Assembly (NCBI RefSeq): GCF_001889605.1
Contig: NZ_CP018171.1
Location: forward strand, 4,486,501 to 4,550,500
Source: Aquibium oceanicum
GTDB taxonomy: Bacteria; Pseudomonadota; Alphaproteobacteria; Rhizobiales; Rhizobiaceae
Length of the DNA stretch: 64,000 bases
Reading direction: 5' to 3'
Shown: piece after piece, positions 1 to 64,000 of the stretch
How positions within the stretch are numbered: position 1 is the stretch's first letter
Layout: each line of letters opens with the position of its first letter
Program-made: the position numbers and the translations under genes
Notes under the pieces: generated by a model
Told to the model about the DNA's origin: nothing
The model's input: only the letters and a program-made list of their open reading frames with translations
Databases searched by the model: none

Positions 1-783
1 GAAAGGTGCGTTGCCGCCGAGCTCCATCGACGAGTGTACGACGCGGTCCGCGGCCTTGCGCAGAAGGATGCGTCCGACCTCGGTCGAACCGGTGAAAGAC
101 AGTTTGCGCACCCTGTCGTCTTCCAGCATGGAATCGACGACCTGCGAGGTCGTCGAGGAGGTGATGACGTTCACCACGCCATCCGGCACGCCTGCTTCAT
201 GGAGAAGCGCCGCGATCGCATAGGCGGTAAGCGGTGTCTCGGTCGCGGGCTTCAGCACGCAGGTGCAGCCTGCCGCCAGCGCGGGGGCGATCTTGCGCGT
301 TGCCATTGCCGCCGGGAAATTCCAGGGTGTGATGAGCAACGAGACGCCGATCGGCTGATGCATTACCAGTATCCGATTTGACCCGGACGGCGCCGTCGAC
401 AAGTGCCCGTCGATCCGCACCGCTTCCTCGGAGAACCAGCGGAAGAACTCCGCGGCATAGGTGACCTCGCCGCGGGCATCGCGCAAAGCCTTGCCGTTCT
501 CCAGCGAGATAAGGCGCGCCAGCGGCTCCACATCGCGGACGATCAGCTCGAATGCGCGGCGCAGGATTTCGGCGCGCTTGCGCGGCGGTGTGGCGGCCCA
601 GGCGGCGGCTGCGCCCGAAGCGGCATCGACTGCGGCGCGCGCATCATCCACACCTGCGTCCTCGACCTGACCGAGCACGCTTCCGTCGGACGGGTTCATC
701 ACGGGGATGCGCCTGTCGCGACTGCCCTTAGTCCATGCTCCGCCAATGAACAGGCGGCCCTCGTATGAGGCTGGCTGCGTCAT
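1..783 (-). CDS. NAD(P)-dependent aldehyde dehydrogenase, succinate-semialdehyde dehydrogenase-like (truncated by window edge)
   Basis: About 261 N-terminal residues are present and the gene runs off the left end. I translated it by hand: it starts at ATG 783 (MTQPASYEG) and stays open to base 1. It shows the cofactor-domain motif TPWNFP, then LKPATE, SFTGSTEVG, and ends at ELGGNAPF, whose Glu (about residue 254) is the general base of the family. ELGGNAPF is typical of GabD-type succinate-semialdehyde dehydrogenases; the catalytic Cys lies beyond the window. It follows the aminotransferase gene by 28 bases on the same strand, so the pair plausibly converts an amine or omega-amino acid to a semialdehyde and then an acid. 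The exact aldehyde is not decided by the sequence. Confidence 0.9.
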   Translation of the reverse strand, partial: MTQPASYEGRLFIGGAWTKGSRDRRIPVMNPSDGSVLGQVEDAGVDDARAAVDAASGAAAAWAATPPRKRAEILRRAFELIVRDVEPLARLISLENGKALRDARGEVTYAAEFFRWFSEEAVRIDGHLSTAPSGSNRILVMHQPIGVSLLITPWNFPAAMATRKIAPALAAGCTCVLKPATETPLTAYAIAALLHEAGVPDGVVNVITSSTTSQVVDSMLEDDRVRKLSFTGSTEVGRILLRKAADRVVHSSMELGGNAPF

Positions 784-811
784 GATGTTCTCTCTGTCTT
801 TATCCGATCGC

Positions 812-2206
812 TCAGGCGAAGTTCTCGCGGGACCACGTGTACGTGTCGTCGAGCGTAAGTCTGAAGCGCTTGAGCACCTCGTCGACCTGCTCCGCGTTGA
901 TGATCAGTGGCGGGCACAGTGCGATGCTGTCCTGCACGGCGCGCACGATCAGCCCATGGCCATGGCCGCGCTCGAAGAATGCAGCCCCCACCTTGCCGAG
1001 CGGATCGAACGCGCGCTTGGTCGCGGGATCTGCGACCAACTCGACGGCGGCTATGAGGCCGACGCCCCTGACTTCGCCAACCATCGGGTGGCCGCGCAGT
1101 TCGCCAAGGCCCGCCTGCAAACGCTCGCCCATGGCAGCCGCGTTCGCAACCAGCCCGTCTTCCTCGATGATGCGAATGTTCTCGAGCGCTACGGCAGTGG
1201 CGACGGGATGGCCGCTGGTGGTGAACCCGTGTCCGAAATTGCCCAGCCTGTCGCTGTTGTCGGCGATGCCTGCATAGAGCTCGTCGCTGATTACGATCGC
1301 CGATAGCGGCAGGTAAGATGAGGTGATCTGCTTGGACAGGACCAGCATGTCGGGCTTGATATCGAAAAGCTCGCAGCCAAACATCCGGCCTGTTCGTCCG
1401 AAACCTGTGATCACTTCGTCCGCGATGATCAGGATGTCGTACTTTCGGCATACGGCCTGCACCTTCTGCCAATAGGTCCGCGGCGGAACCAGGACACCAC
1501 CGGCTCCCATCACAGGCTCGCCAATGAAGGCCGCTATCGTCTCGGGCCCTTCCGCCAATATGAGTTGCTCGAGCTGGCCGGCCAGCCGGCTGGCGAACTC
1601 CTCCTCGCTCTCCCCTTCCCATGCATGGCGATAATGATGCGGGCAGGCGGTGTGCAGAAAGTTGGGGAGCGGAAGGTCGAAGTCGCGGTGGTTCCAGGGC
1701 AGGCCAGTCATGCTGCCCGACGCGACGGTGATGCCGTGATAGCCGCGGATGCGCGATATGATCTTCTTCTTCTGCGGCCGCCCGCGGGCGTTGTTGAAAT
1801 ACCAGAGCAGCTTGACGACCGTGTCGTTCGCTTCCGACCCGGAGTTTGCGAAGAACACGCGGTTCAGTCCGGCGGGAGCGAGGCTCGCGATCTTCTCGGC
1901 CAGATCGATAGCCGGGTTGTTCGCCTTGTGCGAGAAGGAGTGATAGTAGGGAAGCCGCCGCATCTGAGCAGCCGCCGCCTCGACCAGCCGCTCCTCACCG
2001 AACCCGACAGCCACGCTCCAAAGCCCCGCCAGGCCCTCGATGTATTCGTTGCCCTGGTCGTCGCGGACGTAGATCCCCTTGCCGCTTTCGATGACCGTGG
2101 GACCCCGTCGCTCGTGGGCGCGGGCATTTGTGTAGGGGTGAAGCGCGTAGGTCTTGTCGCGCGCGTGCGGGGAATTCGGGAGCGCTGCGGGGTCTGCGGA
2201 TGACAT
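812..2206 (-). CDS. Class III PLP-dependent aminotransferase (omega-amino acid/putrescine:pyruvate type)
   Basis: A 464-residue fold-type I aminotransferase that moves an amino group from an omega-amino acid or diamine to a keto acid acceptor. Family signatures are NSGSEAND, RGYHG, the PLP-binding region IIADEVITGFGRTG, and LVLSKQIT with the Schiff-base Lys. It resembles the SpuC/omega-amino acid:pyruvate group more than GABA:2-oxoglutarate GabT, but the substrate is inferred. I chose ATG 2206 because GAGGAG sits seven bases upstream; the frame stays open to 2257 without a better site. It lies directly upstream of the aldehyde dehydrogenase and downstream of a GntR regulator, which is the usual arrangement for amine or GABA-like catabolism. 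Confidence 0.9.
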   Translation of the reverse strand: MSSADPAALPNSPHARDKTYALHPYTNARAHERRGPTVIESGKGIYVRDDQGNEYIEGLAGLWSVAVGFGEERLVEAAAAQMRRLPYYHSFSHKANNPAIDLAEKIASLAPAGLNRVFFANSGSEANDTVVKLLWYFNNARGRPQKKKIISRIRGYHGITVASGSMTGLPWNHRDFDLPLPNFLHTACPHHYRHAWEGESEEEFASRLAGQLEQLILAEGPETIAAFIGEPVMGAGGVLVPPRTYWQKVQAVCRKYDILIIADEVITGFGRTGRMFGCELFDIKPDMLVLSKQITSSYLPLSAIVISDELYAGIADNSDRLGNFGHGFTTSGHPVATAVALENIRIIEEDGLVANAAAMGERLQAGLGELRGHPMVGEVRGVGLIAAVELVADPATKRAFDPLGKVGAAFFERGHGHGLIVRAVQDSIALCPPLIINAEQVDEVLKRFRLTLDDTYTWSRENFA

Positions 2207-2267
2207 GCTGCTCTCCTCGAGGCAGGCGAAACATGAAGGGCTACATTCGCTCACCAAAAAGGAAAAA

Positions 2268-2290
2268 TGTCAATTATTTTGTTTAATTAT
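2268..2290 (-). promoter_or_regulatory. Candidate promoter/operator of the aminotransferase operon
   Basis: The 130-base gap between the GntR gene and the aminotransferase has a sharp AT-rich patch. On the minus strand it holds TTGACA (2273-2268) and an inverted repeat AATTA-N7-TAATT (2272-2288). It is a plausible operator for the GntR protein just upstream. No clear -10 box is seen, so this is tentative. Confidence 0.35.
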
Positions 2291-2336
2291 CAATGACGCG
2301 TCCCAGCGTACACCAGTGCCAACCGCGATTCGATGC

Positions 2337-3083
2337 TCACGGGTTGTCAGGCGTATGCGAGCCGACTGATTCCTCCAGCGGTGCAAGATGCGCCTCGACC
2401 ACACGGACGATCTCGGCGATGTCGCGACGACGGATTGCCTCCATCGTCAGGGTGTGCATACGCGCCACGTCGTCGACGTCCTCGATATCGGCGAAATACT
2501 GCCGCATGCTGATGAACAGGTGCTCAAGGATCTGGTGCTGGTAGAGCGCTAGCGCGGCACTGCGCGCGGCCCTGCCGATCGCGTAATGGAACAGCTGGTC
2601 GAAACGCAGGCGCAGCGCGAGATCGCCGTTGCGGTTGTCCAGCAATCCGTCGATGCAAGCCTGCATCGCAGCGAAGTCCTCGGCCGTCGCGCGTTGCGCG
2701 GCGAGCAGACAGAGCTGAATCTCGATCGGTTTGCGCGCCTCGACGACATCGCGGACGCCCAAATGCTGCAGCGGCGCCGTGACTGCCAGGATGTCGTCGG
2801 GGATGCGGTTGGAGCCGACCGTCAGGCCACCGTTTATGCCGCGCTGGGTGCGGACTATGTTGGCCGACGAGAGCACCTTGAGTGCTTCGCCAACCACCGG
2901 CTTGCTGACATTCATCAGCTTCGCCAGCACATCGATATTGGGCAGCCGCTCCTCGGGCTGGAAAGCGCCAGAGAGGATGGCGTAGGTAATCTGCGTGACG
3001 ACTTCCTGATGCGCGCGTGGGCCGATGATGGGGTGGAAATGCCATCTGGCCGCAGAGTCTGCAGGTTGATTTTCAGCCATCAT
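2337..3083 (-). CDS. GntR-family transcriptional regulator, FadR/FCD type
   Basis: A 248-residue repressor or activator with an N-terminal winged helix (about residues 25-95: an ITYAILSGAFQPEERLP-type start, a VSKPVVGEALKVL recognition helix and a GGLTVG wing). An all-helical FCD ligand-binding domain follows (RKPIEIQLCLLAA, then a helix rich in metal-type His/Asp). FCD regulators usually sense small organic acids. The track frame opens further upstream, but ATG 3083 (MMAENQP; ATG 3080 is equally possible) begins the conserved part. It is co-oriented with and directly upstream of the aminotransferase and aldehyde dehydrogenase genes, so it probably controls them and itself. The ligand is unknown. 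Confidence 0.88.
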   Translation of the reverse strand: MMAENQPADSAARWHFHPIIGPRAHQEVVTQITYAILSGAFQPEERLPNIDVLAKLMNVSKPVVGEALKVLSSANIVRTQRGINGGLTVGSNRIPDDILAVTAPLQHLGVRDVVEARKPIEIQLCLLAAQRATAEDFAAMQACIDGLLDNRNGDLALRLRFDQLFHYAIGRAARSAALALYQHQILEHLFISMRQYFADIEDVDDVARMHTLTMEAIRRRDIAEIVRVVEAHLAPLEESVGSHTPDNP

Positions 3084-3154
3084 TATCGTCGCGGCGCCAA
3101 GTGAACTATGTGCGTCAACTACACCACGGCCTGGAAAAATCAAAATCCAAGGTG

Positions 3155-3164
3155 ATTGTCCAAT
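3155..3164. promoter_or_regulatory. Short inverted repeat upstream of the GntR gene
   Basis: ATTG-TC-CAAT lies about 70 bases upstream of the GntR start, in an AT-richer pocket between the regulator and the deacetylase-like gene. GntR/FadR operators are short palindromes, so autoregulation is possible. The site is short and could occur by chance. Confidence 0.25.
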
Positions 3165-3200
3165 AGAGCCGCTCCCCTCGCGCGGCAAAGCCGATCCAGC

Positions 3201-4313
3201 CTAAAGTCCGAAGAGACCGGCCATGTCGTCGATTTGTTTGCATTGATACTGGCGAAATCCGTCGTTCGGCTGCTGGTGTGTCAGGCGCGCCAGCAAGGGA
3301 TCGCCTGCGTCGATGTTGGAGCCGGCAAGCGTCTGCACCACGGCATGGCCGCAGAAAGGTACATGAACCTCCGAGTAGCCTCCCTCGTGCACGAAAACGG
3401 CCTTGCCGCCGCAAAGCTTGTCAGCCACATCCAGGGCCATGGCCGCCATCCGCCGGAAGGTGTCGGACGTCGCGATCATGCGCGACAGGGGGTCCACTCC
3501 GGAGGCGTCGAAGCCGCAGGCCACGACGATCGCGTCGGGTTTGAAGCGCTCGAGAGCGGGGAGCACGATGCGATTCATCGCGTGGATGTATGCGTCGTGG
3601 CCGCTGCCGGGAAGCAAGGGTACGTTGATGTTGTAGCCCTCGCCCGCCTGAGCGCCGCACGATTCCGCGGCACCGCTGTTTGCCGGATAGTTGTTCTCCT
3701 GGTGCAGCGAGATGGTGAGAACGTCGCCTCGCCCGTAGAAGATGTGCTCGGTGCCGTTGCCGTGGTGCACGTCCCAGTCGACCACCGCGATACGAGACGC
3801 CGTCTTCTCCGCCAGCGCCGCCTCGATGGCGATCGCGATGTTGGCAAGCAGGCAGTAGCCCATCGGCTCCGAGGGCAGGCAATGGTGCCCCGGCGGGCGG
3901 CACAGCGCATAGGCGTTGCGGTACGTTCCTTTGAGGACGTCGCGCAGAGCCTGCGTCGCCATTCCCGCGGAAAGCGCGGTCATCTCGTAGCCGCCCTGGC
4001 TGAACGGCGTCCGCACTCCAAGTTCTCCGCCGCTGGCGTCGCTCAGCGCCTTAAACTTCGCGAGATAGTCGGCGGGATGGACACGCCGCAGTTCCTCTTC
4101 GGTCGCCGTCCGTCCCGTGACCATCGTGAGCTCATCGGCCAGACCCGTCCGCAGGAGCAGGTTGAGAAACCGCCGCTTGCTCTCCGGCGTTTCGGGGAGA
4201 CCGCCGTTTACGACTGGCTGGACGTTGCCCTGCACCGGCAGAATGAAGGCGTAGTTGCCGCCAGAATGCCAGAAGCAGTGCTCATTCCAGTAGAACGCAG
4301 TGGACGCGGTCAT
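3201..4313 (-). CDS. Class II histone deacetylase / acetylpolyamine amidohydrolase-family metallohydrolase
   Basis: A 370-residue zinc amidohydrolase that removes acyl groups from amines. All active-site residues of the arginase/deacetylase fold are visible: the His pair in RPPGHH (H143, H144), zinc ligands in VVDWDVHHGNG (D181, H183), the third ligand in GFDASGVDPL (D269), and the transition-state Tyr in EGGY (Y313). Bacterial members act on acetylated polyamines or other acyl-amines rather than histones. It is the last gene of the 9603-3201 operon, 75 bases after the HMG-CoA-lyase-family gene. The omega-aminotransferase module lies just downstream. An acyl-amine substrate that yields an acid for the CoA pathway and an amine for the transaminase is an attractive but unproven reading. 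Confidence 0.88.
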   Translation of the reverse strand: MTASTAFYWNEHCFWHSGGNYAFILPVQGNVQPVVNGGLPETPESKRRFLNLLLRTGLADELTMVTGRTATEEELRRVHPADYLAKFKALSDASGGELGVRTPFSQGGYEMTALSAGMATQALRDVLKGTYRNAYALCRPPGHHCLPSEPMGYCLLANIAIAIEAALAEKTASRIAVVDWDVHHGNGTEHIFYGRGDVLTISLHQENNYPANSGAAESCGAQAGEGYNINVPLLPGSGHDAYIHAMNRIVLPALERFKPDAIVVACGFDASGVDPLSRMIATSDTFRRMAAMALDVADKLCGGKAVFVHEGGYSEVHVPFCGHAVVQTLAGSNIDAGDPLLARLTHQQPNDGFRQYQCKQIDDMAGLFGL

Positions 4314-4388
4314 TCTTCATGCCTCCAGCAATCGGCGCAAAGCGGTGGCGCCTGTCAGATGTCTGCCCGGGTCAAGGCCAACCAGCAG

Positions 4389-5300
4389 TCAGGCAGCCTT
4401 GCGCAGCGGCAGCCCAGCCTTTGCGACGGCTCCGGTGAAGGACTCGCCCGGAAGCCAGCTCTGAACACTGCGGCGCACGTCGATCAGCGCCTCGAGGTCG
4501 ATGCCGGTCTCGAACCCCATCTCGTGGACGAGGAAGACGGTATCCTCGAGGTTGATGTTGCCAGTCGCGCCAGGCGCGAAGGGACACCCGCCAAGTCCTC
4601 CGAGCGACGCATCGAGCCGCGTGACGCCCTGGTCGATCGCGGCAGCCGCATTGGCCAGGCCGAGACCACGCGTGTCGTGGAAATGGCAAAGCAGCGGCAC
4701 GTCTCCGGCGAGGCCCATGACGTCCTTGACCAGCCCCGCGACCTGCCTCGGATTGGCGTAGCCGACGGTGTCAGCAAGCGAGATCTCCTGAGCGCCTAGA
4801 GAGAGCAACTCCTCGGCGATGCGCAACACATCGCTTTCGGGAACCCTGCCGGTTATCGAACAACCGAACGATGTGGCGATTCCCACGCTAAGCTCGGTCG
4901 TTGCCCCAAGTTCGTCACGCAGGCGGACGATCTCGCCGAACTCGGCTACGGCATCTGCAGTGGAACGCCCGACGTTTGAAAGGCTGTGCGCATTGCTCGC
5001 GGAGACCACATAGTTGAGCTTCGGCGCCTTGAGCGCGAACCCTCTTTCGGCGCCCGTCCGGTTCGGAATGAGGGCCGACACCCCGAAGCCGCCCATGGCC
5101 ATGGCAGCGGGAAGCACCTCCGCTGCGTCGGCGAACTGCGGGAGCAGCCGGGGCGAGGAGAACGACGTCACCTCGATGTCCGGAACGCCCGCAGCGGCGA
5201 CAAGGCGGAACCACTCGATTTTCTTCTCGGTCGGGAGGAAGGCGGAAGCCGCCTGCAACCCGTCCCTCGGCCCGACATCTCTCAGCGAGATCCTGGTCAT
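4389..5300 (-). CDS. Hydroxymethylglutaryl-CoA lyase family enzyme
   Basis: A 303-residue TIM-barrel lyase of the DRE-TIM (HMGL-like) family. It starts with RDVGPRDGLQ, which carries the catalytic Arg and Asp of the barrel. It also shows an FSSPR segment, HFHDTRGLG with the metal-binding His residues, and GLGGCPFAPGATGN with the mobile-loop catalytic Cys. True HMG-CoA lyase splits HMG-CoA into acetoacetate and acetyl-CoA in leucine breakdown. The same family includes (R)-citramalyl-CoA lyase, which gives pyruvate and acetyl-CoA. CoA-transferases and MaoC-type hydratases elsewhere in the regulon keep the second option open. ATG 5300 is eight bases from the stop of the preceding enoyl-CoA hydratase gene. 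Confidence 0.9.
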   Translation of the reverse strand: MTRISLRDVGPRDGLQAASAFLPTEKKIEWFRLVAAAGVPDIEVTSFSSPRLLPQFADAAEVLPAAMAMGGFGVSALIPNRTGAERGFALKAPKLNYVVSASNAHSLSNVGRSTADAVAEFGEIVRLRDELGATTELSVGIATSFGCSITGRVPESDVLRIAEELLSLGAQEISLADTVGYANPRQVAGLVKDVMGLAGDVPLLCHFHDTRGLGLANAAAAIDQGVTRLDASLGGLGGCPFAPGATGNINLEDTVFLVHEMGFETGIDLEALIDVRRSVQSWLPGESFTGAVAKAGLPLRKAA

Positions 5301-5308
5301 TGCCTCAC

Positions 5309-6103
5309 CTATTCGCCCTTGAAATCCGGCCGACGGCGCTCGTTGAAGGCGCGCACGCCCTCATACCGATCCTTCGTATGGACGAGACGGTTGTATGCCT
5401 CGATCTCGAAACCCATCCCGTCCGGCAGGGACATCTCGACCCCACGCCGGATCGCCTGTTTTGCACGCTGCACAGCGAGAGGCGCGTTGCCGGCGATGCG
5501 CGCGGCGGTTTCAAGCGCTGCGTCGAGCAGTTCACCGGCGGGCAAGACCCGGTTAACGAGACCCCAGGCAAGCGCCTCCTGAGCGCTGAAAGGCGATCCA
5601 GTCATGATCAGTTCGTTGGCGCGCTTCTGCCCTACCGCGCGGGACAGCGTCTGCGTGCCGCCACAGCCTGGTATGATGCCGAGCGTGACCTCCGTCAGCG
5701 CGAAACGGGCATCTTGCGAGGCATAGATCACGTCGCACGCGGCGGCGATCTCGCACCCGCCGCCATAGGCGTGGCCGTTGACGGCGGCGATGACCGGGAC
5801 CGGACATTCGAGCAAAGCGCGCATCATCTTCTCGAAGACGATATGCTGAGCCTGCCAGGCGCCGTCGTCCATGGTCGCCCGCTCCTTCAGGTCGCCGCCG
5901 ACGCAGAAGGCACGGTCGCCGCTCCCCGTGAGGACGATGCATCGTATGTCGTCTCCGCCGCCCGACGCCTCGTCGAACAGCCGCAGAATGTCGTGGCCCA
6001 GCGCCGTGTTGACGGCGTTGAGAACCTCGGAGCGCTTGAGGCGCGCCAGCATGACTTTCGGCTTTGGAAACCCGATCTCGAGGATGTCGGAACCGGCAAA
6101 CAT
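5309..6103 (-). CDS. Enoyl-CoA hydratase/isomerase (crotonase family), both catalytic Glu present
   Basis: A 264-residue crotonase-fold protein that adds water to, or isomerises, enoyl-CoA thioesters. The oxyanion-hole motif CVGGDLKE is present. So are both catalytic glutamates of classical hydratases: one in YGGGCEIA and one in LTEVTLGIIPGCGGTQ. A real hydratase activity is therefore expected. The ATG overlaps the stop of the Ldh-type dehydrogenase gene by one base (TGATG). It sits between that gene and the HMG-CoA-lyase-family gene, which fits hydration of an unsaturated acyl-CoA before C-C cleavage. Confidence 0.9.
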   Translation of the reverse strand: MFAGSDILEIGFPKPKVMLARLKRSEVLNAVNTALGHDILRLFDEASGGGDDIRCIVLTGSGDRAFCVGGDLKERATMDDGAWQAQHIVFEKMMRALLECPVPVIAAVNGHAYGGGCEIAAACDVIYASQDARFALTEVTLGIIPGCGGTQTLSRAVGQKRANELIMTGSPFSAQEALAWGLVNRVLPAGELLDAALETAARIAGNAPLAVQRAKQAIRRGVEMSLPDGMGFEIEAYNRLVHTKDRYEGVRAFNERRRPDFKGE

Positions 6104-7161
6104 CAGATCGCCTCCACGCCCAGCAGCGCGCCCCAGCGACGCAACTCGGCAAGGATGGCGGGCGCCACCGAAACCCCTTCGCGCATCTGCTGCCGACGCA
6201 CGGCGAGCGCGCGGTCCCCGGGCATGCGCACCGCATCCTTGCCACTGGCGACATTGCTTGCGCGGCAGGCCTCGCCCAGCCAGCTCATCTGCCTACTAAA
6301 TCCCTCCGCGCCGCCGAAATGTGCCGGATCGATGACCTGCACGAAGACAGAATTGGCCTCGCCATCCTTGGCCGAGGCGGGGGTGGCGCGACCGTAGCCA
6401 GTCAACGCCGCGGAAAGCGCCTCGATGAGGATTGCGAGCGCGTAGCCCTTGTAGCCCTGCTCGAGCCCGCCCGCGGGCAGTATGGCGCCATCCTCGTCGA
6501 AATAGCTTGCCGGGTCTGCGCTGGCCGTTCCGTCCGGCAGGACGATCCCGGCGACGTCCATCTGCTTGCCGGCCTCGTGGGCGCGATAAAGCGGACCCAT
6601 GGCCGACATCGAAGCGCTCGTATCGATGAGGATCGGGTCGCCGCTTGTGGGGATACCGGCAGCAAGTGGGTTGCAGGAGAAGACGCGGTCGGTGCCGCCA
6701 TGAGGGGCGACAGTGCTCTCCGACGGCGTGCTCGCCATGATGATGACCAATTGGCCCTTTGCCGTAGCCTTCATCAGATACGCCGCCAGGCACGCGATGT
6801 GCTGCGAGCGCGATATGGCGATGGTGCCGGTGCCGTGGCTGCGCGCCATGTCGCTGGCGCGCTCCACGGCCGAAGTGACAACCCACGGACCGGGCAAGAA
6901 GCCGGCATCCCAGTGCTCAACCGCGTTTCCGGCGTTCACGATCCGGATCTCGCCGTCGCGGCTGGTTTCGCCGCTCTGCAACCACTCAAGATTGCTGGAC
7001 ATGCGCTTCAACCCATGTGTGCGGTAGCCCAGAAGTTCGCCCTCGACGAAGACGTCCGCGACAACATTGGCACGGTCCGATGGGAGCCCCGCCGCTTCGA
7101 GGAGACGTGCGCAGCAGGCGCGAAGCGCTTCGGCATCAAAGGTGGACGCATTCTCCTTCAT
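6103..7161 (-). CDS. Ldh-family (malate/L-lactate/sulfolactate type) NAD(P)-dependent oxidoreductase
   Basis: A 352-residue member of the YlbC/ComC/YiaK family, which oxidises 2-hydroxy acids or reduces 2-keto acids and imines with NAD(P). The family core is visible: GYRTHGLKRM near residue 50, SQHIACLAAYL with the catalytic His, FSCNPLAAGIP, and an EQGYKGYALAILIEAL segment before the C-terminal helices. I start it at ATG 7161 (MKENAS) behind GGGAGA. The frame extends upstream to 7242, but that part overlaps the acyl-CoA dehydrogenase gene and is unconserved-looking. In this operon it probably handles a hydroxy- or keto-acid intermediate. The substrate cannot be read from sequence. Confidence 0.87.
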   Translation of the reverse strand: MKENASTFDAEALRACCARLLEAAGLPSDRANVVADVFVEGELLGYRTHGLKRMSSNLEWLQSGETSRDGEIRIVNAGNAVEHWDAGFLPGPWVVTSAVERASDMARSHGTGTIAISRSQHIACLAAYLMKATAKGQLVIIMASTPSESTVAPHGGTDRVFSCNPLAAGIPTSGDPILIDTSASMSAMGPLYRAHEAGKQMDVAGIVLPDGTASADPASYFDEDGAILPAGGLEQGYKGYALAILIEALSAALTGYGRATPASAKDGEANSVFVQVIDPAHFGGAEGFSRQMSWLGEACRASNVASGKDAVRMPGDRALAVRRQQMREGVSVAPAILAELRRWGALLGVEAI

Positions 7162-7213
7162 ACCGTCTCCCTTGCACGGCGATGCCGGCCGGCGTGCATC
7201 CGCAGCGCCCTGG

Positions 7214-8395
7214 TCAATATGACCTCGGCAGGCCCAGCGCATGCTGCGCTACATGGCTGAGGATCAGATTGGTCGATACCGGCGCCGTCCTGTACAGGCG
7301 GGCCTCGCGCCACTTTCTCTCGACATCATAGTCGCGGGCAAAGGCGAAGCCGCCGAATGTCTGGAATGTTGTGTCGGCCGCGTCCCATGTCGCTTCCGAC
7401 GCAAGCAGGACGGCCATATTGGCTTCCGCGCCGCAGGGCTGGCCCGCCTCGAACAGCGCCATCGCACGCTCAACCATGAGCGCGGCAGCTTCCAGACTGA
7501 CGTGAACCTTCGCAAGCGGGAACTGGATGCCCTGATTCTGACCTATCGGACGGCCAAAGACCTTTCTTTCACTGGCATAGGAAACGCCCTTTCCCAACAG
7601 CCAGCGCCCGTCGCCGATGCACTCGGATGCGATGAGTATGCGCTCGGCATTCATGCTGTCGAGGATATAGCGGAAACCCTTGCCCTCCTCGCCGACAAGG
7701 CTGGCTGCCGGGATACGCAGATCGTCGAAGAAGATCTCGGTTGTGTTGTGGTTGACCATCGTCTTGATCGGACGGATCTCCATTCCCTTGCCGATCGCGG
7801 CGCGCATGTCGATAAGGAACACCGACAGGCCCTCGGTACGTTTCGTGACCTGATCGAGCGGCGTGGTGCGGGCAAGCAGCAGGATGTAGTCCGAAAAGAG
7901 TGCCCGCGAAGTCCACACCTTTTGCCCGCGGATCACATAGGAATCTCCCTCGCGAACGGCCATAGTCCGCAGCTGAGTGGTGTCAGAACCCGTCGTGGGC
8001 TCGCTGATGCCGAATGCCTGCAGTCGAAGTTCGCCGGCCGCGATACCAGGCAGCACAGCCCGCCGCTGCTCCTCGCTGCCATGGCGCAGCAATGTGCCCA
8101 TAATGTACATCTGCGCATGCGCACAGTTTGCCGAGCAGCCGCTCAGATTGATCTCCTGGAGGATCGCCGCCGCTGCGCCGAGCGGCAAACCCGAACCGCC
8201 GAATTCCTCCGGAATCAGCACCGACAGGAAGCCAGCCTCGGTGAGAGCCTGCACGAAGGCTTCCGGATAGGCTCCACGCTCGTCGAGATCACGCCAGTAG
8301 TCCCCCGGGAACTTCTCGCAGATGCGCCGTACGGAATCGCGAATTTCCGGGTAGTCGGAGGCCATGCTTGCGGCAGCGTTGGCAGGTACGTTCAT
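7214..8395 (-). CDS. Acyl-CoA dehydrogenase
   Basis: A 393-residue flavoprotein introducing a double bond between C2 and C3 of an acyl-CoA and passing electrons to ETF. Domains follow the family order. There is an N-terminal helical domain ending at LPLGAAAAILQEINLSG, and a middle beta domain with LQAFGISEPTTGSDTTQL and VRGQKVWTSRA-like flavin contacts. A C-terminal helical domain follows, with ILDSMNAERILIASE and YDVERKWREARLYR. ATG 8395 (MNVPANAA) is the best start; its gene overlap with the upstream CoA-transferase stop at 8425 is avoided by 29 bases. It supplies the enoyl-CoA for the hydratases of the operon. Confidence 0.9.
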   Translation of the reverse strand: MNVPANAAASMASDYPEIRDSVRRICEKFPGDYWRDLDERGAYPEAFVQALTEAGFLSVLIPEEFGGSGLPLGAAAAILQEINLSGCSANCAHAQMYIMGTLLRHGSEEQRRAVLPGIAAGELRLQAFGISEPTTGSDTTQLRTMAVREGDSYVIRGQKVWTSRALFSDYILLLARTTPLDQVTKRTEGLSVFLIDMRAAIGKGMEIRPIKTMVNHNTTEIFFDDLRIPAASLVGEEGKGFRYILDSMNAERILIASECIGDGRWLLGKGVSYASERKVFGRPIGQNQGIQFPLAKVHVSLEAAALMVERAMALFEAGQPCGAEANMAVLLASEATWDAADTTFQTFGGFAFARDYDVERKWREARLYRTAPVSTNLILSHVAQHALGLPRSY

Positions 8396-8424
8396 AAGGC
8401 AATCGATCCGACTTCTGTGTGTCG

Positions 8425-9603
8425 CTAGTCGGCAGGCACAGAAAAGCCTGCCGGCCAGTGATCGGGATTGTGCTGACCCAGGCCGGGTGCTTTCGAGTCT
8501 GAGCGGTAGCGCACGCCGTCGAAGGTGATCGGGGTGCCAACCAGCGGCAGCGTGTCCTCGGCACACGGCGTCAGCATGCCGAGAGCCTTGGTCTGCTCGC
8601 TGTCCGAAACACCCGCGACGTCGAGCAGCGGCGAGTTCGGCACCCCCGCGTCGTCAAGTGCCGCGCAGACGTCTTCCAGCGAGCGATCCGCCAAGGCCGC
8701 CATGATGGTGCCAATAACCAGATCCCTGTGCTTCACGCGTCCGGCATTCGTGCGTAGTTCGGCGTTGTCTGCGAGATCCGAAATGCCCAGTGCAGCCACG
8801 AGCTTCGCAAACAGACGGTCATTTCCCGCCGCAATCATCACAGCGCCCGTGGCAGTCGCGAAGACCTGATACGGGACGATCTCCGCGGACCCGGATCCCT
8901 GCGGCTTGCGCACTTCGCCCGTGGCGAGATACCCGGCAAGCGGAACAGTCATCCATGCGACGCCGGTTTCGTAGAGCGACGTCCCGATATTGCGACCCGC
9001 GCCATCGCCGCGCCTGCCCACCAGCGCCGCGAGCAAGCCGATGACCGCCCACAGCGCCGTACCCATGTCGACGATCGATACGCCGACCCGAACCGGCGGA
9101 CGGTCAGCCTCACCTGTGATGCTCATGATGCCCGCCGACGCCTGGACAAGGGGATCGTAGCCCGGCTTCTCCTTCATCGGGCCGACCGAGCCGAACGCAC
9201 CAATGTCACACCAGATGAGCGAAGGTTTCAAAGACATAAGGTCTTCTGCGGCGAGCCCGAACTTGCTCAGCAGGTTCGGGCGCAGATTCTGGATCACTGC
9301 ATCGGCCTCGTCCACGATCAGCTTGCGCAGTCGGTCCGCTTCTTCGGCAACGCTGAAATCGACCGTCACGCTTTCCTTGCCGCGGTTCAGTGCCGTGAAG
9401 ATGGTTGCCGCGCCGCCCCAATAGGGAGGACCCCAGCCGCGCGCATAGTCACCGGCCTGCGGGTTCTCGACCTTGATCACCCGCGCACCGAGATCGGCCA
9501 AGACCTGACCGGCATAGGGGGCGGCAACGCTGTGCCCGAGTTCGACGACCGTGATGCCGCGGAGCGGCCCCTCAGAAGACGGTGCAATGTTGAGACTAGG
9601 CAT
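8425..9603 (-). CDS. CaiB/BaiF family III CoA-transferase
   Basis: A 392-residue formyl-CoA-transferase-like enzyme that moves CoA between carboxylic acids. It shows the N-terminal LRGITVVELGHSVAAPYAGQVLADLGARVIKVE block, DYARGWGPP, and VRVGVSIVDMGTAL, whose Asp lines up with the nucleophile of formyl-CoA transferase (Asp169). It probably activates the acid that the acyl-CoA dehydrogenase then oxidises. ATG 9603 (MPSLNIAP) is preferred; the frame also opens at 9639, inside the operator. This is the first gene of the 9603-3201 operon and lies right behind the palindrome at 9639-9652. Confidence 0.88.
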   Translation of the reverse strand: MPSLNIAPSSEGPLRGITVVELGHSVAAPYAGQVLADLGARVIKVENPQAGDYARGWGPPYWGGAATIFTALNRGKESVTVDFSVAEEADRLRKLIVDEADAVIQNLRPNLLSKFGLAAEDLMSLKPSLIWCDIGAFGSVGPMKEKPGYDPLVQASAGIMSITGEADRPPVRVGVSIVDMGTALWAVIGLLAALVGRRGDGAGRNIGTSLYETGVAWMTVPLAGYLATGEVRKPQGSGSAEIVPYQVFATATGAVMIAAGNDRLFAKLVAALGISDLADNAELRTNAGRVKHRDLVIGTIMAALADRSLEDVCAALDDAGVPNSPLLDVAGVSDSEQTKALGMLTPCAEDTLPLVGTPITFDGVRYRSDSKAPGLGQHNPDHWPAGFSVPAD

Positions 9604-9638
9604 GCGTTGGCAGGTACTATGAGGCGAGATGCTTGTCA

Positions 9639-9652
9639 ATGAAACGTTTCAT
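9639..9652. promoter_or_regulatory. LacI-type palindromic operator, copy 1
   Basis: ATGAAACGTTTCAT is a perfect 14-base palindrome with the central CG and TGAAACG half-sites typical of LacI-family operators. It lies 36 bases upstream of the CoA-transferase start, in the 137-base gap that separates the two catabolic operons. The same palindrome, within an identical 17-base stretch, occurs at 20541-20554. No LacI-family gene is in the window. Confidence 0.75.
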
Positions 9653-9740
9653 GAAATCGCGACTGGCCGACCGGCGTTATGGAATTAGTCCCGCGGCGGT
9701 GGCCGTAGCGGCATCGACGCGGGCCTTGCCGACAGCCATT

Positions 9741-10526
9741 TCAGCGGCCTTTCCAGACTGGCTTTCGCTTCTCCAGATAGGCCTTCGCACCTTCGATGCG
9801 GTCTTCCGATGCATACGGGTTGGGCCCGACATTGAGGCGCAGTGCGGCCGACAAGGGGAGACCAAAGCTCTTGCGGGCCATTTCCTTGATGCGGCGCGTG
9901 CTGAGCGGCGCATTCGCCGCGATTGTCTCCGCCAGCTCCAAAGCGGCGGAAAGCGCTTCGCCCTGAGGCACGAGGCGACCCACGAGCCCCCATCGCTCCG
10001 CTTCCTGCGCGGTGCACAGACGGCCGGTGAACAGCAGCTCATAGGCGATCGAGGGGGGAATGGTGCGGGGCAGGACCACGCTGCCGAAAAGCGCACCCAT
10101 GCCGACCTTCGCCTCCGGAAACCCAAGCCGGGCCGTTTCGACCGCCAGCAGGATGTCGCATGCCAGCGTGAGTTCCAATCCTCCGGCGACCGCCGACCCG
10201 TTGAGTGCCGCGATGACCGGCTTTCCGACCTCGGACACCACCTCGTACACCAGCCTGTCGGAGGTGCTCATCGGCCCAAGGCCGCGATCGTTCCGCGGGG
10301 CTTCGTTGAGGTCGCTTCCAGAGCAGAATGCGCGGTCGCCCATGCCGGTGATCACGATGACCCGGACCTCCGGGTCCGCATCGGCATCCAGAAATGCATC
10401 GATGAGCTGCTCGCGCATGGCGTATGTCATGGCGTTGCTGCGCTGCGGGCGGTTCATCGTGAGCAGCCTGATGTGCCCTTTCTCCGCAATCAGCAGTTCG
10501 CGATCCGCTTCGTCGGTCCCGTCCAT
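9741..10526 (-). CDS. Enoyl-CoA hydratase/isomerase (crotonase family)
   Basis: A 261-residue crotonase-fold protein. Motifs are the oxyanion-hole CSGSDLNE, AVAGGLELTLACD with the first catalytic Glu, and FPEAKVGMGALFGSVVLPR with a Glu at the second position. ATG 10526 (MDGTDEADR) is chosen over the frame's earlier codon because GGGAGG sits six to seven bases ahead of it. It is the last gene of the 20370-9741 operon, following the zinc alcohol dehydrogenase by 11 bases. It could hydrate a 2-enoyl-CoA; substrate unknown. Confidence 0.88.
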   Translation of the reverse strand: MDGTDEADRELLIAEKGHIRLLTMNRPQRSNAMTYAMREQLIDAFLDADADPEVRVIVITGMGDRAFCSGSDLNEAPRNDRGLGPMSTSDRLVYEVVSEVGKPVIAALNGSAVAGGLELTLACDILLAVETARLGFPEAKVGMGALFGSVVLPRTIPPSIAYELLFTGRLCTAQEAERWGLVGRLVPQGEALSAALELAETIAANAPLSTRRIKEMARKSFGLPLSAALRLNVGPNPYASEDRIEGAKAYLEKRKPVWKGR

Positions 10527-10537
10527 GTGGTCCTCCC

Positions 10538-11566
10538 TCACGGAATGAGCACGACGCGGCCCAGCAACTCGTCGGATTCCGAAAGCCGGTGGGCTTCGGC
10601 GGCCTCCGAGAGCGGAAGCGTCTTGGCGACCAGCGGGCGGATCTGGCCGGCTGCGACCATGCGCAGCGCCATCTGCAGTTGCCTGCGCGACGTGCTGACC
10701 GCGCTGCGGATTTCCAGCCCCCGCCGGTAGATGCTGGTCATCTTGACCTCGACCGGCTTGCCGGTGACGTCGCCGACGAGGACGATGCGTCCGCCCAGAA
10801 CGACGGCCCGCAGCGCCTGCTGGAAGGCAGGGCCGCCGACCGTGTCGATGACCACGTCGACACCACCTGCCCCGCTGGCTTCGCGCACCGCCTTCGCGAA
10901 CTGGCCGTCGGGCGCCACCACAACGGCATCGGCCCCGAGCTCCTTGAGCATGGGGGCCTTCCGTCCGTCACGGGTCGTTGCGATCACAAAGGCACCGACC
11001 GCTTTCGCGATCTGGACAGCATGCGTGCCGACGCCGCCCATGCCGGTAACCAGCACTCGCTCGCCGATCCTTACCAGACCGGTATCGCAGACAGCGTTGT
11101 AGGCCGTCCCCACCGGGCAGCCCACGATGGAGGCGGTGACATAGTCGACGCCTTCTGGCAGCTGGCAGAGATTGTCGTCGTTGACCAGGACGAGCTCGGC
11201 ATAACCGCCCATCGCCTGATTGCCGAGGAAGCGCAGATCCGCGCAAAGGGTCTCGCGATCAGTACGGCACTTGGAGCAATGACCGCAGACGTATTCGCGC
11301 TGCGTGGACACGACCCGGTCGCCGATCTGGAAACCGCGGGCGCGCGGTCCCAACCCCACGACCTCGCCGGAGATCTCGTGGCCCAGTACAAGCGGGCTGT
11401 GCAGCTCGCGCGTCGGCGGCGCGCGGCGCACAAGGAGGTCGCGACGGCAGACACCGCAAGCGTGCACCTTTACGAGCACATGCCGCCCCGTTGGCACCGG
11501 ATCGTCCATCGTCTCGTAGGACAGACCGCTTGGCTCGCCGTGGTCGCGGACAATGACTGCCTTCAT
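10538..11566 (-). CDS. Zinc-dependent alcohol dehydrogenase (MDR superfamily)
   Basis: A 342-residue medium-chain dehydrogenase oxidising an alcohol or reducing an aldehyde or ketone with NAD(P). The catalytic-zinc Cys is in HACGVCRRD and the GHE motif in LVLGHEISGEV. The structural-zinc cluster CGHCSKCRTDRETLC is complete. A Rossmann fold follows at VLVTGMGGVGTHAVQIAKA. Start ATG 11566 (MKAVIVRDHGEP) overlaps the stop of the MaoC gene by four bases (ATGA); the long upstream extension of the frame is not real. It is translationally coupled to the split hydratase, so it may oxidise the hydroxyl made by that enzyme. Confidence 0.9.
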   Translation of the reverse strand: MKAVIVRDHGEPSGLSYETMDDPVPTGRHVLVKVHACGVCRRDLLVRRAPPTRELHSPLVLGHEISGEVVGLGPRARGFQIGDRVVSTQREYVCGHCSKCRTDRETLCADLRFLGNQAMGGYAELVLVNDDNLCQLPEGVDYVTASIVGCPVGTAYNAVCDTGLVRIGERVLVTGMGGVGTHAVQIAKAVGAFVIATTRDGRKAPMLKELGADAVVVAPDGQFAKAVREASGAGGVDVVIDTVGGPAFQQALRAVVLGGRIVLVGDVTGKPVEVKMTSIYRRGLEIRSAVSTSRRQLQMALRMVAAGQIRPLVAKTLPLSEAAEAHRLSESDELLGRVVLIP

Positions 11567-12033
11567 GAAGCGCCTCGAATGTCTTGCTGTGATAGTGCGG
11601 CCGAAGCCAGTTCGATCGTTGCGGCGGCGTCGGAGATCACGACAGTACCGTCCGTCTTTCTCGCCGTGAGCACCGCGTCCACCAGACCCGCGCCCGACTG
11701 AGCGGACTTCGACACGACGCGGCCCTCGAAGACCACGGTCTCGCCGGCAAATACCGGCTGGCGCTGGCGGTAGCCGAGGCGCCGCAGATAGGCGTCGTCG
11801 CCGCCCCACGACATCATCATGCGGGCCATGAGTGCGCCCAGCATCTGACCATCCGCCACTGGCGCCGGCATGCCGAAGCGTCGAACGAACTCCGTGTCGT
11901 AGTGGTAGGGATGAAAGTCCCAGGTGGCAGCCGCGTATCGGACAAGAGACGTCAGGCTGAACTGGAACTCGATCGGCGTTTCCGCATCGCCGATGCGGAC
12001 GTCCTCGAAGCGCATTGTGCGTGAGGTGCTCAC
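11563..12033 (-). CDS. MaoC-like (hot-dog fold) dehydratase subunit
   Basis: A 156-residue hot-dog protein. The segment RYAAATWDFHPYHYD resembles the MaoC catalytic loop with its Asp/His pair, and the VADGQMLGALMARMM helix follows. It is translationally coupled to the FAS1-like hot-dog gene upstream (4-base overlap) and the alcohol dehydrogenase downstream (4-base overlap). Such split pairs act as heteromeric (R)-specific enoyl-CoA hydratases, with this kind of partner supplying the catalytic residues. Substrates of known relatives include mesaconyl-CoA-like and steroid side-chain enoyl-CoAs. The present one is unknown. Confidence 0.85.
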   Translation of the reverse strand: MSTSRTMRFEDVRIGDAETPIEFQFSLTSLVRYAAATWDFHPYHYDTEFVRRFGMPAPVADGQMLGALMARMMMSWGGDDAYLRRLGYRQRQPVFAGETVVFEGRVVSKSAQSGAGLVDAVLTARKTDGTVVISDAAATIELASAALSQQDIRGAS

Positions 12034-12515
12034 TTCAGATACACGTTGGCTTCCACGTTTGTGGCCAGCGTCTCGCCGTTCTGGTTGGTGTAGTCCGCAC
12101 GCGACGTCACGAAGACAGCGGAGTCTCCGCCGCGCGTCCGACGTTCAACGATGTCCACGATCCTCCACGTCACGGAGACGCGATCTCCTGGCCTCGCCGG
12201 CTGGACGAACTCGTAGGTGTTGCCGCTGCGCATGAACCGGCGTCCCTCGAGTGGGAGATCCCACTCGACGCCGTCGGAGCCGCGACCCGGCTCGCCCCCG
12301 AGAATCTGGTTGGTCTCGCAGATCAGCGTGGGCGGCGCGATCATGCCACGGTGCTTGCTGAGACCGGCGCGCGCGGTGTCGCTGTAGAGCGGATTGGCGT
12401 CTTCGGTCGCCAGCGCGAAGTAGCGCACCGCCGCCTCGCCTAATGGCTCCGGTGCGGTGAATGTCTGCTCTCTGCCGACGTGAGCAAGCAGGCGCTCGTC
12501 GAGATCCTCGCTCAT
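12030..12515 (-). CDS. FAS1-like dehydratase-domain protein (MaoC partner subunit)
   Basis: A 161-residue hot-dog protein of the N-terminal FAS1-like dehydratase type. It has the family's AVRYFALATEDANPLYSD segment, then APPTLICETNQIL and a C-terminal strand pair ending NQNGETLATNVEANVYLK. It starts at ATG 12515 (MSEDLDERL), overlapping the tandem RidA stop by four bases. The longer upstream frame is a shadow of the RidA gene. It presumably forms a two-subunit hydratase with the next gene, which overlaps it by four bases. Confidence 0.82.
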   Translation of the reverse strand: MSEDLDERLLAHVGREQTFTAPEPLGEAAVRYFALATEDANPLYSDTARAGLSKHRGMIAPPTLICETNQILGGEPGRGSDGVEWDLPLEGRRFMRSGNTYEFVQPARPGDRVSVTWRIVDIVERRTRGGDSAVFVTSRADYTNQNGETLATNVEANVYLK

Positions 12516-13468
12516 CCGGCAACTCCCGGATGCACCTGCGCCGCCACTTCCACGACGATCAGCGCACCCGGCCTCGTGAGGCCTTCGCAGACCACGCCGG
12601 TCGCAGCGGGAAACGGCTCGGAGAACATGTCCCGACGGACCTGTGCCGTGTCCCGGTAGGAGGTCAGTGCCTCCGGAGTGATGAACTCCGTCGTCTTGAG
12701 GACGTCGTCGAAGCTGCTGCCGGCCGCATCGAGCATCCGCCCGAGGCGCTCGTATGCGTCCCTGCATTGAGCGCCTATGCCATCAAGCGCGGGATCGCCG
12801 GTAACGGAAAGGAAGACCACGTTTGACGGACCTGGCCGTGCAATCGTCGTCTCGATCTGAACGCCTTCGCCGCCGTTCGAAAGGCAGGGACATATGATGG
12901 CGGCGTGACCCTCCGGCAAAGTCAGTGCCGGTGCCTTTTCGCCAGGCGCCACGAACTGCGTCTGGCGCAACACGGTGGCGCCGTCTCGCATCACATCGCC
13001 GAGCGCCCGTTCTGCATCTTCGCCCGTCGCGCCGAACACGGACGGCAAGTGCTGAAAGCCATGCACTCCCGGTACGAAGGCCTCGACTTCGAGGAGCGCG
13101 TGCTCGCGCAGCAGCCGCTTGACGACTATGTCCGTGGAAACGACCGACGGGCCGAGCAGGCTGCGCTGCAGCGCATCGAGAGCCGGAACATCCGCAAGCA
13201 CGTCGGAACGGATGTAACGCACGACGCGTGTGATGTCGCCGAGCCCTTTTCGGGCCGGGTCCAGGCACAGCCTTATCTTGTCGAACACGATTTCCGCCTG
13301 CTCGACCAGGCCTCCGTCCACCACCATCTTGTTGGTGTCGGCTTCGTGGCGCACAGCCGTGCACCCCGACATCCAGATGCCGCTGTCGGCAATCACGCCC
13401 AACGAGAAGGCGAAGCGCCGATAGTCCAGATAAGGGAAGTATTCTGGCTGCAGGGTCTGCCGGGTCAT
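12512..13468 (-). CDS. Tandem RidA/YjgF-fold protein
   Basis: A 318-residue protein made of two Rid domains in tandem, about residues 15-155 and 180-315; ordinary RidA is about 130 residues. Typical RidA hydrolyses reactive enamine/imine intermediates using an Arg equivalent to Arg105 of E. coli RidA. By hand alignment this position is His in the first domain (REHALLEVEAF) and not Arg in the second (GALIVVEVA). It is therefore more like the non-archetypal Rid subfamilies, often found in catabolic operons with poorly known function. ATG 13468 lies two bases after the stop of the preceding enoyl-CoA isomerase gene and behind GGAAGGGA. Confidence 0.8.
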   Translation of the reverse strand: MTRQTLQPEYFPYLDYRRFAFSLGVIADSGIWMSGCTAVRHEADTNKMVVDGGLVEQAEIVFDKIRLCLDPARKGLGDITRVVRYIRSDVLADVPALDALQRSLLGPSVVSTDIVVKRLLREHALLEVEAFVPGVHGFQHLPSVFGATGEDAERALGDVMRDGATVLRQTQFVAPGEKAPALTLPEGHAAIICPCLSNGGEGVQIETTIARPGPSNVVFLSVTGDPALDGIGAQCRDAYERLGRMLDAAGSSFDDVLKTTEFITPEALTSYRDTAQVRRDMFSEPFPAATGVVCEGLTRPGALIVVEVAAQVHPGVAG

Positions 13469-13470
13469 CG

Positions 13471-14286
13471 TCAACGTCCCTTCCAAACCGGCGTACGTCT
13501 CTCGCCATACGCTCTCAGAGCTTCGTGGTGATCCTCGGTGGCGCCAACGAACTCCTGGGCCTTGGCAACCAGGCGCGCCGAATCCTCCAGCGTCTGCCCG
13601 ATCGATTCACCCAGCACCAATTTGAAAGTCTGCACCGTCAGCGGCGGGCAGTTCTGGCTGATCTCCAGCGCCAGCGCGCGGCTGGTCGCCATCAGCTGTT
13701 CCGGCGCCACGACGTGGCCCACGAAGCCGATCTCCTTGGCTCGGGCGGCGTCGATCGTGCGCCCGGTAACGCCCCATTCAAAAGCATTGGCGTAGCCGAT
13801 CAGCTGCTGCACGAGGGCGAGGCTCATGTCGTCGGGGACTATACCGCGGCGCACGAATACCCAGCCGAACTTGGCCTCCGACGAGGCGATCCGGATATCG
13901 CATCCGGCGGCGAGGCCGATCCCGGAGCCAACGGCGGGACCGTTTACGGCCGCGATCGCCGGCTTCGACAGACTCCGCAGGCTGTTGACCACCTTGCGGA
14001 TACCCACGTCGATGGGCGACAGCTGGTCGCGCGGCGACGGCGCTTCGGCTTCGAGAACCTTGCCCTTCTCGATCATCTTCTTGATGTTGCCGCCTGAGCA
14101 GAAGATGCGCCCCGAGCCGGTGAGGATCATCACGCGCGCGGACGGGTCGCGGTCGATGCGCTCGACCTCCGCGACGATCTCCTCGTTCATTTCCGGGCTG
14201 ACGGCGTTCTTGGCCTCGGGATCATTCAACGTCACCGTTACGATGCCGTGCTCGTCCTGTTCCGTGATGATGTATCGATAGCCCAT
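13471..14286 (-). CDS. Crotonase-family enoyl-CoA isomerase/hydratase lacking both canonical Glu
   Basis: A 271-residue crotonase-fold protein with the oxyanion-hole motif FCSGGNIKK. It differs from the other two in the window. The first catalytic Glu position reads GSGIGLAAGCD, without Glu. The second region reads FVRRGIVPDDMSLALV, with Asp instead of Glu. That pattern recalls isomerases such as PaaG, where an Asp is the base. Isomerisation or ring or epoxide chemistry is thus more likely than simple hydration. Its start overlaps the long C-terminal tail of the upstream CoA-transferase frame by 65 bases. Confidence 0.85.
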   Translation of the reverse strand: MGYRYIITEQDEHGIVTVTLNDPEAKNAVSPEMNEEIVAEVERIDRDPSARVMILTGSGRIFCSGGNIKKMIEKGKVLEAEAPSPRDQLSPIDVGIRKVVNSLRSLSKPAIAAVNGPAVGSGIGLAAGCDIRIASSEAKFGWVFVRRGIVPDDMSLALVQQLIGYANAFEWGVTGRTIDAARAKEIGFVGHVVAPEQLMATSRALALEISQNCPPLTVQTFKLVLGESIGQTLEDSARLVAKAQEFVGATEDHHEALRAYGERRTPVWKGR

Positions 14287-15574
14287 GTAGTCCCCGTCTA
14301 TTCCGAAACGCAGCTGGAGGGCCTGGTGGCGTCCCAGCGCGCAAAGGAAGCCATGTGAGTATTCGGTCGCGTTCCATCTGCTCGTATTCGGCCTCGGTTC
14401 GCCCGAGCAATCCGATGATGATTTCCCGACTGTGCTCGCCTAGCAGCGGTGCGCGGGTTGACCGCGTACCCAGGCTGTCCATGGTCCACGGAAGACCGAG
14501 GTGGCGATGGCGGTTCGCTACGGGATGGTCGATGCTGACAACCATGCCCCGCGCATCGAGCTGGGGATTATCCAACAGCTCGTCGGAGCGAAGCACAGGG
14601 CCTGCCATCACGCCCGCAGTCTGGAGCTGGACCACCATCTCGTAGAGATCGTGTGCCGACGTGCAGGACGCGACTTCGGCATCCAGCGCCTCGACATTCT
14701 TCAGACGCGCCGGCGCATTGGCGAAGCGTGCATCGGAAGCGAGGTCGGTGCGTCCCACAACGTTGCAGAACGCCTGCCATGACTGGTCGTCCGCAATGCT
14801 CAATGCCAGCCAACGATCCTCGCCAGCCGCCGGATAAATACCGTGCGGGGCCTTTTGCCTGTCGCGGTTTCCGACGCGGCGCGGCTCCACGCCGTTCATC
14901 GTGAGGTCGATGACAGCTTCGGGTATCAGCGTGAGCATCGCCTCGTACATGGCGACGTCGACATACTGGCCGAGCCCCGTATGTGTACGATGTTCCAGAG
15001 CGGCCAGTATGGCAAAGGCGGCGTAGATACCGCTCAGCGGGTCGGGCAGCACGCTGCCCATGATCCGCGGCCCGCTATCGACATAGCCGGTGACATCCGC
15101 AACGCCGCTGAACAGGTTGACCGTCGAATGCAGGCCGCGCCCATCCTTCATCGGTCCCGTTCTGCCGAATGCGCCGTTGGAGATCATCACGATTCCGGGA
15201 TTGATGCGCGCCAGCACATCGTAGCCGAAGCCGAGCTTTTCGATCACTCCCGTGGCGAAATTCTCGACGACGACGTCGCACACCGCGACGAGTTCGTGAA
15301 CGATCCGCTTCCCCTCTTGTGTCGCGAGGTCCAGCGTGAGGCTCTTCTTGGTGGCGTAAAGGCTGTTGAAGTAGCCGCTTGCGTTGCGGTTGCCTTCCTG
15401 CCCCTCCTCGAACGGCGGTGCGCCGCGCGCCGTGAGACGCGAGCTCGACTCTATCGAAATGATCTCCGCGCCCAGCTGACCGAGCCAGAGCGTACAGAAG
15501 GGGATCGCCACGAACTGCCCGAAATCGAGCACGCGAATGCCTTCGAGCGGCAGTGGCTTGGGGGAGGTGCTCAT
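14222..15574 (-). CDS. CaiB/BaiF family III CoA-transferase, subunit 1 of an adjacent pair
   Basis: A 450-residue CoA-transferase, longer than the usual 390-410. It has the IRVLDFGQFVAIPFCTLWLGQLGAEIISIE start, VVENFATGVIEKLGFGYD, and GSVLPDPLSGIYAA carrying the presumed nucleophilic Asp. The conserved protein appears to end near the EYEQMERDRIL region. The remaining about 36 residues are Arg/Gly/Pro-rich and lie partly inside the next gene. In another frame from about 14350 the sequence would stop at 14298, 11 bases before the next ATG, so a frameshift near 14350 is possible. Its start overlaps the stop of the next CoA-transferase by four bases (ATGA). Confidence 0.83.
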   Translation of the reverse strand: MSTSPKPLPLEGIRVLDFGQFVAIPFCTLWLGQLGAEIISIESSSRLTARGAPPFEEGQEGNRNASGYFNSLYATKKSLTLDLATQEGKRIVHELVAVCDVVVENFATGVIEKLGFGYDVLARINPGIVMISNGAFGRTGPMKDGRGLHSTVNLFSGVADVTGYVDSGPRIMGSVLPDPLSGIYAAFAILAALEHRTHTGLGQYVDVAMYEAMLTLIPEAVIDLTMNGVEPRRVGNRDRQKAPHGIYPAAGEDRWLALSIADDQSWQAFCNVVGRTDLASDARFANAPARLKNVEALDAEVASCTSAHDLYEMVVQLQTAGVMAGPVLRSDELLDNPQLDARGMVVSIDHPVANRHRHLGLPWTMDSLGTRSTRAPLLGEHSREIIIGLLGRTEAEYEQMERDRILTWLPLRAGTPPGPPAAFRNRRGLHGLSIHHHGTGRARHRNGDVE

Positions 15575-16809
15575 GCGACTTCCCCGATCGGCGCAATGCC
15601 TGCATCGTCTTCAGGCGAAAAGCGTGGCGCCGGGCGACGAAGGCTCCACGGTGTCGCCGCCATTTTGAACGGCGCGCCAGGCATCTGCGCCGGCCTGTTT
15701 CCGACCGAAAAATCGACGAGGCTCGCCCTGTCTCGGGCATGATCGGATTCGGCCATCTGGCGGATCGAGTGGAACGGGAACATCATGAGCCCGTACCGCT
15801 CTCCGATGCTCTGCAACTGAGCACGCGTACAGCCCATTGCCCACGTAGCCAGCCTTTCCCTCAACTCGATCCAGTTCCTGGCCCTTGCCGGCTCGGTAGC
15901 GAAATCGGCGCTACGCGCCCATTCGGGATTACCCATCGCCTCTGCGAGGCGGTTCCAGTGTATGTCCATCGGTGCCGCGATCGTGACGTAGCCGTCCTGG
16001 CACGAAAGGTAGAAGTTCGGCATGCGCCCAATGGAAGTCGGATTGAGGAGCCGGTTGTAGACCGCGCTGCCGTACGAAGCCGGCATGAGATCCCTGATCT
16101 GCACAGCCGCGGACGCAGCCTGAAAGCTGAGGTCGAGATGGCAGCCCTCACCGGTATGTCGCCGGCCCGTCACGGCCGTCATCACGGCAACGGCCGCGGA
16201 GGCCCCGGCGATCGTCTCGCTTGCAAAGCAGGAGGGGTGCAGCGGCGGCTCACCGTCGAGGTCTTCGGCAGCATCCGGAATGCCGGGCGTACCATAAGCC
16301 ATGCCGCTCGCGGCATAGGCGATCAGCTCGTCGCCCCTCCAGTCGCTCCAGGGACCGCCACGTCCGAAAGGCGAAAGCGTGGCCACGATCAGTCGGGGAT
16401 GGCGTCTGCGCAACGCCTCCGGGTCGCAGCCTGCCGCTCGCAGAACGTTAGGCGCGACGTCGGTGACGAAAATGTCGACCGACTTGAGAAGCCGGTCCAG
16501 CGCTTCGGCGCCTTCGCCCGCCTCCACGTCGAGCACAACGCCGCGCTTGTTGGCATTGAGATACATGAAGAGGCCGCTTGCATCCGGATCGGGCTTGCCG
16601 TCCGGGAACGGTCCACGCCTGCGTGTCGGGTCTCCTTGCGGCCTCTCGACCTTCACCACGTCCGCTCCGAAATCGGCAAGAAGCTTGGCGGTGTAGGCGG
16701 CAGCGGTGCCTTCTCCGAACTCCACGACGGACAGGGCGCCCAATGCCCCCCGCCCCAGTTGCGCGGCGTGTGTCTCGGGACGGGAGTTGTGTTCAGACGC
16801 GATAGTCAT
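15571..16809 (-). CDS. CaiB/BaiF family III CoA-transferase, subunit 2, catalytic Asp apparently replaced
   Basis: A 412-residue family III CoA-transferase: LSVVEFGEGTAAAYTAKLLADFGADVVKVE at the start, NANKRGVVLD, and ELIAYAASGMAYGTPG. At the nucleophile position, where relatives have Asp, hand alignment gives SETIAGASAAVAV, with Glu. It is coupled to a second CoA-transferase gene, and adjacent pairs of this family form heteromers in benzylsuccinate (BbsEF) and malate (SmtAB) activation, where one subunit can be non-catalytic. ATG 16809 (MTIASEHNSR) is used; the frame continues upstream over the permease gene without meaning. Confidence 0.85.
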   Translation of the reverse strand: MTIASEHNSRPETHAAQLGRGALGALSVVEFGEGTAAAYTAKLLADFGADVVKVERPQGDPTRRRGPFPDGKPDPDASGLFMYLNANKRGVVLDVEAGEGAEALDRLLKSVDIFVTDVAPNVLRAAGCDPEALRRRHPRLIVATLSPFGRGGPWSDWRGDELIAYAASGMAYGTPGIPDAAEDLDGEPPLHPSCFASETIAGASAAVAVMTAVTGRRHTGEGCHLDLSFQAASAAVQIRDLMPASYGSAVYNRLLNPTSIGRMPNFYLSCQDGYVTIAAPMDIHWNRLAEAMGNPEWARSADFATEPARARNWIELRERLATWAMGCTRAQLQSIGERYGLMMFPFHSIRQMAESDHARDRASLVDFSVGNRPAQMPGAPFKMAATPWSLRRPAPRFSPEDDAGIAPIGEVA

Positions 16810-16840
16810 GGGCTGTCCGTTGCATTCGGGGCTGCGGTAC

Positions 16841-17752
16841 TCAGAGGTTGCGCGACATCTTCGGATCGAATTCGTCGCGCACCGCGTCGCCCAGAAGGTT
16901 CGAGGCGAGGACCGTGAGGAGTATGGCAAGGCCGGGGAAGATGACGACCCACGGCGCCACGAGCGCCAGGGTCGTCGCCGATCCCGACATCATCAGGCCC
17001 CACGACGATTGCGGCTCCTGGATTCCGGCGCCGAGGTAGTCCAGCGCCGCCTCCTGGACGATGACAAGGCCCAGATAGGCGGTCGCTATGACGAGCAGGG
17101 ATCCCAGTATGTTGGGCAGGATGTGACGGAAGATGATGCGCGAGTCGGTGCATCCCGTGGCGCGAGCTGCCTCGATGAAGGTCGTGTGCCTGAGCGACAG
17201 CGTGCCCGCTCGCGCAATCCGCGCGGTCCGCGGGATGATGGGGATGCCCAGCGCGATGATAACGTTGATCGTCGAGGGTCCGAGCACGGCGCTGATGGCA
17301 AGCGCCAGGAGCAGGAGCGGGAATGCCAGCAACGCATCCATGATGCGCTGGCTGACGGCATCGAACCAGCCGCCGAAATAGCCTCCCAGAATGCCCACCG
17401 CGGTGCCGAGCACAACACCGAGCATGCTGGAGCCGAAACCGATGATGAGCGAAGTACGTGCGCCGTAGAGCAAGCGGGAGAGCGTGTCGCGCCCGAACGC
17501 ATCCGTACCGAGCAGATATGTTGCGCTCGGCGGGTGGTAGAGCGCCGTAGCGTCGCCGACCGTCGGATCGTAGGGTGCAAGCCATGGAGCAAAAACCCCG
17601 CCGAACGTCATGATCGCCAGCACCACTGCGCCGAAGGTCCCCAACGGGTGGCGCCGTATCAAGGCGCTCAACTTCTGCAGGGTTCCCCGCTCTGCCTCGA
17701 GGGAGGCCGTGGCAGTGGACTGTGCCGCGGGTTGCATAGCCATACCGCTCAT
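16841..17752 (-). CDS. Dipeptide-type ABC importer permease (DppC/OppC family)
   Basis: A 303-residue inner-membrane permease with an N-terminal cytoplasmic stretch and a first membrane helix near residues 36-58. The conserved LLGTDAFGRDTLSRLLYGARTSL periplasmic segment is present, as is an EAA-type loop (FIEAARATGCTDSRIIFRHILPN). It forms the channel with the DppB-like gene upstream, whose stop overlaps its ATG by four bases. Unlike a normal Dpp/Opp operon, no ATPase gene follows; the next gene is a CoA-transferase. Confidence 0.92.
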   Translation of the reverse strand: MSGMAMQPAAQSTATASLEAERGTLQKLSALIRRHPLGTFGAVVLAIMTFGGVFAPWLAPYDPTVGDATALYHPPSATYLLGTDAFGRDTLSRLLYGARTSLIIGFGSSMLGVVLGTAVGILGGYFGGWFDAVSQRIMDALLAFPLLLLALAISAVLGPSTINVIIALGIPIIPRTARIARAGTLSLRHTTFIEAARATGCTDSRIIFRHILPNILGSLLVIATAYLGLVIVQEAALDYLGAGIQEPQSSWGLMMSGSATTLALVAPWVVIFPGLAILLTVLASNLLGDAVRDEFDPKMSRNL

Positions 17753-18714
17753 TTCGACCTGCCTGCGAGCCGAACGCGCGGATCGAGCCAGCCATAGGCG
17801 AAGTCGACGAGGATGTTGCCCAGCACCACGATGCTGGCCAGGATCAAGACGATCGCTTGGAGTGCCGGATAGTCGCGGTTGGCAATTGACGTGACGACGT
17901 ACTGGCCGAGGCCGGGCACGTTGAACACCGTCTCTGTTACAATCAGCGCGCCGAACAGGGCGGCGAACTCGAAGCCGATCAGGGTCACGAGCGGCAGCAG
18001 GCCGTTCCGAAGTCCGTGGCGGAAGATGACGTTGGCTTCAGACAGGCCCTTCGAGCGCGCGGTGCGAATGTAGTCCTCGTTCAGCACATCGAGCATGATC
18101 GAACGCGTCATGCGGGAGATCAGGCTCACCTGACGCAGGCCGACCGCAAGCGCCGGCCAGATCGTCTGCGCGATGCTGGCGGCTGGGTCCGACCAGAACG
18201 GCTCCCAGAACAGCGGTGCGCTCCAGTTGAAGACCGTGACCAGCGCGAGGATAATCAGGATGCCCACCCAGAAGGACGGGGCTGCGAGTGCGAGCACGCA
18301 TAACGTCTGCAGCAGCCGGTCGCCCCAGGAGCCGACATAGCGCGCTGCCATCACGCCGGCCGGCACGCCCAGGACGACCGCGATTACCATCGCCATGAGG
18401 ACGATCTGAAGCGTGAACGGGAACCGTTGCGCGATGTCCTGCATCACGGGATTGCCCGTGCGCAGGGACGTTCCGAGGTCGTACGCCGCGACATCGCCGA
18501 GCCAGATGAAGAATTGCACGGGGATCGGCAGGTTCAGGCCCAGCCGTTCCCGCACCAGTTCGAGATCTTCCGCGCTCCCCGCAACGGAGTCGCCCCCGGA
18601 GAGGATGATCGCCGCATCGCCCGGAATGATCCGGGCGATGACGAAGACGATCGCGGCAACCAGGAGCAGGGTCACCAATCCTGAGAGAAGCCGAAAGAGT
18701 CCGTATCTGAGCAT
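17749..18714 (-). CDS. Dipeptide-type ABC importer permease (DppB/OppB family)
   Basis: A 321-residue permease with the classical opening LRYGLFRLLSGLVTLLLVAAIVFVIARIIPGDAA. The EAA loop reads DYIRTARSKGLSEANVIFRHGLRN, and a VNFAYGWLDPRVRL-like C-terminus ends the protein. It pairs with the DppC-like gene and takes substrate from the binding protein encoded 20 bases upstream. The substrate cannot be told from the permease; operon context suggests the acid or acyl-amide degraded by the CoA enzymes downstream. Confidence 0.92.
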   Translation of the reverse strand: MLRYGLFRLLSGLVTLLLVAAIVFVIARIIPGDAAIILSGGDSVAGSAEDLELVRERLGLNLPIPVQFFIWLGDVAAYDLGTSLRTGNPVMQDIAQRFPFTLQIVLMAMVIAVVLGVPAGVMAARYVGSWGDRLLQTLCVLALAAPSFWVGILIILALVTVFNWSAPLFWEPFWSDPAASIAQTIWPALAVGLRQVSLISRMTRSIMLDVLNEDYIRTARSKGLSEANVIFRHGLRNGLLPLVTLIGFEFAALFGALIVTETVFNVPGLGQYVVTSIANRDYPALQAIVLILASIVVLGNILVDFAYGWLDPRVRLAGRSK

Positions 18715-18733
18715 CGAACGGGGCTAGCTCCGC

Positions 18734-20370
18734 CTAGCTTTCAAGCCAGACCTTATCCATCTGCATATTACTGAAGCCATCGTTGGACGGCGTCCAACCC
18801 TTCAGCCGGTCGGTATGGGCGAACCCAAAGCCGACCCATGCCATATTGATGTGATAGTACGTCCCGAGGAAGGCGAGCTGCTGCTGCCGGATCAACTCCT
18901 TACGCTTCTCCGGATCGGCTTCGCCCGACTGGGCGCGGAACAGGGCGTCGATGGAATCGTCCTTCCACTTCCCGTAGTTGCGGTAGCCGAAGCTCGTATA
19001 TGCGTCGCCGAGGATGATGTCGGGCAGCGCACCGGCTACCGCGATCGAATGGACGAGGACTTCGAACTCGCCGGCGAGTTCGCGGGCCACGAAGGCACCG
19101 ACGTCCATGATCTCCACGGATGCATCGAAGCCGATCGTGTTGAGCTGCGCGGCAACATTGATCGAAGAGTCGCGGAACACTGGAAGGTCGCCGCGCGTCG
19201 GCAGCTTGAGTTGGTAGCCGGGCTCTACCCCGGCCTCCTTCAGGAGTTCACGTGCACGGGCCCGGTTCGCCTCGATGTCGCCGCCGAGTCCGGGGATGGT
19301 GTCGTAGCCGGCGAACTGCTTCACCTCTTCTTCGGTCAACGCATAGGGGCTGCCGGGCGGCAACAGGCCGAGGCTGTGGAAGTTCGCGCCGGACAACGGG
19401 CCGACCGTGTTGATGAAGGCCGTGCGGTCGATCGCGAGCGAGAGTGCCTCGCGGACCCTCGGGTCATCGAACGGCTTCTTGAGCACGTTTGAAATCAGGT
19501 TGACGAAGGTCGGCGTCAGCGCATCGCCCACGACCAGCCCCTCTGCCTTCTTCAGGTCGCTGATGACCGCCTGGCTGGAGAAGAGGAAACAGGCATCGAC
19601 GCGGTCGCCGCGGAGGGCGACGCTACGCTCGATTTCGCCCGGTATCGGGAAGAACTGGATTCCGTCGAGGTTGGGCGCGCCGCCGAAGTAGTCGTCGTTG
19701 CGCACGAGTTCATAGAGCTGTCCGTCAACCGCGCGGGCCAGCTTGAACGCGCCTGTCCCGACGATCTGCCGCTTCATGCCCACGCCTTCCGCGTCGAGCG
19801 GCTCCGCGATGCGCTTCGGGTAGATGGCATTGAACGGGTTGCTCACCAGGTACGGGAAGTCCGCCTGCGGCTGCTTCAGGGTCACCTTCAAAGTGTTGGC
19901 ATCGGCAGCCTCGACCTCCGCGATATTGGAGAAGGTGTTCTTGCGGGGACTGTTGATCCCCGTGGGAGGATTCCGGATGCGGTTGATGCTGAAGACGACG
20001 TCGTCGATCACAAGATCGCCGCCGTCGTGAAACTTCACGCCCGACTTGATCTTGTACGTAACGGTGAGTCCGTCCTCGGAGACTTCATAGCTTTCGGCGA
20101 GATCGGGGACGAGCTTGGTCGTGTCGCTGGGATCGATCCGCATCAGCGTCGAGTAGCATGGCGCGCAGGATTCTGTGTGAGGTAAGTGCCGGACTGGTGG
20201 ACGTCGAAGTCAGGCGGGGTACCACCTATGGTCACGCGAAGCGTGCCGCCCTTCTCCTGTGCAGACGCCCAGTTGAAGGGCATCAATGCCGACGCTGCGA
20301 CCGTCCCGCCCAGCCCCAGCAGCACGCCCCTGCGATTAGGAGCCAATTTGTCGACGCCATCCCATTTCAT
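18734..20370 (-). pseudogene. Family 5 (DppA/OppA-type) solute-binding protein gene with a one-base frameshift
   Basis: The gene for a periplasmic binding protein is split in two frames. The first part (20370 to about 20156) encodes a Tat-like signal (PNRRGVLLGLGG), the mature start GGTLRVTIGGTPPDFD, and runs out at NPARHATRR-stop. The second (from about 20155 to 18734) encodes the rest, LMRIDPSDTTKLVPDLAESY onward to KVWLES. Restoring one base between 20156 and 20155 gives NPARHAYSTLMRIDPSD, a normal family sequence. Total length would be about 545 residues, as expected. Either this strain has lost the importer's receptor, or the assembly has a base error here. The rest of the operon looks intact. 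Confidence 0.88.
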
Positions 20371-21027
20371 AGCTCAGACCTTTCCGGATCTCTGCAGAAG
20401 CACTGCATTACGCACTGCGTCGGGGCCGATGATCCGAGCGTTTTTCTTCAGATCTTAACGGGATCGCCGAGAAAGAGCGTTGCCGAAGCTCCTAGGTGTG
20501 AATTGCATGGGAAGCGTAGCACCGCCATTTAGGAATGTAAATGAAACGTTTCATGATTTCTGGTCAGACCTCTGTGGCGCGTCGTTGCAGGTTCCGGAAA
20601 GTCGTTGCGCTGGTCCTTTCCGAGCGGGCTCTTCTCTTCACAAGCGGCGTCCGCATTGCGCGATCGTCTCGCCCACCACTGCTACTTTCGAAACAGGAAT
20701 CGACTGCTCGTCGTGCTCGGCCGTTGCGCGCATGCTGGCCAGGCAAGCCTGCCAACGGGGCGCGAGATCGTCCCAGCCAACGAACTCCTTTCTTCTGACA
20801 TTGTGCGCCGGGCTTCGGCAGAAGCTGTCGAGCCGATCGAGAGCACCATCGTTTGTTCAGACCGGGCGTGGATACCCTTTGGCCGGTCGGGAATATCGCC
20901 TCCAGCGGCACCCCTGTCGCCGCCCATCGCCGGCATTGCCGCCGAACTTACTCGAACAGGCGAGTTGAGGCTCTCGGCGAAATGGTGTTAGCTGCCCCCA
21001 CCAAAAGCCACAATGGAGGCAATTCGA
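20371..21027. other. 657-base divergent intergenic region
   Basis: It separates the minus-strand catabolic operon (start 20370) from the plus-strand TAXI-TRAP operon (start 21028). It holds the LacI-type palindrome at 20541-20554. The remainder, about 20560-21010, has several open frames on both strands, but none has a ribosome binding site plus a recognisable domain. I could not assign them and see no clear remnant of a known gene. Promoters for both operons must lie here. Confidence 0.6.
20541..20554. promoter_or_regulatory. LacI-type palindromic operator, copy 2
   Basis: A second perfect ATGAAACGTTTCAT palindrome, flanked so that 17 bases (AATGAAACGTTTCATGA) are identical to the copy at 9638-9654. 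It lies about 170 bases upstream of the binding-protein gene that heads the 20370-9741 operon. Two copies at the two operon heads imply a single LacI-family regulator encoded outside the window. Confidence 0.75.
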
Positions 21028-22047
21028 ATGAAATCGCTCATTTTTTCAGCGCTGGTGGCCATGGGCCTGGTGGCCGGCTCTTCCGTGCAGGCACAGGAAC
21101 CGCAGTTTTTCCGCATCGGCACCGGCGGCACCGCCGGCACCTATTATCCGATCGGCGGCCTGATCGCCAACGCGATCTCCAACCCGCCGGGCTCCAGGCC
21201 CTGCGAGGACGGCGGCTCGTGCGGCGTTCCGGGGCTGATCGCCACGGCCCTGTCGGCCAACGGTTCCGTGGCCAACGTCAACGCCATTGCGGGTGGCACG
21301 CTCGAATCCGGCTTTTCTCAGTCCGACGTCGCAACCTGGGCACAGACGGGCACCGGCATCTGGCAGGATCGCGAGGCGGTCACGAAGCTGCGCGCCATCG
21401 CCAACCTCTATCCCGAAACGATTCACCTGGTCGCGAGCGCCGAGAGCGGCATTAAGAGTGTCGCGGATCTCGCCGGCAAGCGCGTTTCCCTGGACGAGCC
21501 GGGTTCCGGCACCTTGGTGGATGCGCGCATCATCCTCGAGGCCTACGGCCTGAGCGAGGACGACGTCGAAGCGGCCTTCCTGAAGCCCGACCAGGCCGCG
21601 GAGCGGATGCGCGACGGCGCCATGGACGCGTTCTTCTTCGTCGGCGGCTTTCCCGCCGGCGCGATTGCCGAACTGGCGAGCCAGGAGGACATCACGCTGG
21701 TTCCGATCTCGGGCAGTGAGGCCGAGGGCGTGATCGGCAAGTACACCTTCTTCGCCGAAAACACCGTGCCCGGCGGCACTTACGAGGGCGTCGACGAAGA
21801 CACGACGACGCTGTCGGTCGGCGCGCAGTGGATCACCTCGGCCGACCAGCCGGACGACCTGATCTACAACGTCACGGCGGCTCTGTGGAACGACAACACC
21901 CGCAAGCTGCTGGATGCCGGCCACCAGAAGGGCAAGCAGATCACGCTCGAGACGGCTCTCGACGGCGTGGGCATTCCGCTGCACCCGGGTGCGGCCCGCT
22001 TCTACGAGGAAAAAGGCATGGACGTCAGCGGCATGACCGCCGAATAA
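21028..22047 (+). CDS. TRAP transporter TAXI-family solute-binding protein
   Basis: A 339-residue periplasmic receptor. It has a Sec signal peptide (about residues 1-23, cut near VQAQE), then the TAXI hallmark FFRIGTGGTAGTYYPIGGLIANAIS. The later YPETIHLVASAESGIKSVADLAGKRVSLDEPGSGT segment is also family-typical. TAXI systems import dicarboxylates, glutamate-like or aromatic solutes driven by a cation gradient. The start is ATG 21028, with GGAGG at 21015-21019; the ATG at 21013 is part of that site. It is followed, after a strong hairpin, by the fused membrane subunit. Confidence 0.93.
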   Translation: MKSLIFSALVAMGLVAGSSVQAQEPQFFRIGTGGTAGTYYPIGGLIANAISNPPGSRPCEDGGSCGVPGLIATALSANGSVANVNAIAGGTLESGFSQSDVATWAQTGTGIWQDREAVTKLRAIANLYPETIHLVASAESGIKSVADLAGKRVSLDEPGSGTLVDARIILEAYGLSEDDVEAAFLKPDQAAERMRDGAMDAFFFVGGFPAGAIAELASQEDITLVPISGSEAEGVIGKYTFFAENTVPGGTYEGVDEDTTTLSVGAQWITSADQPDDLIYNVTAALWNDNTRKLLDAGHQKGKQITLETALDGVGIPLHPGAARFYEEKGMDVSGMTAE

Positions 22048-22059
22048 GTCCTCAGATGC

Positions 22060-22083
22060 GTGGGGCCGGTTCGCCGGCCCCAC
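22060..22083 (+). terminator. UUCG-capped intercistronic hairpin in the TAXI-TRAP operon
   Basis: A perfect 10-base-pair stem (GTGGGGCCGG / CCGGCCCCAC) closed by TTCG sits between the binding-protein stop (22047) and the membrane-subunit start (22103). Only a short T stretch follows. It probably acts as a partial terminator or mRNA stabiliser that raises the binding-protein to permease ratio. Confidence 0.75.
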
Positions 22084-22102
22084 TTTGCAAGCGGAGCGCA
22101 GC

Positions 22103-24181
22103 ATGACCGAGGCCGACCGCCAGGAGGCGCTCACCGAAGCCGAGATGAAGGCGCTGGAGGAGCGCTACGATCCGGAGGTTCGGTTCCGGCCGCTGGCTTT
22201 TCCCCTGGACTGGCTGGTCGCGACGGCGCTGTTCGTCCTTTCCTGCTACCACTTCTATACCGCCGGATACGGCATCCCCCAGGCGGTCACGCATCGCGGG
22301 ACGCACCTCGCCTTCACGCTGGGCCTGATCTTCTTTTCCTTCGTGGCATGGGGCAAGGCGCCGGAGCCGCGGAGCACCTGGCTGCGGCCGCTCGGCGTTT
22401 CCCTGTCCGACTGGGTGCTCGCCGCAGCAGGCGTCGTGGCTGCCCTCTACGTCCCGTGGATATTCGACGACCTCGCCTTCCGCGTCGGCGATCCGCTGCC
22501 GATCGACGTCGTCATGGGAACGATCCTGATCGTCGTGCTGCTGGAGGCGACGCGTCGCGCCATGGGCTGGCCGCTGCCGGTCATCGCCCTCCTGTTCCTC
22601 GCCTACGCCTATTTCGGCCGGTCGATGCCGGGCATCCTCACGCATCCGGGCGCGAGCTGGAGCAACATCGTCAATCACCTCTATCTCACCAGCCAGGGCA
22701 TCTACGGCACGGCGCTGGGGGTCATCTCCACCTACGTCTTCCACTTCGTACTGTTCGGCGTCCTGGCGACGCGCATCGGGCTGGGGCAGCTTTTCATCGA
22801 TCTCGCCTCGGCGCTCGCGGGGCGTTTCGCGGGCGGTCCAGCCAAGGTGTCGGTCATCTCGTCGGCCATGCTCGGCTCGATCTCCGGCTCTTCGATCGCC
22901 AACACGGTGACGACCGGATCGCTGACCATCCCGGCGATGATCCGCGTCGGGTATCCCCGCCACTTCGCTGCGGCCGTCGAGGCCGCAAGCTCTACCGGCG
23001 GCCAGATCACGCCGCCGGTGATGGGCGCGGTCGCGTTCCTGATGATCGAGTATCTGGGCGTTCCGCTGACCACCATTCTCACCGCCGCGCTGGTGCCGGC
23101 CTTCATGCATTTCTTCGGTGTTCTGGTGCAGGTTCACCTCGAAGCGCGCCGCCGCGGCCTTCGCGGCCTGACGAAAGAGGAACTCCCCGTCGCCTGGACC
23201 GTGTTCAAGGCCGGCTGGCTGACGACACTGCCGCTCTTCGTGCTGGTCGCGGTCCTGCTCTCGGGCAAGACGCCTTATCTCGCCGCCTTCTGGGGCATCT
23301 CGTCGTGCCTGCTCGTGCTGGTGATCCAGAACCTGATCCGCCACGACGTGGGGACCGCCATACGCGAGACCGTGCGCGAGACATGGGACGGCTTCGTCGT
23401 CGGGGCGAAATACTCGCTGTCCGTGACCGCCGCCGCCGCGCTGGTCGGCATCGTCATCGGCGTCGTCACGCTGACGGGCGTGGGTTTCAAGATCGCCTAC
23501 ATGGTGACCTCGGTTGCCGCCGAATGGGCACAGAACGTCAGCGGCTTCCTTTCGGTCCTGCCGTTCGAGGTGATGAGCGTCGCGAACCTGACGCTGCTGT
23601 TCACGCTCATCATGACGGCGGTCGTATGCGTGCTCATGGGCTGCGGCATACCGACGACGGCGAACTACCTGATCATGATCGCCGTCGCAGCCCCCATCCT
23701 CGGACTGCTGGGCGTACAGCCGCTCGTGGCGCACTTCTTCGTCTTCTATTACGGAGTGCTGGCCGACATCACTCCGCCGGTGGCGCTGGCCGCCTATGCG
23801 GCCGCGGGCATCGCCGACGCCAATGCATTCAAGGCTGGCAACACCGCTTTCCGTCTCGGCATGGGCAAGGCGCTGGTACCGTTCGTCTTCGCCTTTTCCC
23901 CGTCGCTGCTCCTGGTGACCGACGGCTTCACCTGGACGGAATTCTTCCTCGCGGCCGGGGGAGCGATGCTGGGCATATGGGCCTTGTCGGCAGCGTTCTC
24001 GAGCTGGCTCTTCGCGCCGTTGCGGGTGTACGAGCGGATACTTCTGGGCCTGGCGGCGATCTTCCTCGTCGCGCCGGACCTCGTCGCCACGATCATCGGC
24101 CTTGTTCTCATCGCCCCGGCGTTTCTGCGCCAGACGATCTTCCGCAGCGACAACGACGCTTTGCGCCAGGGCGCGGACTGA
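22103..24181 (+). CDS. TRAP transporter fused 4TM/12TM permease (TAXI-associated)
   Basis: A 692-residue membrane protein combining the small (DctQ-like, about residues 30-200) and large (DctM-like, about residues 215-690) TRAP subunits, the usual form in TAXI systems. Diagnostic segments are SISGSSIANTVTTGSLTIP, EAASSTGGQITPPVMGAVAFLM and CGIPTTANYLIM. YGVLADITPPVALAAYAAAGIA also fits the family. The start is ATG 22103 behind GCGGAGC; the frame opens earlier, inside the hairpin. It couples inward sodium or proton flow to uptake of the solute delivered by the TAXI protein. Confidence 0.93.
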   Translation: MTEADRQEALTEAEMKALEERYDPEVRFRPLAFPLDWLVATALFVLSCYHFYTAGYGIPQAVTHRGTHLAFTLGLIFFSFVAWGKAPEPRSTWLRPLGVSLSDWVLAAAGVVAALYVPWIFDDLAFRVGDPLPIDVVMGTILIVVLLEATRRAMGWPLPVIALLFLAYAYFGRSMPGILTHPGASWSNIVNHLYLTSQGIYGTALGVISTYVFHFVLFGVLATRIGLGQLFIDLASALAGRFAGGPAKVSVISSAMLGSISGSSIANTVTTGSLTIPAMIRVGYPRHFAAAVEAASSTGGQITPPVMGAVAFLMIEYLGVPLTTILTAALVPAFMHFFGVLVQVHLEARRRGLRGLTKEELPVAWTVFKAGWLTTLPLFVLVAVLLSGKTPYLAAFWGISSCLLVLVIQNLIRHDVGTAIRETVRETWDGFVVGAKYSLSVTAAAALVGIVIGVVTLTGVGFKIAYMVTSVAAEWAQNVSGFLSVLPFEVMSVANLTLLFTLIMTAVVCVLMGCGIPTTANYLIMIAVAAPILGLLGVQPLVAHFFVFYYGVLADITPPVALAAYAAAGIADANAFKAGNTAFRLGMGKALVPFVFAFSPSLLLVTDGFTWTEFFLAAGGAMLGIWALSAAFSSWLFAPLRVYERILLGLAAIFLVAPDLVATIIGLVLIAPAFLRQTIFRSDNDALRQGAD

Positions 24182-24213
24182 GGCCACCGGGCCGCCGTCG
24201 AATGCCTTCTGCG

Positions 24214-24984
24214 CTACTTGCAGGTGAAGCCGCCGTCCACGGGCAGTTCGATGCCGGTCACGAAGGATGCGTCGTCGGATGCGAGCCACAGCGCGGCGTG
24301 CGCCACTTCCATCGGCTTCACGAGTCGCCCCAGCGGGATCATGGTCATCATCTTCGCTTCGGCCGCCGCCGCGGCCTCGGCGCTGACGCCGCGGCCCGTG
24401 AAACCGACCTTCATCGGTGTATCGGCGAGCCCAGGGCACACGACGTTGACGCGCACATTGTCGGGCGCGAAGGTCTGGGCGAGCGACTTCGTCAGGCCGA
24501 CGACCGCGAACTTGCAGCTCGAATAGACCGGCGACCACATCGAGCCGACCATTCCGGACACGGAAGCGGTGAAGATGATGGAGCCCTTGCCGCGCTTGCG
24601 CATGTGGCCGATCACCTCCCCTGCGGCGAGCGTCGCCGACCGGACGTTCAGCGCGAAGGCCTTCTGGTATTCGCCGACGTCCAGATGCTCGATTCCGCCG
24701 GGCCCCGGTATGCCCGCATGCGCCCACAGAACGTCGATGCCGCCGAGCTTTCCGGCGGCGTCGTGGATCGACCCCCGTGCGCCATCGGGCGATCCGAGAT
24801 CGGCCTCTACGGTCGAAAGTCGCTCTCCCGAAGGGTCGAGGTCGCGCCGTAACGCATCCAGGCCCGCCGCGTTGACGTCGACGGCACAGACGCGCGCGCC
24901 TTGTTCGAGGAAGAGTTCGACGCCCGCACGTCCCATTCCGGACGCCGCGGCGGTGATCACCGCGAGTTTGCCTTCGAGCCTCAT
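24214..24984 (-). CDS. Short-chain dehydrogenase/reductase (SDR)
   Basis: A 256-residue classical SDR that oxidises an alcohol or reduces a carbonyl with NAD(P). The cofactor motif is TAAASGMGRAG (a TGxxxGxG variant) and the acidic AVDVN after beta-2 suggests NAD. The catalytic triad is S141, Y154 and K158 (YSSCK). The usual NNAG is WAHAG. The GFTCK C-terminus follows the VTGIELPVDGGF motif. ATG 24984 follows GGGAGGGAATGGACG. It is convergent with the TRAP operon and divergent from the binding-protein gene at 25193, so it may be linked to either substrate; nothing decides it. Confidence 0.9.
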   Translation of the reverse strand: MRLEGKLAVITAAASGMGRAGVELFLEQGARVCAVDVNAAGLDALRRDLDPSGERLSTVEADLGSPDGARGSIHDAAGKLGGIDVLWAHAGIPGPGGIEHLDVGEYQKAFALNVRSATLAAGEVIGHMRKRGKGSIIFTASVSGMVGSMWSPVYSSCKFAVVGLTKSLAQTFAPDNVRVNVVCPGLADTPMKVGFTGRGVSAEAAAAAEAKMMTMIPLGRLVKPMEVAHAALWLASDDASFVTGIELPVDGGFTCK

Positions 24985-25098
24985 CGTCCATTCCCTCCCG
25001 TTCGACCCAATCTGTCGCGACAAGGGTAGTTCTCGGGCGCGCGGATCGCGATACCGAATTGACGAATAAGCCATAATCCGTGGTTATCGGAAAAGCTT

Positions 25099-25111
25099 CA
25101 ATATCGTATTG
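25099..25111. promoter_or_regulatory. Inverted repeat in the divergent SDR/binding-protein promoter region
   Basis: CAATA-TCG-TATTG lies in an AT-rich island of the 208-base gap between the divergent SDR and ABC binding-protein genes, about 80 bases before the latter. It is a candidate operator for either promoter. No neighbouring regulator gene identifies its protein. Confidence 0.35.
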
Positions 25112-25192
25112 TAGCGATGTCTCGTTGTGCCCTTAACTCGCAATCTCGGCGACAGATGCGGCGCTCGGGACCACAATGAAAGGATTACTGCA

Positions 25193-26758
25193 ATGAGAAG
25201 GGGAACCTCATTTGCGACGACCGCCCTGGCGGTCATCATGCTGGCCGCTGCCGGCACCGCTCCGGCCTCCGCGGAAGCCGTGGTGACGATCAGCACGGGG
25301 CAGATCTTCCGTACGCTCGATCCCGCCAAGATATCCGACCAGACGGACTACATGGCCGCGGTCAACCTCTACGACGCGCTCGTCACGGTGGTCGAAGGCG
25401 GCAACCTCGCCCCGGAACTCGCGGAGAGCTGGGAGGTTTCCGAGGACGCCAGGGAGATCACCTTCAAGATACGCGACGACGCGAACTTCACCGACGGCTC
25501 TCCCGTCGAGGCGAACGACGTCATCTATTCGCTGGAAAGACTGCTGCGCATCAACCAGGGGCCGGCAAACCTGTTCTCGAGCGTGCTGGAGCCCGGCTCG
25601 GTGACCGCTGTCGACGACAAGACGGTCAAGTTCACGCTTTCGAAGACCTATTCACCCTTCCTCGCGACCATCCCCTCACTCTTCATCGTCAACGAGGAAG
25701 TCGCCAAGGCCAATGAAGGTTCGGACGACGCGCAGACCTATCTCGCCACCAACGTCGCGGGCTCGGGCGCCTACCTGCTGAAGTCGTACGACCGCGGCAC
25801 GGGCCTGACCATCGAGCGCAACAAGGACTACTTCGGCAGCTTCGGCGACAAGCCGATCGAGGAGGTCCGCTGGATCGTCACCAGCGACGAGGCGACGGTC
25901 CGCTCGCTCGCCGCGTCGGGCGAACTGACGGTCAGTAGCCCGTTCCAGGCGCCGGAGACTTACACCGCGCTCGAGGAGATGGGGCGCTTCGAAATCCTGA
26001 AGTTCGACACGGCCACCGCCTTCATGATGAAGCTGAACACGCAGGTCGCGCCGACCGACGACGTCCACATCCGCCGCGCGCTGGCGCTCGCGACTGACTA
26101 CGACACGATCCGCGACGTCATCTACCCCGGTGGCGTGCTGTCGACGCCGCTTCCGAAGGCCTTCGCCGAGTTTCATGCCGACGACATTCCCGAGCCGAAG
26201 TTCGACATGGAGGCCGCGAAGGCGGAGATCGCCAAGTCGAAATATGCGGGCCAGGAAATCCCCATCACGCTGGGCTACGTCGCCAACACCAAGTTCGAGG
26301 AAGAGATCAGCCTGCTCATGCAGTCCAATCTCGAGCAGCTCGGATTCAAGGTCACCCAGCAGGCCGATCCATGGAACCGCCTCACCGAACTGGCCACCAA
26401 GCCGGAGACGACGCCGGCCTTGACCCAGATCTTCTTCGGCCCGACCTATCCGTCGCCGGATTCGATGTTCTTCACCCAATATCACTCCAAGGCCGCTGGC
26501 ACCTGGGCCTCGACCGAATGGGTGCAGGACCCCGAGATCGACGCGCTGATCGACGAGGCACGCGGCACGGCCGACGTTGCCGAACAGGCGGAGATCTACA
26601 AGACGCTCCAGCACAAGCTGGTCGACATGCAGCCCGACGTGTTCCTGCTGACGCTCAGGGCGCAGATCGCGATGGACAAATGCCTGACGGGCTACGTCTA
26701 CGTGCCCATGCAGTCGGTGCCCTACGACTTCACGCGCTACAACTGGCTCTGCGACTGA
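25193..26758 (+). CDS. Family 5 (DppA/OppA-type) ABC solute-binding protein
   Basis: A 521-residue periplasmic receptor with a Sec signal peptide (about residues 1-28, cut after APASAEA). It opens with VVTISTGQIFRTLDPAKISD and NLYDALVTVVEGGNLAPELAESWEVSED, the family signature region. It is full length with no frame disruption, unlike the copy at 18734-20370. ATG 25193 is preceded by AAGGA; the longer frame from 25127 would misplace the signal peptide. It heads an operon with two permeases and two ATPases, then three enzymes suggesting a heterocyclic or amide substrate. Confidence 0.93.
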   Translation: MRRGTSFATTALAVIMLAAAGTAPASAEAVVTISTGQIFRTLDPAKISDQTDYMAAVNLYDALVTVVEGGNLAPELAESWEVSEDAREITFKIRDDANFTDGSPVEANDVIYSLERLLRINQGPANLFSSVLEPGSVTAVDDKTVKFTLSKTYSPFLATIPSLFIVNEEVAKANEGSDDAQTYLATNVAGSGAYLLKSYDRGTGLTIERNKDYFGSFGDKPIEEVRWIVTSDEATVRSLAASGELTVSSPFQAPETYTALEEMGRFEILKFDTATAFMMKLNTQVAPTDDVHIRRALALATDYDTIRDVIYPGGVLSTPLPKAFAEFHADDIPEPKFDMEAAKAEIAKSKYAGQEIPITLGYVANTKFEEEISLLMQSNLEQLGFKVTQQADPWNRLTELATKPETTPALTQIFFGPTYPSPDSMFFTQYHSKAAGTWASTEWVQDPEIDALIDEARGTADVAEQAEIYKTLQHKLVDMQPDVFLLTLRAQIAMDKCLTGYVYVPMQSVPYDFTRYNWLCD

Positions 26759-26769
26759 CGAGCCCGCAT

Positions 26770-26804
26770 TGCCTGCGAGCCTTCCCCTCCCGGGCTCGCA
26801 GGCA
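26770..26804 (+). terminator. Intercistronic hairpin after the binding-protein gene
   Basis: A perfect 12-base-pair stem (TGCCTGCGAGCC / GGCTCGCAGGCA) with an 11-base loop follows the binding-protein stop by 11 bases and precedes the permease gene by about 100 bases. No T-tract follows, so it looks like an mRNA-stabilising or attenuating element rather than a full terminator. Confidence 0.7.
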
Positions 26805-26907
26805 GACACTCCGCGTCAGAAGGATCGGTCGACTCGGAACGATCGGCGGCGACGCGCGCGGCGCTTTCCCGTAGCATCCATCCGTACTCACCGGAGGCAA
26901 CGGATCG

Positions 26908-27930
26908 TTGGAATTCCTCCTCTTCCTCATCCGCCGGATCCTGTGGTCGGTTCTGGTCCTGATCGGCCTATCCATCGTGATCTTCGGCATCGCGCGGGGG
27001 ATGCCCGGAGACCCGGCGCGGCTGGCGCTCGGTCCGACCGCCAGCCAGGAGCAGGTCGCCGACCTGCGAAGCGATCTCGGGCTGGATCGTCCGCTGCTGG
27101 AGCAGTACGGGCTCTTCGTCACCGGCCTGGCGCGCGGTGACCTCGGAAAGTCCCTGCTGACGCAGCGTCCCGTCAACGACGACATCCGCGACACCTTCGC
27201 GGCATCCTTCGAACTCGTCCTCTACACCATCACCATCGTCTTCCTGTTCGGCATACCGCTCGGCGTGGTGGCGGCGCGATGGAAGGACCGGTGGCCAGAC
27301 AACGTGGTGCGGATCTTCGCGCTGGTGATCGCGGTCACCCCGACATTTCTGCTGGCGCTGCTGCTCCAGGTTCTGGCGGGCTATGTGCTGCACGCCCTCC
27401 CCGTCACCGGTCGGCTGCCTGCCGGAATGCCGTTTTCGGCCGACACGACCGGACTGGTCACCATCGACGCGCTGCTGCGCGGCCGCATGGACGTCTTCGC
27501 CGAAGCGCTGCGGCATCTGCTGCTACCCTGCCTGGCGCTTGCCTCGACGGCACTCGGGCAGATCGCACTGACGACGCGGGCATCGATGATCGACGTCGCC
27601 AGCCAGGACTACATGGAGGCCAGCCGCGCCTTCGGCGTGCCTGAGCCCGTGCGGGTAATGAAATACATGCTGCGTCCGGCCTTCGTGCCGCCGCTGACCA
27701 TCCTGGGCCTCTCCTTCGCCGCGATGGTCGGCAACGCCTTCGTGGTCGAACTCATCTTCTCGTGGCCCGGCATGGCCTCCTACGGCATCCGGACGATCCT
27801 GCAGAAGGACCTGAACGCGGTTATGGGCGTGGTCATGGTGTCGGGCGTCTTCTTCGTGGTCGTCAATCTGGTGATCGACATCCTGGTCGGCATCGTCGAT
27901 CCGCGGGTGCGGATCCAGGGAAGCCGATGA
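26908..27930 (+). CDS. Dipeptide-type ABC importer permease (DppB/OppB family), TTG start
   Basis: A 340-residue permease: LFLIRRILWSVLVLIGLSIVIFGIARGMPGDPARLAL at the N-terminus. The EAA loop reads DYMEASRAFGVPEPVRVMKYMLRP, and the end is VNLVIDILVGIVDPRVRIQGSR. It begins at TTG 26908 with GGAGG at 26893-26897; no ATG fits the conserved first helix. Its stop overlaps the next gene by four bases (ATGA). It forms the channel with the DppC-like partner. Confidence 0.92.
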   Translation: MEFLLFLIRRILWSVLVLIGLSIVIFGIARGMPGDPARLALGPTASQEQVADLRSDLGLDRPLLEQYGLFVTGLARGDLGKSLLTQRPVNDDIRDTFAASFELVLYTITIVFLFGIPLGVVAARWKDRWPDNVVRIFALVIAVTPTFLLALLLQVLAGYVLHALPVTGRLPAGMPFSADTTGLVTIDALLRGRMDVFAEALRHLLLPCLALASTALGQIALTTRASMIDVASQDYMEASRAFGVPEPVRVMKYMLRPAFVPPLTILGLSFAAMVGNAFVVELIFSWPGMASYGIRTILQKDLNAVMGVVMVSGVFFVVVNLVIDILVGIVDPRVRIQGSR

Positions 27931-28826
27931 TGGCGGATGGAGCGGTCGTGGCTGATCTCGAAACGGGTCCGGAACGGATCTCCAACGCCTACCAGAACTG
28001 GTACCGCTTCTCGCGCAATCCGACGGCCGTGATCGGCGCCGCGATCGTGATCCTGTGCGTGCTGGCCGCCATCCTGGCGCCGCTGATCACGCCCTATCCC
28101 GACCACGTCGGCGCCGTCGTCAACTTCCGCGCCAGGCACCAGCCGCCTTCGCTGGACTACTGGTTCGGCACCGACAATGTGGGCCGCGACATCCTCACGC
28201 GCGTGGTCTTCGGCATGCGCATTTCGCTCCTGATGGCGGTCGTGGTGCTGGGCGTCGCCGTGCCGGTGGGCACCGCGCTGGGCCTCGCCGCCGGCTACTT
28301 CGGCGGATGGACCGAGACGATCATCCTGCGCCTGACCGACATCGCGCTCGCCATCCCGGGCCTGGTCCTCGTGCTGGCGGTGGCGGCGGTGCTGTCGCCC
28401 GACCTCCTCACCTCGATGCTGTCGCTGGCCGCGCTCTGGTGGACCTGGCACGCGCGCCTGATCTACTCGATCACCAAGCAGCTGCGCGGCCAGGAGTTCG
28501 TGGAAGCGGCGGAGGTGCTCGGCGCGAGCAAGTTCCACATCCTATTCCGCGAGATCCTCCCCAACTGCGTGTCGGCGCTGGCGATCAAGACTTCGCTCGA
28601 CTGCGGTTTCGTCATCCTCGTCGGCGCGTCCCTGTCCTTCCTGGGCCTCGGGATCCAGCCGCCGACGCCCGACCTCGGCACGATGGTTTCGGCCGGCGCT
28701 TCCTACCTCCCCGACTTCTGGTGGGAATCCCTGATCCCCGGCTCTGCGATCCTGTTCGTGGCGCTCGGCTTCAACCTGCTCGGCGACGGACTGCGCGATC
28801 TCTTCGACGTGCAGGAGATCCGATGA
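27927..28826 (+). CDS. Dipeptide-type ABC importer permease (DppC/OppC family)
   Basis: A 299-residue permease. The periplasmic segment YWFGTDNVGRDILTRVVFGMRISLL and the EAA loop FVEAAEVLGASKFHILFREILPN are as expected. It ends [18 protein letters not shown]. The start is ATG 27927, overlapping the DppB-like stop. The frame's extension back to 27762 is a shadow. Its own stop overlaps the first ATPase start by four bases, so subunits are made together. Confidence 0.93.
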   Translation: MMADGAVVADLETGPERISNAYQNWYRFSRNPTAVIGAAIVILCVLAAILAPLITPYPDHVGAVVNFRARHQPPSLDYWFGTDNVGRDILTRVVFGMRISLLMAVVVLGVAVPVGTALGLAAGYFGGWTETIILRLTDIALAIPGLVLVLAVAAVLSPDLLTSMLSLAALWWTWHARLIYSITKQLRGQEFVEAAEVLGASKFHILFREILPNCVSALAIKTSLDCGFVILVGASLSFLGLGIQPPTPDLGTMVSAGASYLPDFWWESLIPGSAILFVALGFNLLGDGLRDLFDVQEIR

Positions 28827-29671
28827 CCCGGCCTCTTCTAAGCGTCCGCGACCTTTCGGTCGAGTTCACCAACTACGGCCGCACGAACCGCGTCCTGCAC
28901 GGGGTCTCGCTCGACGTGCCCGAGCGGGCGCAAATCGCACTGGTTGGCGAGAGCGGATCGGGCAAGACCGTGACCATGAAGGCCATCATGGGCCTGCTCA
29001 GCGATCCGCCGGCCCGTATCACCGGCGGATCGATCACGTATAACGGGCGCGACCTCTTCACCATGCCGGCATCCGAGCGCATGAAGCTGCGCGGCACTGC
29101 CATGTCGATGATCTTCCAGGATCCGATGACCTCGCTCAACCCCGTCTACACGATCGGCGACCAGCTCGGCACGATCCTCAAATATGCCGACCGCCGACTG
29201 GGCCGGGCGCGCGGGCGGGCCGGCCGAAGGGCGCGCATCGTCGAGGTACTGTCGCAGGTGCGCATGCGCGAGCCGGAACGGGTCGCCGCCTCCTATCCGG
29301 TGATGCTGTCGGGCGGCATGCGCCAGCGCGTGCTGATCGCCATGGCGCTGCTCAGCCAGCCGCGGCTGCTGATCGCCGACGAGCCGGGATCCGCGCTCGA
29401 CGTGACGACGCAGGCGCAGACGCTGAAGCTCCTGAAGGACCTCGTGGAGGCCGAAGGCCTGTCGCTCCTGATGATCACCCACAATCTCGGCGTCGTGCGC
29501 GAGACCTCCAACTACGTCTATGTCATGAGCAAGGGCGTGGTGGTGGAGCATCGACCGGCGGCCGAACTCTTCGCCGATCCCCACCACGAATACACGAAGT
29601 CGCTGATCGCCGCCGTGCCACGCCTATCGGGCGGAGGCATGAGATCGGAACCCGCGGGGTCGGCGGCATGA
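28823..29671 (+). CDS. ABC importer ATP-binding protein (DppD/OppD family)
   Basis: A 282-residue ATPase with Walker A GESGSGKT, the signature [15 protein letters not shown] and Walker [13 protein letters not shown]. The D-loop region reads DEPGSALD rather than the usual DEPTTALD. The [20 protein letters not shown] block and [13 protein letters not shown] are typical of OppD/DppD. It ends shortly after [13 protein letters not shown] without the long Cys-rich cluster some relatives carry. It is coupled to the permease before it and the second ATPase after it by four-base overlaps. Confidence 0.93.
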
Positions 29672-30576
29672 CGCGGCCGATGCTTCAGATCGACGGGCTG
29701 TCGAAGAGCTTCCCGATCCGCAACGCGCTCGGCTTCCGGAAGGGCCAGGTCGATGCCGTTAGGGACGTCAGTTTCTCGGTGCGCAAGGGAGAGGTCTACG
29801 GCCTCGCCGGCGAAAGTGGCTCTGGCAAATCCACCATCGCCCGCATGGTGGTGGGCCTTTCCACCCCGACCGGCGGACGCATCCTTGTCGACGGCAATGA
29901 CATTTCCGAACACGCCCGCACGCGCGAGCACAGGCGCACGGTGCAGATGGTGTTCCAGAACCCCGGCTCGTCGCTCAACCCGCGCCGCACCATCGGGCAG
30001 TCGGTGTCCGTGCCGCTCGTTTCCTTCGGCTATCCGCGCGTACAGAGACAGCGCCGCATCGCCGAACTGCTGGAGATGGTGCACCTGCCCGCCGAGTTCG
30101 CGCAGCGCTATCCCAACGAACTTTCCGGCGGCCAGAAGCAGCGTGTCGCCATCGCGCGGGCGCTCGCGGTCGAGCCCAAGCTGATCGTGCTCGACGAGCC
30201 GACCTCCGCACTCGACGTCTCGGTGCAGGCGCGGGTCATCGAGCTCCTGGAAGACCTGTGCCGCCGGTTCGAGCTGACCTTCCTGTTCATCTCGCACGAC
30301 CTCAGCCTGATGCGGAACTTCGCCCAGCGGGTCGGCATCCTCTATCGCGGCGAGATGGTCGAGAGCGGACCCACCGCGGCGGTCTTCGATGACCCCCGGC
30401 ACGACTATACGCGGCTCCTGCTCGCCTCGGTTCCGGTGATCTCGGAGGAGGATGCACGCATGCGGCCCGTCGTGCCGCTGATCGACGGAGAGATACCGAC
30501 GGCCGAGCAGCTCCTCGAACTGAGGCGCGCCGGTTCGCCGACGGGAGCCGGCGCGCCCGCCGACCGGTCGGGCTGA
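29668..30576 (+). CDS. ABC importer ATP-binding protein (DppF/OppF family)
   Basis: A 302-residue ATPase with Walker A GESGSGKST, MVFQNPGSSLNPRRTI, signature LSGGQKQRVAIARAL and Walker B LIVLDEPTSALDVSVQ. The C-terminal PRHDYTRLLLASVP segment is the oligopeptide-domain linker. It completes the importer; the five transporter genes run 25193-30576. As the only ATPases of this type in the window, this pair could in principle also serve the ATPase-less importer at 16841-20370; that is speculation. Confidence 0.93.
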   Translation: MTRPMLQIDGLSKSFPIRNALGFRKGQVDAVRDVSFSVRKGEVYGLAGESGSGKSTIARMVVGLSTPTGGRILVDGNDISEHARTREHRRTVQMVFQNPGSSLNPRRTIGQSVSVPLVSFGYPRVQRQRRIAELLEMVHLPAEFAQRYPNELSGGQKQRVAIARALAVEPKLIVLDEPTSALDVSVQARVIELLEDLCRRFELTFLFISHDLSLMRNFAQRVGILYRGEMVESGPTAAVFDDPRHDYTRLLLASVPVISEEDARMRPVVPLIDGEIPTAEQLLELRRAGSPTGAGAPADRSG

Positions 30577-30662
30577 GAGAATGGAGCAATCCATCGGGAA
30601 CATAGCCGCCGTAGCAATCCGGCACGCCACATTCCGGTGACCAGCGGATAGGGCATCGAGAC

Positions 30663-31277
30663 ATGAAGTTCATAGAGACACACGACGAACTGCGCGAGAT
30701 CTACCGCGAGCCGAGCGAAGGCGCGGTGCGGAAGGAACTTCGGCTGCTCGAGGAGCATTCGAAACGCTTCCTGTCGAAGTCACCCTTCGTGCTCATCGGC
30801 TCGCAGGACGATGCGGGCAACGCCGACGTGACCCCGCGCGGCGACAGGCCGGGCTTCGTCGTCCCGCTCGACGACCAGACCATCGCGATCCCCGATCGTC
30901 CCGGCAACAACCGCCTGGACACCTGGGAGAACGTCGTGCGCAATCCTTCCGTCGGGCTGATCTTCCTCATTCCCGGCATGAACGAGACCTTGCGCATCAA
31001 TGGCGAGGCGCGTCTGACCGCCGATGCGGACCTGCGGGAACGCTTCGCGGTCGACGGACGGCCGGCGCTCGCGGTTCTCGTTGTGAAGATCCGCGCCCTC
31101 TACATGCACTGCGCCAAGGCATTCATGCGCTCGCAGCTCTGGCAGCCGGAAACCTGGCCGGACCGGTCCGAGATGCCCACGCTCGGGCAGATCGTCCGCG
31201 ACCAGCTCGCGCTGTCCGTCAGCAGCGAGGAACTGGATGCGGGGCTGGCCGAGGGCTACCGCAAGTCCTTGTGGTGA
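30663..31277 (+). CDS. Pyridoxamine 5'-phosphate oxidase-family flavoprotein (MSMEG_1061-like)
   Basis: A 204-residue split-barrel flavin-binding protein. The LSKSPFVLIGSQDDAGNADVTPRGDRPGFV segment and IPDRPGNNRLDTWENVVRNPSVGLIFLIPG are characteristic of the PPOX family branch annotated MSMEG_1061. RALYMHCAKAFMRSQLW lies near the C-terminus. These proteins bind FMN or F420 and reduce or oxidise small molecules; few substrates are known. It lies between the importer and the HyuA/DUF917 pair on the same strand, 86 bases after the ATPase gene, so it may act on the imported compound. Confidence 0.85.
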   Translation: MKFIETHDELREIYREPSEGAVRKELRLLEEHSKRFLSKSPFVLIGSQDDAGNADVTPRGDRPGFVVPLDDQTIAIPDRPGNNRLDTWENVVRNPSVGLIFLIPGMNETLRINGEARLTADADLRERFAVDGRPALAVLVVKIRALYMHCAKAFMRSQLWQPETWPDRSEMPTLGQIVRDQLALSVSSEELDAGLAEGYRKSLW

Positions 31278-31365
31278 TCCCGTCCATTCGCGAAAATTCC
31301 GCTCCCAGACATCCGGCGGGCGGAAGAGATGACTTCGACCGTTTTCGAGAAGGAATGTTGGCAGG

Positions 31366-32913
31366 ATGATACGCATCGGGATCGACGTCGGCGGCACCAA
31401 TACGGACGCCGTGATCGTCGAGGGTGACCGCGTGCTGGCCGGCGTCAAGTCGCCGACCACGCAGGACGTGATGGGCGGGGTGGTCGGCGCCCTCACCGCC
31501 GTGCTCGAAACCTCGGGCATCGAGGCCGGGGCAATCGACGTCGTCATGATCGGAACGACGCATTTCACCAATGCCGTCGTTCAGCGCCGCGACCTCGCTC
31601 CCACCGCGGCAATCCGCCTCGGACTTCCGGCGACCGCCTCGCTGCCGCCGATGATCGACTGGCCCGACGACCTGAAGCGGACGCTCGGCGGGCACGTCTA
31701 TCTCGCACACGGCGGCAACGAGTTCGACGGACGTCCCATCTCGCCGCTCGACGAAGCCGAACTCTTGGGCATCGCCGAGGAGATCAGGACGAAGGGCGTC
31801 CGCTCGGTGGCGATCGCCTCGGTCTTTTCGCCCGTCAGCGCCGACGTGGAACGGCGTGCCGGCGAGATCGTCGGGAACGCTCTGCCCGGCGTCCACGTCA
31901 CGCTCTCCCACGAGATCGGCCGGCTCGGGCTGCTCGAACGGGAGAACGCCGCGATCATGAACGCCTGCCTGCGCGACCTCTCCAGCGACGTCATCGCGGC
32001 TTTCCGCAACGCCATCGCACAGGCCGGCATCACCGCGCCTTTCTACCTGACCCAGAACGACGGGACCCTGATGGACGCGGCCACGGCGGAACGATTCCCG
32101 GTGCTGACCTTCGCTTCGGGTCCGACCAATTCCATGCGCGGCGCGGCATTCCTGTCCGGCGTCTCGGAGGCGATCGTCATCGACATCGGCGGCACGACCG
32201 CGGATGTCGGTTCGCTGCAGAAGGGCTTTCCGCGCCAGGCGCCGATGGCGGTGGAGGTCGGCGGCGTGCGCACCAACTTCCGCATGCCCGACGTCTTCTC
32301 GATCGGCCTCGGCGGCGGCTCGCTCGTCGTCGACATGGACGACGCGGTGGCGGTGGGTCCCTCCTCGGTCGGCTATCGCCTGACGCGCGAGGCGCTGATC
32401 TTCGGAGGCGACACGCTGACCGCTTCCGACATCGCGGTGGCGGCAGGCAAGGCGGAGCTCGGCGACGCGTCGAAGGTCGCGCATCTCTCGCCGGACCTGA
32501 TCGCCCGGGCGCGAAGGAAGATGATGGAGATGCTCGAGGACTGTGTCGACCGCGCCAGGGTCACGCCCGATCCGCTTCCGGTGATCGTCGTCGGCGGCGG
32601 CTCGATCCTGGTCGATGAGCCGATCGGCGGTCTGGAGATCGTGAAGCCGGAGCACTTCGCAGTCGCCAACGCCGTCGGCGCGGCGATCGCGCAGATTTCC
32701 GGCGAAGTGGACAGCGTCTACTCGCTCGCCGAGACGAGCCGCGAGAAGGCGCTGGAAGACGCCACCGGAAAGGCGAAGGACGCCGCGGTGGCGGCGGGCG
32801 CGCAACGCGACAGTATCGAGATCGTCGACGTGGAAGACGTGCCTCTGGCCTACCTGCCGGGCAACGCGACGCGCATCCGGGTGAAGGCCGTAGGAGAACT
32901 CAATGTCGGGTGA
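31366..32913 (+). CDS. Hydantoinase A/oxoprolinase-family protein (HyuA-like, short form)
   Basis: A 515-residue protein of the actin-like ATPase fold used by ATP-dependent hydantoinases and 5-oxoprolinases. It starts with IRIGIDVGGTNTDAVIVEGD (phosphate-1 motif), GTTHFTNAVVQRRDL, and later AIVIDIGGTTADVGSL (phosphate-2). FASGPTNSMRGAAFLSG also matches the family. No HyuB-type partner is present; the partner here is a DUF917 gene overlapping by 11 bases, a known pairing for the short HyuA form. It likely uses ATP to open a cyclic amide ring; the ring is not known. Confidence 0.88.
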   Translation: MIRIGIDVGGTNTDAVIVEGDRVLAGVKSPTTQDVMGGVVGALTAVLETSGIEAGAIDVVMIGTTHFTNAVVQRRDLAPTAAIRLGLPATASLPPMIDWPDDLKRTLGGHVYLAHGGNEFDGRPISPLDEAELLGIAEEIRTKGVRSVAIASVFSPVSADVERRAGEIVGNALPGVHVTLSHEIGRLGLLERENAAIMNACLRDLSSDVIAAFRNAIAQAGITAPFYLTQNDGTLMDAATAERFPVLTFASGPTNSMRGAAFLSGVSEAIVIDIGGTTADVGSLQKGFPRQAPMAVEVGGVRTNFRMPDVFSIGLGGGSLVVDMDDAVAVGPSSVGYRLTREALIFGGDTLTASDIAVAAGKAELGDASKVAHLSPDLIARARRKMMEMLEDCVDRARVTPDPLPVIVVGGGSILVDEPIGGLEIVKPEHFAVANAVGAAIAQISGEVDSVYSLAETSREKALEDATGKAKDAAVAAGAQRDSIEIVDVEDVPLAYLPGNATRIRVKAVGELNVG

Positions 32914-34003
32914 AAAAGGATTTCTGCTGACCGAGGGCGACCTGCCGGCGCTTTCGATCGGCGCGGCGCTGCTGGGAACCGGCGGCGGCGGCAACCCCTA
33001 TGTCGGAATGCTGCGGACGCGGGAGCTGCTACGCAAGGGCGCGCAGGTGCGGATCATCCCGCTGGATGCCTTGCCAGACGACGCCTGGGTCGGCCGTGTC
33101 GGAAGCATCGGCGCGCCGATCATCGGCATCGAGAAGATCTCCGAGGGCGGCGAATGCCATCGCGCGATGCTGGCGGTCGAGGAAGCCTCCGGGATCAGGA
33201 TGGCGGCGCTGATCGCGGCCGAGATCGGCGGCGCCAATGCCATGGTGCCCGTCATCACCGCCGCGATGGCGGGACTGCCGGTGATCGACGGCGACGGCAT
33301 GGGCCGCGCCTTTCCCGAGATCCAGATGACGACCTTCTCGATCTACGGCGAGGCGTCCCTGCTTTCGGCCCTGGCCGACGACAAGGGCAATGTCGTGGTC
33401 TTCCGCAAGGTGACAAGCGCCCTGATGCTCGAGCGTCTCATGCGCACGGCGACCGTCGCCATGGGTGCCGGCGCGGGCGCGGCCGGGGCGCCGCTTTCGA
33501 TGGAGTTCATCCGCCGCACGGCAATTCCAGGCACGGTCACGCAGGCGATCGAGATTGGCGCCACCGTCCTTCAGGCCCGAGCCAAACGGCAGGACGTGGT
33601 GGAGAAAGTGGTCGAGAAGACCGGCGGAGGACTTTTCTTCACCGGCAAGCTCGTCGACGTTCGCCGCGAACTGACCGGCGGGTTCATGCGCGGCCACGCG
33701 CTGTTGAGCGGCATGGGCGACTGGGCGGGATCGGAGGCGCGCATCGCGATCCAGAACGAGAACCTCGTTCTGTGGGTCGACGGCGAGCCGAAGGTCATGG
33801 TGCCGGACCTGATCATGAACCTGGAACAGGAAACCGGCGAGCCGATCACGACCGAGATGTTGCGCTTCGGCCAGCGCGTCTCCGTCATCGGCCTGCCGGC
33901 GCATTCCCTGATGAAGACGCCGCGGGCGCTGGAGGTCGTCGGGCCGAAGGCGTTCGGCTATCCGGAGATTCTCTTCACGCCTCTCGCGGACGCGGCGGCC
34001 TGA
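32903..34003 (+). CDS. DUF917 / S-methyl-thiohydantoin-desulfurase-like domain protein
   Basis: A 366-residue protein recognised by its N-terminal LLTEGDLPALSIGAALLGTGGGGNPYVGML block and by GGANAMVPVITAAMAGLPVIDGDGMGRAFPEIQMTTF. Both are hallmarks of the DUF917 family. The family's N-terminal domain has been named after thiohydantoin desulfuration in some databases, and members commonly pair with HyuA-like proteins. Its start overlaps the HyuA gene by 11 bases, so they are probably subunits of one enzyme or sequential steps. The reaction is not determined from sequence. Confidence 0.85.
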   Translation: MSGEKGFLLTEGDLPALSIGAALLGTGGGGNPYVGMLRTRELLRKGAQVRIIPLDALPDDAWVGRVGSIGAPIIGIEKISEGGECHRAMLAVEEASGIRMAALIAAEIGGANAMVPVITAAMAGLPVIDGDGMGRAFPEIQMTTFSIYGEASLLSALADDKGNVVVFRKVTSALMLERLMRTATVAMGAGAGAAGAPLSMEFIRRTAIPGTVTQAIEIGATVLQARAKRQDVVEKVVEKTGGGLFFTGKLVDVRRELTGGFMRGHALLSGMGDWAGSEARIAIQNENLVLWVDGEPKVMVPDLIMNLEQETGEPITTEMLRFGQRVSVIGLPAHSLMKTPRALEVVGPKAFGYPEILFTPLADAAA

Positions 34004-34023
34004 CCGCGCTCACGACGCGGACG

Positions 34024-34052
34024 GAAGGTCGGCGATTTCGTCGCCGGCCTTC
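34024..34052. terminator. Bidirectional hairpin between convergent genes
   Basis: A 12-base-pair stem (GAAGGTCGGCGA / TCGCCGGCCTTC, one G-T pair) with a TTTCG loop fills the 75-base gap between the convergent DUF917 gene and the CoA-transferase gene. It has no strong T-tract on either side but is placed to stop both transcripts. Confidence 0.6.
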
Positions 34053-34078
34053 AACCACATCGTTTTCCAGGCAGCGTC

Positions 34079-35248
34079 TCAGGCTTCGATGAGATCGTCG
34101 ATCTCTTCTTCGGTCAGGCCGAACTCCGCGAGGATTTCACGCGTATCGGCTCCCTTGAGCGGCGCGGCACGGTTGGCGGAGGTTTCGCTGAGCGAGAAGG
34201 ACACCGGCTCCGGCACCGAGCGGACACGCCCTTCGAAGCCGTCCACCGGGCGGAAGAAATCCTTGGCCTTGAGATGCGGATGCTCCAGCAGGCTCTCCAG
34301 AGAGTTGACCCCGGAATAGGGGATGTCCAGCCTGTCCAGGCATTCGGCCCAGTCTGCGGTGGTTCGCGATTTCAGCCCCTCGGCGAGCACCTGATAGAGC
34401 CGGGCGGAATTGCCGTTGCGGCCCGCCGCGCTGGCGAACCAGTCGGCTTCCAACACGTCCGAGCGGCCGAATTCCACCAGCAGCCGGCGCCAGTCCTTCT
34501 CGGAATAGGGCATCACCGCCAGCCAGCCGTCCGCGGTGGCGTAGGGCTTCCGGTGCGGGTTGAGGAGCCGCGCGTATCCCGGCGCCACATCCGCGCCGAA
34601 GGTCGCCGCGTCGAGATGCTCGTTGAACAGGAATGCGACGAGGCATTCGAACATCGGCACCTCGATGGCGCAGCCCCTGCCGGTGCGCTCGCGGTACATC
34701 AGGGCCGCGAGTATCGCCTGCACGGCTTTCAGGCCCGCCACCTTGTCGGCGACAATGCTCGCCACGAAGGCCGGCTGCTCGCCGAATTCGCCCGGCAGGG
34801 ACGCCAGCCCGGCCGCCGCCTGAACGATGTCGTCATAGGCCGGGCGGTCGGCGAAGGGCCCGTCCGATCCGAAGCCGACGGCGGCGCAGTGGATCAGGTC
34901 CGGCCTCAGCGCCATCAGGCGGGCCGCGGAAATCCCCAGCCGCTCGGCCGCGCGTGGGCGCATGTTGTGCAGGAGGATGTCGGCCCGCCCGAGCAGCCGG
35001 TCCAATACCGCGCGGCCGCGATCCGACTTGAGGTCGAGCACGATCGAGCGTTTGTTGCGGTTGTTGTTGGCAAACAGCGCACCGGTCCCGTCCGGTCCCG
35101 GCGTTCCCGAGGCACGCGCGAGGTCGCCCTCAGGCGGCTCCACCTTGATCACCGTGGCCCCGTAGTCGCCGAGCGTCTGCGCTGCCATCGGCCCCATGAC
35201 GATCGAACTCAGGTCCAGGACCGTGATGCCTTCCAGGAGTGGCAGCAT
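34079..35248 (-). CDS. CaiB/BaiF family III CoA-transferase (stand-alone)
   Basis: A 389-residue CoA-transferase: LLEGITVLDLSSIVMGPMAAQTLGDYGATVIKVEPPEGD, NNRNKRSIVLDLKSDRGRAVL, and FVASIVADKVAGL with the presumed nucleophilic Asp. It ends with LTEEEIDDLIEA, a normal family C-terminus, in contrast to the odd tail of the copy at 14222-15574. It is a single-gene unit, convergent with the HyuA/DUF917 operon and 88 bases upstream of the M20 gene's stop. Its acid substrate is unknown. Confidence 0.9.
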   Translation of the reverse strand: MLPLLEGITVLDLSSIVMGPMAAQTLGDYGATVIKVEPPEGDLARASGTPGPDGTGALFANNNRNKRSIVLDLKSDRGRAVLDRLLGRADILLHNMRPRAAERLGISAARLMALRPDLIHCAAVGFGSDGPFADRPAYDDIVQAAAGLASLPGEFGEQPAFVASIVADKVAGLKAVQAILAALMYRERTGRGCAIEVPMFECLVAFLFNEHLDAATFGADVAPGYARLLNPHRKPYATADGWLAVMPYSEKDWRRLLVEFGRSDVLEADWFASAAGRNGNSARLYQVLAEGLKSRTTADWAECLDRLDIPYSGVNSLESLLEHPHLKAKDFFRPVDGFEGRVRSVPEPVSFSLSETSANRAAPLKGADTREILAEFGLTEEEIDDLIEA

Positions 35249-35336
35249 AGCCGTCTACCCGCCCCGGCTCTCTGTGGCGCCGGCAGGCACCCTTTCACCG
35301 ACCGGAGCGTCAGCGCGTGCTAGGTCCCGCATCTCC

Positions 35337-36509
35337 TCAGCCCCGCTCCATGCAGGCCGAAAGCGTCTCGGAAAACAGCCTTATCCCCGGCCCGATGAGT
35401 TCATCGGGAAAGTCGTAGGTCGGTGTGTGCACCTGCGGCAGATTTTCTCCTGCGCCGAGGAAGAGCATCGCCGAACGGGCTCCGTGCCCGAACCGGCCGA
35501 AATCCTCCGACCCACGCTGCGGCATGGGAAGGGACGCGAACGGCAGGCCGGCGCGCGCGACGCCGGCGCTGAGATACTCCGTGGCGAGCGGGTCGTTGGT
35601 GCATGCCAGGAAGATGTCGGCGTATTCGATGTCGAAGCAGAGCAAATGCGCTTGCGCCGTCTCCGCGATCAGCGCCTCGACCCTCTCGCACAGCGCCGCC
35701 ATCGCGTCGTCGGTCACCGTGCGAAGCGTCGCGAGGATGCGGGCTTCTCCCGGCGCCACGCCGTACACTGCGGCGCCCATCGACGAATGGGTCACCGTCA
35801 CCATGGCGAAATCCGGCCCCAGCGGGCCGCGGCCGCCGCATTCCTCCAGCGCTGGCATCAGCCGCGCCACTGCCCGCATCGGCGATCGGCCGGTCTCCGG
35901 CTGCGCGGCGTGCGCCGTGCTTCCGCGCAGACGGATCGAAATACCGCGCGAGGCGCAGTTCGCGGGGCCGGGCGACAGCACCGCCGAGCCGAGCGGCGCG
36001 CCGGGCTTGTTGTGCAGGGAGAAAGCATAGTCCGGGCGGATCTCCCCGTAACGAGGATCGTCGATGACCGCCGCCGCGCCGGAACCGTCCTCTTCCGCTG
36101 GCTGGAACATCAGGACGACCTTGCCGTCCGGCGGACGCGCACGTCCCAGGAGGCGAGCCAGCCCAAGCAGGATGGTCGAATGCCCGTCATGGCCGCACAG
36201 ATGCGCCTTGCCCGGCACCAGCGAGCGGTGCGAAACGTCGCCCAGTTCCTCGATCGGCAGCGCGTCCAGTTCCGAGCGGAACATCACCGTAAGGCCGGGC
36301 TTGCCACTGTCGTAGATGGCGGCGACGCCGTGGCCTCCGAGACCGGTGAGCACGCGGTCGGGACTGGTCGGCTCGAGCATGGCGACGACGCGGCGGGCGG
36401 TCTCGGCTTCTTCTCCCGAAAGTTCGGGATGACGGTGGAGTTCGCGGCGGAAGTCGGCGAGTTCTGCGATGTCCGAATTGGTCGGCCGGGGGAGGACATA
36501 GGTGCTCAT
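35337..36509 (-). CDS. M20-family amidohydrolase (carboxypeptidase/N-acyl-amino acid hydrolase type)
   Basis: A 390-residue metallopeptidase of the M20D type. It hydrolyses N-acyl or N-conjugated amino acids. Visible features are FRRELHRHPELSGEE at the N-terminus, LCGHDGHSTILLGLARLL with metal-binding Cys/His, MFQPAEEDGSGAAAVI with the catalytic Glu pair, and the C-terminal metal His in GENLPQVHTPTYDFP. ATG 36509 (MSTYVLPRP) follows the ornithine-cyclodeaminase-family stop by one base. The two likely work in sequence: release of a basic amino acid and its deamination or cyclisation. Confidence 0.9.
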   Translation of the reverse strand: MSTYVLPRPTNSDIAELADFRRELHRHPELSGEEAETARRVVAMLEPTSPDRVLTGLGGHGVAAIYDSGKPGLTVMFRSELDALPIEELGDVSHRSLVPGKAHLCGHDGHSTILLGLARLLGRARPPDGKVVLMFQPAEEDGSGAAAVIDDPRYGEIRPDYAFSLHNKPGAPLGSAVLSPGPANCASRGISIRLRGSTAHAAQPETGRSPMRAVARLMPALEECGGRGPLGPDFAMVTVTHSSMGAAVYGVAPGEARILATLRTVTDDAMAALCERVEALIAETAQAHLLCFDIEYADIFLACTNDPLATEYLSAGVARAGLPFASLPMPQRGSEDFGRFGHGARSAMLFLGAGENLPQVHTPTYDFPDELIGPGIRLFSETLSACMERG

Positions 36510-36510
36510 A

Positions 36511-37563
36511 TCAGGCCGCCGCCCTGCGCAACATGCCGTAAAGGTCGCGCGGCTCGTCGGGGTCGGCGAGCAGGTCGAGCGCCTGGAAATGGGTGGTGCC
36601 GGCAATCCTGTCGCGGATGTAGCGGAGGGCCGAGAAATCCTCGGTGGCGAAGCCGACGCTGTCGAACAGGGTCACCTGGGTCGCGTCGCGCCGGCCGGGC
36701 GCGCTTCCTTCGATCACTTTCCACAACTCCGTCACGTGATGATCGGGATCCAGTTGCTGGATCTCGCCCTCGATCCTCGTCTGCGGCGTGTACTCCACGA
36801 AGATGTCCGACCGCAGCAGGATGTCGCGATGCAGCTCGGTCTTGCCTGGGCAATCGCCGCCGACCGCGTTGAGATGGACGCCGGATCCGACCATGTTGTC
36901 GGTCAGGATCGTGGCGTACTGCTTGTCGGCGGTGCAGGTCGTGATGATCTCCGCCGTCTCGACCGCCTCTTCCGCACTCCGGCAGGCCACGACCGACAGG
37001 CCGCTGTCCGAGAGATTGGCCGCCGCCTTGCGCGTCGCGGCGGGGTCGATGTCGTAGAGACGAATGGTATCGACCCCGCAGATCGCCTGGAACGCGAGCG
37101 CCTGGAATTCGCATTGCGCGCCGTTGCCGATGATCGCCATGGTGCGAGGGTTCGGCGGCGCGAGATGGCGCGCGGCGAGCGCCGACGTCGCCGCGGTGCG
37201 AAGCGCGGTCAGAAGCGTCATCTCGGAAAGCAGCAGCGGGTAGCCGTTGCCGACATTGGCCAGCACGCCGAACGCGGTCACGGTCTGGCGCCCCTCGCGT
37301 ATGTTCTTCGGATGGCCGTTGACGTATTTGAAGCCGTAGGTGACCCCGTCGCTGGTCGGCATGAGCTCGATGACACCCTCGGCCGAATGCGCCGCGACGC
37401 GCGGCGTCTTGTCAAAGGCCTTCCAGCGGCGAAAATCCTCCTCGATGTAGGAAGCCATCTCGGCCAGCAGACGCGGAATCCCGATTTCGAGGACGAGCTG
37501 CATCATGTGCTGGACGCTGACGAAGGGGACGAGGCTCAGGGGACCCGGCGCCGTGATGGGCAT
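36511..37563 (-). CDS. Ornithine cyclodeaminase/mu-crystallin-family protein
   Basis: A 350-residue NAD-dependent protein of the family that converts ornithine to proline and ammonia, or acts as an amino-acid dehydrogenase. The Agrobacterium-type start LVPFVSVQHMMQLVLEIGIPRLLAEM is present. So are KYVNGHPKN with a substrate-binding Lys, the Rossmann motif IIGNGAQCEFQALAF, and NAVGGDCPGKTEL with the catalytic Asp region. I use ATG 37563 (MPITAPG) because CTGGAGC precedes it by five bases and the length then matches characterised members. ATG 37659 is possible but has no ribosome site. It is the first gene of a two-gene operon. Confidence 0.88.
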   Translation of the reverse strand: MPITAPGPLSLVPFVSVQHMMQLVLEIGIPRLLAEMASYIEEDFRRWKAFDKTPRVAAHSAEGVIELMPTSDGVTYGFKYVNGHPKNIREGRQTVTAFGVLANVGNGYPLLLSEMTLLTALRTAATSALAARHLAPPNPRTMAIIGNGAQCEFQALAFQAICGVDTIRLYDIDPAATRKAAANLSDSGLSVVACRSAEEAVETAEIITTCTADKQYATILTDNMVGSGVHLNAVGGDCPGKTELHRDILLRSDIFVEYTPQTRIEGEIQQLDPDHHVTELWKVIEGSAPGRRDATQVTLFDSVGFATEDFSALRYIRDRIAGTTHFQALDLLADPDEPRDLYGMLRRAAA

Positions 37564-37896
37564 TCGAAGCTCCAGTTGCGTTCCATACCCGAGTGCATTC
37601 GCCGGCCAGGAACCTCCCGCGGCAACGACGCCCGTATCGATGGGCGAAATCGCGTTCATGACAAACACGAGCCCGCCGATGCTGCGCCCAGGGCACACAG
37701 GAAACGCAGAAGCGGAGGGTGCACGGGCCACTTTGCCGTGGCTGCCCTCACCCCAGAGCTTCCTTCTCGCGAAGCACTCTCCACCCTGCGTCTCCGATGC
37801 GCCGATCGCGGCTCCTACCGACTGATGGGAGCATGTTGGACAAGCCGAGCCATCAGTTCCATTATGCTGTCTGCCCCATTACGATAATTCTGACCT
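37564..37896. other. 333-base divergent intergenic region
   Basis: It lies between the minus-strand cyclodeaminase/M20 operon and the plus-strand amidase/LysR operon. The part next to the amidase (about 37855-37895) is AT-richer, with ATTAT at 37861 and its complement ATAAT at 37884. This is a likely site for the LysR protein encoded at 39443 to control both directions. I see no gene in it, although the cyclodeaminase frame stays open to 37731. Confidence 0.5.
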
Positions 37897-39456
37897 ATGG
37901 ATTGCGAGGCCTGGATGACGTCCAAACCGACGGCGAGGAAGCAGGATCGGCAAGAGTTCGCCGCCGGGGGAAAGGGCGGAGACGCCGTCGAGCAGCGATC
38001 ACCCCTGTCGCTCGATTTGCGCGAACTGGCGACCGCCATCAGGAATCGCGAGTGGACCGCCACCGAGGTGACGGAAGTCGCGCTGCGACGCATTCGGGAG
38101 GTCGATGGCGGCATAAATGCGTTCTGTACGCTTGACGACACGGCGCTGGCGCAGGCCGAGGAGATCGATGCGCGTCTCGCCGCAGGTACCGAGGTCGGAC
38201 AGCTGGCCGGCGTTCCCGTCGGCGTAAAGGACTTGCTCTGGACGAAGGGCCTGAAGACGACCTTCGGCTCCCGCCTCTATGCCGATTTCGTCCCCGACCG
38301 CGACGACGTGGCGGTGGAGTGCCTGAGGGCGGCCGGCGCCATCGTGATCGGCAAGACCAATGCGGCCGAGTTCGGTTATGGCGGCATCGGTCGGAACGAT
38401 CTCTTCGCCCCGACGTGCAACCCGTGGAACACGGAGCTGTCGCCGGGAGGCTCGAGCGCTGGCTCGGCGGCAGCGGTCGCGGCGCGCATGGTTCCGCTGG
38501 CGCTCGGCAGCGACGGCGGCGGCTCGGTCCGGATACCCGCAGCGCTCTGCGGCATCTTCGGAATGAAGCCGTCCTTCGGACTGGTTCCGGTCTATCCCGG
38601 CTGCCGCGACGAGCGCTATCCGGGCCAGTCCGGCTGGGAAGGGCTGGAGCACATCGGGCCGATGACCCGCAACGCAGCCGATGCCGCGCTGGCGCTGTCG
38701 GTCCTTGCGGGACCTTCACAGTACGACCGCCATTCGCTCCCTCCCCTCGGCGCCGACTGGAGCGACCTCGACGCCGGACGGCTGCTAGGCGCCCGCATCG
38801 CCTTCAGCACCGATCTCGGCTTCGCCGTGGTCGATCCGGAAATTCGCGCCGCCGTGGAACACGCAGTCGCACGGCTGGGCTCCTCGTTCGAGGCGATCGA
38901 GGAGGCCCATCCGGCGGTGGGTAACACCGAAACGCTGCTCGACACGCTCGTCGCGCTCGATACCGATCGCGCCGGCCTGCGGGCGATGGCCGAGCGGCAG
39001 GGCGTGGAGCTTGGCGGCTGGCTGGGCAGCATTCTCGAACGGACATGGACCGGCGACCAGTTCAGCGCAGCCCTGATGGAGCGCAAGCGGGTCGTCAACG
39101 TGACGGCCCGCTTCATGCAGGATTTCGATTTCCTCATCACGCCGTCGACCGCCGCCACTGCCTTTCCCGGCGACGGGTTCGGGCCCGAGCGTATCGACGG
39201 CCAGGCGGTGGCGCCGTCCGCCTGGGTGCCGTTCTCCGCGCTGGCGAACTTCACCGGCCAGCCCGCCGCTTCGGTCCCGATCGGTTTCACGTCGGACGGG
39301 CGGCCGATCGGACTTCAGGTGATGGGGCGTCGGCTGGACGATCGCGGCGTGCTGGCGCTTTGCGCCGTCGTCGAGCGGCTGTTCCCGCGCGTTTCCTGGC
39401 CCGGCCCGCCGCTCAAAAATCTCCAGGTGGCAGGATCGACAAATGGACAAGGCTGA
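37897..39456 (+). CDS. Amidase signature-family amidase
   Basis: A 519-residue amide hydrolase with the Ser-cisSer-Lys triad visible: K111 in VPVGVKDLLW, cis-Ser in PGGSSAGSAAAVAA (186-187), and nucleophile S210 in LGSDGGGSVRIPAAL. It hydrolyses an amide to an acid and ammonia or amine; the same fold serves GatA, which is less likely given the context. ATG 37897 is used; ATG 37915 with GCGAGGCC ahead of it is an alternative that removes six residues. It overlaps the LysR gene by 14 bases. Confidence 0.9.
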   Translation: MDCEAWMTSKPTARKQDRQEFAAGGKGGDAVEQRSPLSLDLRELATAIRNREWTATEVTEVALRRIREVDGGINAFCTLDDTALAQAEEIDARLAAGTEVGQLAGVPVGVKDLLWTKGLKTTFGSRLYADFVPDRDDVAVECLRAAGAIVIGKTNAAEFGYGGIGRNDLFAPTCNPWNTELSPGGSSAGSAAAVAARMVPLALGSDGGGSVRIPAALCGIFGMKPSFGLVPVYPGCRDERYPGQSGWEGLEHIGPMTRNAADAALALSVLAGPSQYDRHSLPPLGADWSDLDAGRLLGARIAFSTDLGFAVVDPEIRAAVEHAVARLGSSFEAIEEAHPAVGNTETLLDTLVALDTDRAGLRAMAERQGVELGGWLGSILERTWTGDQFSAALMERKRVVNVTARFMQDFDFLITPSTAATAFPGDGFGPERIDGQAVAPSAWVPFSALANFTGQPAASVPIGFTSDGRPIGLQVMGRRLDDRGVLALCAVVERLFPRVSWPGPPLKNLQVAGSTNGQG

Positions 39457-40417
39457 AACGAAGCGGCCGACGAACCTCGGCAACATCGAACTGCGCCACA
39501 TCCGGTACTTCCTCGCCATCGCCGACGAGATGAACTTCGGCCGCGCAGCCGAGCGGCTGAACATCGCCCAGCCCGGTCTCAGCCAGCAGATCAAGATCCT
39601 CGAACACATCCTCGAAGCCACCCTCTTCGACCGCTCGCGCCGCCGGCTGCGCTTCACGCTGGCCGGGGAGATGTTCGCCGCCGAGGCGCGCAAGGTGATG
39701 GCGCAGGCGGAGGTTGCGGTGCAGACTGCGCGGCGCGCGGCGCGCGGCGAGGTGGGACGGCTCGCGATCGGTTATGTCGGGTCGGCCGCCTATGTCGGCA
39801 TGCTGACGCACCTGGTCGGCGAATTCCGCGAGACCCATCCGCAGGTCGAGCTGGAAATATCGGAAATGGAGATGCTGCCGCAGCTGGAGGCAATCAGCGA
39901 CGGGCGGCTCGACCTGGGCTTCATCCGCCCGCCCGTTCCGCTGCCCATCGGGCTCTCCTTCATACCGATCCTCCAGGAGGAACTCTTCGTGGCGCTTCCG
40001 ACGAGCCACCCTCTGGCGTCGCAGGAGGCCGTCCCGCTGCGCGCACTGAGCGACGAGGTCTTCATCACGCCGAGGCATCCACCGCGCGTCAGCTTCAGCC
40101 AGCACACGAGAGCGGCCTGCCACGAAGTGGGCTTCGAACCGAGGATGGGCCCTCAGGGACGCGACTTCGTGACCATCGCCAGCATGGTGTCGGTCGGGCT
40201 TGGCGTCGCCCTTGTGCCGCAGTCACTGCAGTGCATACAGCTCCCCAGCATCTGCTATCGGCCCCTGTCCGACGTGCGTCCCCGCTCGGAGCTGGCAGTG
40301 GCGTTCCGGCGCAGCGACGCGTCGGTGGTCGTGCGCGACTTCATCGCAGCGACCCGCCGCCGCGCGAGGTCCCTTTCGACCGAATCCAGGCCCGCAGTCT
40401 CCGGTAATGGAGAATGA
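39443..40417 (+). CDS. LysR-family transcriptional regulator
   Basis: A 324-residue LysR regulator. The N-terminal winged helix-turn-helix is clear (ELRHIRYFLAIADEMNFGRAAERLNIAQPGLSQQIKILEH, about residues 15-55). The effector domain (about 100-305) contains AIGYVGSAAYVGMLTHLVGEFRETHP and LGFIRPPVP. Such proteins usually activate a neighbouring or divergent operon on binding a pathway compound. Here it is translationally overlapped with the amidase, and the cyclodeaminase/M20 operon is divergent from that. It is of the type related to aromatic-acid regulators but its ligand is unknown. Confidence 0.92.
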   Translation: MDKAETKRPTNLGNIELRHIRYFLAIADEMNFGRAAERLNIAQPGLSQQIKILEHILEATLFDRSRRRLRFTLAGEMFAAEARKVMAQAEVAVQTARRAARGEVGRLAIGYVGSAAYVGMLTHLVGEFRETHPQVELEISEMEMLPQLEAISDGRLDLGFIRPPVPLPIGLSFIPILQEELFVALPTSHPLASQEAVPLRALSDEVFITPRHPPRVSFSQHTRAACHEVGFEPRMGPQGRDFVTIASMVSVGLGVALVPQSLQCIQLPSICYRPLSDVRPRSELAVAFRRSDASVVVRDFIAATRRRARSLSTESRPAVSGNGE

Positions 40418-40478
40418 GGGCATTTCCACCGGAACATGCCCGCCTCCCGTTCGTTCGGAACGTCACGAGGAGGACGCC

Positions 40479-40631
40479 ATGTTGCGCAGGCTGCTGATGC
40501 TGTTGGCAATAGCCATCCGCCCCAGGCGCAAGCCGGTCACGCCCGAGGAGAGGCTGCGGCGCGCCGGACTGGCGCCGGAATTCTTCGGCGCCACGAGCGC
40601 GCGGAAATCGGGTCCGAAGTCGAAGGTCTGA
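40479..40631 (+). CDS. Small basic hypothetical protein, 50 residues
   Basis: A short gene with an excellent ribosome site: GAGGAGGACGCC directly ahead of ATG 40479. The product has a hydrophobic N-terminal helix (LRRLLMLLAIAI), then a basic segment (RPRRKPVTPEERLRRAG) and a Lys/Arg-rich end. I do not recognise it. The shape suggests a small membrane-associated or membrane-anchored protein. It follows the LysR gene by 61 bases on the same strand. The upstream open frame back to 40200 is a shadow of the LysR gene. Confidence 0.55.
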   Translation: MLRRLLMLLAIAIRPRRKPVTPEERLRRAGLAPEFFGATSARKSGPKSKV

Positions 40632-40862
40632 CCGGGATGGACCATCACGCGTCCAGTTGGCAGCGGTCAGGCGTAGGCCAGCCAGATGGCCAGAACGAGC
40701 AACGCAATGCCGCCCCTAGCCAGAACCGGATGCCGCCGCCGAGCACTCAGTGTCGAAGCCCGCGAGCCAGTCTCCCGTGCGGCCCTTCCGGAAATCGCCC
40801 CAGTCGCGGATTTCCGATCCAAGGCAGCAGCCCGACAATGGTCCTGGAACGGAACCGCCGGC

Positions 40863-41573
40863 TCAGGTCTGCGCCGGCAAGGTTCCGAGCGCGGTGGGAA
40901 GGTCTTGCAGGCTGACGAGCACGTGGTCGGCTCCGAGAGCATCCGGCGCCTCCGGCGTATAGCCACCGCGTACCAGGGCGACCGCAATGCCCGCCGCCCT
41001 GGCGGAGCGGGCGTCCGCCGCGCTGTCTCCGACCATCAGCGCTTGGCCGGCCGCGACATCCATCCTCGCCAGCGCGGCGAACAGCATGTCGGGCGCGGGC
41101 TTCTTGGCGATGCCGGGCTCCGCGCCCTGCACCGCCGCGAGGAACGGTGAAAAGCCGTAGTGGTCGACCACGGCGCGCGTGAACGGCATCGGCTTGTTGG
41201 AGACGACGGCGAGCTTCAAGCCCGCTGCCGAAAGGGCGGCGAGGCTTTCGCGGGCACCGGGCAGCACGGTCGTGAGGCGGGTCAGGTGCCGACCGTAGAT
41301 CGGCATCATTTCGGCCACGGCATCGTCGAGCGCGCCGCCTTCGAGCGGCCGTCCACGTGCCGCGAAAGCCCGTTCGACGAGCTTGGCCACCCCGTTGCCG
41401 ATCATCGCCCGCACGTCCGCCAGCAAATGCGCCGGCAACCCGTGCTGCGCCATCAGTTCGTTGGTCGCGGCTGCGATGTCGGGCGCGGAATCGACCAGCG
41501 TGCCGTCGAGGTCGAAGAGGACCGCCTTCGGCCAGCCGTCAGGTCGTCCGACGAGGAGCGGCGCGTCGCTCAC
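40863..41573 (-). CDS. gph: Phosphoglycolate phosphatase (HAD family)
   Basis: A 236-residue HAD hydrolase that removes phosphate from 2-phosphoglycolate. The catalytic motif [37 protein letters not shown] (motif II Ser/Asn), the motif III Lys in KKPAPDML, and motif [17 protein letters not shown] are all present and typical of Gph. It starts at GTG 41573, overlapping the rpe stop in a GTGA coupling. rpe-gph adjacency is also known from E. coli. Here both follow a Pot-like importer operon. Confidence 0.92.
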
Positions 41574-42253
41574 GCCGCGCACCGCATCGCGCCATCCGAC
41601 GCCCGCCGGATCGCGGCGATATTTTCCGCATAGGCCTGTTCGGTTCCGCCCTTGAACACCGCCGAACCTGCCACGAGGACGTTTGCCCCCGCCGCCGCGA
41701 CCAGCGGCGCCGTCTCAGGCGTGACGCCGCCGTCGATCTCGATGTCGATCGGCCGCGACCCGATCATCGCCTTCACCCGCGCCACCTTCTCGACCACCGA
41801 CGGTATGAAAGCCTGGCCGCCGAAGCCGGGGTTGACCGTCATGAGGAGCACGAGGTCGAGCCGGTCGAGCACGTATTCGATGACGCTCTCCGGCGTCGCG
41901 GGGTTCAGCGAAACGCCGGCCTTCTTGCCGAGGTCGCGGATCGCCTGTAGCGAACGATCGAGATGCTTCGTCGCTTCGGCGTGGACCGTAATGATGTCGC
42001 AGCCGGCATCGGCGAAGGCGGCGAGATACGGATCGGCTGGTTCGATCATCAGGTGGCAGTCGAAGACCTTCCTGGACCGACCACGCACCGCCTTGATGAC
42101 GGGTGCGCCGAAGGTGATGTTGGGCACGAAATGCCCGTCCATCACGTCGAGGTGGATCCAGTCGGCTCCCGCGCGGTCCACCGCCTCGATCTCTTCGCCC
42201 AGCCGCGAGAAATCGGCCGAGAGGATTGAAGGGGCGATGATGGTGCTGGTCAT
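41570..42253 (-). CDS. rpe: Ribulose-phosphate 3-epimerase
   Basis: A 227-residue TIM-barrel epimerase interconverting ribulose 5-phosphate and xylulose 5-phosphate in the pentose phosphate and Calvin cycles. Signatures are [35 protein letters not shown] with metal-binding His and Asp, [17 protein letters not shown], and [33 protein letters not shown] 42253 lies 127 bases after the stop of the transporter ATPase gene, so it may be in the same transcript or have its own promoter. Confidence 0.95.
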
Positions 42254-42380
42254 GTCGAGCTTCCCTGGCTCATGCCGGTCGCAGCCGGCTTCGCGTCAGG
42301 CGCTGACATGGCTTGCGCGACGCCGGATGGCAAGGGTGGTGGCGTGCGGCCTGTGAAAAACGCGGTTGCGGCGCGGAAGC

Positions 42381-43448
42381 CTACGCGTCGAGCAGCAACA
42401 CATCGTCGGGCGAGAAGCTGATCGAGGCTTTTTCACCGGCGACGGGCGGCGGGCTCGCCGGGTTGTTGAAGGTGTCGAGCGACACCAAATCGTCGCCGAG
42501 CGCGACGCGCACGCGGATGACGGAGCCAAGGAAGGAAACCTCGCGGATCACGCCGGTCGCGGTCGCCACGCGGCCCTGGCCATGGCCGAGCGAGATAGCC
42601 TCCGGCCGCAGCGCCAGCGATATCTGCTCTCCCGCCTTGCGGCCGGTGAGCGGGCGGCCGGTGAGAACCTCTTCCGAGCCGATCCGCACGATGCCCTTTT
42701 CGGCGTCGGCGACCTTGCCCTCCAGCACGTTGAGCGTGCCGACAAACCCCGCCACGAAGCGTGTCGCCGGCTTGTTGTAGATCTCGAACGGTGTGCCGAC
42801 CTGTTCGGCGCGGCCGTTGTACATCACCACGATCCGGTCGGACATCGACAGCGCCTCTTCCTGGTCGTGCGTGACGAAGATGGTCGTGATTCCGAGTTCC
42901 TTCTGGATGGCGCGGATTTCCTCGCGCAGCGACACGCGCACCTTGGCGTCGAGGGCGGAGAGCGGCTCGTCGAGGAGAAGCACCTGCGGCTTGCCCGCCA
43001 TCGCGCGGGCGAGCGCCACGCGCTGCTGCTGGCCGCCCGAAAGCTGGTAGGGATAGCGTCCGCCGAACTCCTGCAGCTTGATCAGTTCCAGCATCTCGCC
43101 GACGCGCGCCTGCATCTGCGCCTTGGGCATGCCGGCCACCTTGAGGCCGAAGCCGATGTTCTGCGCCACCGTCATGTTCGGAAACAGTGCATAGGCCTGG
43201 AACACCATGCCGATGTTGCGCTGGTTGGGCTTCAGGCGGGTGACGTCCTTGCCGCCGATGAACACCGAGCCGGAGCTGGGCTCCTCGAAGCCGGCGACGA
43301 TCCGGAGCATCGTGGTCTTGCCGCAGCCCGAGGGGCCGAGGAAGGAGACGAATTCGCCCTGGCGGACGTCGAGGTTGAACTCCTGTACGACCACGGTCGT
43401 GCCGAAGGCCTTGTGCACCTGACGGATGGAGAGGAACGTGTCTGACAT
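42381..43448 (-). CDS. ABC importer ATP-binding protein, PotA-like
   Basis: A 355-residue ATPase of the spermidine/putrescine and iron class. It has Walker A GPSGCGKTT, signature LSGGQQQRVALARAM, Walker B LLLDEPLSALDAKVR, and a C-terminal TOBE-like domain from about residue 240 (GTLNVLEGKVADAEKG onward). It energises the two permeases encoded directly upstream. The last base of the permease stop is 21 bases ahead of its ATG. The substrate could be a polyamine, an opine-like compound or a phosphonate. Confidence 0.93.
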   Translation of the reverse strand: MSDTFLSIRQVHKAFGTTVVVQEFNLDVRQGEFVSFLGPSGCGKTTMLRIVAGFEEPSSGSVFIGGKDVTRLKPNQRNIGMVFQAYALFPNMTVAQNIGFGLKVAGMPKAQMQARVGEMLELIKLQEFGGRYPYQLSGGQQQRVALARAMAGKPQVLLLDEPLSALDAKVRVSLREEIRAIQKELGITTIFVTHDQEEALSMSDRIVVMYNGRAEQVGTPFEIYNKPATRFVAGFVGTLNVLEGKVADAEKGIVRIGSEEVLTGRPLTGRKAGEQISLALRPEAISLGHGQGRVATATGVIREVSFLGSVIRVRVALGDDLVSLDTFNNPASPPPVAGEKASISFSPDDVLLLDA

Positions 43449-43469
43449 GGCGGTACGTCTCTCCGGAAA

Positions 43470-44261
43470 TCAGTGCGGCTGGGCCGGCGGCCGCGGCGCG
43501 AAGCGCGACACCACCTGGATCAAGGCCATGCAGCTCCAGGTGATGCCGAAGGCGATGACGGCGAGCGCGGCCGGCTCGTAGGCGCGGTTGGCGCCGATCA
43601 ATTGCAGGTAGGGCCCGAAGGCCGGGCGGTTGAGAAGCGCGGCCATGACGAACTCGCCGATCACGATGGCGAAGGTCAGGAACGCGCCCGAGAGCACCGC
43701 CACCAGCACGTTGGGCAGGATGACACGCCACATGATCGTCGCCCAGCCGGCGCCGAGGCTCTGCGCCGCCTCCGTCAGGGTGCGCACGTCGATGGCCCGA
43801 AGACCCGTGTCGACCGCGCGGTACATGTAGGGCAGCGCCAGCACGACATAGCCGAACATCAGGAGGATGTTGGTGCCCATGGCCGTGCCGGTGAGCGGCA
43901 GCCAGGAGGAAGTGTTGTAGAGCCGGATGTAGCCGAAGACGATGACGATGGGCGGGATGACCAGCGGCAGCAGCGTCACGAACTCCAGCACAGGGCGCCA
44001 AGCCGGCAGCTTCAGGCGTACCCAGTAGGCCGTCGGCACGACTAGAAGCACGCCGACGACGATCGTGGCCAGCGCCATCATCACCGAATAGGTGAAGGTC
44101 TCCTGGAAGCGGGGATCGAAGATCACCGCCTCGTAGGCGTCGAGGCTGTAGACGCCGCGCCGCATCTTCATGGAGAACTCGAAGGTGCCGACCAGCGGCA
44201 GGGCGAAATAGAGAACGCCGAGGACGAGGAAGATCCAGGACCAGAAGCGGTTGACCGTCAT
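43470..44261 (-). CDS. ABC importer permease, PotC-like
   Basis: A 263-residue permease with the first membrane helix in FWSWIFLVLGVLYFALPLVGTFEFS. The EAA loop reads DVRTLTEAAQSLGAGWATIMWRVILPN. It is translationally coupled to the PotB-like gene (its ATG 44261 overlaps that stop by four bases). The long open frame reaching 45086 is a shadow of the partner gene. Confidence 0.93.
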   Translation of the reverse strand: MTVNRFWSWIFLVLGVLYFALPLVGTFEFSMKMRRGVYSLDAYEAVIFDPRFQETFTYSVMMALATIVVGVLLVVPTAYWVRLKLPAWRPVLEFVTLLPLVIPPIVIVFGYIRLYNTSSWLPLTGTAMGTNILLMFGYVVLALPYMYRAVDTGLRAIDVRTLTEAAQSLGAGWATIMWRVILPNVLVAVLSGAFLTFAIVIGEFVMAALLNRPAFGPYLQLIGANRAYEPAALAVIAFGITWSCMALIQVVSRFAPRPPAQPH

Positions 44262-45154
44262 TTGATCCACCGTTCGCTGCGGGTGCGCAGCCAGATGTAG
44301 ACGAAGTTGGCGATGCCGGTGATGACGATCATGCCGAAGGCGAGCGCGTATCCGAGATGCGGGTCCTGCAGCACGTCGCCGCGGATCTGGGCGAAGAGCA
44401 GGATCGGCACGATCGACAGCGACGAGCCCGTGAGCGCGTAGGCGGTGGCCACCGCGCCGAAGGAATTGGCGAAGAGCAGCGCGAAGGTTCCGAGCAGCGT
44501 CGGCCACAGGATCGGCAGCGCCACCATGCGCCAGTACTGGAACCCGGTGGCGCCGAGGATCGACGCGGCCTCGCGCCATTCGCGCCGCATGCCGTCGAGC
44601 GCGGGCGTGACGATCAGGATCATCAGCGGGATCTGGAAGAACAGGTATGTGAGCGTCAGCCCGCCGAAGGACAGGATGTTGAAGCCGTAGGCGTAGATGT
44701 TGATGCCGAACCAGTCGCGCAGGATGAGCGTGACCAGGCCGAGCCGTCCGAAAGTGGCGAGGAAGGCGAAGGCGAGCGGTACGCCGGCAAAGTTCGACGC
44801 GACGCCGGAGAAGGTGAGCAGCGGGGAGCGGACGCCTTTCGGCAGTCCGCCGAGGACCATGGCCCAGGCGAGAAGGAAGCCTATCAGGCAGCCGAGGAAG
44901 GCGGACGCTACGGAAATGCGGATCGAGATCCAGTAGGCCGCCATGATCGACGGCGTGAACAGGTTCGCGATGTTGTCGAGCGTGAATCCACCCGACGTGT
45001 TGCGGAAGGCGCCTGTGACGATCTGCAGCGTCGGCAGGACGAGGAAGAGCAGCGCGAAGACGACGAACGGGACGATGCCGACCCACGCCAGAGAGAGCCG
45101 CGGCCGGCGGGATGCGGGCGGCGCGGCGGATATCACGGCATCAGCTTCAGTCAT
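44258..45154 (-). CDS. ABC importer permease, PotB-like
   Basis: A 298-residue permease: an N-terminal cytoplasmic tail, then a first helix VGIVPFVVFALLFLVLPTLQIVTGAF. The EAA loop reads GMRREWREAASILGATGFQYWRMVALPILWPT. The start at ATG 45154 (MTEADAV) has GGCAGGGG immediately before it. It follows the binding-protein gene after a UUCG-capped hairpin. Confidence 0.92.
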   Translation of the reverse strand: MTEADAVISAAPPASRRPRLSLAWVGIVPFVVFALLFLVLPTLQIVTGAFRNTSGGFTLDNIANLFTPSIMAAYWISIRISVASAFLGCLIGFLLAWAMVLGGLPKGVRSPLLTFSGVASNFAGVPLAFAFLATFGRLGLVTLILRDWFGINIYAYGFNILSFGGLTLTYLFFQIPLMILIVTPALDGMRREWREAASILGATGFQYWRMVALPILWPTLLGTFALLFANSFGAVATAYALTGSSLSIVPILLFAQIRGDVLQDPHLGYALAFGMIVITGIANFVYIWLRTRSERWIK

Positions 45155-45190
45155 CCCCTGCCCGCCCGACGGTCGCTGCATTTCAAGGAA

Positions 45191-45216
45191 GCGGCTCCCG
45201 CCGAAGCGGGAACCGC
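45191..45216 (-). terminator. UUCG-capped intercistronic hairpin of the Pot-like operon
   Basis: On the minus strand an 11-base-pair stem (GCGGTTCCCGC / GCGGGAGCCGC, one G-U pair) is closed by TTCG. It sits between the binding-protein stop (45239) and the first permease start (45154), with no proper T-tract. It matches in position and loop the hairpin at 22060-22083, and probably sets the binding-protein to permease ratio. Confidence 0.72.
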
Positions 45217-45238
45217 GTGTTCTTTGGAACGGCGGACG

Positions 45239-46345
45239 CTACTGGACGTTGGCGCCGACGGTGCTGTCCCACTTGCCGGTGATGACCTGCTTGGCGGCGT
45301 CCTGCTCCTCGAGCGTCGGGAACACGGCCTTCTCGTAGGCAGCGGCCGGCGGCAGCGCGTCCATCATCTCCTGCGGGATCACGCCCTTGGCGGCGAGATC
45401 GTTGAAGCGGATCGGATGGCAGTAGCCCTTGAGCCAGCCGAGCTGTCCTTCGTCCGAGTAGAGATATTCCATCCACAGCTTGGCGGCGTTCGGGTGCGGC
45501 GCGTAGGCGCTGATCGCCTGGACGTAGACGCCGGCGACGACGCCCGAAGCCGGAACGATGACCTCGACCGGCGGGTTGCCGTTGAGCGCGTCGCGGCCCG
45601 ACAGCGCGTTGTAGTCCCACCAGATCACGATCGGGGTGGCGCCCTGCGCGAGCGTGCCGGACTTGCCGATGGTCGGTACGAAGTTGCCGGCCTTGTTGAG
45701 TTCAGAGAAGAAGTTCAGCCCCGCCTCGCCGGCGGCTTCACCGGCAGCGGCGCCCGAAGCAAGGCCAGCGGCATGCACACCGAAGATCGCCTGGTTGGAA
45801 GCGCGCGGATCGCCTGCCAGAGCGACGCTGTTGGCGTATTCCGGCTTCAGAAGGTCCGACCAGTCGGCCGGAAGGTTCTGGACGATGTCGGTGTTCACGG
45901 CGAAGGAAAGCACGCCGTAGTAGTCGCCGTACCAGTGGCCGTCGGCATCCTTGGCGCTGTCGGGGATCGAGTCCCAGGTCGAGACCTTGTAGGGCATCAG
46001 GAGCCCTTCGGCCTGTGCCTGCGGGCCGAAGGCGAGGCCCACGTCGAGCACGTCCGGCGCCTGCGGGCCCTTGTTGTCCTTGTTGGCGCGGACGGCTTCG
46101 AGTTCGTCCGCCGAACCGGCATCCGGGTTCAGCTCGTTCACGGTGATTTCGGGATACTTCGCCTTGAAGCCGGCGATGACGTCGCCGTAGCCGCACCAGT
46201 CGTGGGGCAGCGCGATGGTGGTCAGCATGCCTTCCGCCTTGGCGGCGGCCTCGAGTTCGGCCATGTCCTGGGCCGACGAGATCGCCGTCGACACCATCAA
46301 TAGCGCGGCTGTCACGGACAGCGCTGTTCCCGTGCGTTTCAACAT
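45239..46345 (-). CDS. ABC importer solute-binding protein, family 1 (PotD/AfuA-like)
   Basis: A 368-residue periplasmic receptor with a Sec signal peptide (about residues 1-25, cut near AISSAQD). It continues with LEAAAKAEGMLTTIALPHDWCGYGDVIAGFKAKYPEI, a family 1 extracellular binding-protein start. The later YGVLSFAVNTDIVQNLPADWSDLLKPEY segment is also typical. The operon downstream encodes its permeases and ATPase and then rpe and gph. The ligand is not known; PotD-like and 2-aminoethylphosphonate- or iron-binding relatives share this architecture. Confidence 0.9.
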   Translation of the reverse strand: MLKRTGTALSVTAALLMVSTAISSAQDMAELEAAAKAEGMLTTIALPHDWCGYGDVIAGFKAKYPEITVNELNPDAGSADELEAVRANKDNKGPQAPDVLDVGLAFGPQAQAEGLLMPYKVSTWDSIPDSAKDADGHWYGDYYGVLSFAVNTDIVQNLPADWSDLLKPEYANSVALAGDPRASNQAIFGVHAAGLASGAAAGEAAGEAGLNFFSELNKAGNFVPTIGKSGTLAQGATPIVIWWDYNALSGRDALNGNPPVEVIVPASGVVAGVYVQAISAYAPHPNAAKLWMEYLYSDEGQLGWLKGYCHPIRFNDLAAKGVIPQEMMDALPPAAAYEKAVFPTLEEQDAAKQVITGKWDSTVGANVQ

Positions 46346-46396
46346 GTTCTCTCTCCGTAGGAATGACGCCGAAGGGCGCCTGCGACGCGGTTACCT

Positions 46397-46410
46397 TTGT
46401 CCCGTGACAA
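46397..46410. promoter_or_regulatory. Inverted repeat upstream of the Pot-like operon
   Basis: TTGTC-CCGT-GACAA lies 52-65 bases upstream of the binding-protein ATG in the 210-base gap behind the iron alcohol dehydrogenase gene. It is a candidate operator or promoter element. A further 8-base inverted repeat (46464-46471 with 46498-46505) followed on the minus strand by a T-run at 46449-46453 may be the terminator of the upstream operon. Confidence 0.35.
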
Positions 46411-46555
46411 TTGGATGAACGCCGCCGTCATCTGTCGCACGAGCCGGAAAAAGTTAACAACAGTTAGCCGGTCGCGGCAATGAGATTCGGTCTTTCTCCG
46501 GCTAATTGTCGCCAAAGGCTGCTGTCTTCTCCCGATCGCAGCCGCCGCACAGCGC

Positions 46556-47722
46556 TCACCCGGCGATCGCCTGCTCCAGAAGCGTGAGCGCCGCCTTCTT
46601 CGTCAGCTTGACGGGATTGCCGCCTGCAGTGGGATCGACGACCGCCATGTCGGCGATGAGTTGCTTGCGGGCCTTGTCCATATCGAGGCCTTCGATGAGG
46701 CCGCCCAGCGTGTGCGGCACCTTCAGCTCCTTGCGCAGTTTCACGATGTCCTTCGCGAGACCGTCGTAGCCTCCCTTGATGCCGCAATAGGCGGCCAGGC
46801 GATCGATCCGCTCCTCCACCGCCTCGCGGTTGAAGGCCAGCACGTAAGGCATGAAGACGGCGTTGGTCATGCCGTGATGGGTGTCGTAGAGCGCGCCGAC
46901 GGGGTGCGACAGCGCGTGGATGGCGCCGAGCCCTTTTTGGAAGGCGGTCGCGCCCATCGCCGCCGCGCTCATCATGTGGGCGCGGGCGGTCAGGTCCTTG
47001 CCGTTGGCGAAGGCTTTCGGCAGGTTGTCCAGCACCAGCCGCACGCCCTCCACCGCAATGCCGTCGGCCATCGGGTGGTATCCCGGCGCGCAGTAGGCCT
47101 CCAGGCAGTGCGCCAGCGCGTCCATACCTGTCCCGGCCGTTATGAAGGGCGGCATCCCGACCGTCAGCTCCGGATCGGCGATGACGATCGCCGGCAGCAT
47201 CTTCGGATGGAAGATCACCTTCTTGGTGTGGCTCTCCTCGTGCGTGATGACGCCGGCGCGCCCAACCTCCGAACCAGTACCGGCGGTGGTGGGCACCGCG
47301 ACGATCGGTACGATCTTCGAGGCATCGGCCCGCGTCCACCAGTCGCCGATGTCCTCGAAGTCCCAGACGGGCCGTGTCTGGCCGGCCTGGAAGGCTATCA
47401 GCTTGCCGAGGTCGAGCGCCGAGCCGCCGCCGAAGGCGATGACACCGTCATGGCCGGCCGATTTGAATGCCTCGATACCGGCGGTCAGGTTCGATTCCAC
47501 CGGGTTCGGCTTGACCTCGGAAAAGACCCTGTAGGGCATCTTGGCGTCGTCCAACACCTTGAGCGCCTTCGCAGTCACCGGCAGCTTGAGCAGGCCGGGA
47601 TCGGTGACAAAGAGCGGATGCGAGATGCCGCACGAATGCAGCGCGTCGTGCAGTTCGGAAATGCGGCCGGCGCCGAAGCGGACGGTGGTGGGGAAGTTCC
47701 ATTTGGAGACGAGAGTGGTCAT
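46556..47722 (-). CDS. Iron-containing alcohol dehydrogenase
   Basis: A 388-residue group III alcohol dehydrogenase. The cofactor-binding loop is AFGGGSALDLGKLIAF. The middle holds VPTTAGTGSEVGRAGVITHEESHTKKVIFHPKMLP. The metal site includes DALAHCLEAYCAPGYHP and AIHALSHPVGALYDTHHGMTNAVFMPYV, with the conserved His ligands. It reduces an aldehyde or oxidises an alcohol with NAD(P). It follows the DUF2569-like gene by eight bases and shares an operon with the aldehyde dehydrogenase, suggesting an alcohol to aldehyde to acid route. Confidence 0.92.
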   Translation of the reverse strand: MTTLVSKWNFPTTVRFGAGRISELHDALHSCGISHPLFVTDPGLLKLPVTAKALKVLDDAKMPYRVFSEVKPNPVESNLTAGIEAFKSAGHDGVIAFGGGSALDLGKLIAFQAGQTRPVWDFEDIGDWWTRADASKIVPIVAVPTTAGTGSEVGRAGVITHEESHTKKVIFHPKMLPAIVIADPELTVGMPPFITAGTGMDALAHCLEAYCAPGYHPMADGIAVEGVRLVLDNLPKAFANGKDLTARAHMMSAAAMGATAFQKGLGAIHALSHPVGALYDTHHGMTNAVFMPYVLAFNREAVEERIDRLAAYCGIKGGYDGLAKDIVKLRKELKVPHTLGGLIEGLDMDKARKQLIADMAVVDPTAGGNPVKLTKKAALTLLEQAIAG

Positions 47723-47730
47723 CGGGCTGC

Positions 47731-48228
47731 CTATTTGAAGAAAGTGTTTTCGACGCGCTTCGATCGCATCATATAGGGTATCCAGATCGCTGCGCTCCAG
47801 ATCGACCGGCCGAGCGAACGAATCGTCTCCCGGTCGAACATCTCTTCACCGCTATCCGCGAAGAGGTCTCGGAAGACCTGATACGCTATGACTGCGTCGA
47901 GAAGAACGAGGATCGGTACTGCTCCCGCCCAGATTACATAAAGGCCTGGAAACATTTCACTATGACGGAATGCAAGTATGAGTAACAAGATTGGCGCGAC
48001 GAAAAACGCCGCAATACTTGCCAACAAATCGATCATCACAAACAACTTTTGAGACGGCTGAAGAAATTTCCAAACTTCAAGAAATTCAATTAACGATACA
48101 AATTGGATAAGACATACAACAGGCGTCAGTCCAAGACCGAGCAATGGCCATATCAGCCACCCTCCGAGCCCTCGTGGACTGCCGTTCTCGGAACGATTCG
48201 CTACAGGTTCGACCCGGTCAACGCCCAT
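47731..48228 (-). CDS. DUF2569-like small membrane protein
   Basis: A 165-residue integral membrane protein with about four helices. The opening GLGGWLIWPLLGLGLTPVVCLIQF and the C-terminus AAIWIPYMMRSKRVENTFFK match the pattern of DUF2569 proteins, whose function is unknown. ATG 48228 follows GGGAAG and overlaps the aldehyde dehydrogenase stop by one base. Base composition is clearly AT-richer than the flanking genes, especially about 47940-48130, which suggests separate acquisition despite its tight position between two dehydrogenase genes. Confidence 0.75.
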   Translation of the reverse strand: MGVDRVEPVANRSENGSPRGLGGWLIWPLLGLGLTPVVCLIQFVSLIEFLEVWKFLQPSQKLFVMIDLLASIAAFFVAPILLLILAFRHSEMFPGLYVIWAGAVPILVLLDAVIAYQVFRDLFADSGEEMFDRETIRSLGRSIWSAAIWIPYMMRSKRVENTFFK

Positions 48229-49607
48229 CACACTTCCCGCAGATGAAAACTTTTGGGCCGCGTCAGGTTCCCGTAGCCGACCACGCCCATGGCTCCGCCC
48301 TTGCCGGTATCCTTGACGCCGGTCCACACCAGCCCCGGATCGACATAGTCGCAACGGTTTATGAAGACGGTGCCGGTCTCGATGCGGTCGCCGATCGCGG
48401 CGGCATGGTCGGCGTCGGTGGTCCAGATCGATGCCGTCAGCCCGTAGGGGCTGTCGTTCATCAACTGGATCGCCTCCTCGTCGTCGCGCACCTTCATGAT
48501 GCCGACGATCGGCCCGAAGCTTTCCTCTCGCATGACGCTCATCTGGTGGTTCACGTCCGTCAGCACCTCCGGCGCGAGATAAGGCGAGCCTTCCCGGTCG
48601 GTCTCGACTTTCATGCCGATATGGGCCTTGGCGCCCTTGCGCAGCGCCTCGGCCTTCTGCTCGCGGATAAAGTCGGCGAAACGCGCCTGCGCCATCGGCC
48701 CCATCGTGGTCGTCTCGTCGAGCGGATTACCGACGACATAGTTCTTCGTCTCGGCGACGAAGCCCTCGACGAACTCGTCGTAGATCGTCTCGTGCACATA
48801 GACGCGCTCGATGCCGCAGCAGCACTGGCCAGTATTGTAGAACGCGCCATCGACGAGATTGGCGATCGCGTGGTCGAGTTTCGCGTCGGGCAGCACGTAG
48901 GCGGGATCTTTGCCGCCGAGCTCTAGCCCGAGCGTCATGAAGGTGCCCGCAGCCGCCTTCTCGATCGCGCGCCCGCCGGCGACGGAGCCGGTGAAGTTGC
49001 AGTGGTCGACCTTGCCGGAGCCGAGCAGTTTCTCGGTCTGCGCGTGGCTCATCACGAGGTTCTGGAACAGGCCCTTCGGCAGGTTCGCCTTGTCGAATGC
49101 CTGTTGAAAACGTTCGCCGACAAGCAGCGTCTGCGCGGCATGTTTCAGGATCACGGCGTTCCCAGCCATCAGCGCCGGCACGATCGAGTTCACCGCCGTC
49201 AGATAGGGATAGTTCCACGGCGCGATGGTGAAGACGATGCCGAGCGGCTCGCGCTTCAGGTAGCGCCGGAAGCCTGGCCGCTCTTCCGGCACGAAGGGCG
49301 CCAGCGCCTTTTCCGCCAGCGCCACCATGTAGCGCGTGCGCTCCTCCACTCCGCCCTTCTCGCCGCCGTAGCGCACCGGCCGCCCCATCTGCCAGGCGAG
49401 TTCCGGCACGATCTCGTCGTTCATGGACAATAGCGCTTCGAGGAAGGCGAGCAGATATTCGCCACGCCGGGCGATCGACACCTGCGCCCATTCGGCCTGC
49501 GCCGCCCTGGCGCGCGACACCGCAGCGTCGATGGCCTGGTCGGCGGCAACCGGACGCTCGACGTAGATCGAGCCGTCGACGGGGGATTTCAGCTTGACGG
49601 TTTCCAC
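48228..49607 (-). CDS. NAD(P)-dependent aldehyde dehydrogenase
   Basis: A 459-residue aldehyde dehydrogenase oxidising an aldehyde to its acid. Motifs are FTIAPWNYPYLTAVNSIVPAL, NFTGSVAGGRAI, general-base Glu in LELGGKDPAYVL, and the catalytic Cys in FYNTGQCCCGIERVYVHE. I choose GTG 49607 because GAGGA lies eight bases upstream; the frame's TTG at 49622 lies on that site. It follows the VapC toxin gene by 21 bases, and precedes a DUF2569-like gene and an iron alcohol dehydrogenase. Confidence 0.92.
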   Translation of the reverse strand: METVKLKSPVDGSIYVERPVAADQAIDAAVSRARAAQAEWAQVSIARRGEYLLAFLEALLSMNDEIVPELAWQMGRPVRYGGEKGGVEERTRYMVALAEKALAPFVPEERPGFRRYLKREPLGIVFTIAPWNYPYLTAVNSIVPALMAGNAVILKHAAQTLLVGERFQQAFDKANLPKGLFQNLVMSHAQTEKLLGSGKVDHCNFTGSVAGGRAIEKAAAGTFMTLGLELGGKDPAYVLPDAKLDHAIANLVDGAFYNTGQCCCGIERVYVHETIYDEFVEGFVAETKNYVVGNPLDETTTMGPMAQARFADFIREQKAEALRKGAKAHIGMKVETDREGSPYLAPEVLTDVNHQMSVMREESFGPIVGIMKVRDDEEAIQLMNDSPYGLTASIWTTDADHAAAIGDRIETGTVFINRCDYVDPGLVWTGVKDTGKGGAMGVVGYGNLTRPKSFHLREV

Positions 49608-49628
49608 GGGTCGTTTCCTCAATTCTCT

Positions 49629-50045
49629 TCAGCAGGCGACAGCTTTTACATGGCCCTGGCCGGCGTAGTCCAGAATGATGCGGTCGCGTGTCACGATGGC
49701 AAGATCATGGGCTCGCGCGGTTGCGATGAGAATGCGGTCCGCCGGGTCCCGATGAAGCGTGCCGGGCAGGAAAGACGAGGCGATCAGAACCTCCGGCGAC
49801 AGCGCCTCCACCCTCACGCCATCCGCCATGGCCACATCCCGGAACAGGGACGACGGCGGCAAGGCGGTCGGCATGCGACCCTTTGCGCTGAGCAGCCCCA
49901 GTTCCCACGCCGATATCGGCGACACCCGGACCTTGTCGTCGCCACTCACGGCCGCGTCGATCGCGGACTTCGCCTCCGGCCTGATCGGCTCGTTAGTGGC
50001 TATCCAGATGATCGCACAGGTGTCGAGCAGCAGTTTGCCAGTCAA
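49629..50045 (-). CDS. PIN-domain toxin, VapC family, TTG start
   Basis: A 138-residue PIN endoribonuclease toxin. The acidic metal-binding residues are visible: D8 in LLLDTCAIIW, E48 in SAWELGLL, D100/D103 in RDPADRILIATA, and D121 in VTRDRIILDY. It starts at TTG 50045, which overlaps the antitoxin stop as TTGA; no in-frame ATG exists at the right place. The tight overlap ensures co-translation with the antitoxin. VapC proteins usually cleave tRNA or rRNA; the target here is unknown. Confidence 0.88.
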   Translation of the reverse strand: MTGKLLLDTCAIIWIATNEPIRPEAKSAIDAAVSGDDKVRVSPISAWELGLLSAKGRMPTALPPSSLFRDVAMADGVRVEALSPEVLIASSFLPGTLHRDPADRILIATARAHDLAIVTRDRIILDYAGQGHVKAVAC

Positions 50046-50491
50046 GAAGCATCGTCCATGTCGAATGCCGGTTGGGTGTAGTCGACCTCGGGCAGGAGCG
50101 TCACCTTGCCGGCCCATATGCCGAACAGGGGATGACTTTTCGACGCGCCGTACTCTCTCTGCCCGGACTCACCAAGACCTGCCGAAGCGTCGTCCTTTCC
50201 CGCCGGCGGCCATTCGACCTTCGCATATCCGTCGGGCCAGCCTTCCAGCCGGAAAGAGACCGTCTCCCGTGCCAGGTCGACGCGCGCGGTCTTGTAGTAC
50301 GCGCGCATCCAGGCGCGCGCCTGGCTGTGCCCGCTGGGGCTGTTACTCCACCATTCCTCGCGACGGCGCGCCGACGGCGGCAACCGTGCATGGATGATGC
50401 TTTCGATTTCCGCAAAGGTCATCGTCATCTCGCCCTGCCCGGAAAACAGCAGGTGCTCGAACAAAGGATGATACTTGGTTCCTTCGGTCAT
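50042..50491 (-). CDS. Probable antitoxin: DUF7662-like N-terminal domain with a VapB/Phd-like toxin-binding tail
   Basis: A 149-residue protein encoded directly upstream of VapC with a four-base overlap. Residues 7-75 (HPLFEHLLFSGQGEMTMTFAEIES, LPPSARRREEWWSN) look like the DUF7662 domain. Residues about 120-149 (FGIWAGKVTLLPEVDYTQPAFDMDD) look like the G-K-acidic-P tail with which ordinary antitoxins bind PIN toxins. No ribbon-helix-helix, AbrB or Phd DNA-binding domain is seen, so the DUF7662 part may replace it. ATG 50491 follows GGAG. The assignment as antitoxin rests on position and tail. Confidence 0.7.
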   Translation of the reverse strand: MTEGTKYHPLFEHLLFSGQGEMTMTFAEIESIIHARLPPSARRREEWWSNSPSGHSQARAWMRAYYKTARVDLARETVSFRLEGWPDGYAKVEWPPAGKDDASAGLGESGQREYGASKSHPLFGIWAGKVTLLPEVDYTQPAFDMDDAS

Positions 50492-50525
50492 GGCGTACTC
50501 CAACGACCCGCTGAGAACCTAGCAT

Positions 50526-50536
50526 AGTATATTACT
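50526..50536. promoter_or_regulatory. AT-rich inverted repeat in the toxin-antitoxin promoter
   Basis: AGTA-TAT-TACT sits in a short AT-rich island (50519-50555) just upstream of the antitoxin start, overlapping the 3' end of the glutamine-synthetase-family gene. Toxin-antitoxin operons usually carry such an autoregulatory operator. A second TAGTAT lies at 50543-50548. Confidence 0.4.
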
Positions 50537-50541
50537 ACCTC

Positions 50542-51912
50542 CTAGTATCTCTCGAATCCCCGGTGAAGCTCCCAGTCGGTGATCCGCCGGTCGTATTCGA
50601 ACTGCTCCCACCGCGCCGTGTGGAGGTAGTGATCGACGACGTCCTCGCCGAAAGCCGCCTTCAGCATCTTCGATTTCGCCATCGTCTCGGTCGCTTCCCG
50701 CAGGGTCTTGGGGATCTCCGGGAGGCGCGAAGCCTGGTAGGCGTCGCCGATGAAAGGCTTCTGGAGCGAAAGCTTCTCTTCGATGCCGGCCATCCCCGCG
50801 GCGATCAACGCCGCGAAGGCGAGATAGGGGTTCAGGTCCGCGCCGCCGATGCGGCACTCCATGCGGATGCCCTTAGTCCCCTCCCCGCAGAGCCGGAAGC
50901 CGGCGGTGCGGTTGTCTTGTGACCACATGATCTTGGTCGGCGCGAAGGTGCCGGCCTGGAAGCGCTTGTAGGAATTGACGTAGGGCGCCAGGAACCAGGT
51001 GAACTCCTTGGCGTATTTCAGCTGCCCGGCAGCCCATTGCTGGCCGAGTTCCGAGAGCGTCCAGTCGGCGTCCTTGTCGAAGAACAGCGGCGTCTTGCCG
51101 TCCGCGCTCCACAGCGAGTTGTGGATGTGGCTCGAATTGCCGGCGAGATCGAAATTGTACTTGGCCATGAAGGAGACGGCCTTGCCCATCTGGTGGGCGA
51201 TCTCCTTGGCGCCGTTCTTCAGGATGACGTGCCGGTCAGCCATCTCCAGCGCCTCGGCGTATCGCACGTTGATCTCCTCCTGGCCGGGACCCCATTCGCC
51301 CTTGGAGTTCTCGATCGGGATGCCCGCCGCGTGCATCTCGTTGCGCAGGCGGCGCATGTAGCCTTCTTCCTTGGAGGTGATGCCGATCAGGTAGTCACCA
51401 ATGTAGGGCGAGGCGGACGTCAGATTCCGCCACTGCTTTTCACGCGCGGAATCGTAGGTCTCGTCGAGCAGGTAGAATTCCAGTTCCGAAGCGAAGTAGC
51501 CGATCCAGCCGCGCTCCTCCAGCCGCCGGATCTGCTTGCGCAGGATGGCGCGGGGCGAATGCGGCAGGTCGTCATGGGTATGGTGGTCCTGCACGTCGCA
51601 CAGCACCAGCGCAGTCTTTTCCAGCCACGGGATGCGGCGCAGGGTCGACATGTCGGGTTTCATGACGAAATCGCCGTAGCCTTTGCTCCAGTTCGCCGCC
51701 TTGTAGCCGGGCACCGGCTCCATATCGATGTCGTTGGCGAGCAGGTAGTTGCAGCCGTGCGTCTCGCCATGCGCAGATTCCACGAAGAAGCTCGCCAGGA
51801 AGCGCTTGCCGACCAGCCTGCCCTGCATGTCGACGGCGCAGGCCAGAACGGTATCGATCCCGCCGGACGCGACCTCGGTCGTCAGTTCGTCGAAGCTCAT
51901 GTTGCCTGGCAT
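50542..51912 (-). CDS. Glutamine synthetase-family enzyme (GlnA-like, gamma-glutamylamide type)
   Basis: A 456-residue ATP-dependent amide-forming ligase. Landmarks are CAVDMQGRLVGKRF, YFASELEFYLLD (metal-binding Glu), AGNSSHIHNSLW (the HxHxS motif), and TKIMWSQDNRTAGFRLCG. MECRIGGADLNPYLAFAALIAAGMAGIEEKL carries the substrate Arg/Glu region. It belongs with the non-housekeeping GS branch that includes gamma-glutamylputrescine and other gamma-glutamylamine synthetases; the adenylylation Tyr region is not evident. ATG 51912 follows CGGAGAA. Placement between a TRAP importer and aldehyde/alcohol dehydrogenases fits gamma-glutamylation of an imported amine. Confidence 0.88.
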   Translation of the reverse strand: MPGNMSFDELTTEVASGGIDTVLACAVDMQGRLVGKRFLASFFVESAHGETHGCNYLLANDIDMEPVPGYKAANWSKGYGDFVMKPDMSTLRRIPWLEKTALVLCDVQDHHTHDDLPHSPRAILRKQIRRLEERGWIGYFASELEFYLLDETYDSAREKQWRNLTSASPYIGDYLIGITSKEEGYMRRLRNEMHAAGIPIENSKGEWGPGQEEINVRYAEALEMADRHVILKNGAKEIAHQMGKAVSFMAKYNFDLAGNSSHIHNSLWSADGKTPLFFDKDADWTLSELGQQWAAGQLKYAKEFTWFLAPYVNSYKRFQAGTFAPTKIMWSQDNRTAGFRLCGEGTKGIRMECRIGGADLNPYLAFAALIAAGMAGIEEKLSLQKPFIGDAYQASRLPEIPKTLREATETMAKSKMLKAAFGEDVVDHYLHTARWEQFEYDRRITDWELHRGFERY

Positions 51913-51923
51913 ATGGTTCTCCG

Positions 51924-51960
51924 TCGGCCCCGCCGTGATGTATCGGCCCCGCCGTGATGT
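51924..51960. repeat. Tandem 18-base direct repeat ahead of the GS-family gene
   Basis: TCGGCCCCGCCGTGATGT occurs twice, at 51924-51941 and 51943-51960, with a one-base spacer (period 19). It lies just upstream of the ribosome site of the GS-family gene. A simple duplication is the likeliest cause. Confidence 0.8.
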
Positions 51961-51975
51961 GAAGTTCAATCAGCA

Positions 51976-52001
51976 AACCCGGCCGCGCGGACGGCCGGGT
52001 T
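51976..52001 (-). terminator. Strong hairpin after the TRAP DctP gene
   Basis: A perfect 10-base-pair stem (AACCCGGCCG / CGGCCGGGTT) with a six-base loop lies 19 bases past the DctP-type stop on the minus strand and ends in a short T-run. It is a terminator or attenuator between the TRAP operon and the GS-family gene 64 bases further on. Confidence 0.72.
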
Positions 52002-52019
52002 CATTTCGTGTGTGCCGGC

Positions 52020-53054
52020 TCAGCTGTAGCGGTAGGGCTTGCCGGCCTTGACCATCGTCTCGTTGTAGGCCTTGAAGATGCCGACGATCTTGGCCTTCAA
52101 CTCGCTTTCGGCGGCGATCTCGTCCCAGAATTTGTGAGCCTCGTCCTCGACCGTCTGCCACTCGCTGTCAGGGATGGTGGTCGATTCCAGCTTGGTCTCG
52201 TTGACCCGCAGGCTGGCCTCGCCGTTCCAGTACCAGTGCTGGCGGTGGTAGTGGGACGAGTTGAAGCAGACCTCCATCAGCGTCTTGAGGTGATCCGGCA
52301 CCTCGTTCCAACGGTCCAAGTTGGCAAAGAAATGGCCGATCCAGGCGCCCGAGATGTTGTTGGTCAGGAAGTAGTTCGTCACGTTGGCCCAGCCCGAGGT
52401 GTAGTCCTCGGTGATTCCCGACCAGGCGATACCGTCGAGCTCACCCGTCTGCAGCGCGACCTCGACATCCTCCCACGGCAGGGTGACCGGCACTACGCCG
52501 AAGCGCGACAGGAAGCGCCCTGCGGTCGGGAAGGTGAAGACGCGCAGGCCCTTGAGGTCTTCGAGCGACTTGATCGGGGTCTTGGTAGCGAAGTTGCAGG
52601 GGTCCCAGGACCCGGCCGAGATATGCCTGACCCCAACCTTGGCATATTCTTCCTTCCAGATCTCGTCGAGACCCCAGTGGTTGAACAGCGCCGGCACGTC
52701 GAGCGAATAGCGCAGGCCAAGCGGGAAGTAGCCGCCGAACACGGTCACCTCGGTCGGGCTCGCCATCGAGTCGTCGTCCGACTGCACCGCGTCGATCGTG
52801 CCCTTCTGCAGCGCGCGGAAGAGTTCGCCGGTCGGAACCAACTGGTCGGCGTGGTAGAGTTCGATCTCCATCTGGCCCTGGGCGATCTCGTTGAACTGCC
52901 TGATGCAGGTGTCGACGACCTCGACCGCCAGCGCGGGGCCGGCATAAGTCTGCATGCGCCACTTGATCGGCGCCTGGGCCAGGACGGCGGGTGCGGCCAG
53001 GGTCGCCGGTACCGAAGCGGCGGCAGTGGTGAGGAACTTGCGTCTCGTCGTCAT
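52020..53054 (-). CDS. TRAP transporter solute-binding protein, DctP family
   Basis: A 344-residue periplasmic receptor with a twin-arginine-like signal (TTRRKFLTTAAASVPATLAAPAVLAQ). It continues with IKWRMQTYAGPALAVEVVDTCIRQFNEIAQGQMEIELY and SIKSLEDLKGLRVF-type segments of the DctP fold. The substrate-binding Arg region GLRVFTFPTAGRFLSRFG is intact. TRAP systems import carboxylates or other anions using a sodium gradient. It is last in the minus-strand order DctQ, DctM, DctP, separated from DctM by 46 bases. Confidence 0.93.
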   Translation of the reverse strand: MTTRRKFLTTAAASVPATLAAPAVLAQAPIKWRMQTYAGPALAVEVVDTCIRQFNEIAQGQMEIELYHADQLVPTGELFRALQKGTIDAVQSDDDSMASPTEVTVFGGYFPLGLRYSLDVPALFNHWGLDEIWKEEYAKVGVRHISAGSWDPCNFATKTPIKSLEDLKGLRVFTFPTAGRFLSRFGVVPVTLPWEDVEVALQTGELDGIAWSGITEDYTSGWANVTNYFLTNNISGAWIGHFFANLDRWNEVPDHLKTLMEVCFNSSHYHRQHWYWNGEASLRVNETKLESTTIPDSEWQTVEDEAHKFWDEIAAESELKAKIVGIFKAYNETMVKAGKPYRYS

Positions 53055-53100
53055 AAGTCTCTCCTTGCTGGTTGGGGCTGCGCCCGTTGCCGGGTTCTTG

Positions 53101-54444
53101 TCATCTTGCGTTGATCTGCTGCGGAAGCCACAGGGCGATCTGCGGGAAGGCGAGCACGAGGATCAGCGCCAGGATCATCACGCCGACGAACGGCACGATG
53201 GAACGGTAGATGTCGATGATGTTGATTTCCGGCGGCGCCATCGCGCGCATCAGGAAGAGGTTGTAGCCGAAGGGTGGGGTCATGTAGGCGATCTGGCAGG
53301 TGATCGTGTAGAGCACGCCGTACCAGATCAGCACGTACTGCTTGTCGATGCCGAGATCGAGCGTCACGACGAGCGGCACGTAGAGCGGCGCCACGATCAC
53401 CAGCATCGCCGTGTCGTCCAGGAACGTGCCCATCACCAGATAGCTCAGTTGCATCAGGATCAGGATGGTCCAGGGCGAGAGCCCCAGCCTGTCGATGAAG
53501 AAGCCCTCGATGGCCTTTACCGCGCCGAGCCCGTCGAACACCGCGCCGAAGGCAAGCGCGGCGAGAATTATCCACATGAACATGCACGAGATGGCGAGCG
53601 TCTCGCGGGTGCACGTCTCGAACACGGCGCGCGTGAAGCGGCCCTTGATGACGGCGGCGATGACCGCGGCCAGCGCGCCGACCACCGAGGCCTCCACCAG
53701 CGAGGTGTAGCCGGTGACGAAGGGCACCATCATCACCAGGAAGATCACCAGGGGCAGTACGCCGGCGGTCAGCAGGCGCAGCTTCTCGGAACGCGGGATG
53801 GCCGCGCGCTCCTCGGCGTCGAGGACGGGGCCGAATTCCGGATTCAGTCGGCAGCGCAGCCAGATGTAGAAAATGAACATCGCCGCCATCATCAGCCCCG
53901 GCAGCACCCCCGCCAGCCATAGGAGGCTCACGGGCTGGCGCGCGATCATGGCGTAGAGCACCAGGACGACGGACGGCGGAATGAGGATTCCGAGCGACGA
54001 TCCCGCCTGGATCACGCCCGTCACCATGCGCTTGTCGTATTTGCGCTTCAGCAGTTCCGGCAGCGCGATGGTCGCACCGATGGCCATGCCGGCGACCGAA
54101 AGGCCGTTCATCGCCGAGATGATGACCATCAGAAAGATCGTCCCGATGGCGAGCCCTCCCGGAATGGGGCCGAACCAGACGTGGAACATGCGGTAGAGGT
54201 CGTCGGCGAGCCGGCTTTCCGACAGGACGTAGCCCATGAAGATGAACATCGGCAGGGTGAGCAGCGGATACCACTTCATGAGCTTCATGGCCGCCGAGAA
54301 ACCCATGTCCGAACCGCCCACGCCCCACAGCGGCAGGGCCGCCGCCACCGCGACGAAGCCGATGGCGCCGAAAACGCGTTGGCCGGTCGCCATCATCAGC
54401 ATCATGGTGGCGAACATCAGGATGGCGATCACCTCGTAGGACAT
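53101..54444 (-). CDS. TRAP transporter large permease, DctM family
   Basis: A 447-residue polytopic permease with about 12 membrane helices. IISAMNGLSVAGMAIGATIALPELLKRKYDKRMVTGVIQAGSSLGILIPPSVVLVLYAMIA is the conserved DctM core. VMGTFLDDTAMLVIVAPLYVPL and YTITCQIAYMTPPFGYNLFLM form the second half. It overlaps the DctQ stop by one base. It provides the ion-coupled translocation path. Confidence 0.95.
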   Translation of the reverse strand: MSYEVIAILMFATMMLMMATGQRVFGAIGFVAVAAALPLWGVGGSDMGFSAAMKLMKWYPLLTLPMFIFMGYVLSESRLADDLYRMFHVWFGPIPGGLAIGTIFLMVIISAMNGLSVAGMAIGATIALPELLKRKYDKRMVTGVIQAGSSLGILIPPSVVLVLYAMIARQPVSLLWLAGVLPGLMMAAMFIFYIWLRCRLNPEFGPVLDAEERAAIPRSEKLRLLTAGVLPLVIFLVMMVPFVTGYTSLVEASVVGALAAVIAAVIKGRFTRAVFETCTRETLAISCMFMWIILAALAFGAVFDGLGAVKAIEGFFIDRLGLSPWTILILMQLSYLVMGTFLDDTAMLVIVAPLYVPLVVTLDLGIDKQYVLIWYGVLYTITCQIAYMTPPFGYNLFLMRAMAPPEINIIDIYRSIVPFVGVMILALILVLAFPQIALWLPQQINAR

Positions 54445-54950
54445 CAGATTTCCTCCCCGCGGATCTTCGCCAAGTCACGGAAGAAGAAGGCGATCGCCTG
54501 CAAGAGCATCAGCAGCACGGCGACGCACATGATGACCTTGATCGGCCAGAGATAGGGCCGCCAGGCCGTCGGGCTGCGCTCTGCATATTCGATGGAATAG
54601 ACGGTCGATTCGACCGCGCCGTAGAGGAGGACGCCGAGATAGAACAGCAGCGCGAAGATCGAGAAGGCGTCGACCCAGGCGCGGGTGCGCGGGCTCCATC
54701 GATGGTAGAGGAGGTCCATCCGCACGTTGGAGTCGAGTTGCAGCGAATAGGGTCCGCCCAGCATGAAATAGGCGACCATCGCGAACTGCGCCATTTCCAG
54801 GGTCCAGATCGACGGCCAGGGCGTGATCTTCGAGATGGTCGACCAAGCCAGGATCGCCATCATCACGTACAGGATATACATCGCGAAGCGGCCGACACCG
54901 CGGTTCACCGTCTCTACGACGCGGACATATGTCTTCACCGCCTCAGGCAC
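54444..54950 (-). CDS. TRAP transporter small permease, DctQ family, GTG start
   Basis: A 168-residue membrane protein with four helices. WTLEMAQFAMVAYFMLGGPYSLQLDSNVRMDLLYHRWSPRTRAWVDA is the DctQ hallmark region. It begins at GTG 54950, preceded by GGGGA; no ATG precedes the first helix. It is the first gene of the DctQMP operon, whose promoter lies in the region shared with the divergent RND pump operon. Confidence 0.93.
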   Translation of the reverse strand: MPEAVKTYVRVVETVNRGVGRFAMYILYVMMAILAWSTISKITPWPSIWTLEMAQFAMVAYFMLGGPYSLQLDSNVRMDLLYHRWSPRTRAWVDAFSIFALLFYLGVLLYGAVESTVYSIEYAERSPTAWRPYLWPIKVIMCVAVLLMLLQAIAFFFRDLAKIRGEEI

Positions 54951-55365
54951 GCGCCGTCCCCTTCCACGAAGCGCTATGCGCCTTCAGTGCAGACCTTCCC
55001 AAAATCCCGCCTCCGGCACCTCGAGCGCCATGTCCTGCCGCGCCCTTTCGACGCTGCGTCCGGGCATGGAGGCCCCACTCCCCTGCCCTTGGGGAATGAT
55101 CTTCGTCCGGCGCGTGGAGGTTTGTCAAACCCTTGGCGCAATGCCTTTTTTCGCCGCGCCGTCGTGCCCGCGGCAGAATGTGCCCGGCGAATGGTCCATC
55201 GCGCGAATGTTATCGTATTAAACATTCGTAATGATAATATGCGTGCAGTCGTGCCGGATAAACGTCATATTAGCTGAGCATCTTGCGATCGTGCCTGCTG
55301 CGGAACCGGCTTGGGCGCCTTGATCCGGTAATGCCTTCCACGAACTCTGGGAACTGGAGTAGCTG
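54951..55365. other. 415-base divergent intergenic region
   Basis: It lies between the TRAP DctQ gene (minus) and the RND adaptor gene (plus). The first 240 bases are GC-rich, and the open frames in them have no start context or recognisable product. The part from about 55205 to 55275 is sharply AT-rich and holds the inverted repeat described separately. Confidence 0.55.
55204..55228. promoter_or_regulatory. TetR-type inverted repeat upstream of the RND pump operon
   Basis: CGAATGTT-N9-AACATTCG, a perfect 8-base inverted repeat spanning 25 bases, lies about 140 bases upstream of the adaptor start in an AT-rich patch with TAATGATAATAT just beyond. Its size and symmetry fit a TetR/AcrR-family operator, the usual control of such pumps. 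No regulator gene adjoins it. Confidence 0.55.
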
Positions 55366-56541
55366 ATGTCGATCTGGAAGCAGGCTGCGCTCACCATCGT
55401 GGTGCTGCTGATCGCGGCGGTCTGCTGGGTTCGGTTCTACCCGGGCGCCGGCGAGGTCCTGAACAGGGCCGGCATCGACTGGGTTCCTTTCGTTCCCGAG
55501 GCGCCGAGCGAGACGGCAGGCGGCGAAGGACGCAGGGGCGGCCCCGGTGGGGGCGGTCCGCCGCAGTCGGCCGTGGTGACCTCGCCGGTGCTGGAACTGA
55601 CGATCAACGACCGCCTTTCGGCGATCGGCACGGGCCGCGCGGTGCGCTCGGTCACCGTAACCCCGTACACCAGCGGCCGCCTGACCGAGGTGCTGACGGG
55701 ATCGGGCGCCACCGTCAGCCAGGGCGACGCGATCGCCAAGCTGGATTCGGAAGCCGAACAGATCGCCTACGACCGCGCCCAGATTTCCGTCGCCGACGCG
55801 CAGGCCCGCGTCGAGCGCATCGAGGCGCTGCGCAGTTCCAACACGGCGAGCGCGGTCCAGCTCACGGATGCCGAACTTGCCCTGGAGAACGCGCGGCTGG
55901 AGCTTCGCGACGCCGAGCTGGAACTCGAACGTCGCTCCATCGAGGCGCCGATCGGTGGTGTCGTCGGCATCCTGCCGATTACGGCGGGCAACTACGTGAC
56001 CACATCGACCGAGATCGCCACCATCGACGACCGATCCAGGATCCTGGTCGACTTCTGGGTCGCCGAGCGCTTCGCCGGCATGATCACCGTCGGTTCGGCA
56101 CTCACCGCGACCTCGATCGCCCGTCCGGGCGAAATCTTCGAAGGCACGGTCAGCGCCATCGACAACCGCGTCGATGCCGACAGCCGAACGCTGCGGGTGC
56201 AGGCGACGCTCGCCAACGAGGACGACAGGCTGAGAGCCGGCATGTCCTTCCAGGTCGTCATGCACTTCCCGGGCGACAAGTTCCCCGCGGTCGATCCGCT
56301 CGCGGTCCAGTGGGGCACGGACGGCGCCTATGTCTGGGCAATCCGCGCCGGGCGCGCCGAACGCGTCCCGGTCAAGGTAATCCAGCGCAACACCGACAGT
56401 GTCCTGGTGGATGCCTCGCTCAGCCTTCAGGACAGCGTCGTCACGGAAGGGCTCCACATCGTGCGCGAGGGTGCCGAGGTGCGCATCGCCAGCCGCGACC
56501 GCGGCGCCAACGAGGTGCCGCAGCCGGCCGGCGGCTCGTGA
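55366..56541 (+). CDS. RND efflux periplasmic adaptor (membrane fusion protein)
   Basis: A 391-residue HlyD/AcrA-type adaptor anchored by one N-terminal helix (AALTIVVLLIAAVCWVRFY). A Gly/Pro-rich linker follows. The lipoyl half-motifs (RSVTVTPYTSGRLTEVLTGSGATVSQGDAIAKLD, and IEAPIGGVVGILPITAGNYV) surround a coiled coil rich in Ala/Glu/Arg at about residues 125-190. A beta-barrel and membrane-proximal domain (VIQRNTDSVLVDASLSLQDSVVTEGLHIVREGAEV) follows. It bridges the inner-membrane pump encoded 20 bases downstream to an outer-membrane channel not encoded here. Confidence 0.93.
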   Translation: MSIWKQAALTIVVLLIAAVCWVRFYPGAGEVLNRAGIDWVPFVPEAPSETAGGEGRRGGPGGGGPPQSAVVTSPVLELTINDRLSAIGTGRAVRSVTVTPYTSGRLTEVLTGSGATVSQGDAIAKLDSEAEQIAYDRAQISVADAQARVERIEALRSSNTASAVQLTDAELALENARLELRDAELELERRSIEAPIGGVVGILPITAGNYVTTSTEIATIDDRSRILVDFWVAERFAGMITVGSALTATSIARPGEIFEGTVSAIDNRVDADSRTLRVQATLANEDDRLRAGMSFQVVMHFPGDKFPAVDPLAVQWGTDGAYVWAIRAGRAERVPVKVIQRNTDSVLVDASLSLQDSVVTEGLHIVREGAEVRIASRDRGANEVPQPAGGS

Positions 56542-56561
56542 GCGGAGCCCAAGGCAACGAT

Positions 56562-59500
56562 ATGGATTACGAGACCCAACGCCAGGAACACGGCATCACC
56601 GCCCTCTTCGTGAGGCGGCCCGTGCTGGCGTTCGTCTTGAACACGCTGATCGTGGTCGCCGGCCTCGCGGCCTTCTTCGGCGTCGAGATCCGCGAACTGC
56701 CGGACGTCGACCGTCCGGTGATCACCATCCGCACCGACTTCTCGGGCGCGGCCGCCGAGACGATCGACCGGGAACTGACCGGCGTCATCGAAGGCGCGGT
56801 GTCGCGCGTGGCGGGGGTCAAGTCGATCTCCTCGTCCTCGTCCTTCGGCGAGAGCCGCGTCACCGTCGAATTCGGCGACGACGTCGATCTCGACACCGCC
56901 GCATCCGACCTGCGCGACGCGCTGGGGCGCGTGACCAACGACCTGCCCGAGGATGCCGACGCTGCCCGCATCATCAAGGCGGACGCCAATGCCCAGGCCG
57001 TGGTGCGGCTCGGCGTGACCTCCGACACGATCTCCGTCGAGGACATGACGGTTCTGGTCGAGGACGAGATCGTCGATACGCTGTCGTCCGTTCCGGGCGT
57101 CGCCGACGTGCAGGTCTATGGCGACCGCCAGAAGATTTTCCGCATCGACATCGACCAGAACAAGATGGCGAGCCTCAATCTGACGGTGGGGGACGTCTCC
57201 AGCGCGCTCTCCTCGATCGCCTTCGATACGCCAGCGGGATCGCTGACGAGCAACAGCCAGGACCTGATCGTGCGCGCGACTGCGTCGGTCAACACGCCGG
57301 AAGCCTTCGAGAACCTGATCGTCAACCGCCGCGCCCGACTTGGCGACTTCGCGACGGTCACCCTCGGACCAGACATCGGCCAGTCGCAGCTTCGCGCCAA
57401 CGGCAAGAGCGGCATCGGACTCGGCATCATCCGCGCCGCCCAGTCCAATACCCTTGAGATTTCGCAAGGCGTGCGCGAGGCGGCGGCGCGTCTGCAGGAG
57501 AATCTGCCCGAGGGCATGTCGATCGAGGTCACGAGCGACGACGCGACGTTCATCAACGGCGCCATCCACGAGGTCGAGATCGCGCTCGGCATCTCGGTCT
57601 CCGTCGTGCTGATGATCATCTTCCTGTTCCTGTGGGACTGGCGCGCGACGATCATTCCCGGCCTCGCCATGCCCGTCGCACTCATCGGCACACTCGCCGC
57701 GATCTATCTCGCCGGCTTCTCCGTCAACATCCTGACCCTTCTGGCACTGGTGCTGGCGACCGGCCTCGTCGTGGACGATGCGATCGTGGTGCTGGAAAAC
57801 ATCGTGCGCCGGCGCAACGAGGGCATGGGCCCGCGCGCCGCCGCGGTCCTCGGCACCGACGAGGTGTTCTTCGCCGTCATCGCCACGACGGCGACGCTGA
57901 TCGCAGTCTTCGTTCCGCTCTCCTTCCTGCCCGGCCAGACCGGCGGTCTGTTCCGCGAGTTCGGATTCGTGCTGGCGATCGCGGTGTTCCTGTCGTCGCT
58001 CGTCGCGCTGTCGCTTTGCCCGATGCTCGCCTCGCGCATCCTGAAGGACACGAGCCATCATGAAACCAAAAGCAGCGGCGGCGGCGTGGGCGGCGCGCTA
58101 TCCGGCATCTACCGCCGCTGCCTGGCGGCGTGCCTCAATGCCCCAATGGTCGTCGTGGCCGTCTCACTCCTCTTCGCCGCGCTCGCCGCCAGCCTCTACC
58201 CGACCATCAAGTCGGAACTGACGCCGACCGAGGACCGGTCGATGGCCTTCCTGCGCGTTTCGGCGCCGCAGGGCGTCAGCCTGGATTACCTCTCGCAGCA
58301 GATCCGCGCGATCGAACAGGCCATCCAGCCTTTCCGCGATTCCGGCGAGATCACAAGCACCTTCTCGCTCGCCGGTTCGGGCGGTTCGTCCAACAGCGGC
58401 TTCGTGGTGATGCGCCTGGCGGACTGGGACCAGCGGGAACGGTCGCAGCAGCAGATCCTCGACGAGGTGAACCGGCTCGTGCGGGACGTTCCCGGCGTCC
58501 GCGCCTTCGCCTTCCAGCCCAACAGCCTCGGCATCCGCGGGGCCGGCAGCGGCCTTCAGTTCGCCGTGGCCGGCAACAATTACGCCGAACTCGGCGCGGC
58601 GGCGCAGAAGATGGTGGCGGAACTGGAGAAGGATCCGCGCTTCCAGCAGGCGCGGCTGTCGACCGAGGCGACGCAACCGCAGCTTTCGGTGGCCATCGAC
58701 CGCGAGCGCGCGTCCGATCTCGGCATCGAGATCAACGGCCTCGGCCCCGCCATGCAGGCGATGCTCGACGGGCGCAAGATCGGCCAGGTCTTCATCGACG
58801 ACCGCAGCTTCGACGTGAAGCTGGTCTCCACGACCAACCCGGTGAACGACCCGACCGACCTCGAAAACATCTTCATCCGCACCGGTGACGGCCGCTTCGT
58901 GCCGGTCTCGACCATCGCCAGCCTGCGCGAACTGGCGGTGCCGCCCGGCCTCGATCGCGAGCAGCAACTGCGCTCCGTCGCCATCACCTCGGCGCTTGCC
59001 GGGGATTTCGCGCTGGGCGACGCCTGGGCCGAGGCGCAGCGCGTCGCCGAGCCGCTGCTGCCGCCCGGATCCCGGTTGATCCCGCTCGCCGAGACGGCCA
59101 CGCTCGGGGAACAGTCCTCGTCCATGGCGCGCACCTTCGGCTTCGCCATCGTCATCATCCTCCTTGTGCTCGCTGCCCAGTTCGAGAGCTTCGTCAGCGC
59201 GCTCATCATCATGGCGACCGTGCCGCTCGGGCTCGCATGCGCCATCTTCGCCATGCTCCTGACGGGGACCTCCCTCAACGTCTACAGCCAGATCGGACTC
59301 GTCCTCCTGGTCGGCATCATGGCCAAGAACGGTATCCTGATCGTCGAATTCGCCAACCAGCTGCGCGACCGAGGCCAGGGCGTGCGCGAGGCGATCGAGA
59401 ACGCCGCCAACATCCGGCTGCGGCCGGTGATGATGACCATGATCTGCACCATCGTCGGCGGCCTGCCGCTGATCCTCGCCAGCGGCGCGGGAGCCGAGGC

Positions 59501-59684
59501 GCGCATCGCGCTCGGCTGGGTCATCGTCGGCGGGCTGGCGCTCGCCACGCTCTCGACGATGTTTCTGACCCCGGTCGCCTACCTTCTGCTCGGCCGCTTC
59601 GTGACGCCCAAGGCGCACGAGGAAGCGCGGCTGCAAAAGGAGATCGAGGCCGCGCGGCAGCCGAAGCCGGTGCCGGGAGAGTAG
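56562..59684 (+). CDS. RND-family efflux transporter permease (HAE1 type)
   Basis: A 1040-residue inner-membrane proton-driven efflux pump. The first helix is VRRPVLAFVLNTLIVVAGLAAFFGVEIRELPDVDRP. The proton-relay Asp pair is in LVLATGLVVDDAIVVLENIVRRRNEG. Two large periplasmic loops and the second-half repeat (VLLVGIMAKNGILIVEFANQLRDRG) are complete. The length matches AcrB/MexB relatives. ATG 56562 follows AAGG; the frame's extension back to 56310 is a shadow of the adaptor. Substrate range cannot be inferred; drugs or toxic acids are typical. Confidence 0.95.
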   Translation: MDYETQRQEHGITALFVRRPVLAFVLNTLIVVAGLAAFFGVEIRELPDVDRPVITIRTDFSGAAAETIDRELTGVIEGAVSRVAGVKSISSSSSFGESRVTVEFGDDVDLDTAASDLRDALGRVTNDLPEDADAARIIKADANAQAVVRLGVTSDTISVEDMTVLVEDEIVDTLSSVPGVADVQVYGDRQKIFRIDIDQNKMASLNLTVGDVSSALSSIAFDTPAGSLTSNSQDLIVRATASVNTPEAFENLIVNRRARLGDFATVTLGPDIGQSQLRANGKSGIGLGIIRAAQSNTLEISQGVREAAARLQENLPEGMSIEVTSDDATFINGAIHEVEIALGISVSVVLMIIFLFLWDWRATIIPGLAMPVALIGTLAAIYLAGFSVNILTLLALVLATGLVVDDAIVVLENIVRRRNEGMGPRAAAVLGTDEVFFAVIATTATLIAVFVPLSFLPGQTGGLFREFGFVLAIAVFLSSLVALSLCPMLASRILKDTSHHETKSSGGGVGGALSGIYRRCLAACLNAPMVVVAVSLLFAALAASLYPTIKSELTPTEDRSMAFLRVSAPQGVSLDYLSQQIRAIEQAIQPFRDSGEITSTFSLAGSGGSSNSGFVVMRLADWDQRERSQQQILDEVNRLVRDVPGVRAFAFQPNSLGIRGAGSGLQFAVAGNNYAELGAAAQKMVAELEKDPRFQQARLSTEATQPQLSVAIDRERASDLGIEINGLGPAMQAMLDGRKIGQVFIDDRSFDVKLVSTTNPVNDPTDLENIFIRTGDGRFVPVSTIASLRELAVPPGLDREQQLRSVAITSALAGDFALGDAWAEAQRVAEPLLPPGSRLIPLAETATLGEQSSSMARTFGFAIVIILLVLAAQFESFVSALIIMATVPLGLACAIFAMLLTGTSLNVYSQIGLVLLVGIMAKNGILIVEFANQLRDRGQGVREAIENAANIRLRPVMMTMICTIVGGLPLILASGAGAEARIALGWVIVGGLALATLSTMFLTPVAYLLLGRFVTPKAHEEARLQKEIEAARQPKPVPGE

Positions 59685-59703
59685 GCGAGACCGGGAGCTG
59701 CGA

Positions 59704-61326
59704 TCAGTTCCTGAGCCCGGGCGCCTCCTGCCCGGTGCGCTCAACGTATTCGACGTAGCCGCCGCCATAGGCCTGCATCCCCTCGGGAGTCAGCTCCAGC
59801 ACGCGGTTCGACAGCGCGGCGAGGAAATGCCGATCGTGGCTGACGAAGAGCATGGCGCCTTCATAGCGCGACAGCGCTTCGATCAGCATCTGCTTCGTGG
59901 CGATGTCGAGGTGGTTGGTAGGCTCGTCGAGCACCAAAAAGTTCGGCGGGTCGAACAGCATCCTGGCCATGACCAGCCGCACCTTCTCGCCGCCCGAGAG
60001 CACCCGGCACTTCTTCTCGATGTCGTCGCCGGTGAAGCCGAAGCAGCCGGCCAAGGCCCGCAACGGCGCCTGGCCTGCCTGCGGAAAGGCGTCTTCCAGC
60101 CATTGCAGGATGGTGCTTTCGCCGTCGAGCAATTCCATCGCGTGCTGGGGGAAGTAGCCCATCCTGACACTCGGGCCGCGCGCGACCGAACCGTCGTCGG
60201 GCTCGGATGCGCCGGCGACCAGCTTGAGCAGGGTCGACTTGCCGGCGCCGTTGACTCCCATGACGCACCAGCGCTCGCCGCGGCGCACCTGGAAGTCGAG
60301 GCCCTCGTATATGCGGCGCGCGCCGTAGCTCTTGTGGACGTTCCTCAGCGTCGCGACGTCCTCGCCGGAACGCGGCGCGGGCTGGAACTCGAAGCGCACC
60401 GTCTGCTGGCGCTTGGGCGGCTCGACGCGGTCGATCTTGTCGAGCTTCTTGACCCGGCTTTGCACCTGTGCGGCATGGCTGGCGCGCGCCTTGAACCGCT
60501 CGATGAATGCGATCTCCTTGGCGAGCATCGCCTGCTGGCGTTCGAACTGCGCCTGCTGCTGCACTTCGGCCAATGCCCGTTGCTGGCGGTAGAACTCGTA
60601 GTCGCCAGAATAGGAGGTCAGCGTCCCGCCATCGATCTCGATGATCTTGCCGACGATGCGGTTCATGAACTCGCGGTCGTGAGAGGTCATCAGAATCGCG
60701 CCCTCGAAACCGTTCAGGAAGGATTCGAGCCAGATCAGGCTCTCGATATCGAGGTGGTTAGACGGCTCGTCGAGGAGAAGCATGTCGGGCCGCATGAGCA
60801 GGATACGGGCGAGCGCTACGCGCATCTTCCAGCCGCCGGACAGCTTGCTGACGTCACCGTCCATCATCTCGGCGCTGAAGCCGAGCCCCGCCAGCACCTC
60901 GCGCGCGCGCCCGTCCAGCGCGTAGCCGTCGAGCTCGTCGAACTTGCCCTGCACCTCGCCGTAGCGCTCGATAATGGCGTCCATCTCGTCGGCCCGCTCG
61001 GGATCGCCCATGGCGGCTTCCAGCTCGGACATTTCGGCGGCAAGCGCGCTCACTGGGCCGACCCCGTCCATCACCTCGGCCACCGCGCTGCGGCCGGCCA
61101 TGTCGCCAATGTCCTGGCTGAAATAGCCGATGCTTACGCCGCGATCGACCGAGACCTGGCCCTCGTCGGGCTGCTCCTCGCCGTTGATCATCCGGAACAA
61201 CGTCGTCTTGCCGGCACCATTGGGACCGACGAGACCGACCTTCTCGCCGCGCTGGATGGCGGCCGACGCCTCGATGAAGACGATCTGCCTGCCGTTCTGC
61301 TTGCCGATGCTCTCGAGACGGATCAT
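59704..61326 (-). CDS. ABC-F family ATPase (translation-factor/Uup type)
   Basis: A 540-residue soluble protein with two ABC domains and no membrane part. Walker A motifs are GPNGAGKTT (domain 1) and GVNGAGKST (domain 2). Signatures are LSGGWKMRVALARIL and LSGGEKVRLVMARML, and Walker B segments are LLLDEPSNHLD and LVLDEPTNHLD. The inter-domain linker (about 240-310) is helical and charged, as in ABC-F proteins that bind the ribosomal E site. ATG 61326 (MIRLESIGKQNG) begins the conserved region. It is convergent with the RND pump gene, 19 bases between stops. Confidence 0.92.
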   Translation of the reverse strand: MIRLESIGKQNGRQIVFIEASAAIQRGEKVGLVGPNGAGKTTLFRMINGEEQPDEGQVSVDRGVSIGYFSQDIGDMAGRSAVAEVMDGVGPVSALAAEMSELEAAMGDPERADEMDAIIERYGEVQGKFDELDGYALDGRAREVLAGLGFSAEMMDGDVSKLSGGWKMRVALARILLMRPDMLLLDEPSNHLDIESLIWLESFLNGFEGAILMTSHDREFMNRIVGKIIEIDGGTLTSYSGDYEFYRQQRALAEVQQQAQFERQQAMLAKEIAFIERFKARASHAAQVQSRVKKLDKIDRVEPPKRQQTVRFEFQPAPRSGEDVATLRNVHKSYGARRIYEGLDFQVRRGERWCVMGVNGAGKSTLLKLVAGASEPDDGSVARGPSVRMGYFPQHAMELLDGESTILQWLEDAFPQAGQAPLRALAGCFGFTGDDIEKKCRVLSGGEKVRLVMARMLFDPPNFLVLDEPTNHLDIATKQMLIEALSRYEGAMLFVSHDRHFLAALSNRVLELTPEGMQAYGGGYVEYVERTGQEAPGLRN

Positions 61327-61462
61327 GCGGGATGGACCTGGGTTCTGCGGATAGAATGGAATGGGCGGCTGCGCCGCTACGTGCGCTTTTCGCACATGCG
61401 AAGGGACGCGTCCCTAAACCATCGCCGCCGCTTCCGCGCAAGGTCCGCCCGGAACGAAAGAA

Positions 61463-61484
61463 GCCGGCGGATCGCTCCGCCGGC
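61463..61484 (-). terminator. Intrinsic terminator after the branched-chain-type binding-protein gene
   Basis: On the minus strand a perfect 9-base-pair stem (GCCGGCGGA / TCCGCCGGC) with a GCGA loop is followed by TTCTTTC. It lies 24 bases past the stop at 61509 and ends that operon before the ABC-F gene. Confidence 0.75.
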
Positions 61485-61508
61485 CTCTCTTAGTCCGGGA
61501 TCGCTCGA

Positions 61509-62684
61509 TCAGTTGGACTCGGACGGATCCACCCGGCCGACCTCGACCCACTTTCCGCCGTCGATCTTGGAGATGATGATCAGATTGCCGCCCTGGTGGT
61601 CGGCACCGACGTCGATCGGCACGTCATTGACGACGTCGTCGTACTTCAGCTCTTCCATCGCGGTGCGGAAGCTCTCGGACGTCAGGTCCTCGCCGGCCGC
61701 CTCCAGCGCCATCACCAGCGTCTTGGCGGCGCTGTAGCCGAGCTGCGCGGCCGTGTCGGCCGGCTGGCCGGCGAATGCCTGGTACTTGTCGGCCCATTCC
61801 TTCACTTCCGGTACGTCTAGCCTGTCCTCGAAGTCGACCCAGCCGGCGGCCGCGTAGTAGCCTTCCGTGACGCCTTCCGGAACCTTGGCAACAGCGGTGT
61901 TGAAGCCGGCAGACGAGCCGATGAAGGAGACATCGGTCCAGCCGAGCTTCTTGGCCGTGCCGAAAGCAACGATCGTCTGGCGCACGCCGAGCGCGGTGGC
62001 GACGATGTCGCAGCCCGCGTCACGCAGCTTCTGGATCGATCCGACGAAGTCCTGCTCGTCCGGCTTGTGGGTGGTCTCGGCCGCCCAGGTCAGGCCGAGT
62101 TCCTCGGCCTCTTCCTTCGCGCCTTGCTGGATCTCGAGGCCGAAGTCGGAAGGAATGTACATTGCGCACACCTCCTTCGCGCCCGTCTCGCCGGCGAGAT
62201 ACTCCACGCCGGCGCGCAGCTGGTCGTAGTAGGAGGAGAAGCCGGCATACTTGAAGGCGATGTCGCCTTCCAGCATCTGGCGCGCCGCCGTGAGCGGACC
62301 GACATTGGCGACTTCCTTCGACGCCATGATCGGGAAGCCGGCGATGTTGTGCGGGGTGCCGAGGTTCAGGATCATCGCGAAGACCTGGTCGGAATTGACC
62401 AGCTTGTTGAAGTTCTGCACCGCCTTGGGCACCTGGTAGCCGTGGTCCTCCACCACGAAGCGGATCTTGCGGCCGTGGATGCCGCCGGCTTCGTTGACTT
62501 CCTCGAACACCTGCTGCGCGGCCTTGATGGCGCCGACGTTGAAGGCGGCGAAGATGCCCGAAAGGTCGCCGTTGGAGCCGATGACGATTTCCTCGTCCGT
62601 TACGCCTTGCGTGGCCTGGGCGGCCGAAGCCATCCCAGCCGCGATGCCCATCGCGAGGATGGACCTACCTATGGACCTGATCAT
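61509..62684 (-). CDS. Branched-chain amino acid-type ABC solute-binding protein (LivJ/K family)
   Basis: A 391-residue type I periplasmic receptor with a Sec signal peptide (about 1-23, cut after AAQA). It continues with VTDEEIVIGSNGDLSGIFAAFNVGAIKAAQQVFEEVNEAGGIHGRKI, the Leu/Ile/Val-binding family start. ATG 62684 has AAGGAGG seven to eight bases ahead. The frame stays open far upstream, over the acyl-CoA synthetase gene, but that part is a shadow. Such receptors commonly sit in Liv operons with a long-chain acyl-CoA synthetase, as here; the permeases and ATPases would lie beyond the window. Confidence 0.93.
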   Translation of the reverse strand: MIRSIGRSILAMGIAAGMASAAQATQGVTDEEIVIGSNGDLSGIFAAFNVGAIKAAQQVFEEVNEAGGIHGRKIRFVVEDHGYQVPKAVQNFNKLVNSDQVFAMILNLGTPHNIAGFPIMASKEVANVGPLTAARQMLEGDIAFKYAGFSSYYDQLRAGVEYLAGETGAKEVCAMYIPSDFGLEIQQGAKEEAEELGLTWAAETTHKPDEQDFVGSIQKLRDAGCDIVATALGVRQTIVAFGTAKKLGWTDVSFIGSSAGFNTAVAKVPEGVTEGYYAAAGWVDFEDRLDVPEVKEWADKYQAFAGQPADTAAQLGYSAAKTLVMALEAAGEDLTSESFRTAMEELKYDDVVNDVPIDVGADHQGGNLIIISKIDGGKWVEVGRVDPSESN

Positions 62685-62704
62685 GAGACTTCCTCCTTGT
62701 CTGT

Positions 62705-64000
62705 TCAGTTTCCAGCATGGCCGGGCTGGCCATACATCTCGTCGATCAGCTTCTTGTGCTTCTGTTCGACGAAGCTCCGTTTCAGCTTCATCGTGGCCGT
62801 GAGCTCCTCGTCCTCGGCGGTGAGCAGCACGTCGATCAAGCGGAAATCCTTTATCTGTTCCACGCGCGCGAACTCCGCGTTCGTCTCCGCGACGACGCCG
62901 GCGATCAGGTCGCGCACCTCCTGCGCCGCGCACAGCGAGCGGAAGTCGTTGAACGGCACCCGGCGTTCCTGCGCGAACTTCTCCACGTTCTCCTGGTCGA
63001 TCATGATCAGGCAGGAGAGGAACTTGCGCTTGTCGCCGATCACCACGGCGTCGGAAACGTAGGGCGAGAATTTGAGACGGTTCTCGATCTCGGCCGGCGT
63101 GATGTTCTTGCCGCCCGCCGTAATGATGATGTCCTTCAGACGCCCGGTGACGAAGAGGAAGCCCTCGTTGTCGAGCCGGCCGACGTCGCCGGTCCCGAGC
63201 CAGCCATCCTCCGAAATGGATTCGGCGGTCTTTTCCGGCTTGTTCCAGTAGCCCTTGAAGACGTTGGCGCCCTTGTACTGGATCTCGCCCTCCGGCGAGA
63301 TGCGCAGATGCCCGCCGGGCACCACCTTGCCGACGCTGCCGGTCTTGTTTTCCTCGATGAGGTTGACCGAGATGACACCGGAGCTTTCGGTCATGCCGTA
63401 GCCTTCCAGCACCTTGATGCCGACGGCCTGGTACCACTTGAGGAGATCGGGCGAGATCGGCGCAGCACCCGTCGTGCCCCGCCGCAGCCGGTCGAAACCC
63501 AGCATGCGGCGCAGGTTCTTCAGCACCATGAAGTCCCAGAACGCGTAAGCGAGGCGCGTTCCCGTGGGCACGGGATCGCCGTTCTCCAGCGCGCGCGCCC
63601 GCGCCATGCCGGTCGCGATCGCCTGCCTGTAGGCCCACCGGCCGAGCGGCGCCGCGTCGTTGGCCATGATCGTGACGCGCGAATAGACCTTCTCCCAGAC
63701 CCGCGGCACCGCGGTGAAGACATGCGGCGAGACCTCGCGCACGTTGTCGAACACCGTCTCGGGGCTCTCGGCGAAGTTCACCGTCGAGCACAGGCCGATC
63801 GGCGTGAAGACGCTGATCAGTCGCTCCAGGATATGGCAGAGCGGCAGGAAGCAGAGCTGCTCGTCGCTGTCGTCCACCGGCAGGGTCAGCACCGATCCGA
63901 TGATCGACACGATGATGTTCTCGTGGCTGATCATGGCGCCCTTGGGCGGACCGGTGGTGCCAGAGGTGTAGACCAGGATCGCCGTCTCCTTCGGGTCGGA
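62705..64000 (-). CDS. Long-chain acyl-CoA synthetase, AMP-forming (truncated by window edge)
   Basis: The C-terminal 431 residues of an adenylate-forming ligase that activates a carboxylic acid to its acyl-CoA. The first visible codons encode ILVYTSGTTGPPKGAM, the AMP-binding signature. It then shows EGYGMTESSGVISVN (A5), GWLGTGDVGRLD (A7), GRLKDIIITAGGKNITP (A8) and TMKLKRSFVEQKHKKLIDEMY near the end, where the A10 Lys region lies. The long-chain FadD15-like branch is the best match. It is 20 bases upstream of the binding-protein gene on the same strand. Confidence 0.93.
   Translation of the reverse strand, partial: SDPKETAILVYTSGTTGPPKGAMISHENIIVSIIGSVLTLPVDDSDEQLCFLPLCHILERLISVFTPIGLCSTVNFAESPETVFDNVREVSPHVFTAVPRVWEKVYSRVTIMANDAAPLGRWAYRQAIATGMARARALENGDPVPTGTRLAYAFWDFMVLKNLRRMLGFDRLRRGTTGAAPISPDLLKWYQAVGIKVLEGYGMTESSGVISVNLIEENKTGSVGKVVPGGHLRISPEGEIQYKGANVFKGYWNKPEKTAESISEDGWLGTGDVGRLDNEGFLFVTGRLKDIIITAGGKNITPAEIENRLKFSPYVSDAVVIGDKRKFLSCLIMIDQENVEKFAQERRVPFNDFRSLCAAQEVRDLIAGVVAETNAEFARVEQIKDFRLIDVLLTAEDEELTATMKLKRSFVEQKHKKLIDEMYGQPGHAGN

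Follow-up and report, generated by a model that had tools for sequence, protein, structure and literature searches.

A Shared Putative LacI-Type Operator at Two Adjacent, Probably CoA-Catabolic Operons and Its Candidate Neighbouring Regulator in Aquibium oceanicum

Two adjacent catabolic operons of Aquibium oceanicum carry the same short palindrome upstream of their first genes, which raises the question of whether one regulator governs both of them and which protein this would be. The window examined here is the whole 64,000-nucleotide stretch, and positions in it are counted from its first letter.

The operator pair and the two operons

The palindrome ATGAAACGTTTCAT was located by search at 9639-9652 and 20541-20554 within a 17-base identical stretch (AATGAAACGTTTCATGA, 9638-9654 and 20540-20556), in agreement with the positions given in an earlier note on this DNA. 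It was a perfect, even 14-bp palindrome with a central CG, so that the LacI-family symmetry described there was also borne out. The distances to the operon starts, claimed as 36 and about 170 bases, were measured as 36 bases for operator 1 to the CaiB start (ATG 9603-9601, minus strand) and 171 bases for operator 2 to the start of the substrate-binding protein (ATG at 20370). No other exact match occurred in the 5.32-Mb genome, and the absence of a third copy from the 64 kb held even when three mismatches were allowed. The features are as follows.

9639..9652, minus strand: operator 1, ATGAAACGTTTCAT; read on the minus strand, its final T also opens the predicted -35 box
9634..9639, minus strand: predicted -35 box of operon 1, TTGACA, directly abutting the 12-bp core at 9640-9651
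9611..9616, minus strand: predicted weak -10 box of operon 1, TACCTG, 17-bp spacer
8425..9603, minus strand: CaiB/BaiF CoA-transferase (CoA_transf_3), homologue of 49-63% in 12 of 17 LacI-homologue regions
7214..8395, minus strand: acyl-CoA dehydrogenase, homologue of 68-73% in 11 of 17 such regions
6103..7161, minus strand: Ldh_2 family dehydrogenase
5309..6103, minus strand: enoyl-CoA hydratase, homologue of 49-64% in 12 of 17 such regions
4389..5300, minus strand: HMG-CoA-lyase-like enzyme (260.6 bits, cut-off 246), homologue of 45-61% in 10 of 17 such regions
3201..4313, minus strand: histone-deacetylase-like amidohydrolase
812..3083, minus strand: genes that may continue operon 1 (a GntR/FCD regulator at 2337-3083 and a class-III aminotransferase at 812-2206)
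20541..20554, minus strand: operator 2, ATGAAACGTTTCAT
20536..20541, minus strand: predicted -35 box of operon 2, TTTACA, abutting the 12-bp core at 20542-20553
20513..20518, minus strand: predicted -10 box of operon 2, TACGCT, 17-bp spacer
18734..20370, minus strand: family-5 solute-binding protein of an Opp-type ABC importer
16841..18714, minus strand: two Opp-type permeases (17749-18714, 16841-17752)
14222..16743, minus strand: two CaiB/BaiF CoA-transferases (15571-16743, 14222-15574)
9741..14286, minus strand: remaining run of operon 2, six genes, comprising an enoyl-CoA hydratase (13471), an L-PSP/RidA-like protein (12512), a FAS1-type dehydratase (12030), a MaoC-like hydratase (11563), a zinc alcohol dehydrogenase (10538) and an enoyl-CoA hydratase (9741)

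Transcription of operon 1 would start at about 9604, counted from the predicted -10 box. Both -10 boxes were poor, and a generic promoter scan listed neither TACCTG nor TACGCT. The genes at 812..3083 possibly extend operon 1; they lie on the same strand, but with gaps of more than 100 bp. The reading frame of the 18734..20370 gene changes near 20143-20158, which splits the gene that starts at 20370.

The number of copies in the window was itself unremarkable, since shuffled windows gave a mean of 0.68 matches with up to three mismatches and two or more in 17 of 100 cases. What stands out is the absence of further exact copies from the 5.32 Mb, together with the clustering of the 10-base core described below. 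The near-chance count in the window, and the fact that a copied promoter could give the 17-base identity, would suit the view that both copies are accidental or a duplicated promoter fragment with no regulatory role. However, the flanks of the two copies differ beyond the 17 bases, and the composite of operator and -35 box described below is linked to a LacI gene across several genera, with no occurrence found elsewhere in the genomes searched. This view is therefore barely credible.

A LacI-family gene beside the window and the extent of its putative regulon

A LacI-family gene (G000:C1:4484722-4485819, plus strand) was found 0.7 kb beyond the left window edge, within the 27-kb cluster of sites described below. 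Its protein matched PF00356 at 58.5 bits and PF13377 at 101.9 bits, both above the cut-off, which places it in the LacI family. The sequence TTGAAACGTTTCCA lies at 4484535, between this gene and a divergent GNAT gene, and differs from the window operators at one base of the 12-bp core and at three of the 14-mer. An adjacent regulator gene with its own candidate site is the arrangement expected of a local, autoregulated regulon. The earlier note had placed the regulator outside the window and had suggested looking for a LacI-family gene with its own site copy; such a gene exists, but as an immediate neighbour and not as a remote locus. Moreover, the genome held six LacI-HTH matches, five above the cut-off, and the top score was that of the cluster's own LacI. 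Judged from these sequence features, the cluster LacI is the most likely regulator of both window operators.

The distribution of the sites was examined over the whole genome. The 10-base core GAAACGTTTC occurred at five places, four of them inside one 27-kb cluster, namely both window operators and genome positions 4480114 and 4484535. Hence the broad scatter that would have spoken against the operator was not seen in the mismatch-tolerant search, and the few, cluster-confined sites are as expected of a local LacI regulon. The binomial probability of this clustering under random placement was about 3e-9, for a cluster picked after the fact, and 4e-8 for 25 kb on either side of the LacI gene. 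The fifth place (3027518) lies within a 395-aa minus-strand reading frame, which we take from its sequence to resemble a site-2 protease. The core TGAAACGTTTCA was found exactly at three genome places, all within the cluster, and with one mismatch at seven places, four of them in the cluster. A wider regulon elsewhere in the genome was considered and rejected, as none of the three one-mismatch places outside the cluster carried the composite: 3511058 lies inside an ORF, 4350533 upstream of another LacI gene, and 4983481 in a short-ORF stretch with one ORF overlapping.

These data also bear on whether the sites serve another LacI-family protein or a global Cra/FruR-like regulator with the same core TGAAACGTTTCA. 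The genome has five further LacI-HTH matches, one below the cut-off, and the Cra consensus operator in vitro is given in PMC11157272 as GCTGAAACGTTTCA. However, a global regulator would scatter its sites, in contrast to the confinement of exact TGAAACGTTTCA to the cluster. The cluster LacI, the only LacI protein scanned with the Cra model, scored 115.8 bits against a curated cut-off of 385, and another LacI gene (4351020) has a different palindrome of its own upstream, ACTGTAACGTTACAGG. Control by another such protein is very improbable.

The regulon had been put at 17 genes, and this count agrees with the 11 and 6 same-strand genes of the two operons. Beside the LacI gene, a divergent run encodes the GNAT protein, two Opp ATPases, a thiolase, a ChsH2-type OB protein and a ThDP enzyme. 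The regulon probably extends to this run, which holds the two missing Opp ATPases, and is therefore likely to be larger than 17 genes. A search of the 396 other genomes of the order at E <= 1e-70 returned nothing similar to the L-PSP-like protein of operon 2; for this reason, it is the site alone that assigns operon 2 to the regulon.

The conserved neighbours of LacI are the CaiB CoA-transferase, the acyl-CoA dehydrogenase, the enoyl-CoA hydratase and the HMG-CoA-lyase-like enzyme. These CoA enzymes suggest an organic-acid/CoA pathway as the target, which is unusual for LacI proteins. The carbohydrate target typical of the family was not recognised here among the CoA-transferases, acyl-CoA dehydrogenase, enoyl-CoA hydratases, HMG-CoA-lyase-like enzyme and Opp importer. 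The LacI regions of relatives have branched-chain-type or TRAP importers instead. Since the CaiB protein resembles succinate-hydroxymethylglutarate CoA-transferase and a lyase is present, our guess at the substrate would be a 3-methylglutarate-like branched dicarboxylate.

The composite of operator and -35 box in related genomes

On the coding strand, both window operators abut a -35-like box, with TGAAACGTTTCA followed by TTGACA or TTTACA. The pattern TGAAACGTTTYMTTGAC, which was written after five of the genomes had been seen, occurred in 5 of 394 family genomes at seven places, all within 12 kb of a LacI homologue, and the reversed pattern gave two matches in the 394. The five genomes were the best LacI matches (44-57%, the window's own apart) of a protein search over 297 family genomes, a set that overlaps the 394 without being identical to it. 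Among seven order-level relatives with LacI of 45-54%, six carried a composite-like site beside the LacI gene, defined as TGAAACGTTTCA with at most two mismatches followed by at least five of the six letters of TTGACA; the strict TGAAACGTTTYMTTGAC pattern was present in three of the seven. The LacI/operator pair thus recurs in other genera.

The loosened pattern TGAAACGTTNNNTTKAC was evaluated in the 12 genomes with this LacI type, that is, every LacI match of at least 44% in the family and order-level searches. It was present in 11 of them at 19 places, each at a distance of 0.2-21.2 kb from the LacI gene, whereas the reversed control gave none; the pattern was loosened after variants had been seen and the composite was already known in 11 of the genomes when the set was chosen, so that this test was not fully blind. 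Homologue regions below 44% (G265, G211, a second G015 locus, G080, G272 and G213) lie outside the 12-genome count, and G252 and G267 were compared with 1.5-kb flanks only. A 45% LacI homologue in G593 had no site found near it.

The core by itself was less specific. Bare TGAAACGTTT lay outside the LacI neighbourhood at four of five places in G016, three of six in G118 and one of two in G033. G080, with a 42% LacI homologue, has an exact TGAAACGTTTCA, and all four conserved enzymes are absent from its surroundings; therefore, the core alone is no marker of this pathway. In G265 and G211 (LacI 39-40%, recognition helix ISTVSR), AGAAAACGTTTTCTTGACA stands above the orthologous CaiB operon; this variant was found after the TGAAACGTTTCA search of those regions, which gave no match within two mismatches near the G211 homologue and one weak match near that of G265. 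A LacI scan of named genomes gave seven loci with identities of 27-33%, which belong to Clostridia and bacilli where named; these were set aside. The plasmid search with the LacI protein gave 25 records, all below 60% identity (33-38% among the 20 listed).

Mode of action and known systems

An inducible, local LacI-family repressor acting on both operons, with the 0.7-kb neighbour as the regulator, is considered likely from the sequence. Within the 27-kb cluster, the LacI protein would occupy four or more sites, including the operators of both window operons, the site at 4484535 between its gene and the divergent run, and the site at 4480114, which lies 119 bp upstream of the ThDP reading frame. 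At both window operators, and at 17 of 25 distinct sites next to the LacI gene in relatives, a -35-like hexamer starts directly at the end of the 12-bp core; such a box is absent beside 10 of the 29 distinct TGAAACGTT places found near LacI in the 12 genomes, 4480114 and 4484535 among them. The operator centre would lie at -41.5 relative to the predicted promoters, where a LacI dimer would cover the -35 box and exclude sigma. Without substrate, the protein would keep the import and breakdown of an organic acid repressed. The acid may be converted to a CoA ester by CaiB, dehydrogenated, hydrated and cleaved by the HMG-CoA-lyase-like enzyme, and a pathway metabolite may release LacI.

The same regulator and sites could instead work by activation or in both directions, with contact to sigma region 4 from -41.5, which is also a class II activator position. 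CRP at class II promoters and Cra at ppsA are models of such contact. The neighbourhoods of the 12 genomes, 444,571 bases in total, held 36 oriented TGAAACGTT, with perfect palindromes counted once per strand; TTGAC followed at offset 0 in 18 of these and at no other offset from -3 to 39. All 18 cases share one offset across operons with differing spacers and first genes. This counts in favour of the sites under the repressor reading too, and it speaks for an activator because plain occlusion would permit many positions; the permuted 9-mer control (mean 0.92) was too rare to be strong. Furthermore, the -35-side half of the site is variable (TTTCA, TTTTA, TTTTC, TTTCC, TTATA, TTATC, TTATT and TTACA), with the upstream half invariant among these only through the search design. 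In this form, a LacI lineage would have moved from sugars to branched-dicarboxylate/CoA catabolism with its operator fused to the -35 box (ATGAAACGTTNNNTTGAC), and the exact -41.5 phasing with the degenerate half would imply direct contact of the protein with RNA polymerase, in the role of a class II activator or a dual switch and not of a plain blocker; we regard this elaboration, like activation in general, as rather unlikely. Class II promoters usually lack a near-consensus -35 box, whereas the -35 boxes here are near consensus. G118 has a second operator-like site, TGAACCGTTTCA, between the -35 and -10 positions, the operator and the -35 box have one base in common, and the constancy of the offset may partly reflect common descent of the promoters. 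The near-consensus boxes and the G118 spacer site favour repression.

The catabolic cluster gains a candidate regulator, a precise putative operator and a list of about 24 genes (17 + 6 + the regulator). In the genomes searched, the composite motif was specific enough for finding further pathway members. The difference in operator between the A. oceanicum (G000) type and the G265/G211 type, which stands beside a difference in the recognition helix, offers a natural experiment, if a small one, in LacI specificity. An open-access literature search returned no publication describing a regulon of this kind; PMC7002103 appeared close and was rejected, as both terms stand in unrelated rows of its table.

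The core operator TGAAACGTTTCA is common to this cluster and to E. coli Cra (FruR) (PMC11157272). However, Cra is global in E. coli, whereas the exact 12-bp sites here are confined to one cluster, and the score against the Cra model (115.8 versus 385 bits) places the cluster LacI outside Cra/FruR. RbsR, PurR and CcpA were among its best full-length matches (RbsR 195.4 bits, NCBIfam; RbsR structure 9ny7, E 6.7e-49), but it fell below each curated cut-off and the targets differ. The local LacI catabolic regulons of RegPrecise, as described in the main text of PMC4052901, resemble this system in their even central-CG palindromes, in sites mostly 30-140 bp above starts and in the regulator's own site, with autoregulation in 72% of the set (Ravcheev et al., 2014, PMC4052901). 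In that main text, carbohydrates are the target of 176 of the 182 groups that have an assigned pathway, in contrast to the CoA-transferase, acyl-CoA dehydrogenase and HMG-CoA-lyase-like pathway found here, which would add a non-sugar target to a family with reconstructed regulons that are nearly all carbohydrate (PMC4052901).

Proposed operator sites and the LacI-family gene beside the window

The sequence ATGAAACGTTTCAT was present at both positions where the earlier note had placed identical sites, and the 17-base identity around them was recovered (9638-9654 and 20540-20556). No third copy exists in the 64 kb, as had been claimed, since no further match was found in the window at up to three mismatches. 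Two matches at this threshold were near chance (at least two in 17 of 100 shuffles). The claimed total of 17 genes was reproduced by the two operons. Seven-digit coordinates refer to the genome and shorter ones to the window.

9639-9652, minus strand: operator 1, ATGAAACGTTTCAT, by motif search of the window
20541-20554, minus strand: operator 2, ATGAAACGTTTCAT, by motif search of the window
9603 down to 3201, minus strand: operon 1, 6 genes, CaiB first
20370 down to 9741, minus strand: operon 2, 11 genes
21028-22047, plus strand: NMT1-like solute-binding protein
22103-24181, plus strand: DctM-type TRAP permease
4484535: TTGAAACGTTTCCA, in the gap between the LacI-family gene and a divergent run headed by a GNAT gene
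4480114: GTGAAACGTTTCAC, 119 bp upstream of the ThDP enzyme's reading frame
Divergent run beside the LacI gene: GNAT, two Opp-type ATPases, thiolase, ChsH2-type OB protein, ThDP enzyme

In the whole genome (5,324,561 bases), ATGAAACGTTTCAT occurred exactly twice and at 12 places with up to two mismatches. The 12-mer TGAAACGTTTCA occurred three times, always inside a single cluster. Five places were found for the 10-mer GAAACGTTTC (3027518, 4480116, 4484537, 4496141 and 4507043), the last two being operators 1 and 2. Four of the five lay within 27 kb (binomial P ~3e-9; 4e-8 when clustering was taken as ±25 kb around the LacI gene), and the outlying copy at 3027518 fell inside a minus-strand reading frame.

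Of the six PF00356 matches in the genome, five exceeded the cut-off. The top match (62.4 bits, at 4484809) was inside the open frame 4484722-4485819 on the plus strand, the protein of which combines a LacI HTH with a periplasmic-binding-protein-like domain. RbsR, PurR and CcpA were among its best NCBIfam matches, each below the cut-off, and it scored far below the cut-off of the Cra model. The probable regulator is indeed absent from the window: this gene ends 0.7 kb before the window start (4486501), and it has a putative site of its own, TTGAAACGTTTCCA, in the adjoining gap. The GNAT start set by the ORF caller touches this site; a later start is likelier. Another LacI-family gene of the genome (4351020) had its own palindrome, ACTGTAACGTTACAGG, 184 bp upstream of position 6021 of locus L023.

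The Opp importer of operon 2 comprises a solute-binding protein and two permeases without an ATPase. The two Opp-type ATPases are in the divergent run; the parts of a single transporter would thus be linked through the four sites. In operon 2, the gene for the substrate-binding protein had a frame change at 20143-20160, its signal-peptide part (from 20370) and its remainder (18734-20143) being in different frames, which reflects either a sequencing error or a broken gene. Operator 2 sits between operon 2 and the divergent transporter pair (20555-24181), and might also act on these NMT1-like and DctM-type TRAP genes. Beyond operon 1, the strand that carries it also encodes a GntR/FCD regulator (2337-3083), an aldehyde dehydrogenase and a class-III aminotransferase, spaced by gaps of more than 100 bp; these genes may or may not belong to the operon. 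The GntR/FCD-type protein might be another local regulator acting on this pathway.

Composite motif of putative operator and promoter, and its occurrence in relatives

On the minus strand, operator 1 read TGAAACGTTTCA-TTGACA-17-TACCTG and operator 2 read TGAAACGTTTCA-TTTACA-17-TACGCT, that is, the operator core directly abutted a -35-like box. Neither predicted promoter was listed by a generic promoter scan, and the other two cluster sites (4480114 and 4484535) had no abutting -35-like box. Within 9601-9616, the predicted -10 (9611-9616) would place the transcription start of operon 1 at or next to the CaiB ATG, giving a possibly leaderless mRNA.

A search with the LacI protein (E <= 1e-60) matched 12 of 297 genomes of the family Rhizobiaceae, the window's own among them. 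The strict composite pattern TGAAACGTTTYMTTGAC was found at 7 places in 5 of 394 family genomes, namely the window's own and G015, G016, G033 and G118, which were the next-best LacI matches (44-57% identity); a LacI homologue gene lay within 12 kb of all seven places. The reversed pattern gave two matches in the 394 genomes. The loosened pattern TGAAACGTTNNNTTKAC was applied to the 12 genomes with a LacI match of 44% or more, namely these five and the seven from the order-level search described below. It was found at 19 places across 11 of the 12, at distances of 0.2-21.2 kb from the LacI gene, and its reversed control had zero matches there. An A preceded TGAAACG at 17 of the 19 places. In 14 of them a -10-like TANNNT was separated from the -35-like box by 17 or 18 bases, a figure flattered by taking the best of three spacers.

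In the 12 neighbourhoods, TGAAACGTT had 36 oriented occurrences, at 29 distinct places by our count. TTGAC followed directly (offset 0) in 18 of the 36 and at no other offset from -3 to 39; one further occurrence, operator 2, had TTTAC at offset 0. Ten of the distinct places had no adjoining -35-like box. Among 397 genomes of the order Rhizobiales (E <= 1e-80), seven besides the window's own carried a LacI match. Six of these had, beside the LacI gene, a site that differed from the 12-mer at no more than two bases and ran on into a hexamer agreeing with TTGACA in five or six letters; G593 had the homologue and no such site beside it. The strict pattern matched in only three (G546, G602 and G456).

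A variant, AGAAAACGTTTTCTTGACA, lay above the orthologous CaiB operon in genomes G265 and G211. It was found after the original motif had failed there, and the pair counts as one observation because the two stretches are nearly identical. Their LacI proteins (39-40% identity) had the recognition helix ISTVSR; that of the 12 genomes was xG(T/S)(V/A)SR. Bare TGAAACGTTT lay away from the LacI gene at four of five places in G016, three of six in G118 and one of two in G033, and a perfect copy of TGAAACGTTTCA occurred in G080 close to a LacI homologue of 42% identity, in a region without the conserved enzymes. These occurrences count against the specificity of the motif.

In G118 (L052:8384-8413), one -35 box lay between two operator-like palindromes, the second within the promoter spacer; the LacI frame of this genome contained one in-frame TAG. 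A second LacI homologue of G015 (L058-L059, G015:C3:190000-229629) lay within a CoA cluster resembling this one and was accompanied by a series of GAAACGTTTC-like sites whose outer bases differed.

Conserved enzymes and candidate pathway

Gene content was compared across 17 LacI-homologue regions (ten plus seven). Homologues of CaiB (49-63%) and of the enoyl-CoA hydratase (49-64%) were each found in 12 regions, of the acyl-CoA dehydrogenase (68-73%) in 11 and of the HMG-CoA-lyase-like gene (45-61%) in 10. All four occurred together in G015 (first locus), G016, G033, G265, G211, G630, G602, G456 and G406. Three were present at the second locus of G015, with CaiB at only 33%. CaiB was accompanied by the dehydrogenase in G118 and by the hydratase in G612; G546, on a contig of just 5 kb, had CaiB only, and G593 the hydratase only. 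None of the four was found at such identity in the G080, G272 and G213 regions. The importer type varied: Opp in the window's genome, TRAP in G265 and G015, and a branched-chain-amino-acid type in G033 and, by gene sizes only, in G016. A MmgE/PrpD protein came next in G033, G016 and G265.

Residues 6-296 of the HMG-CoA-lyase-like protein (303 residues) aligned with a solved HMG-CoA lyase, and the protein exceeded its NCBIfam cut-off. CaiB scored far below that of its nearest NCBIfam equivalog (282.8 against 750), and its solved relatives include succinate-hydroxymethylglutarate CoA-transferase. The lyase match and this likeness of CaiB led us to guess that the substrate may be 3-methylglutarate-like.

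Mode of control and comparison with known LacI systems

We think that the LacI-family protein would act as a repressor by covering the -35 box, and that a pathway metabolite would release it from the operator. Repression is favoured by the near-consensus -35 boxes, by the one base that operator and -35 have in common, and by the second operator-like sequence within the promoter spacer of G118. Local LacI regulators also commonly work as repressors. The exact phasing of operator to -35 speaks against it, as a simple blocker does not need such phasing and a protein working as an activator, or both ways, might; we consider that alternative unlikely, and repression is preferred.

No paper on this regulon was found in the open-access literature searched, which lacks most subscription journals. 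According to the available part of Ravcheev et al. (PMC4052901), LacI-family operators are as a rule even palindromes with a central CG, autoregulation occurs in 72% of LacI groups, and 176 of the 182 groups with assigned pathways control carbohydrates. Compared with the regulons in that part, the form of the present one fits, whereas its target departs. The operator has the same core as the Cra operator in the accessible portion of PMC11157272.
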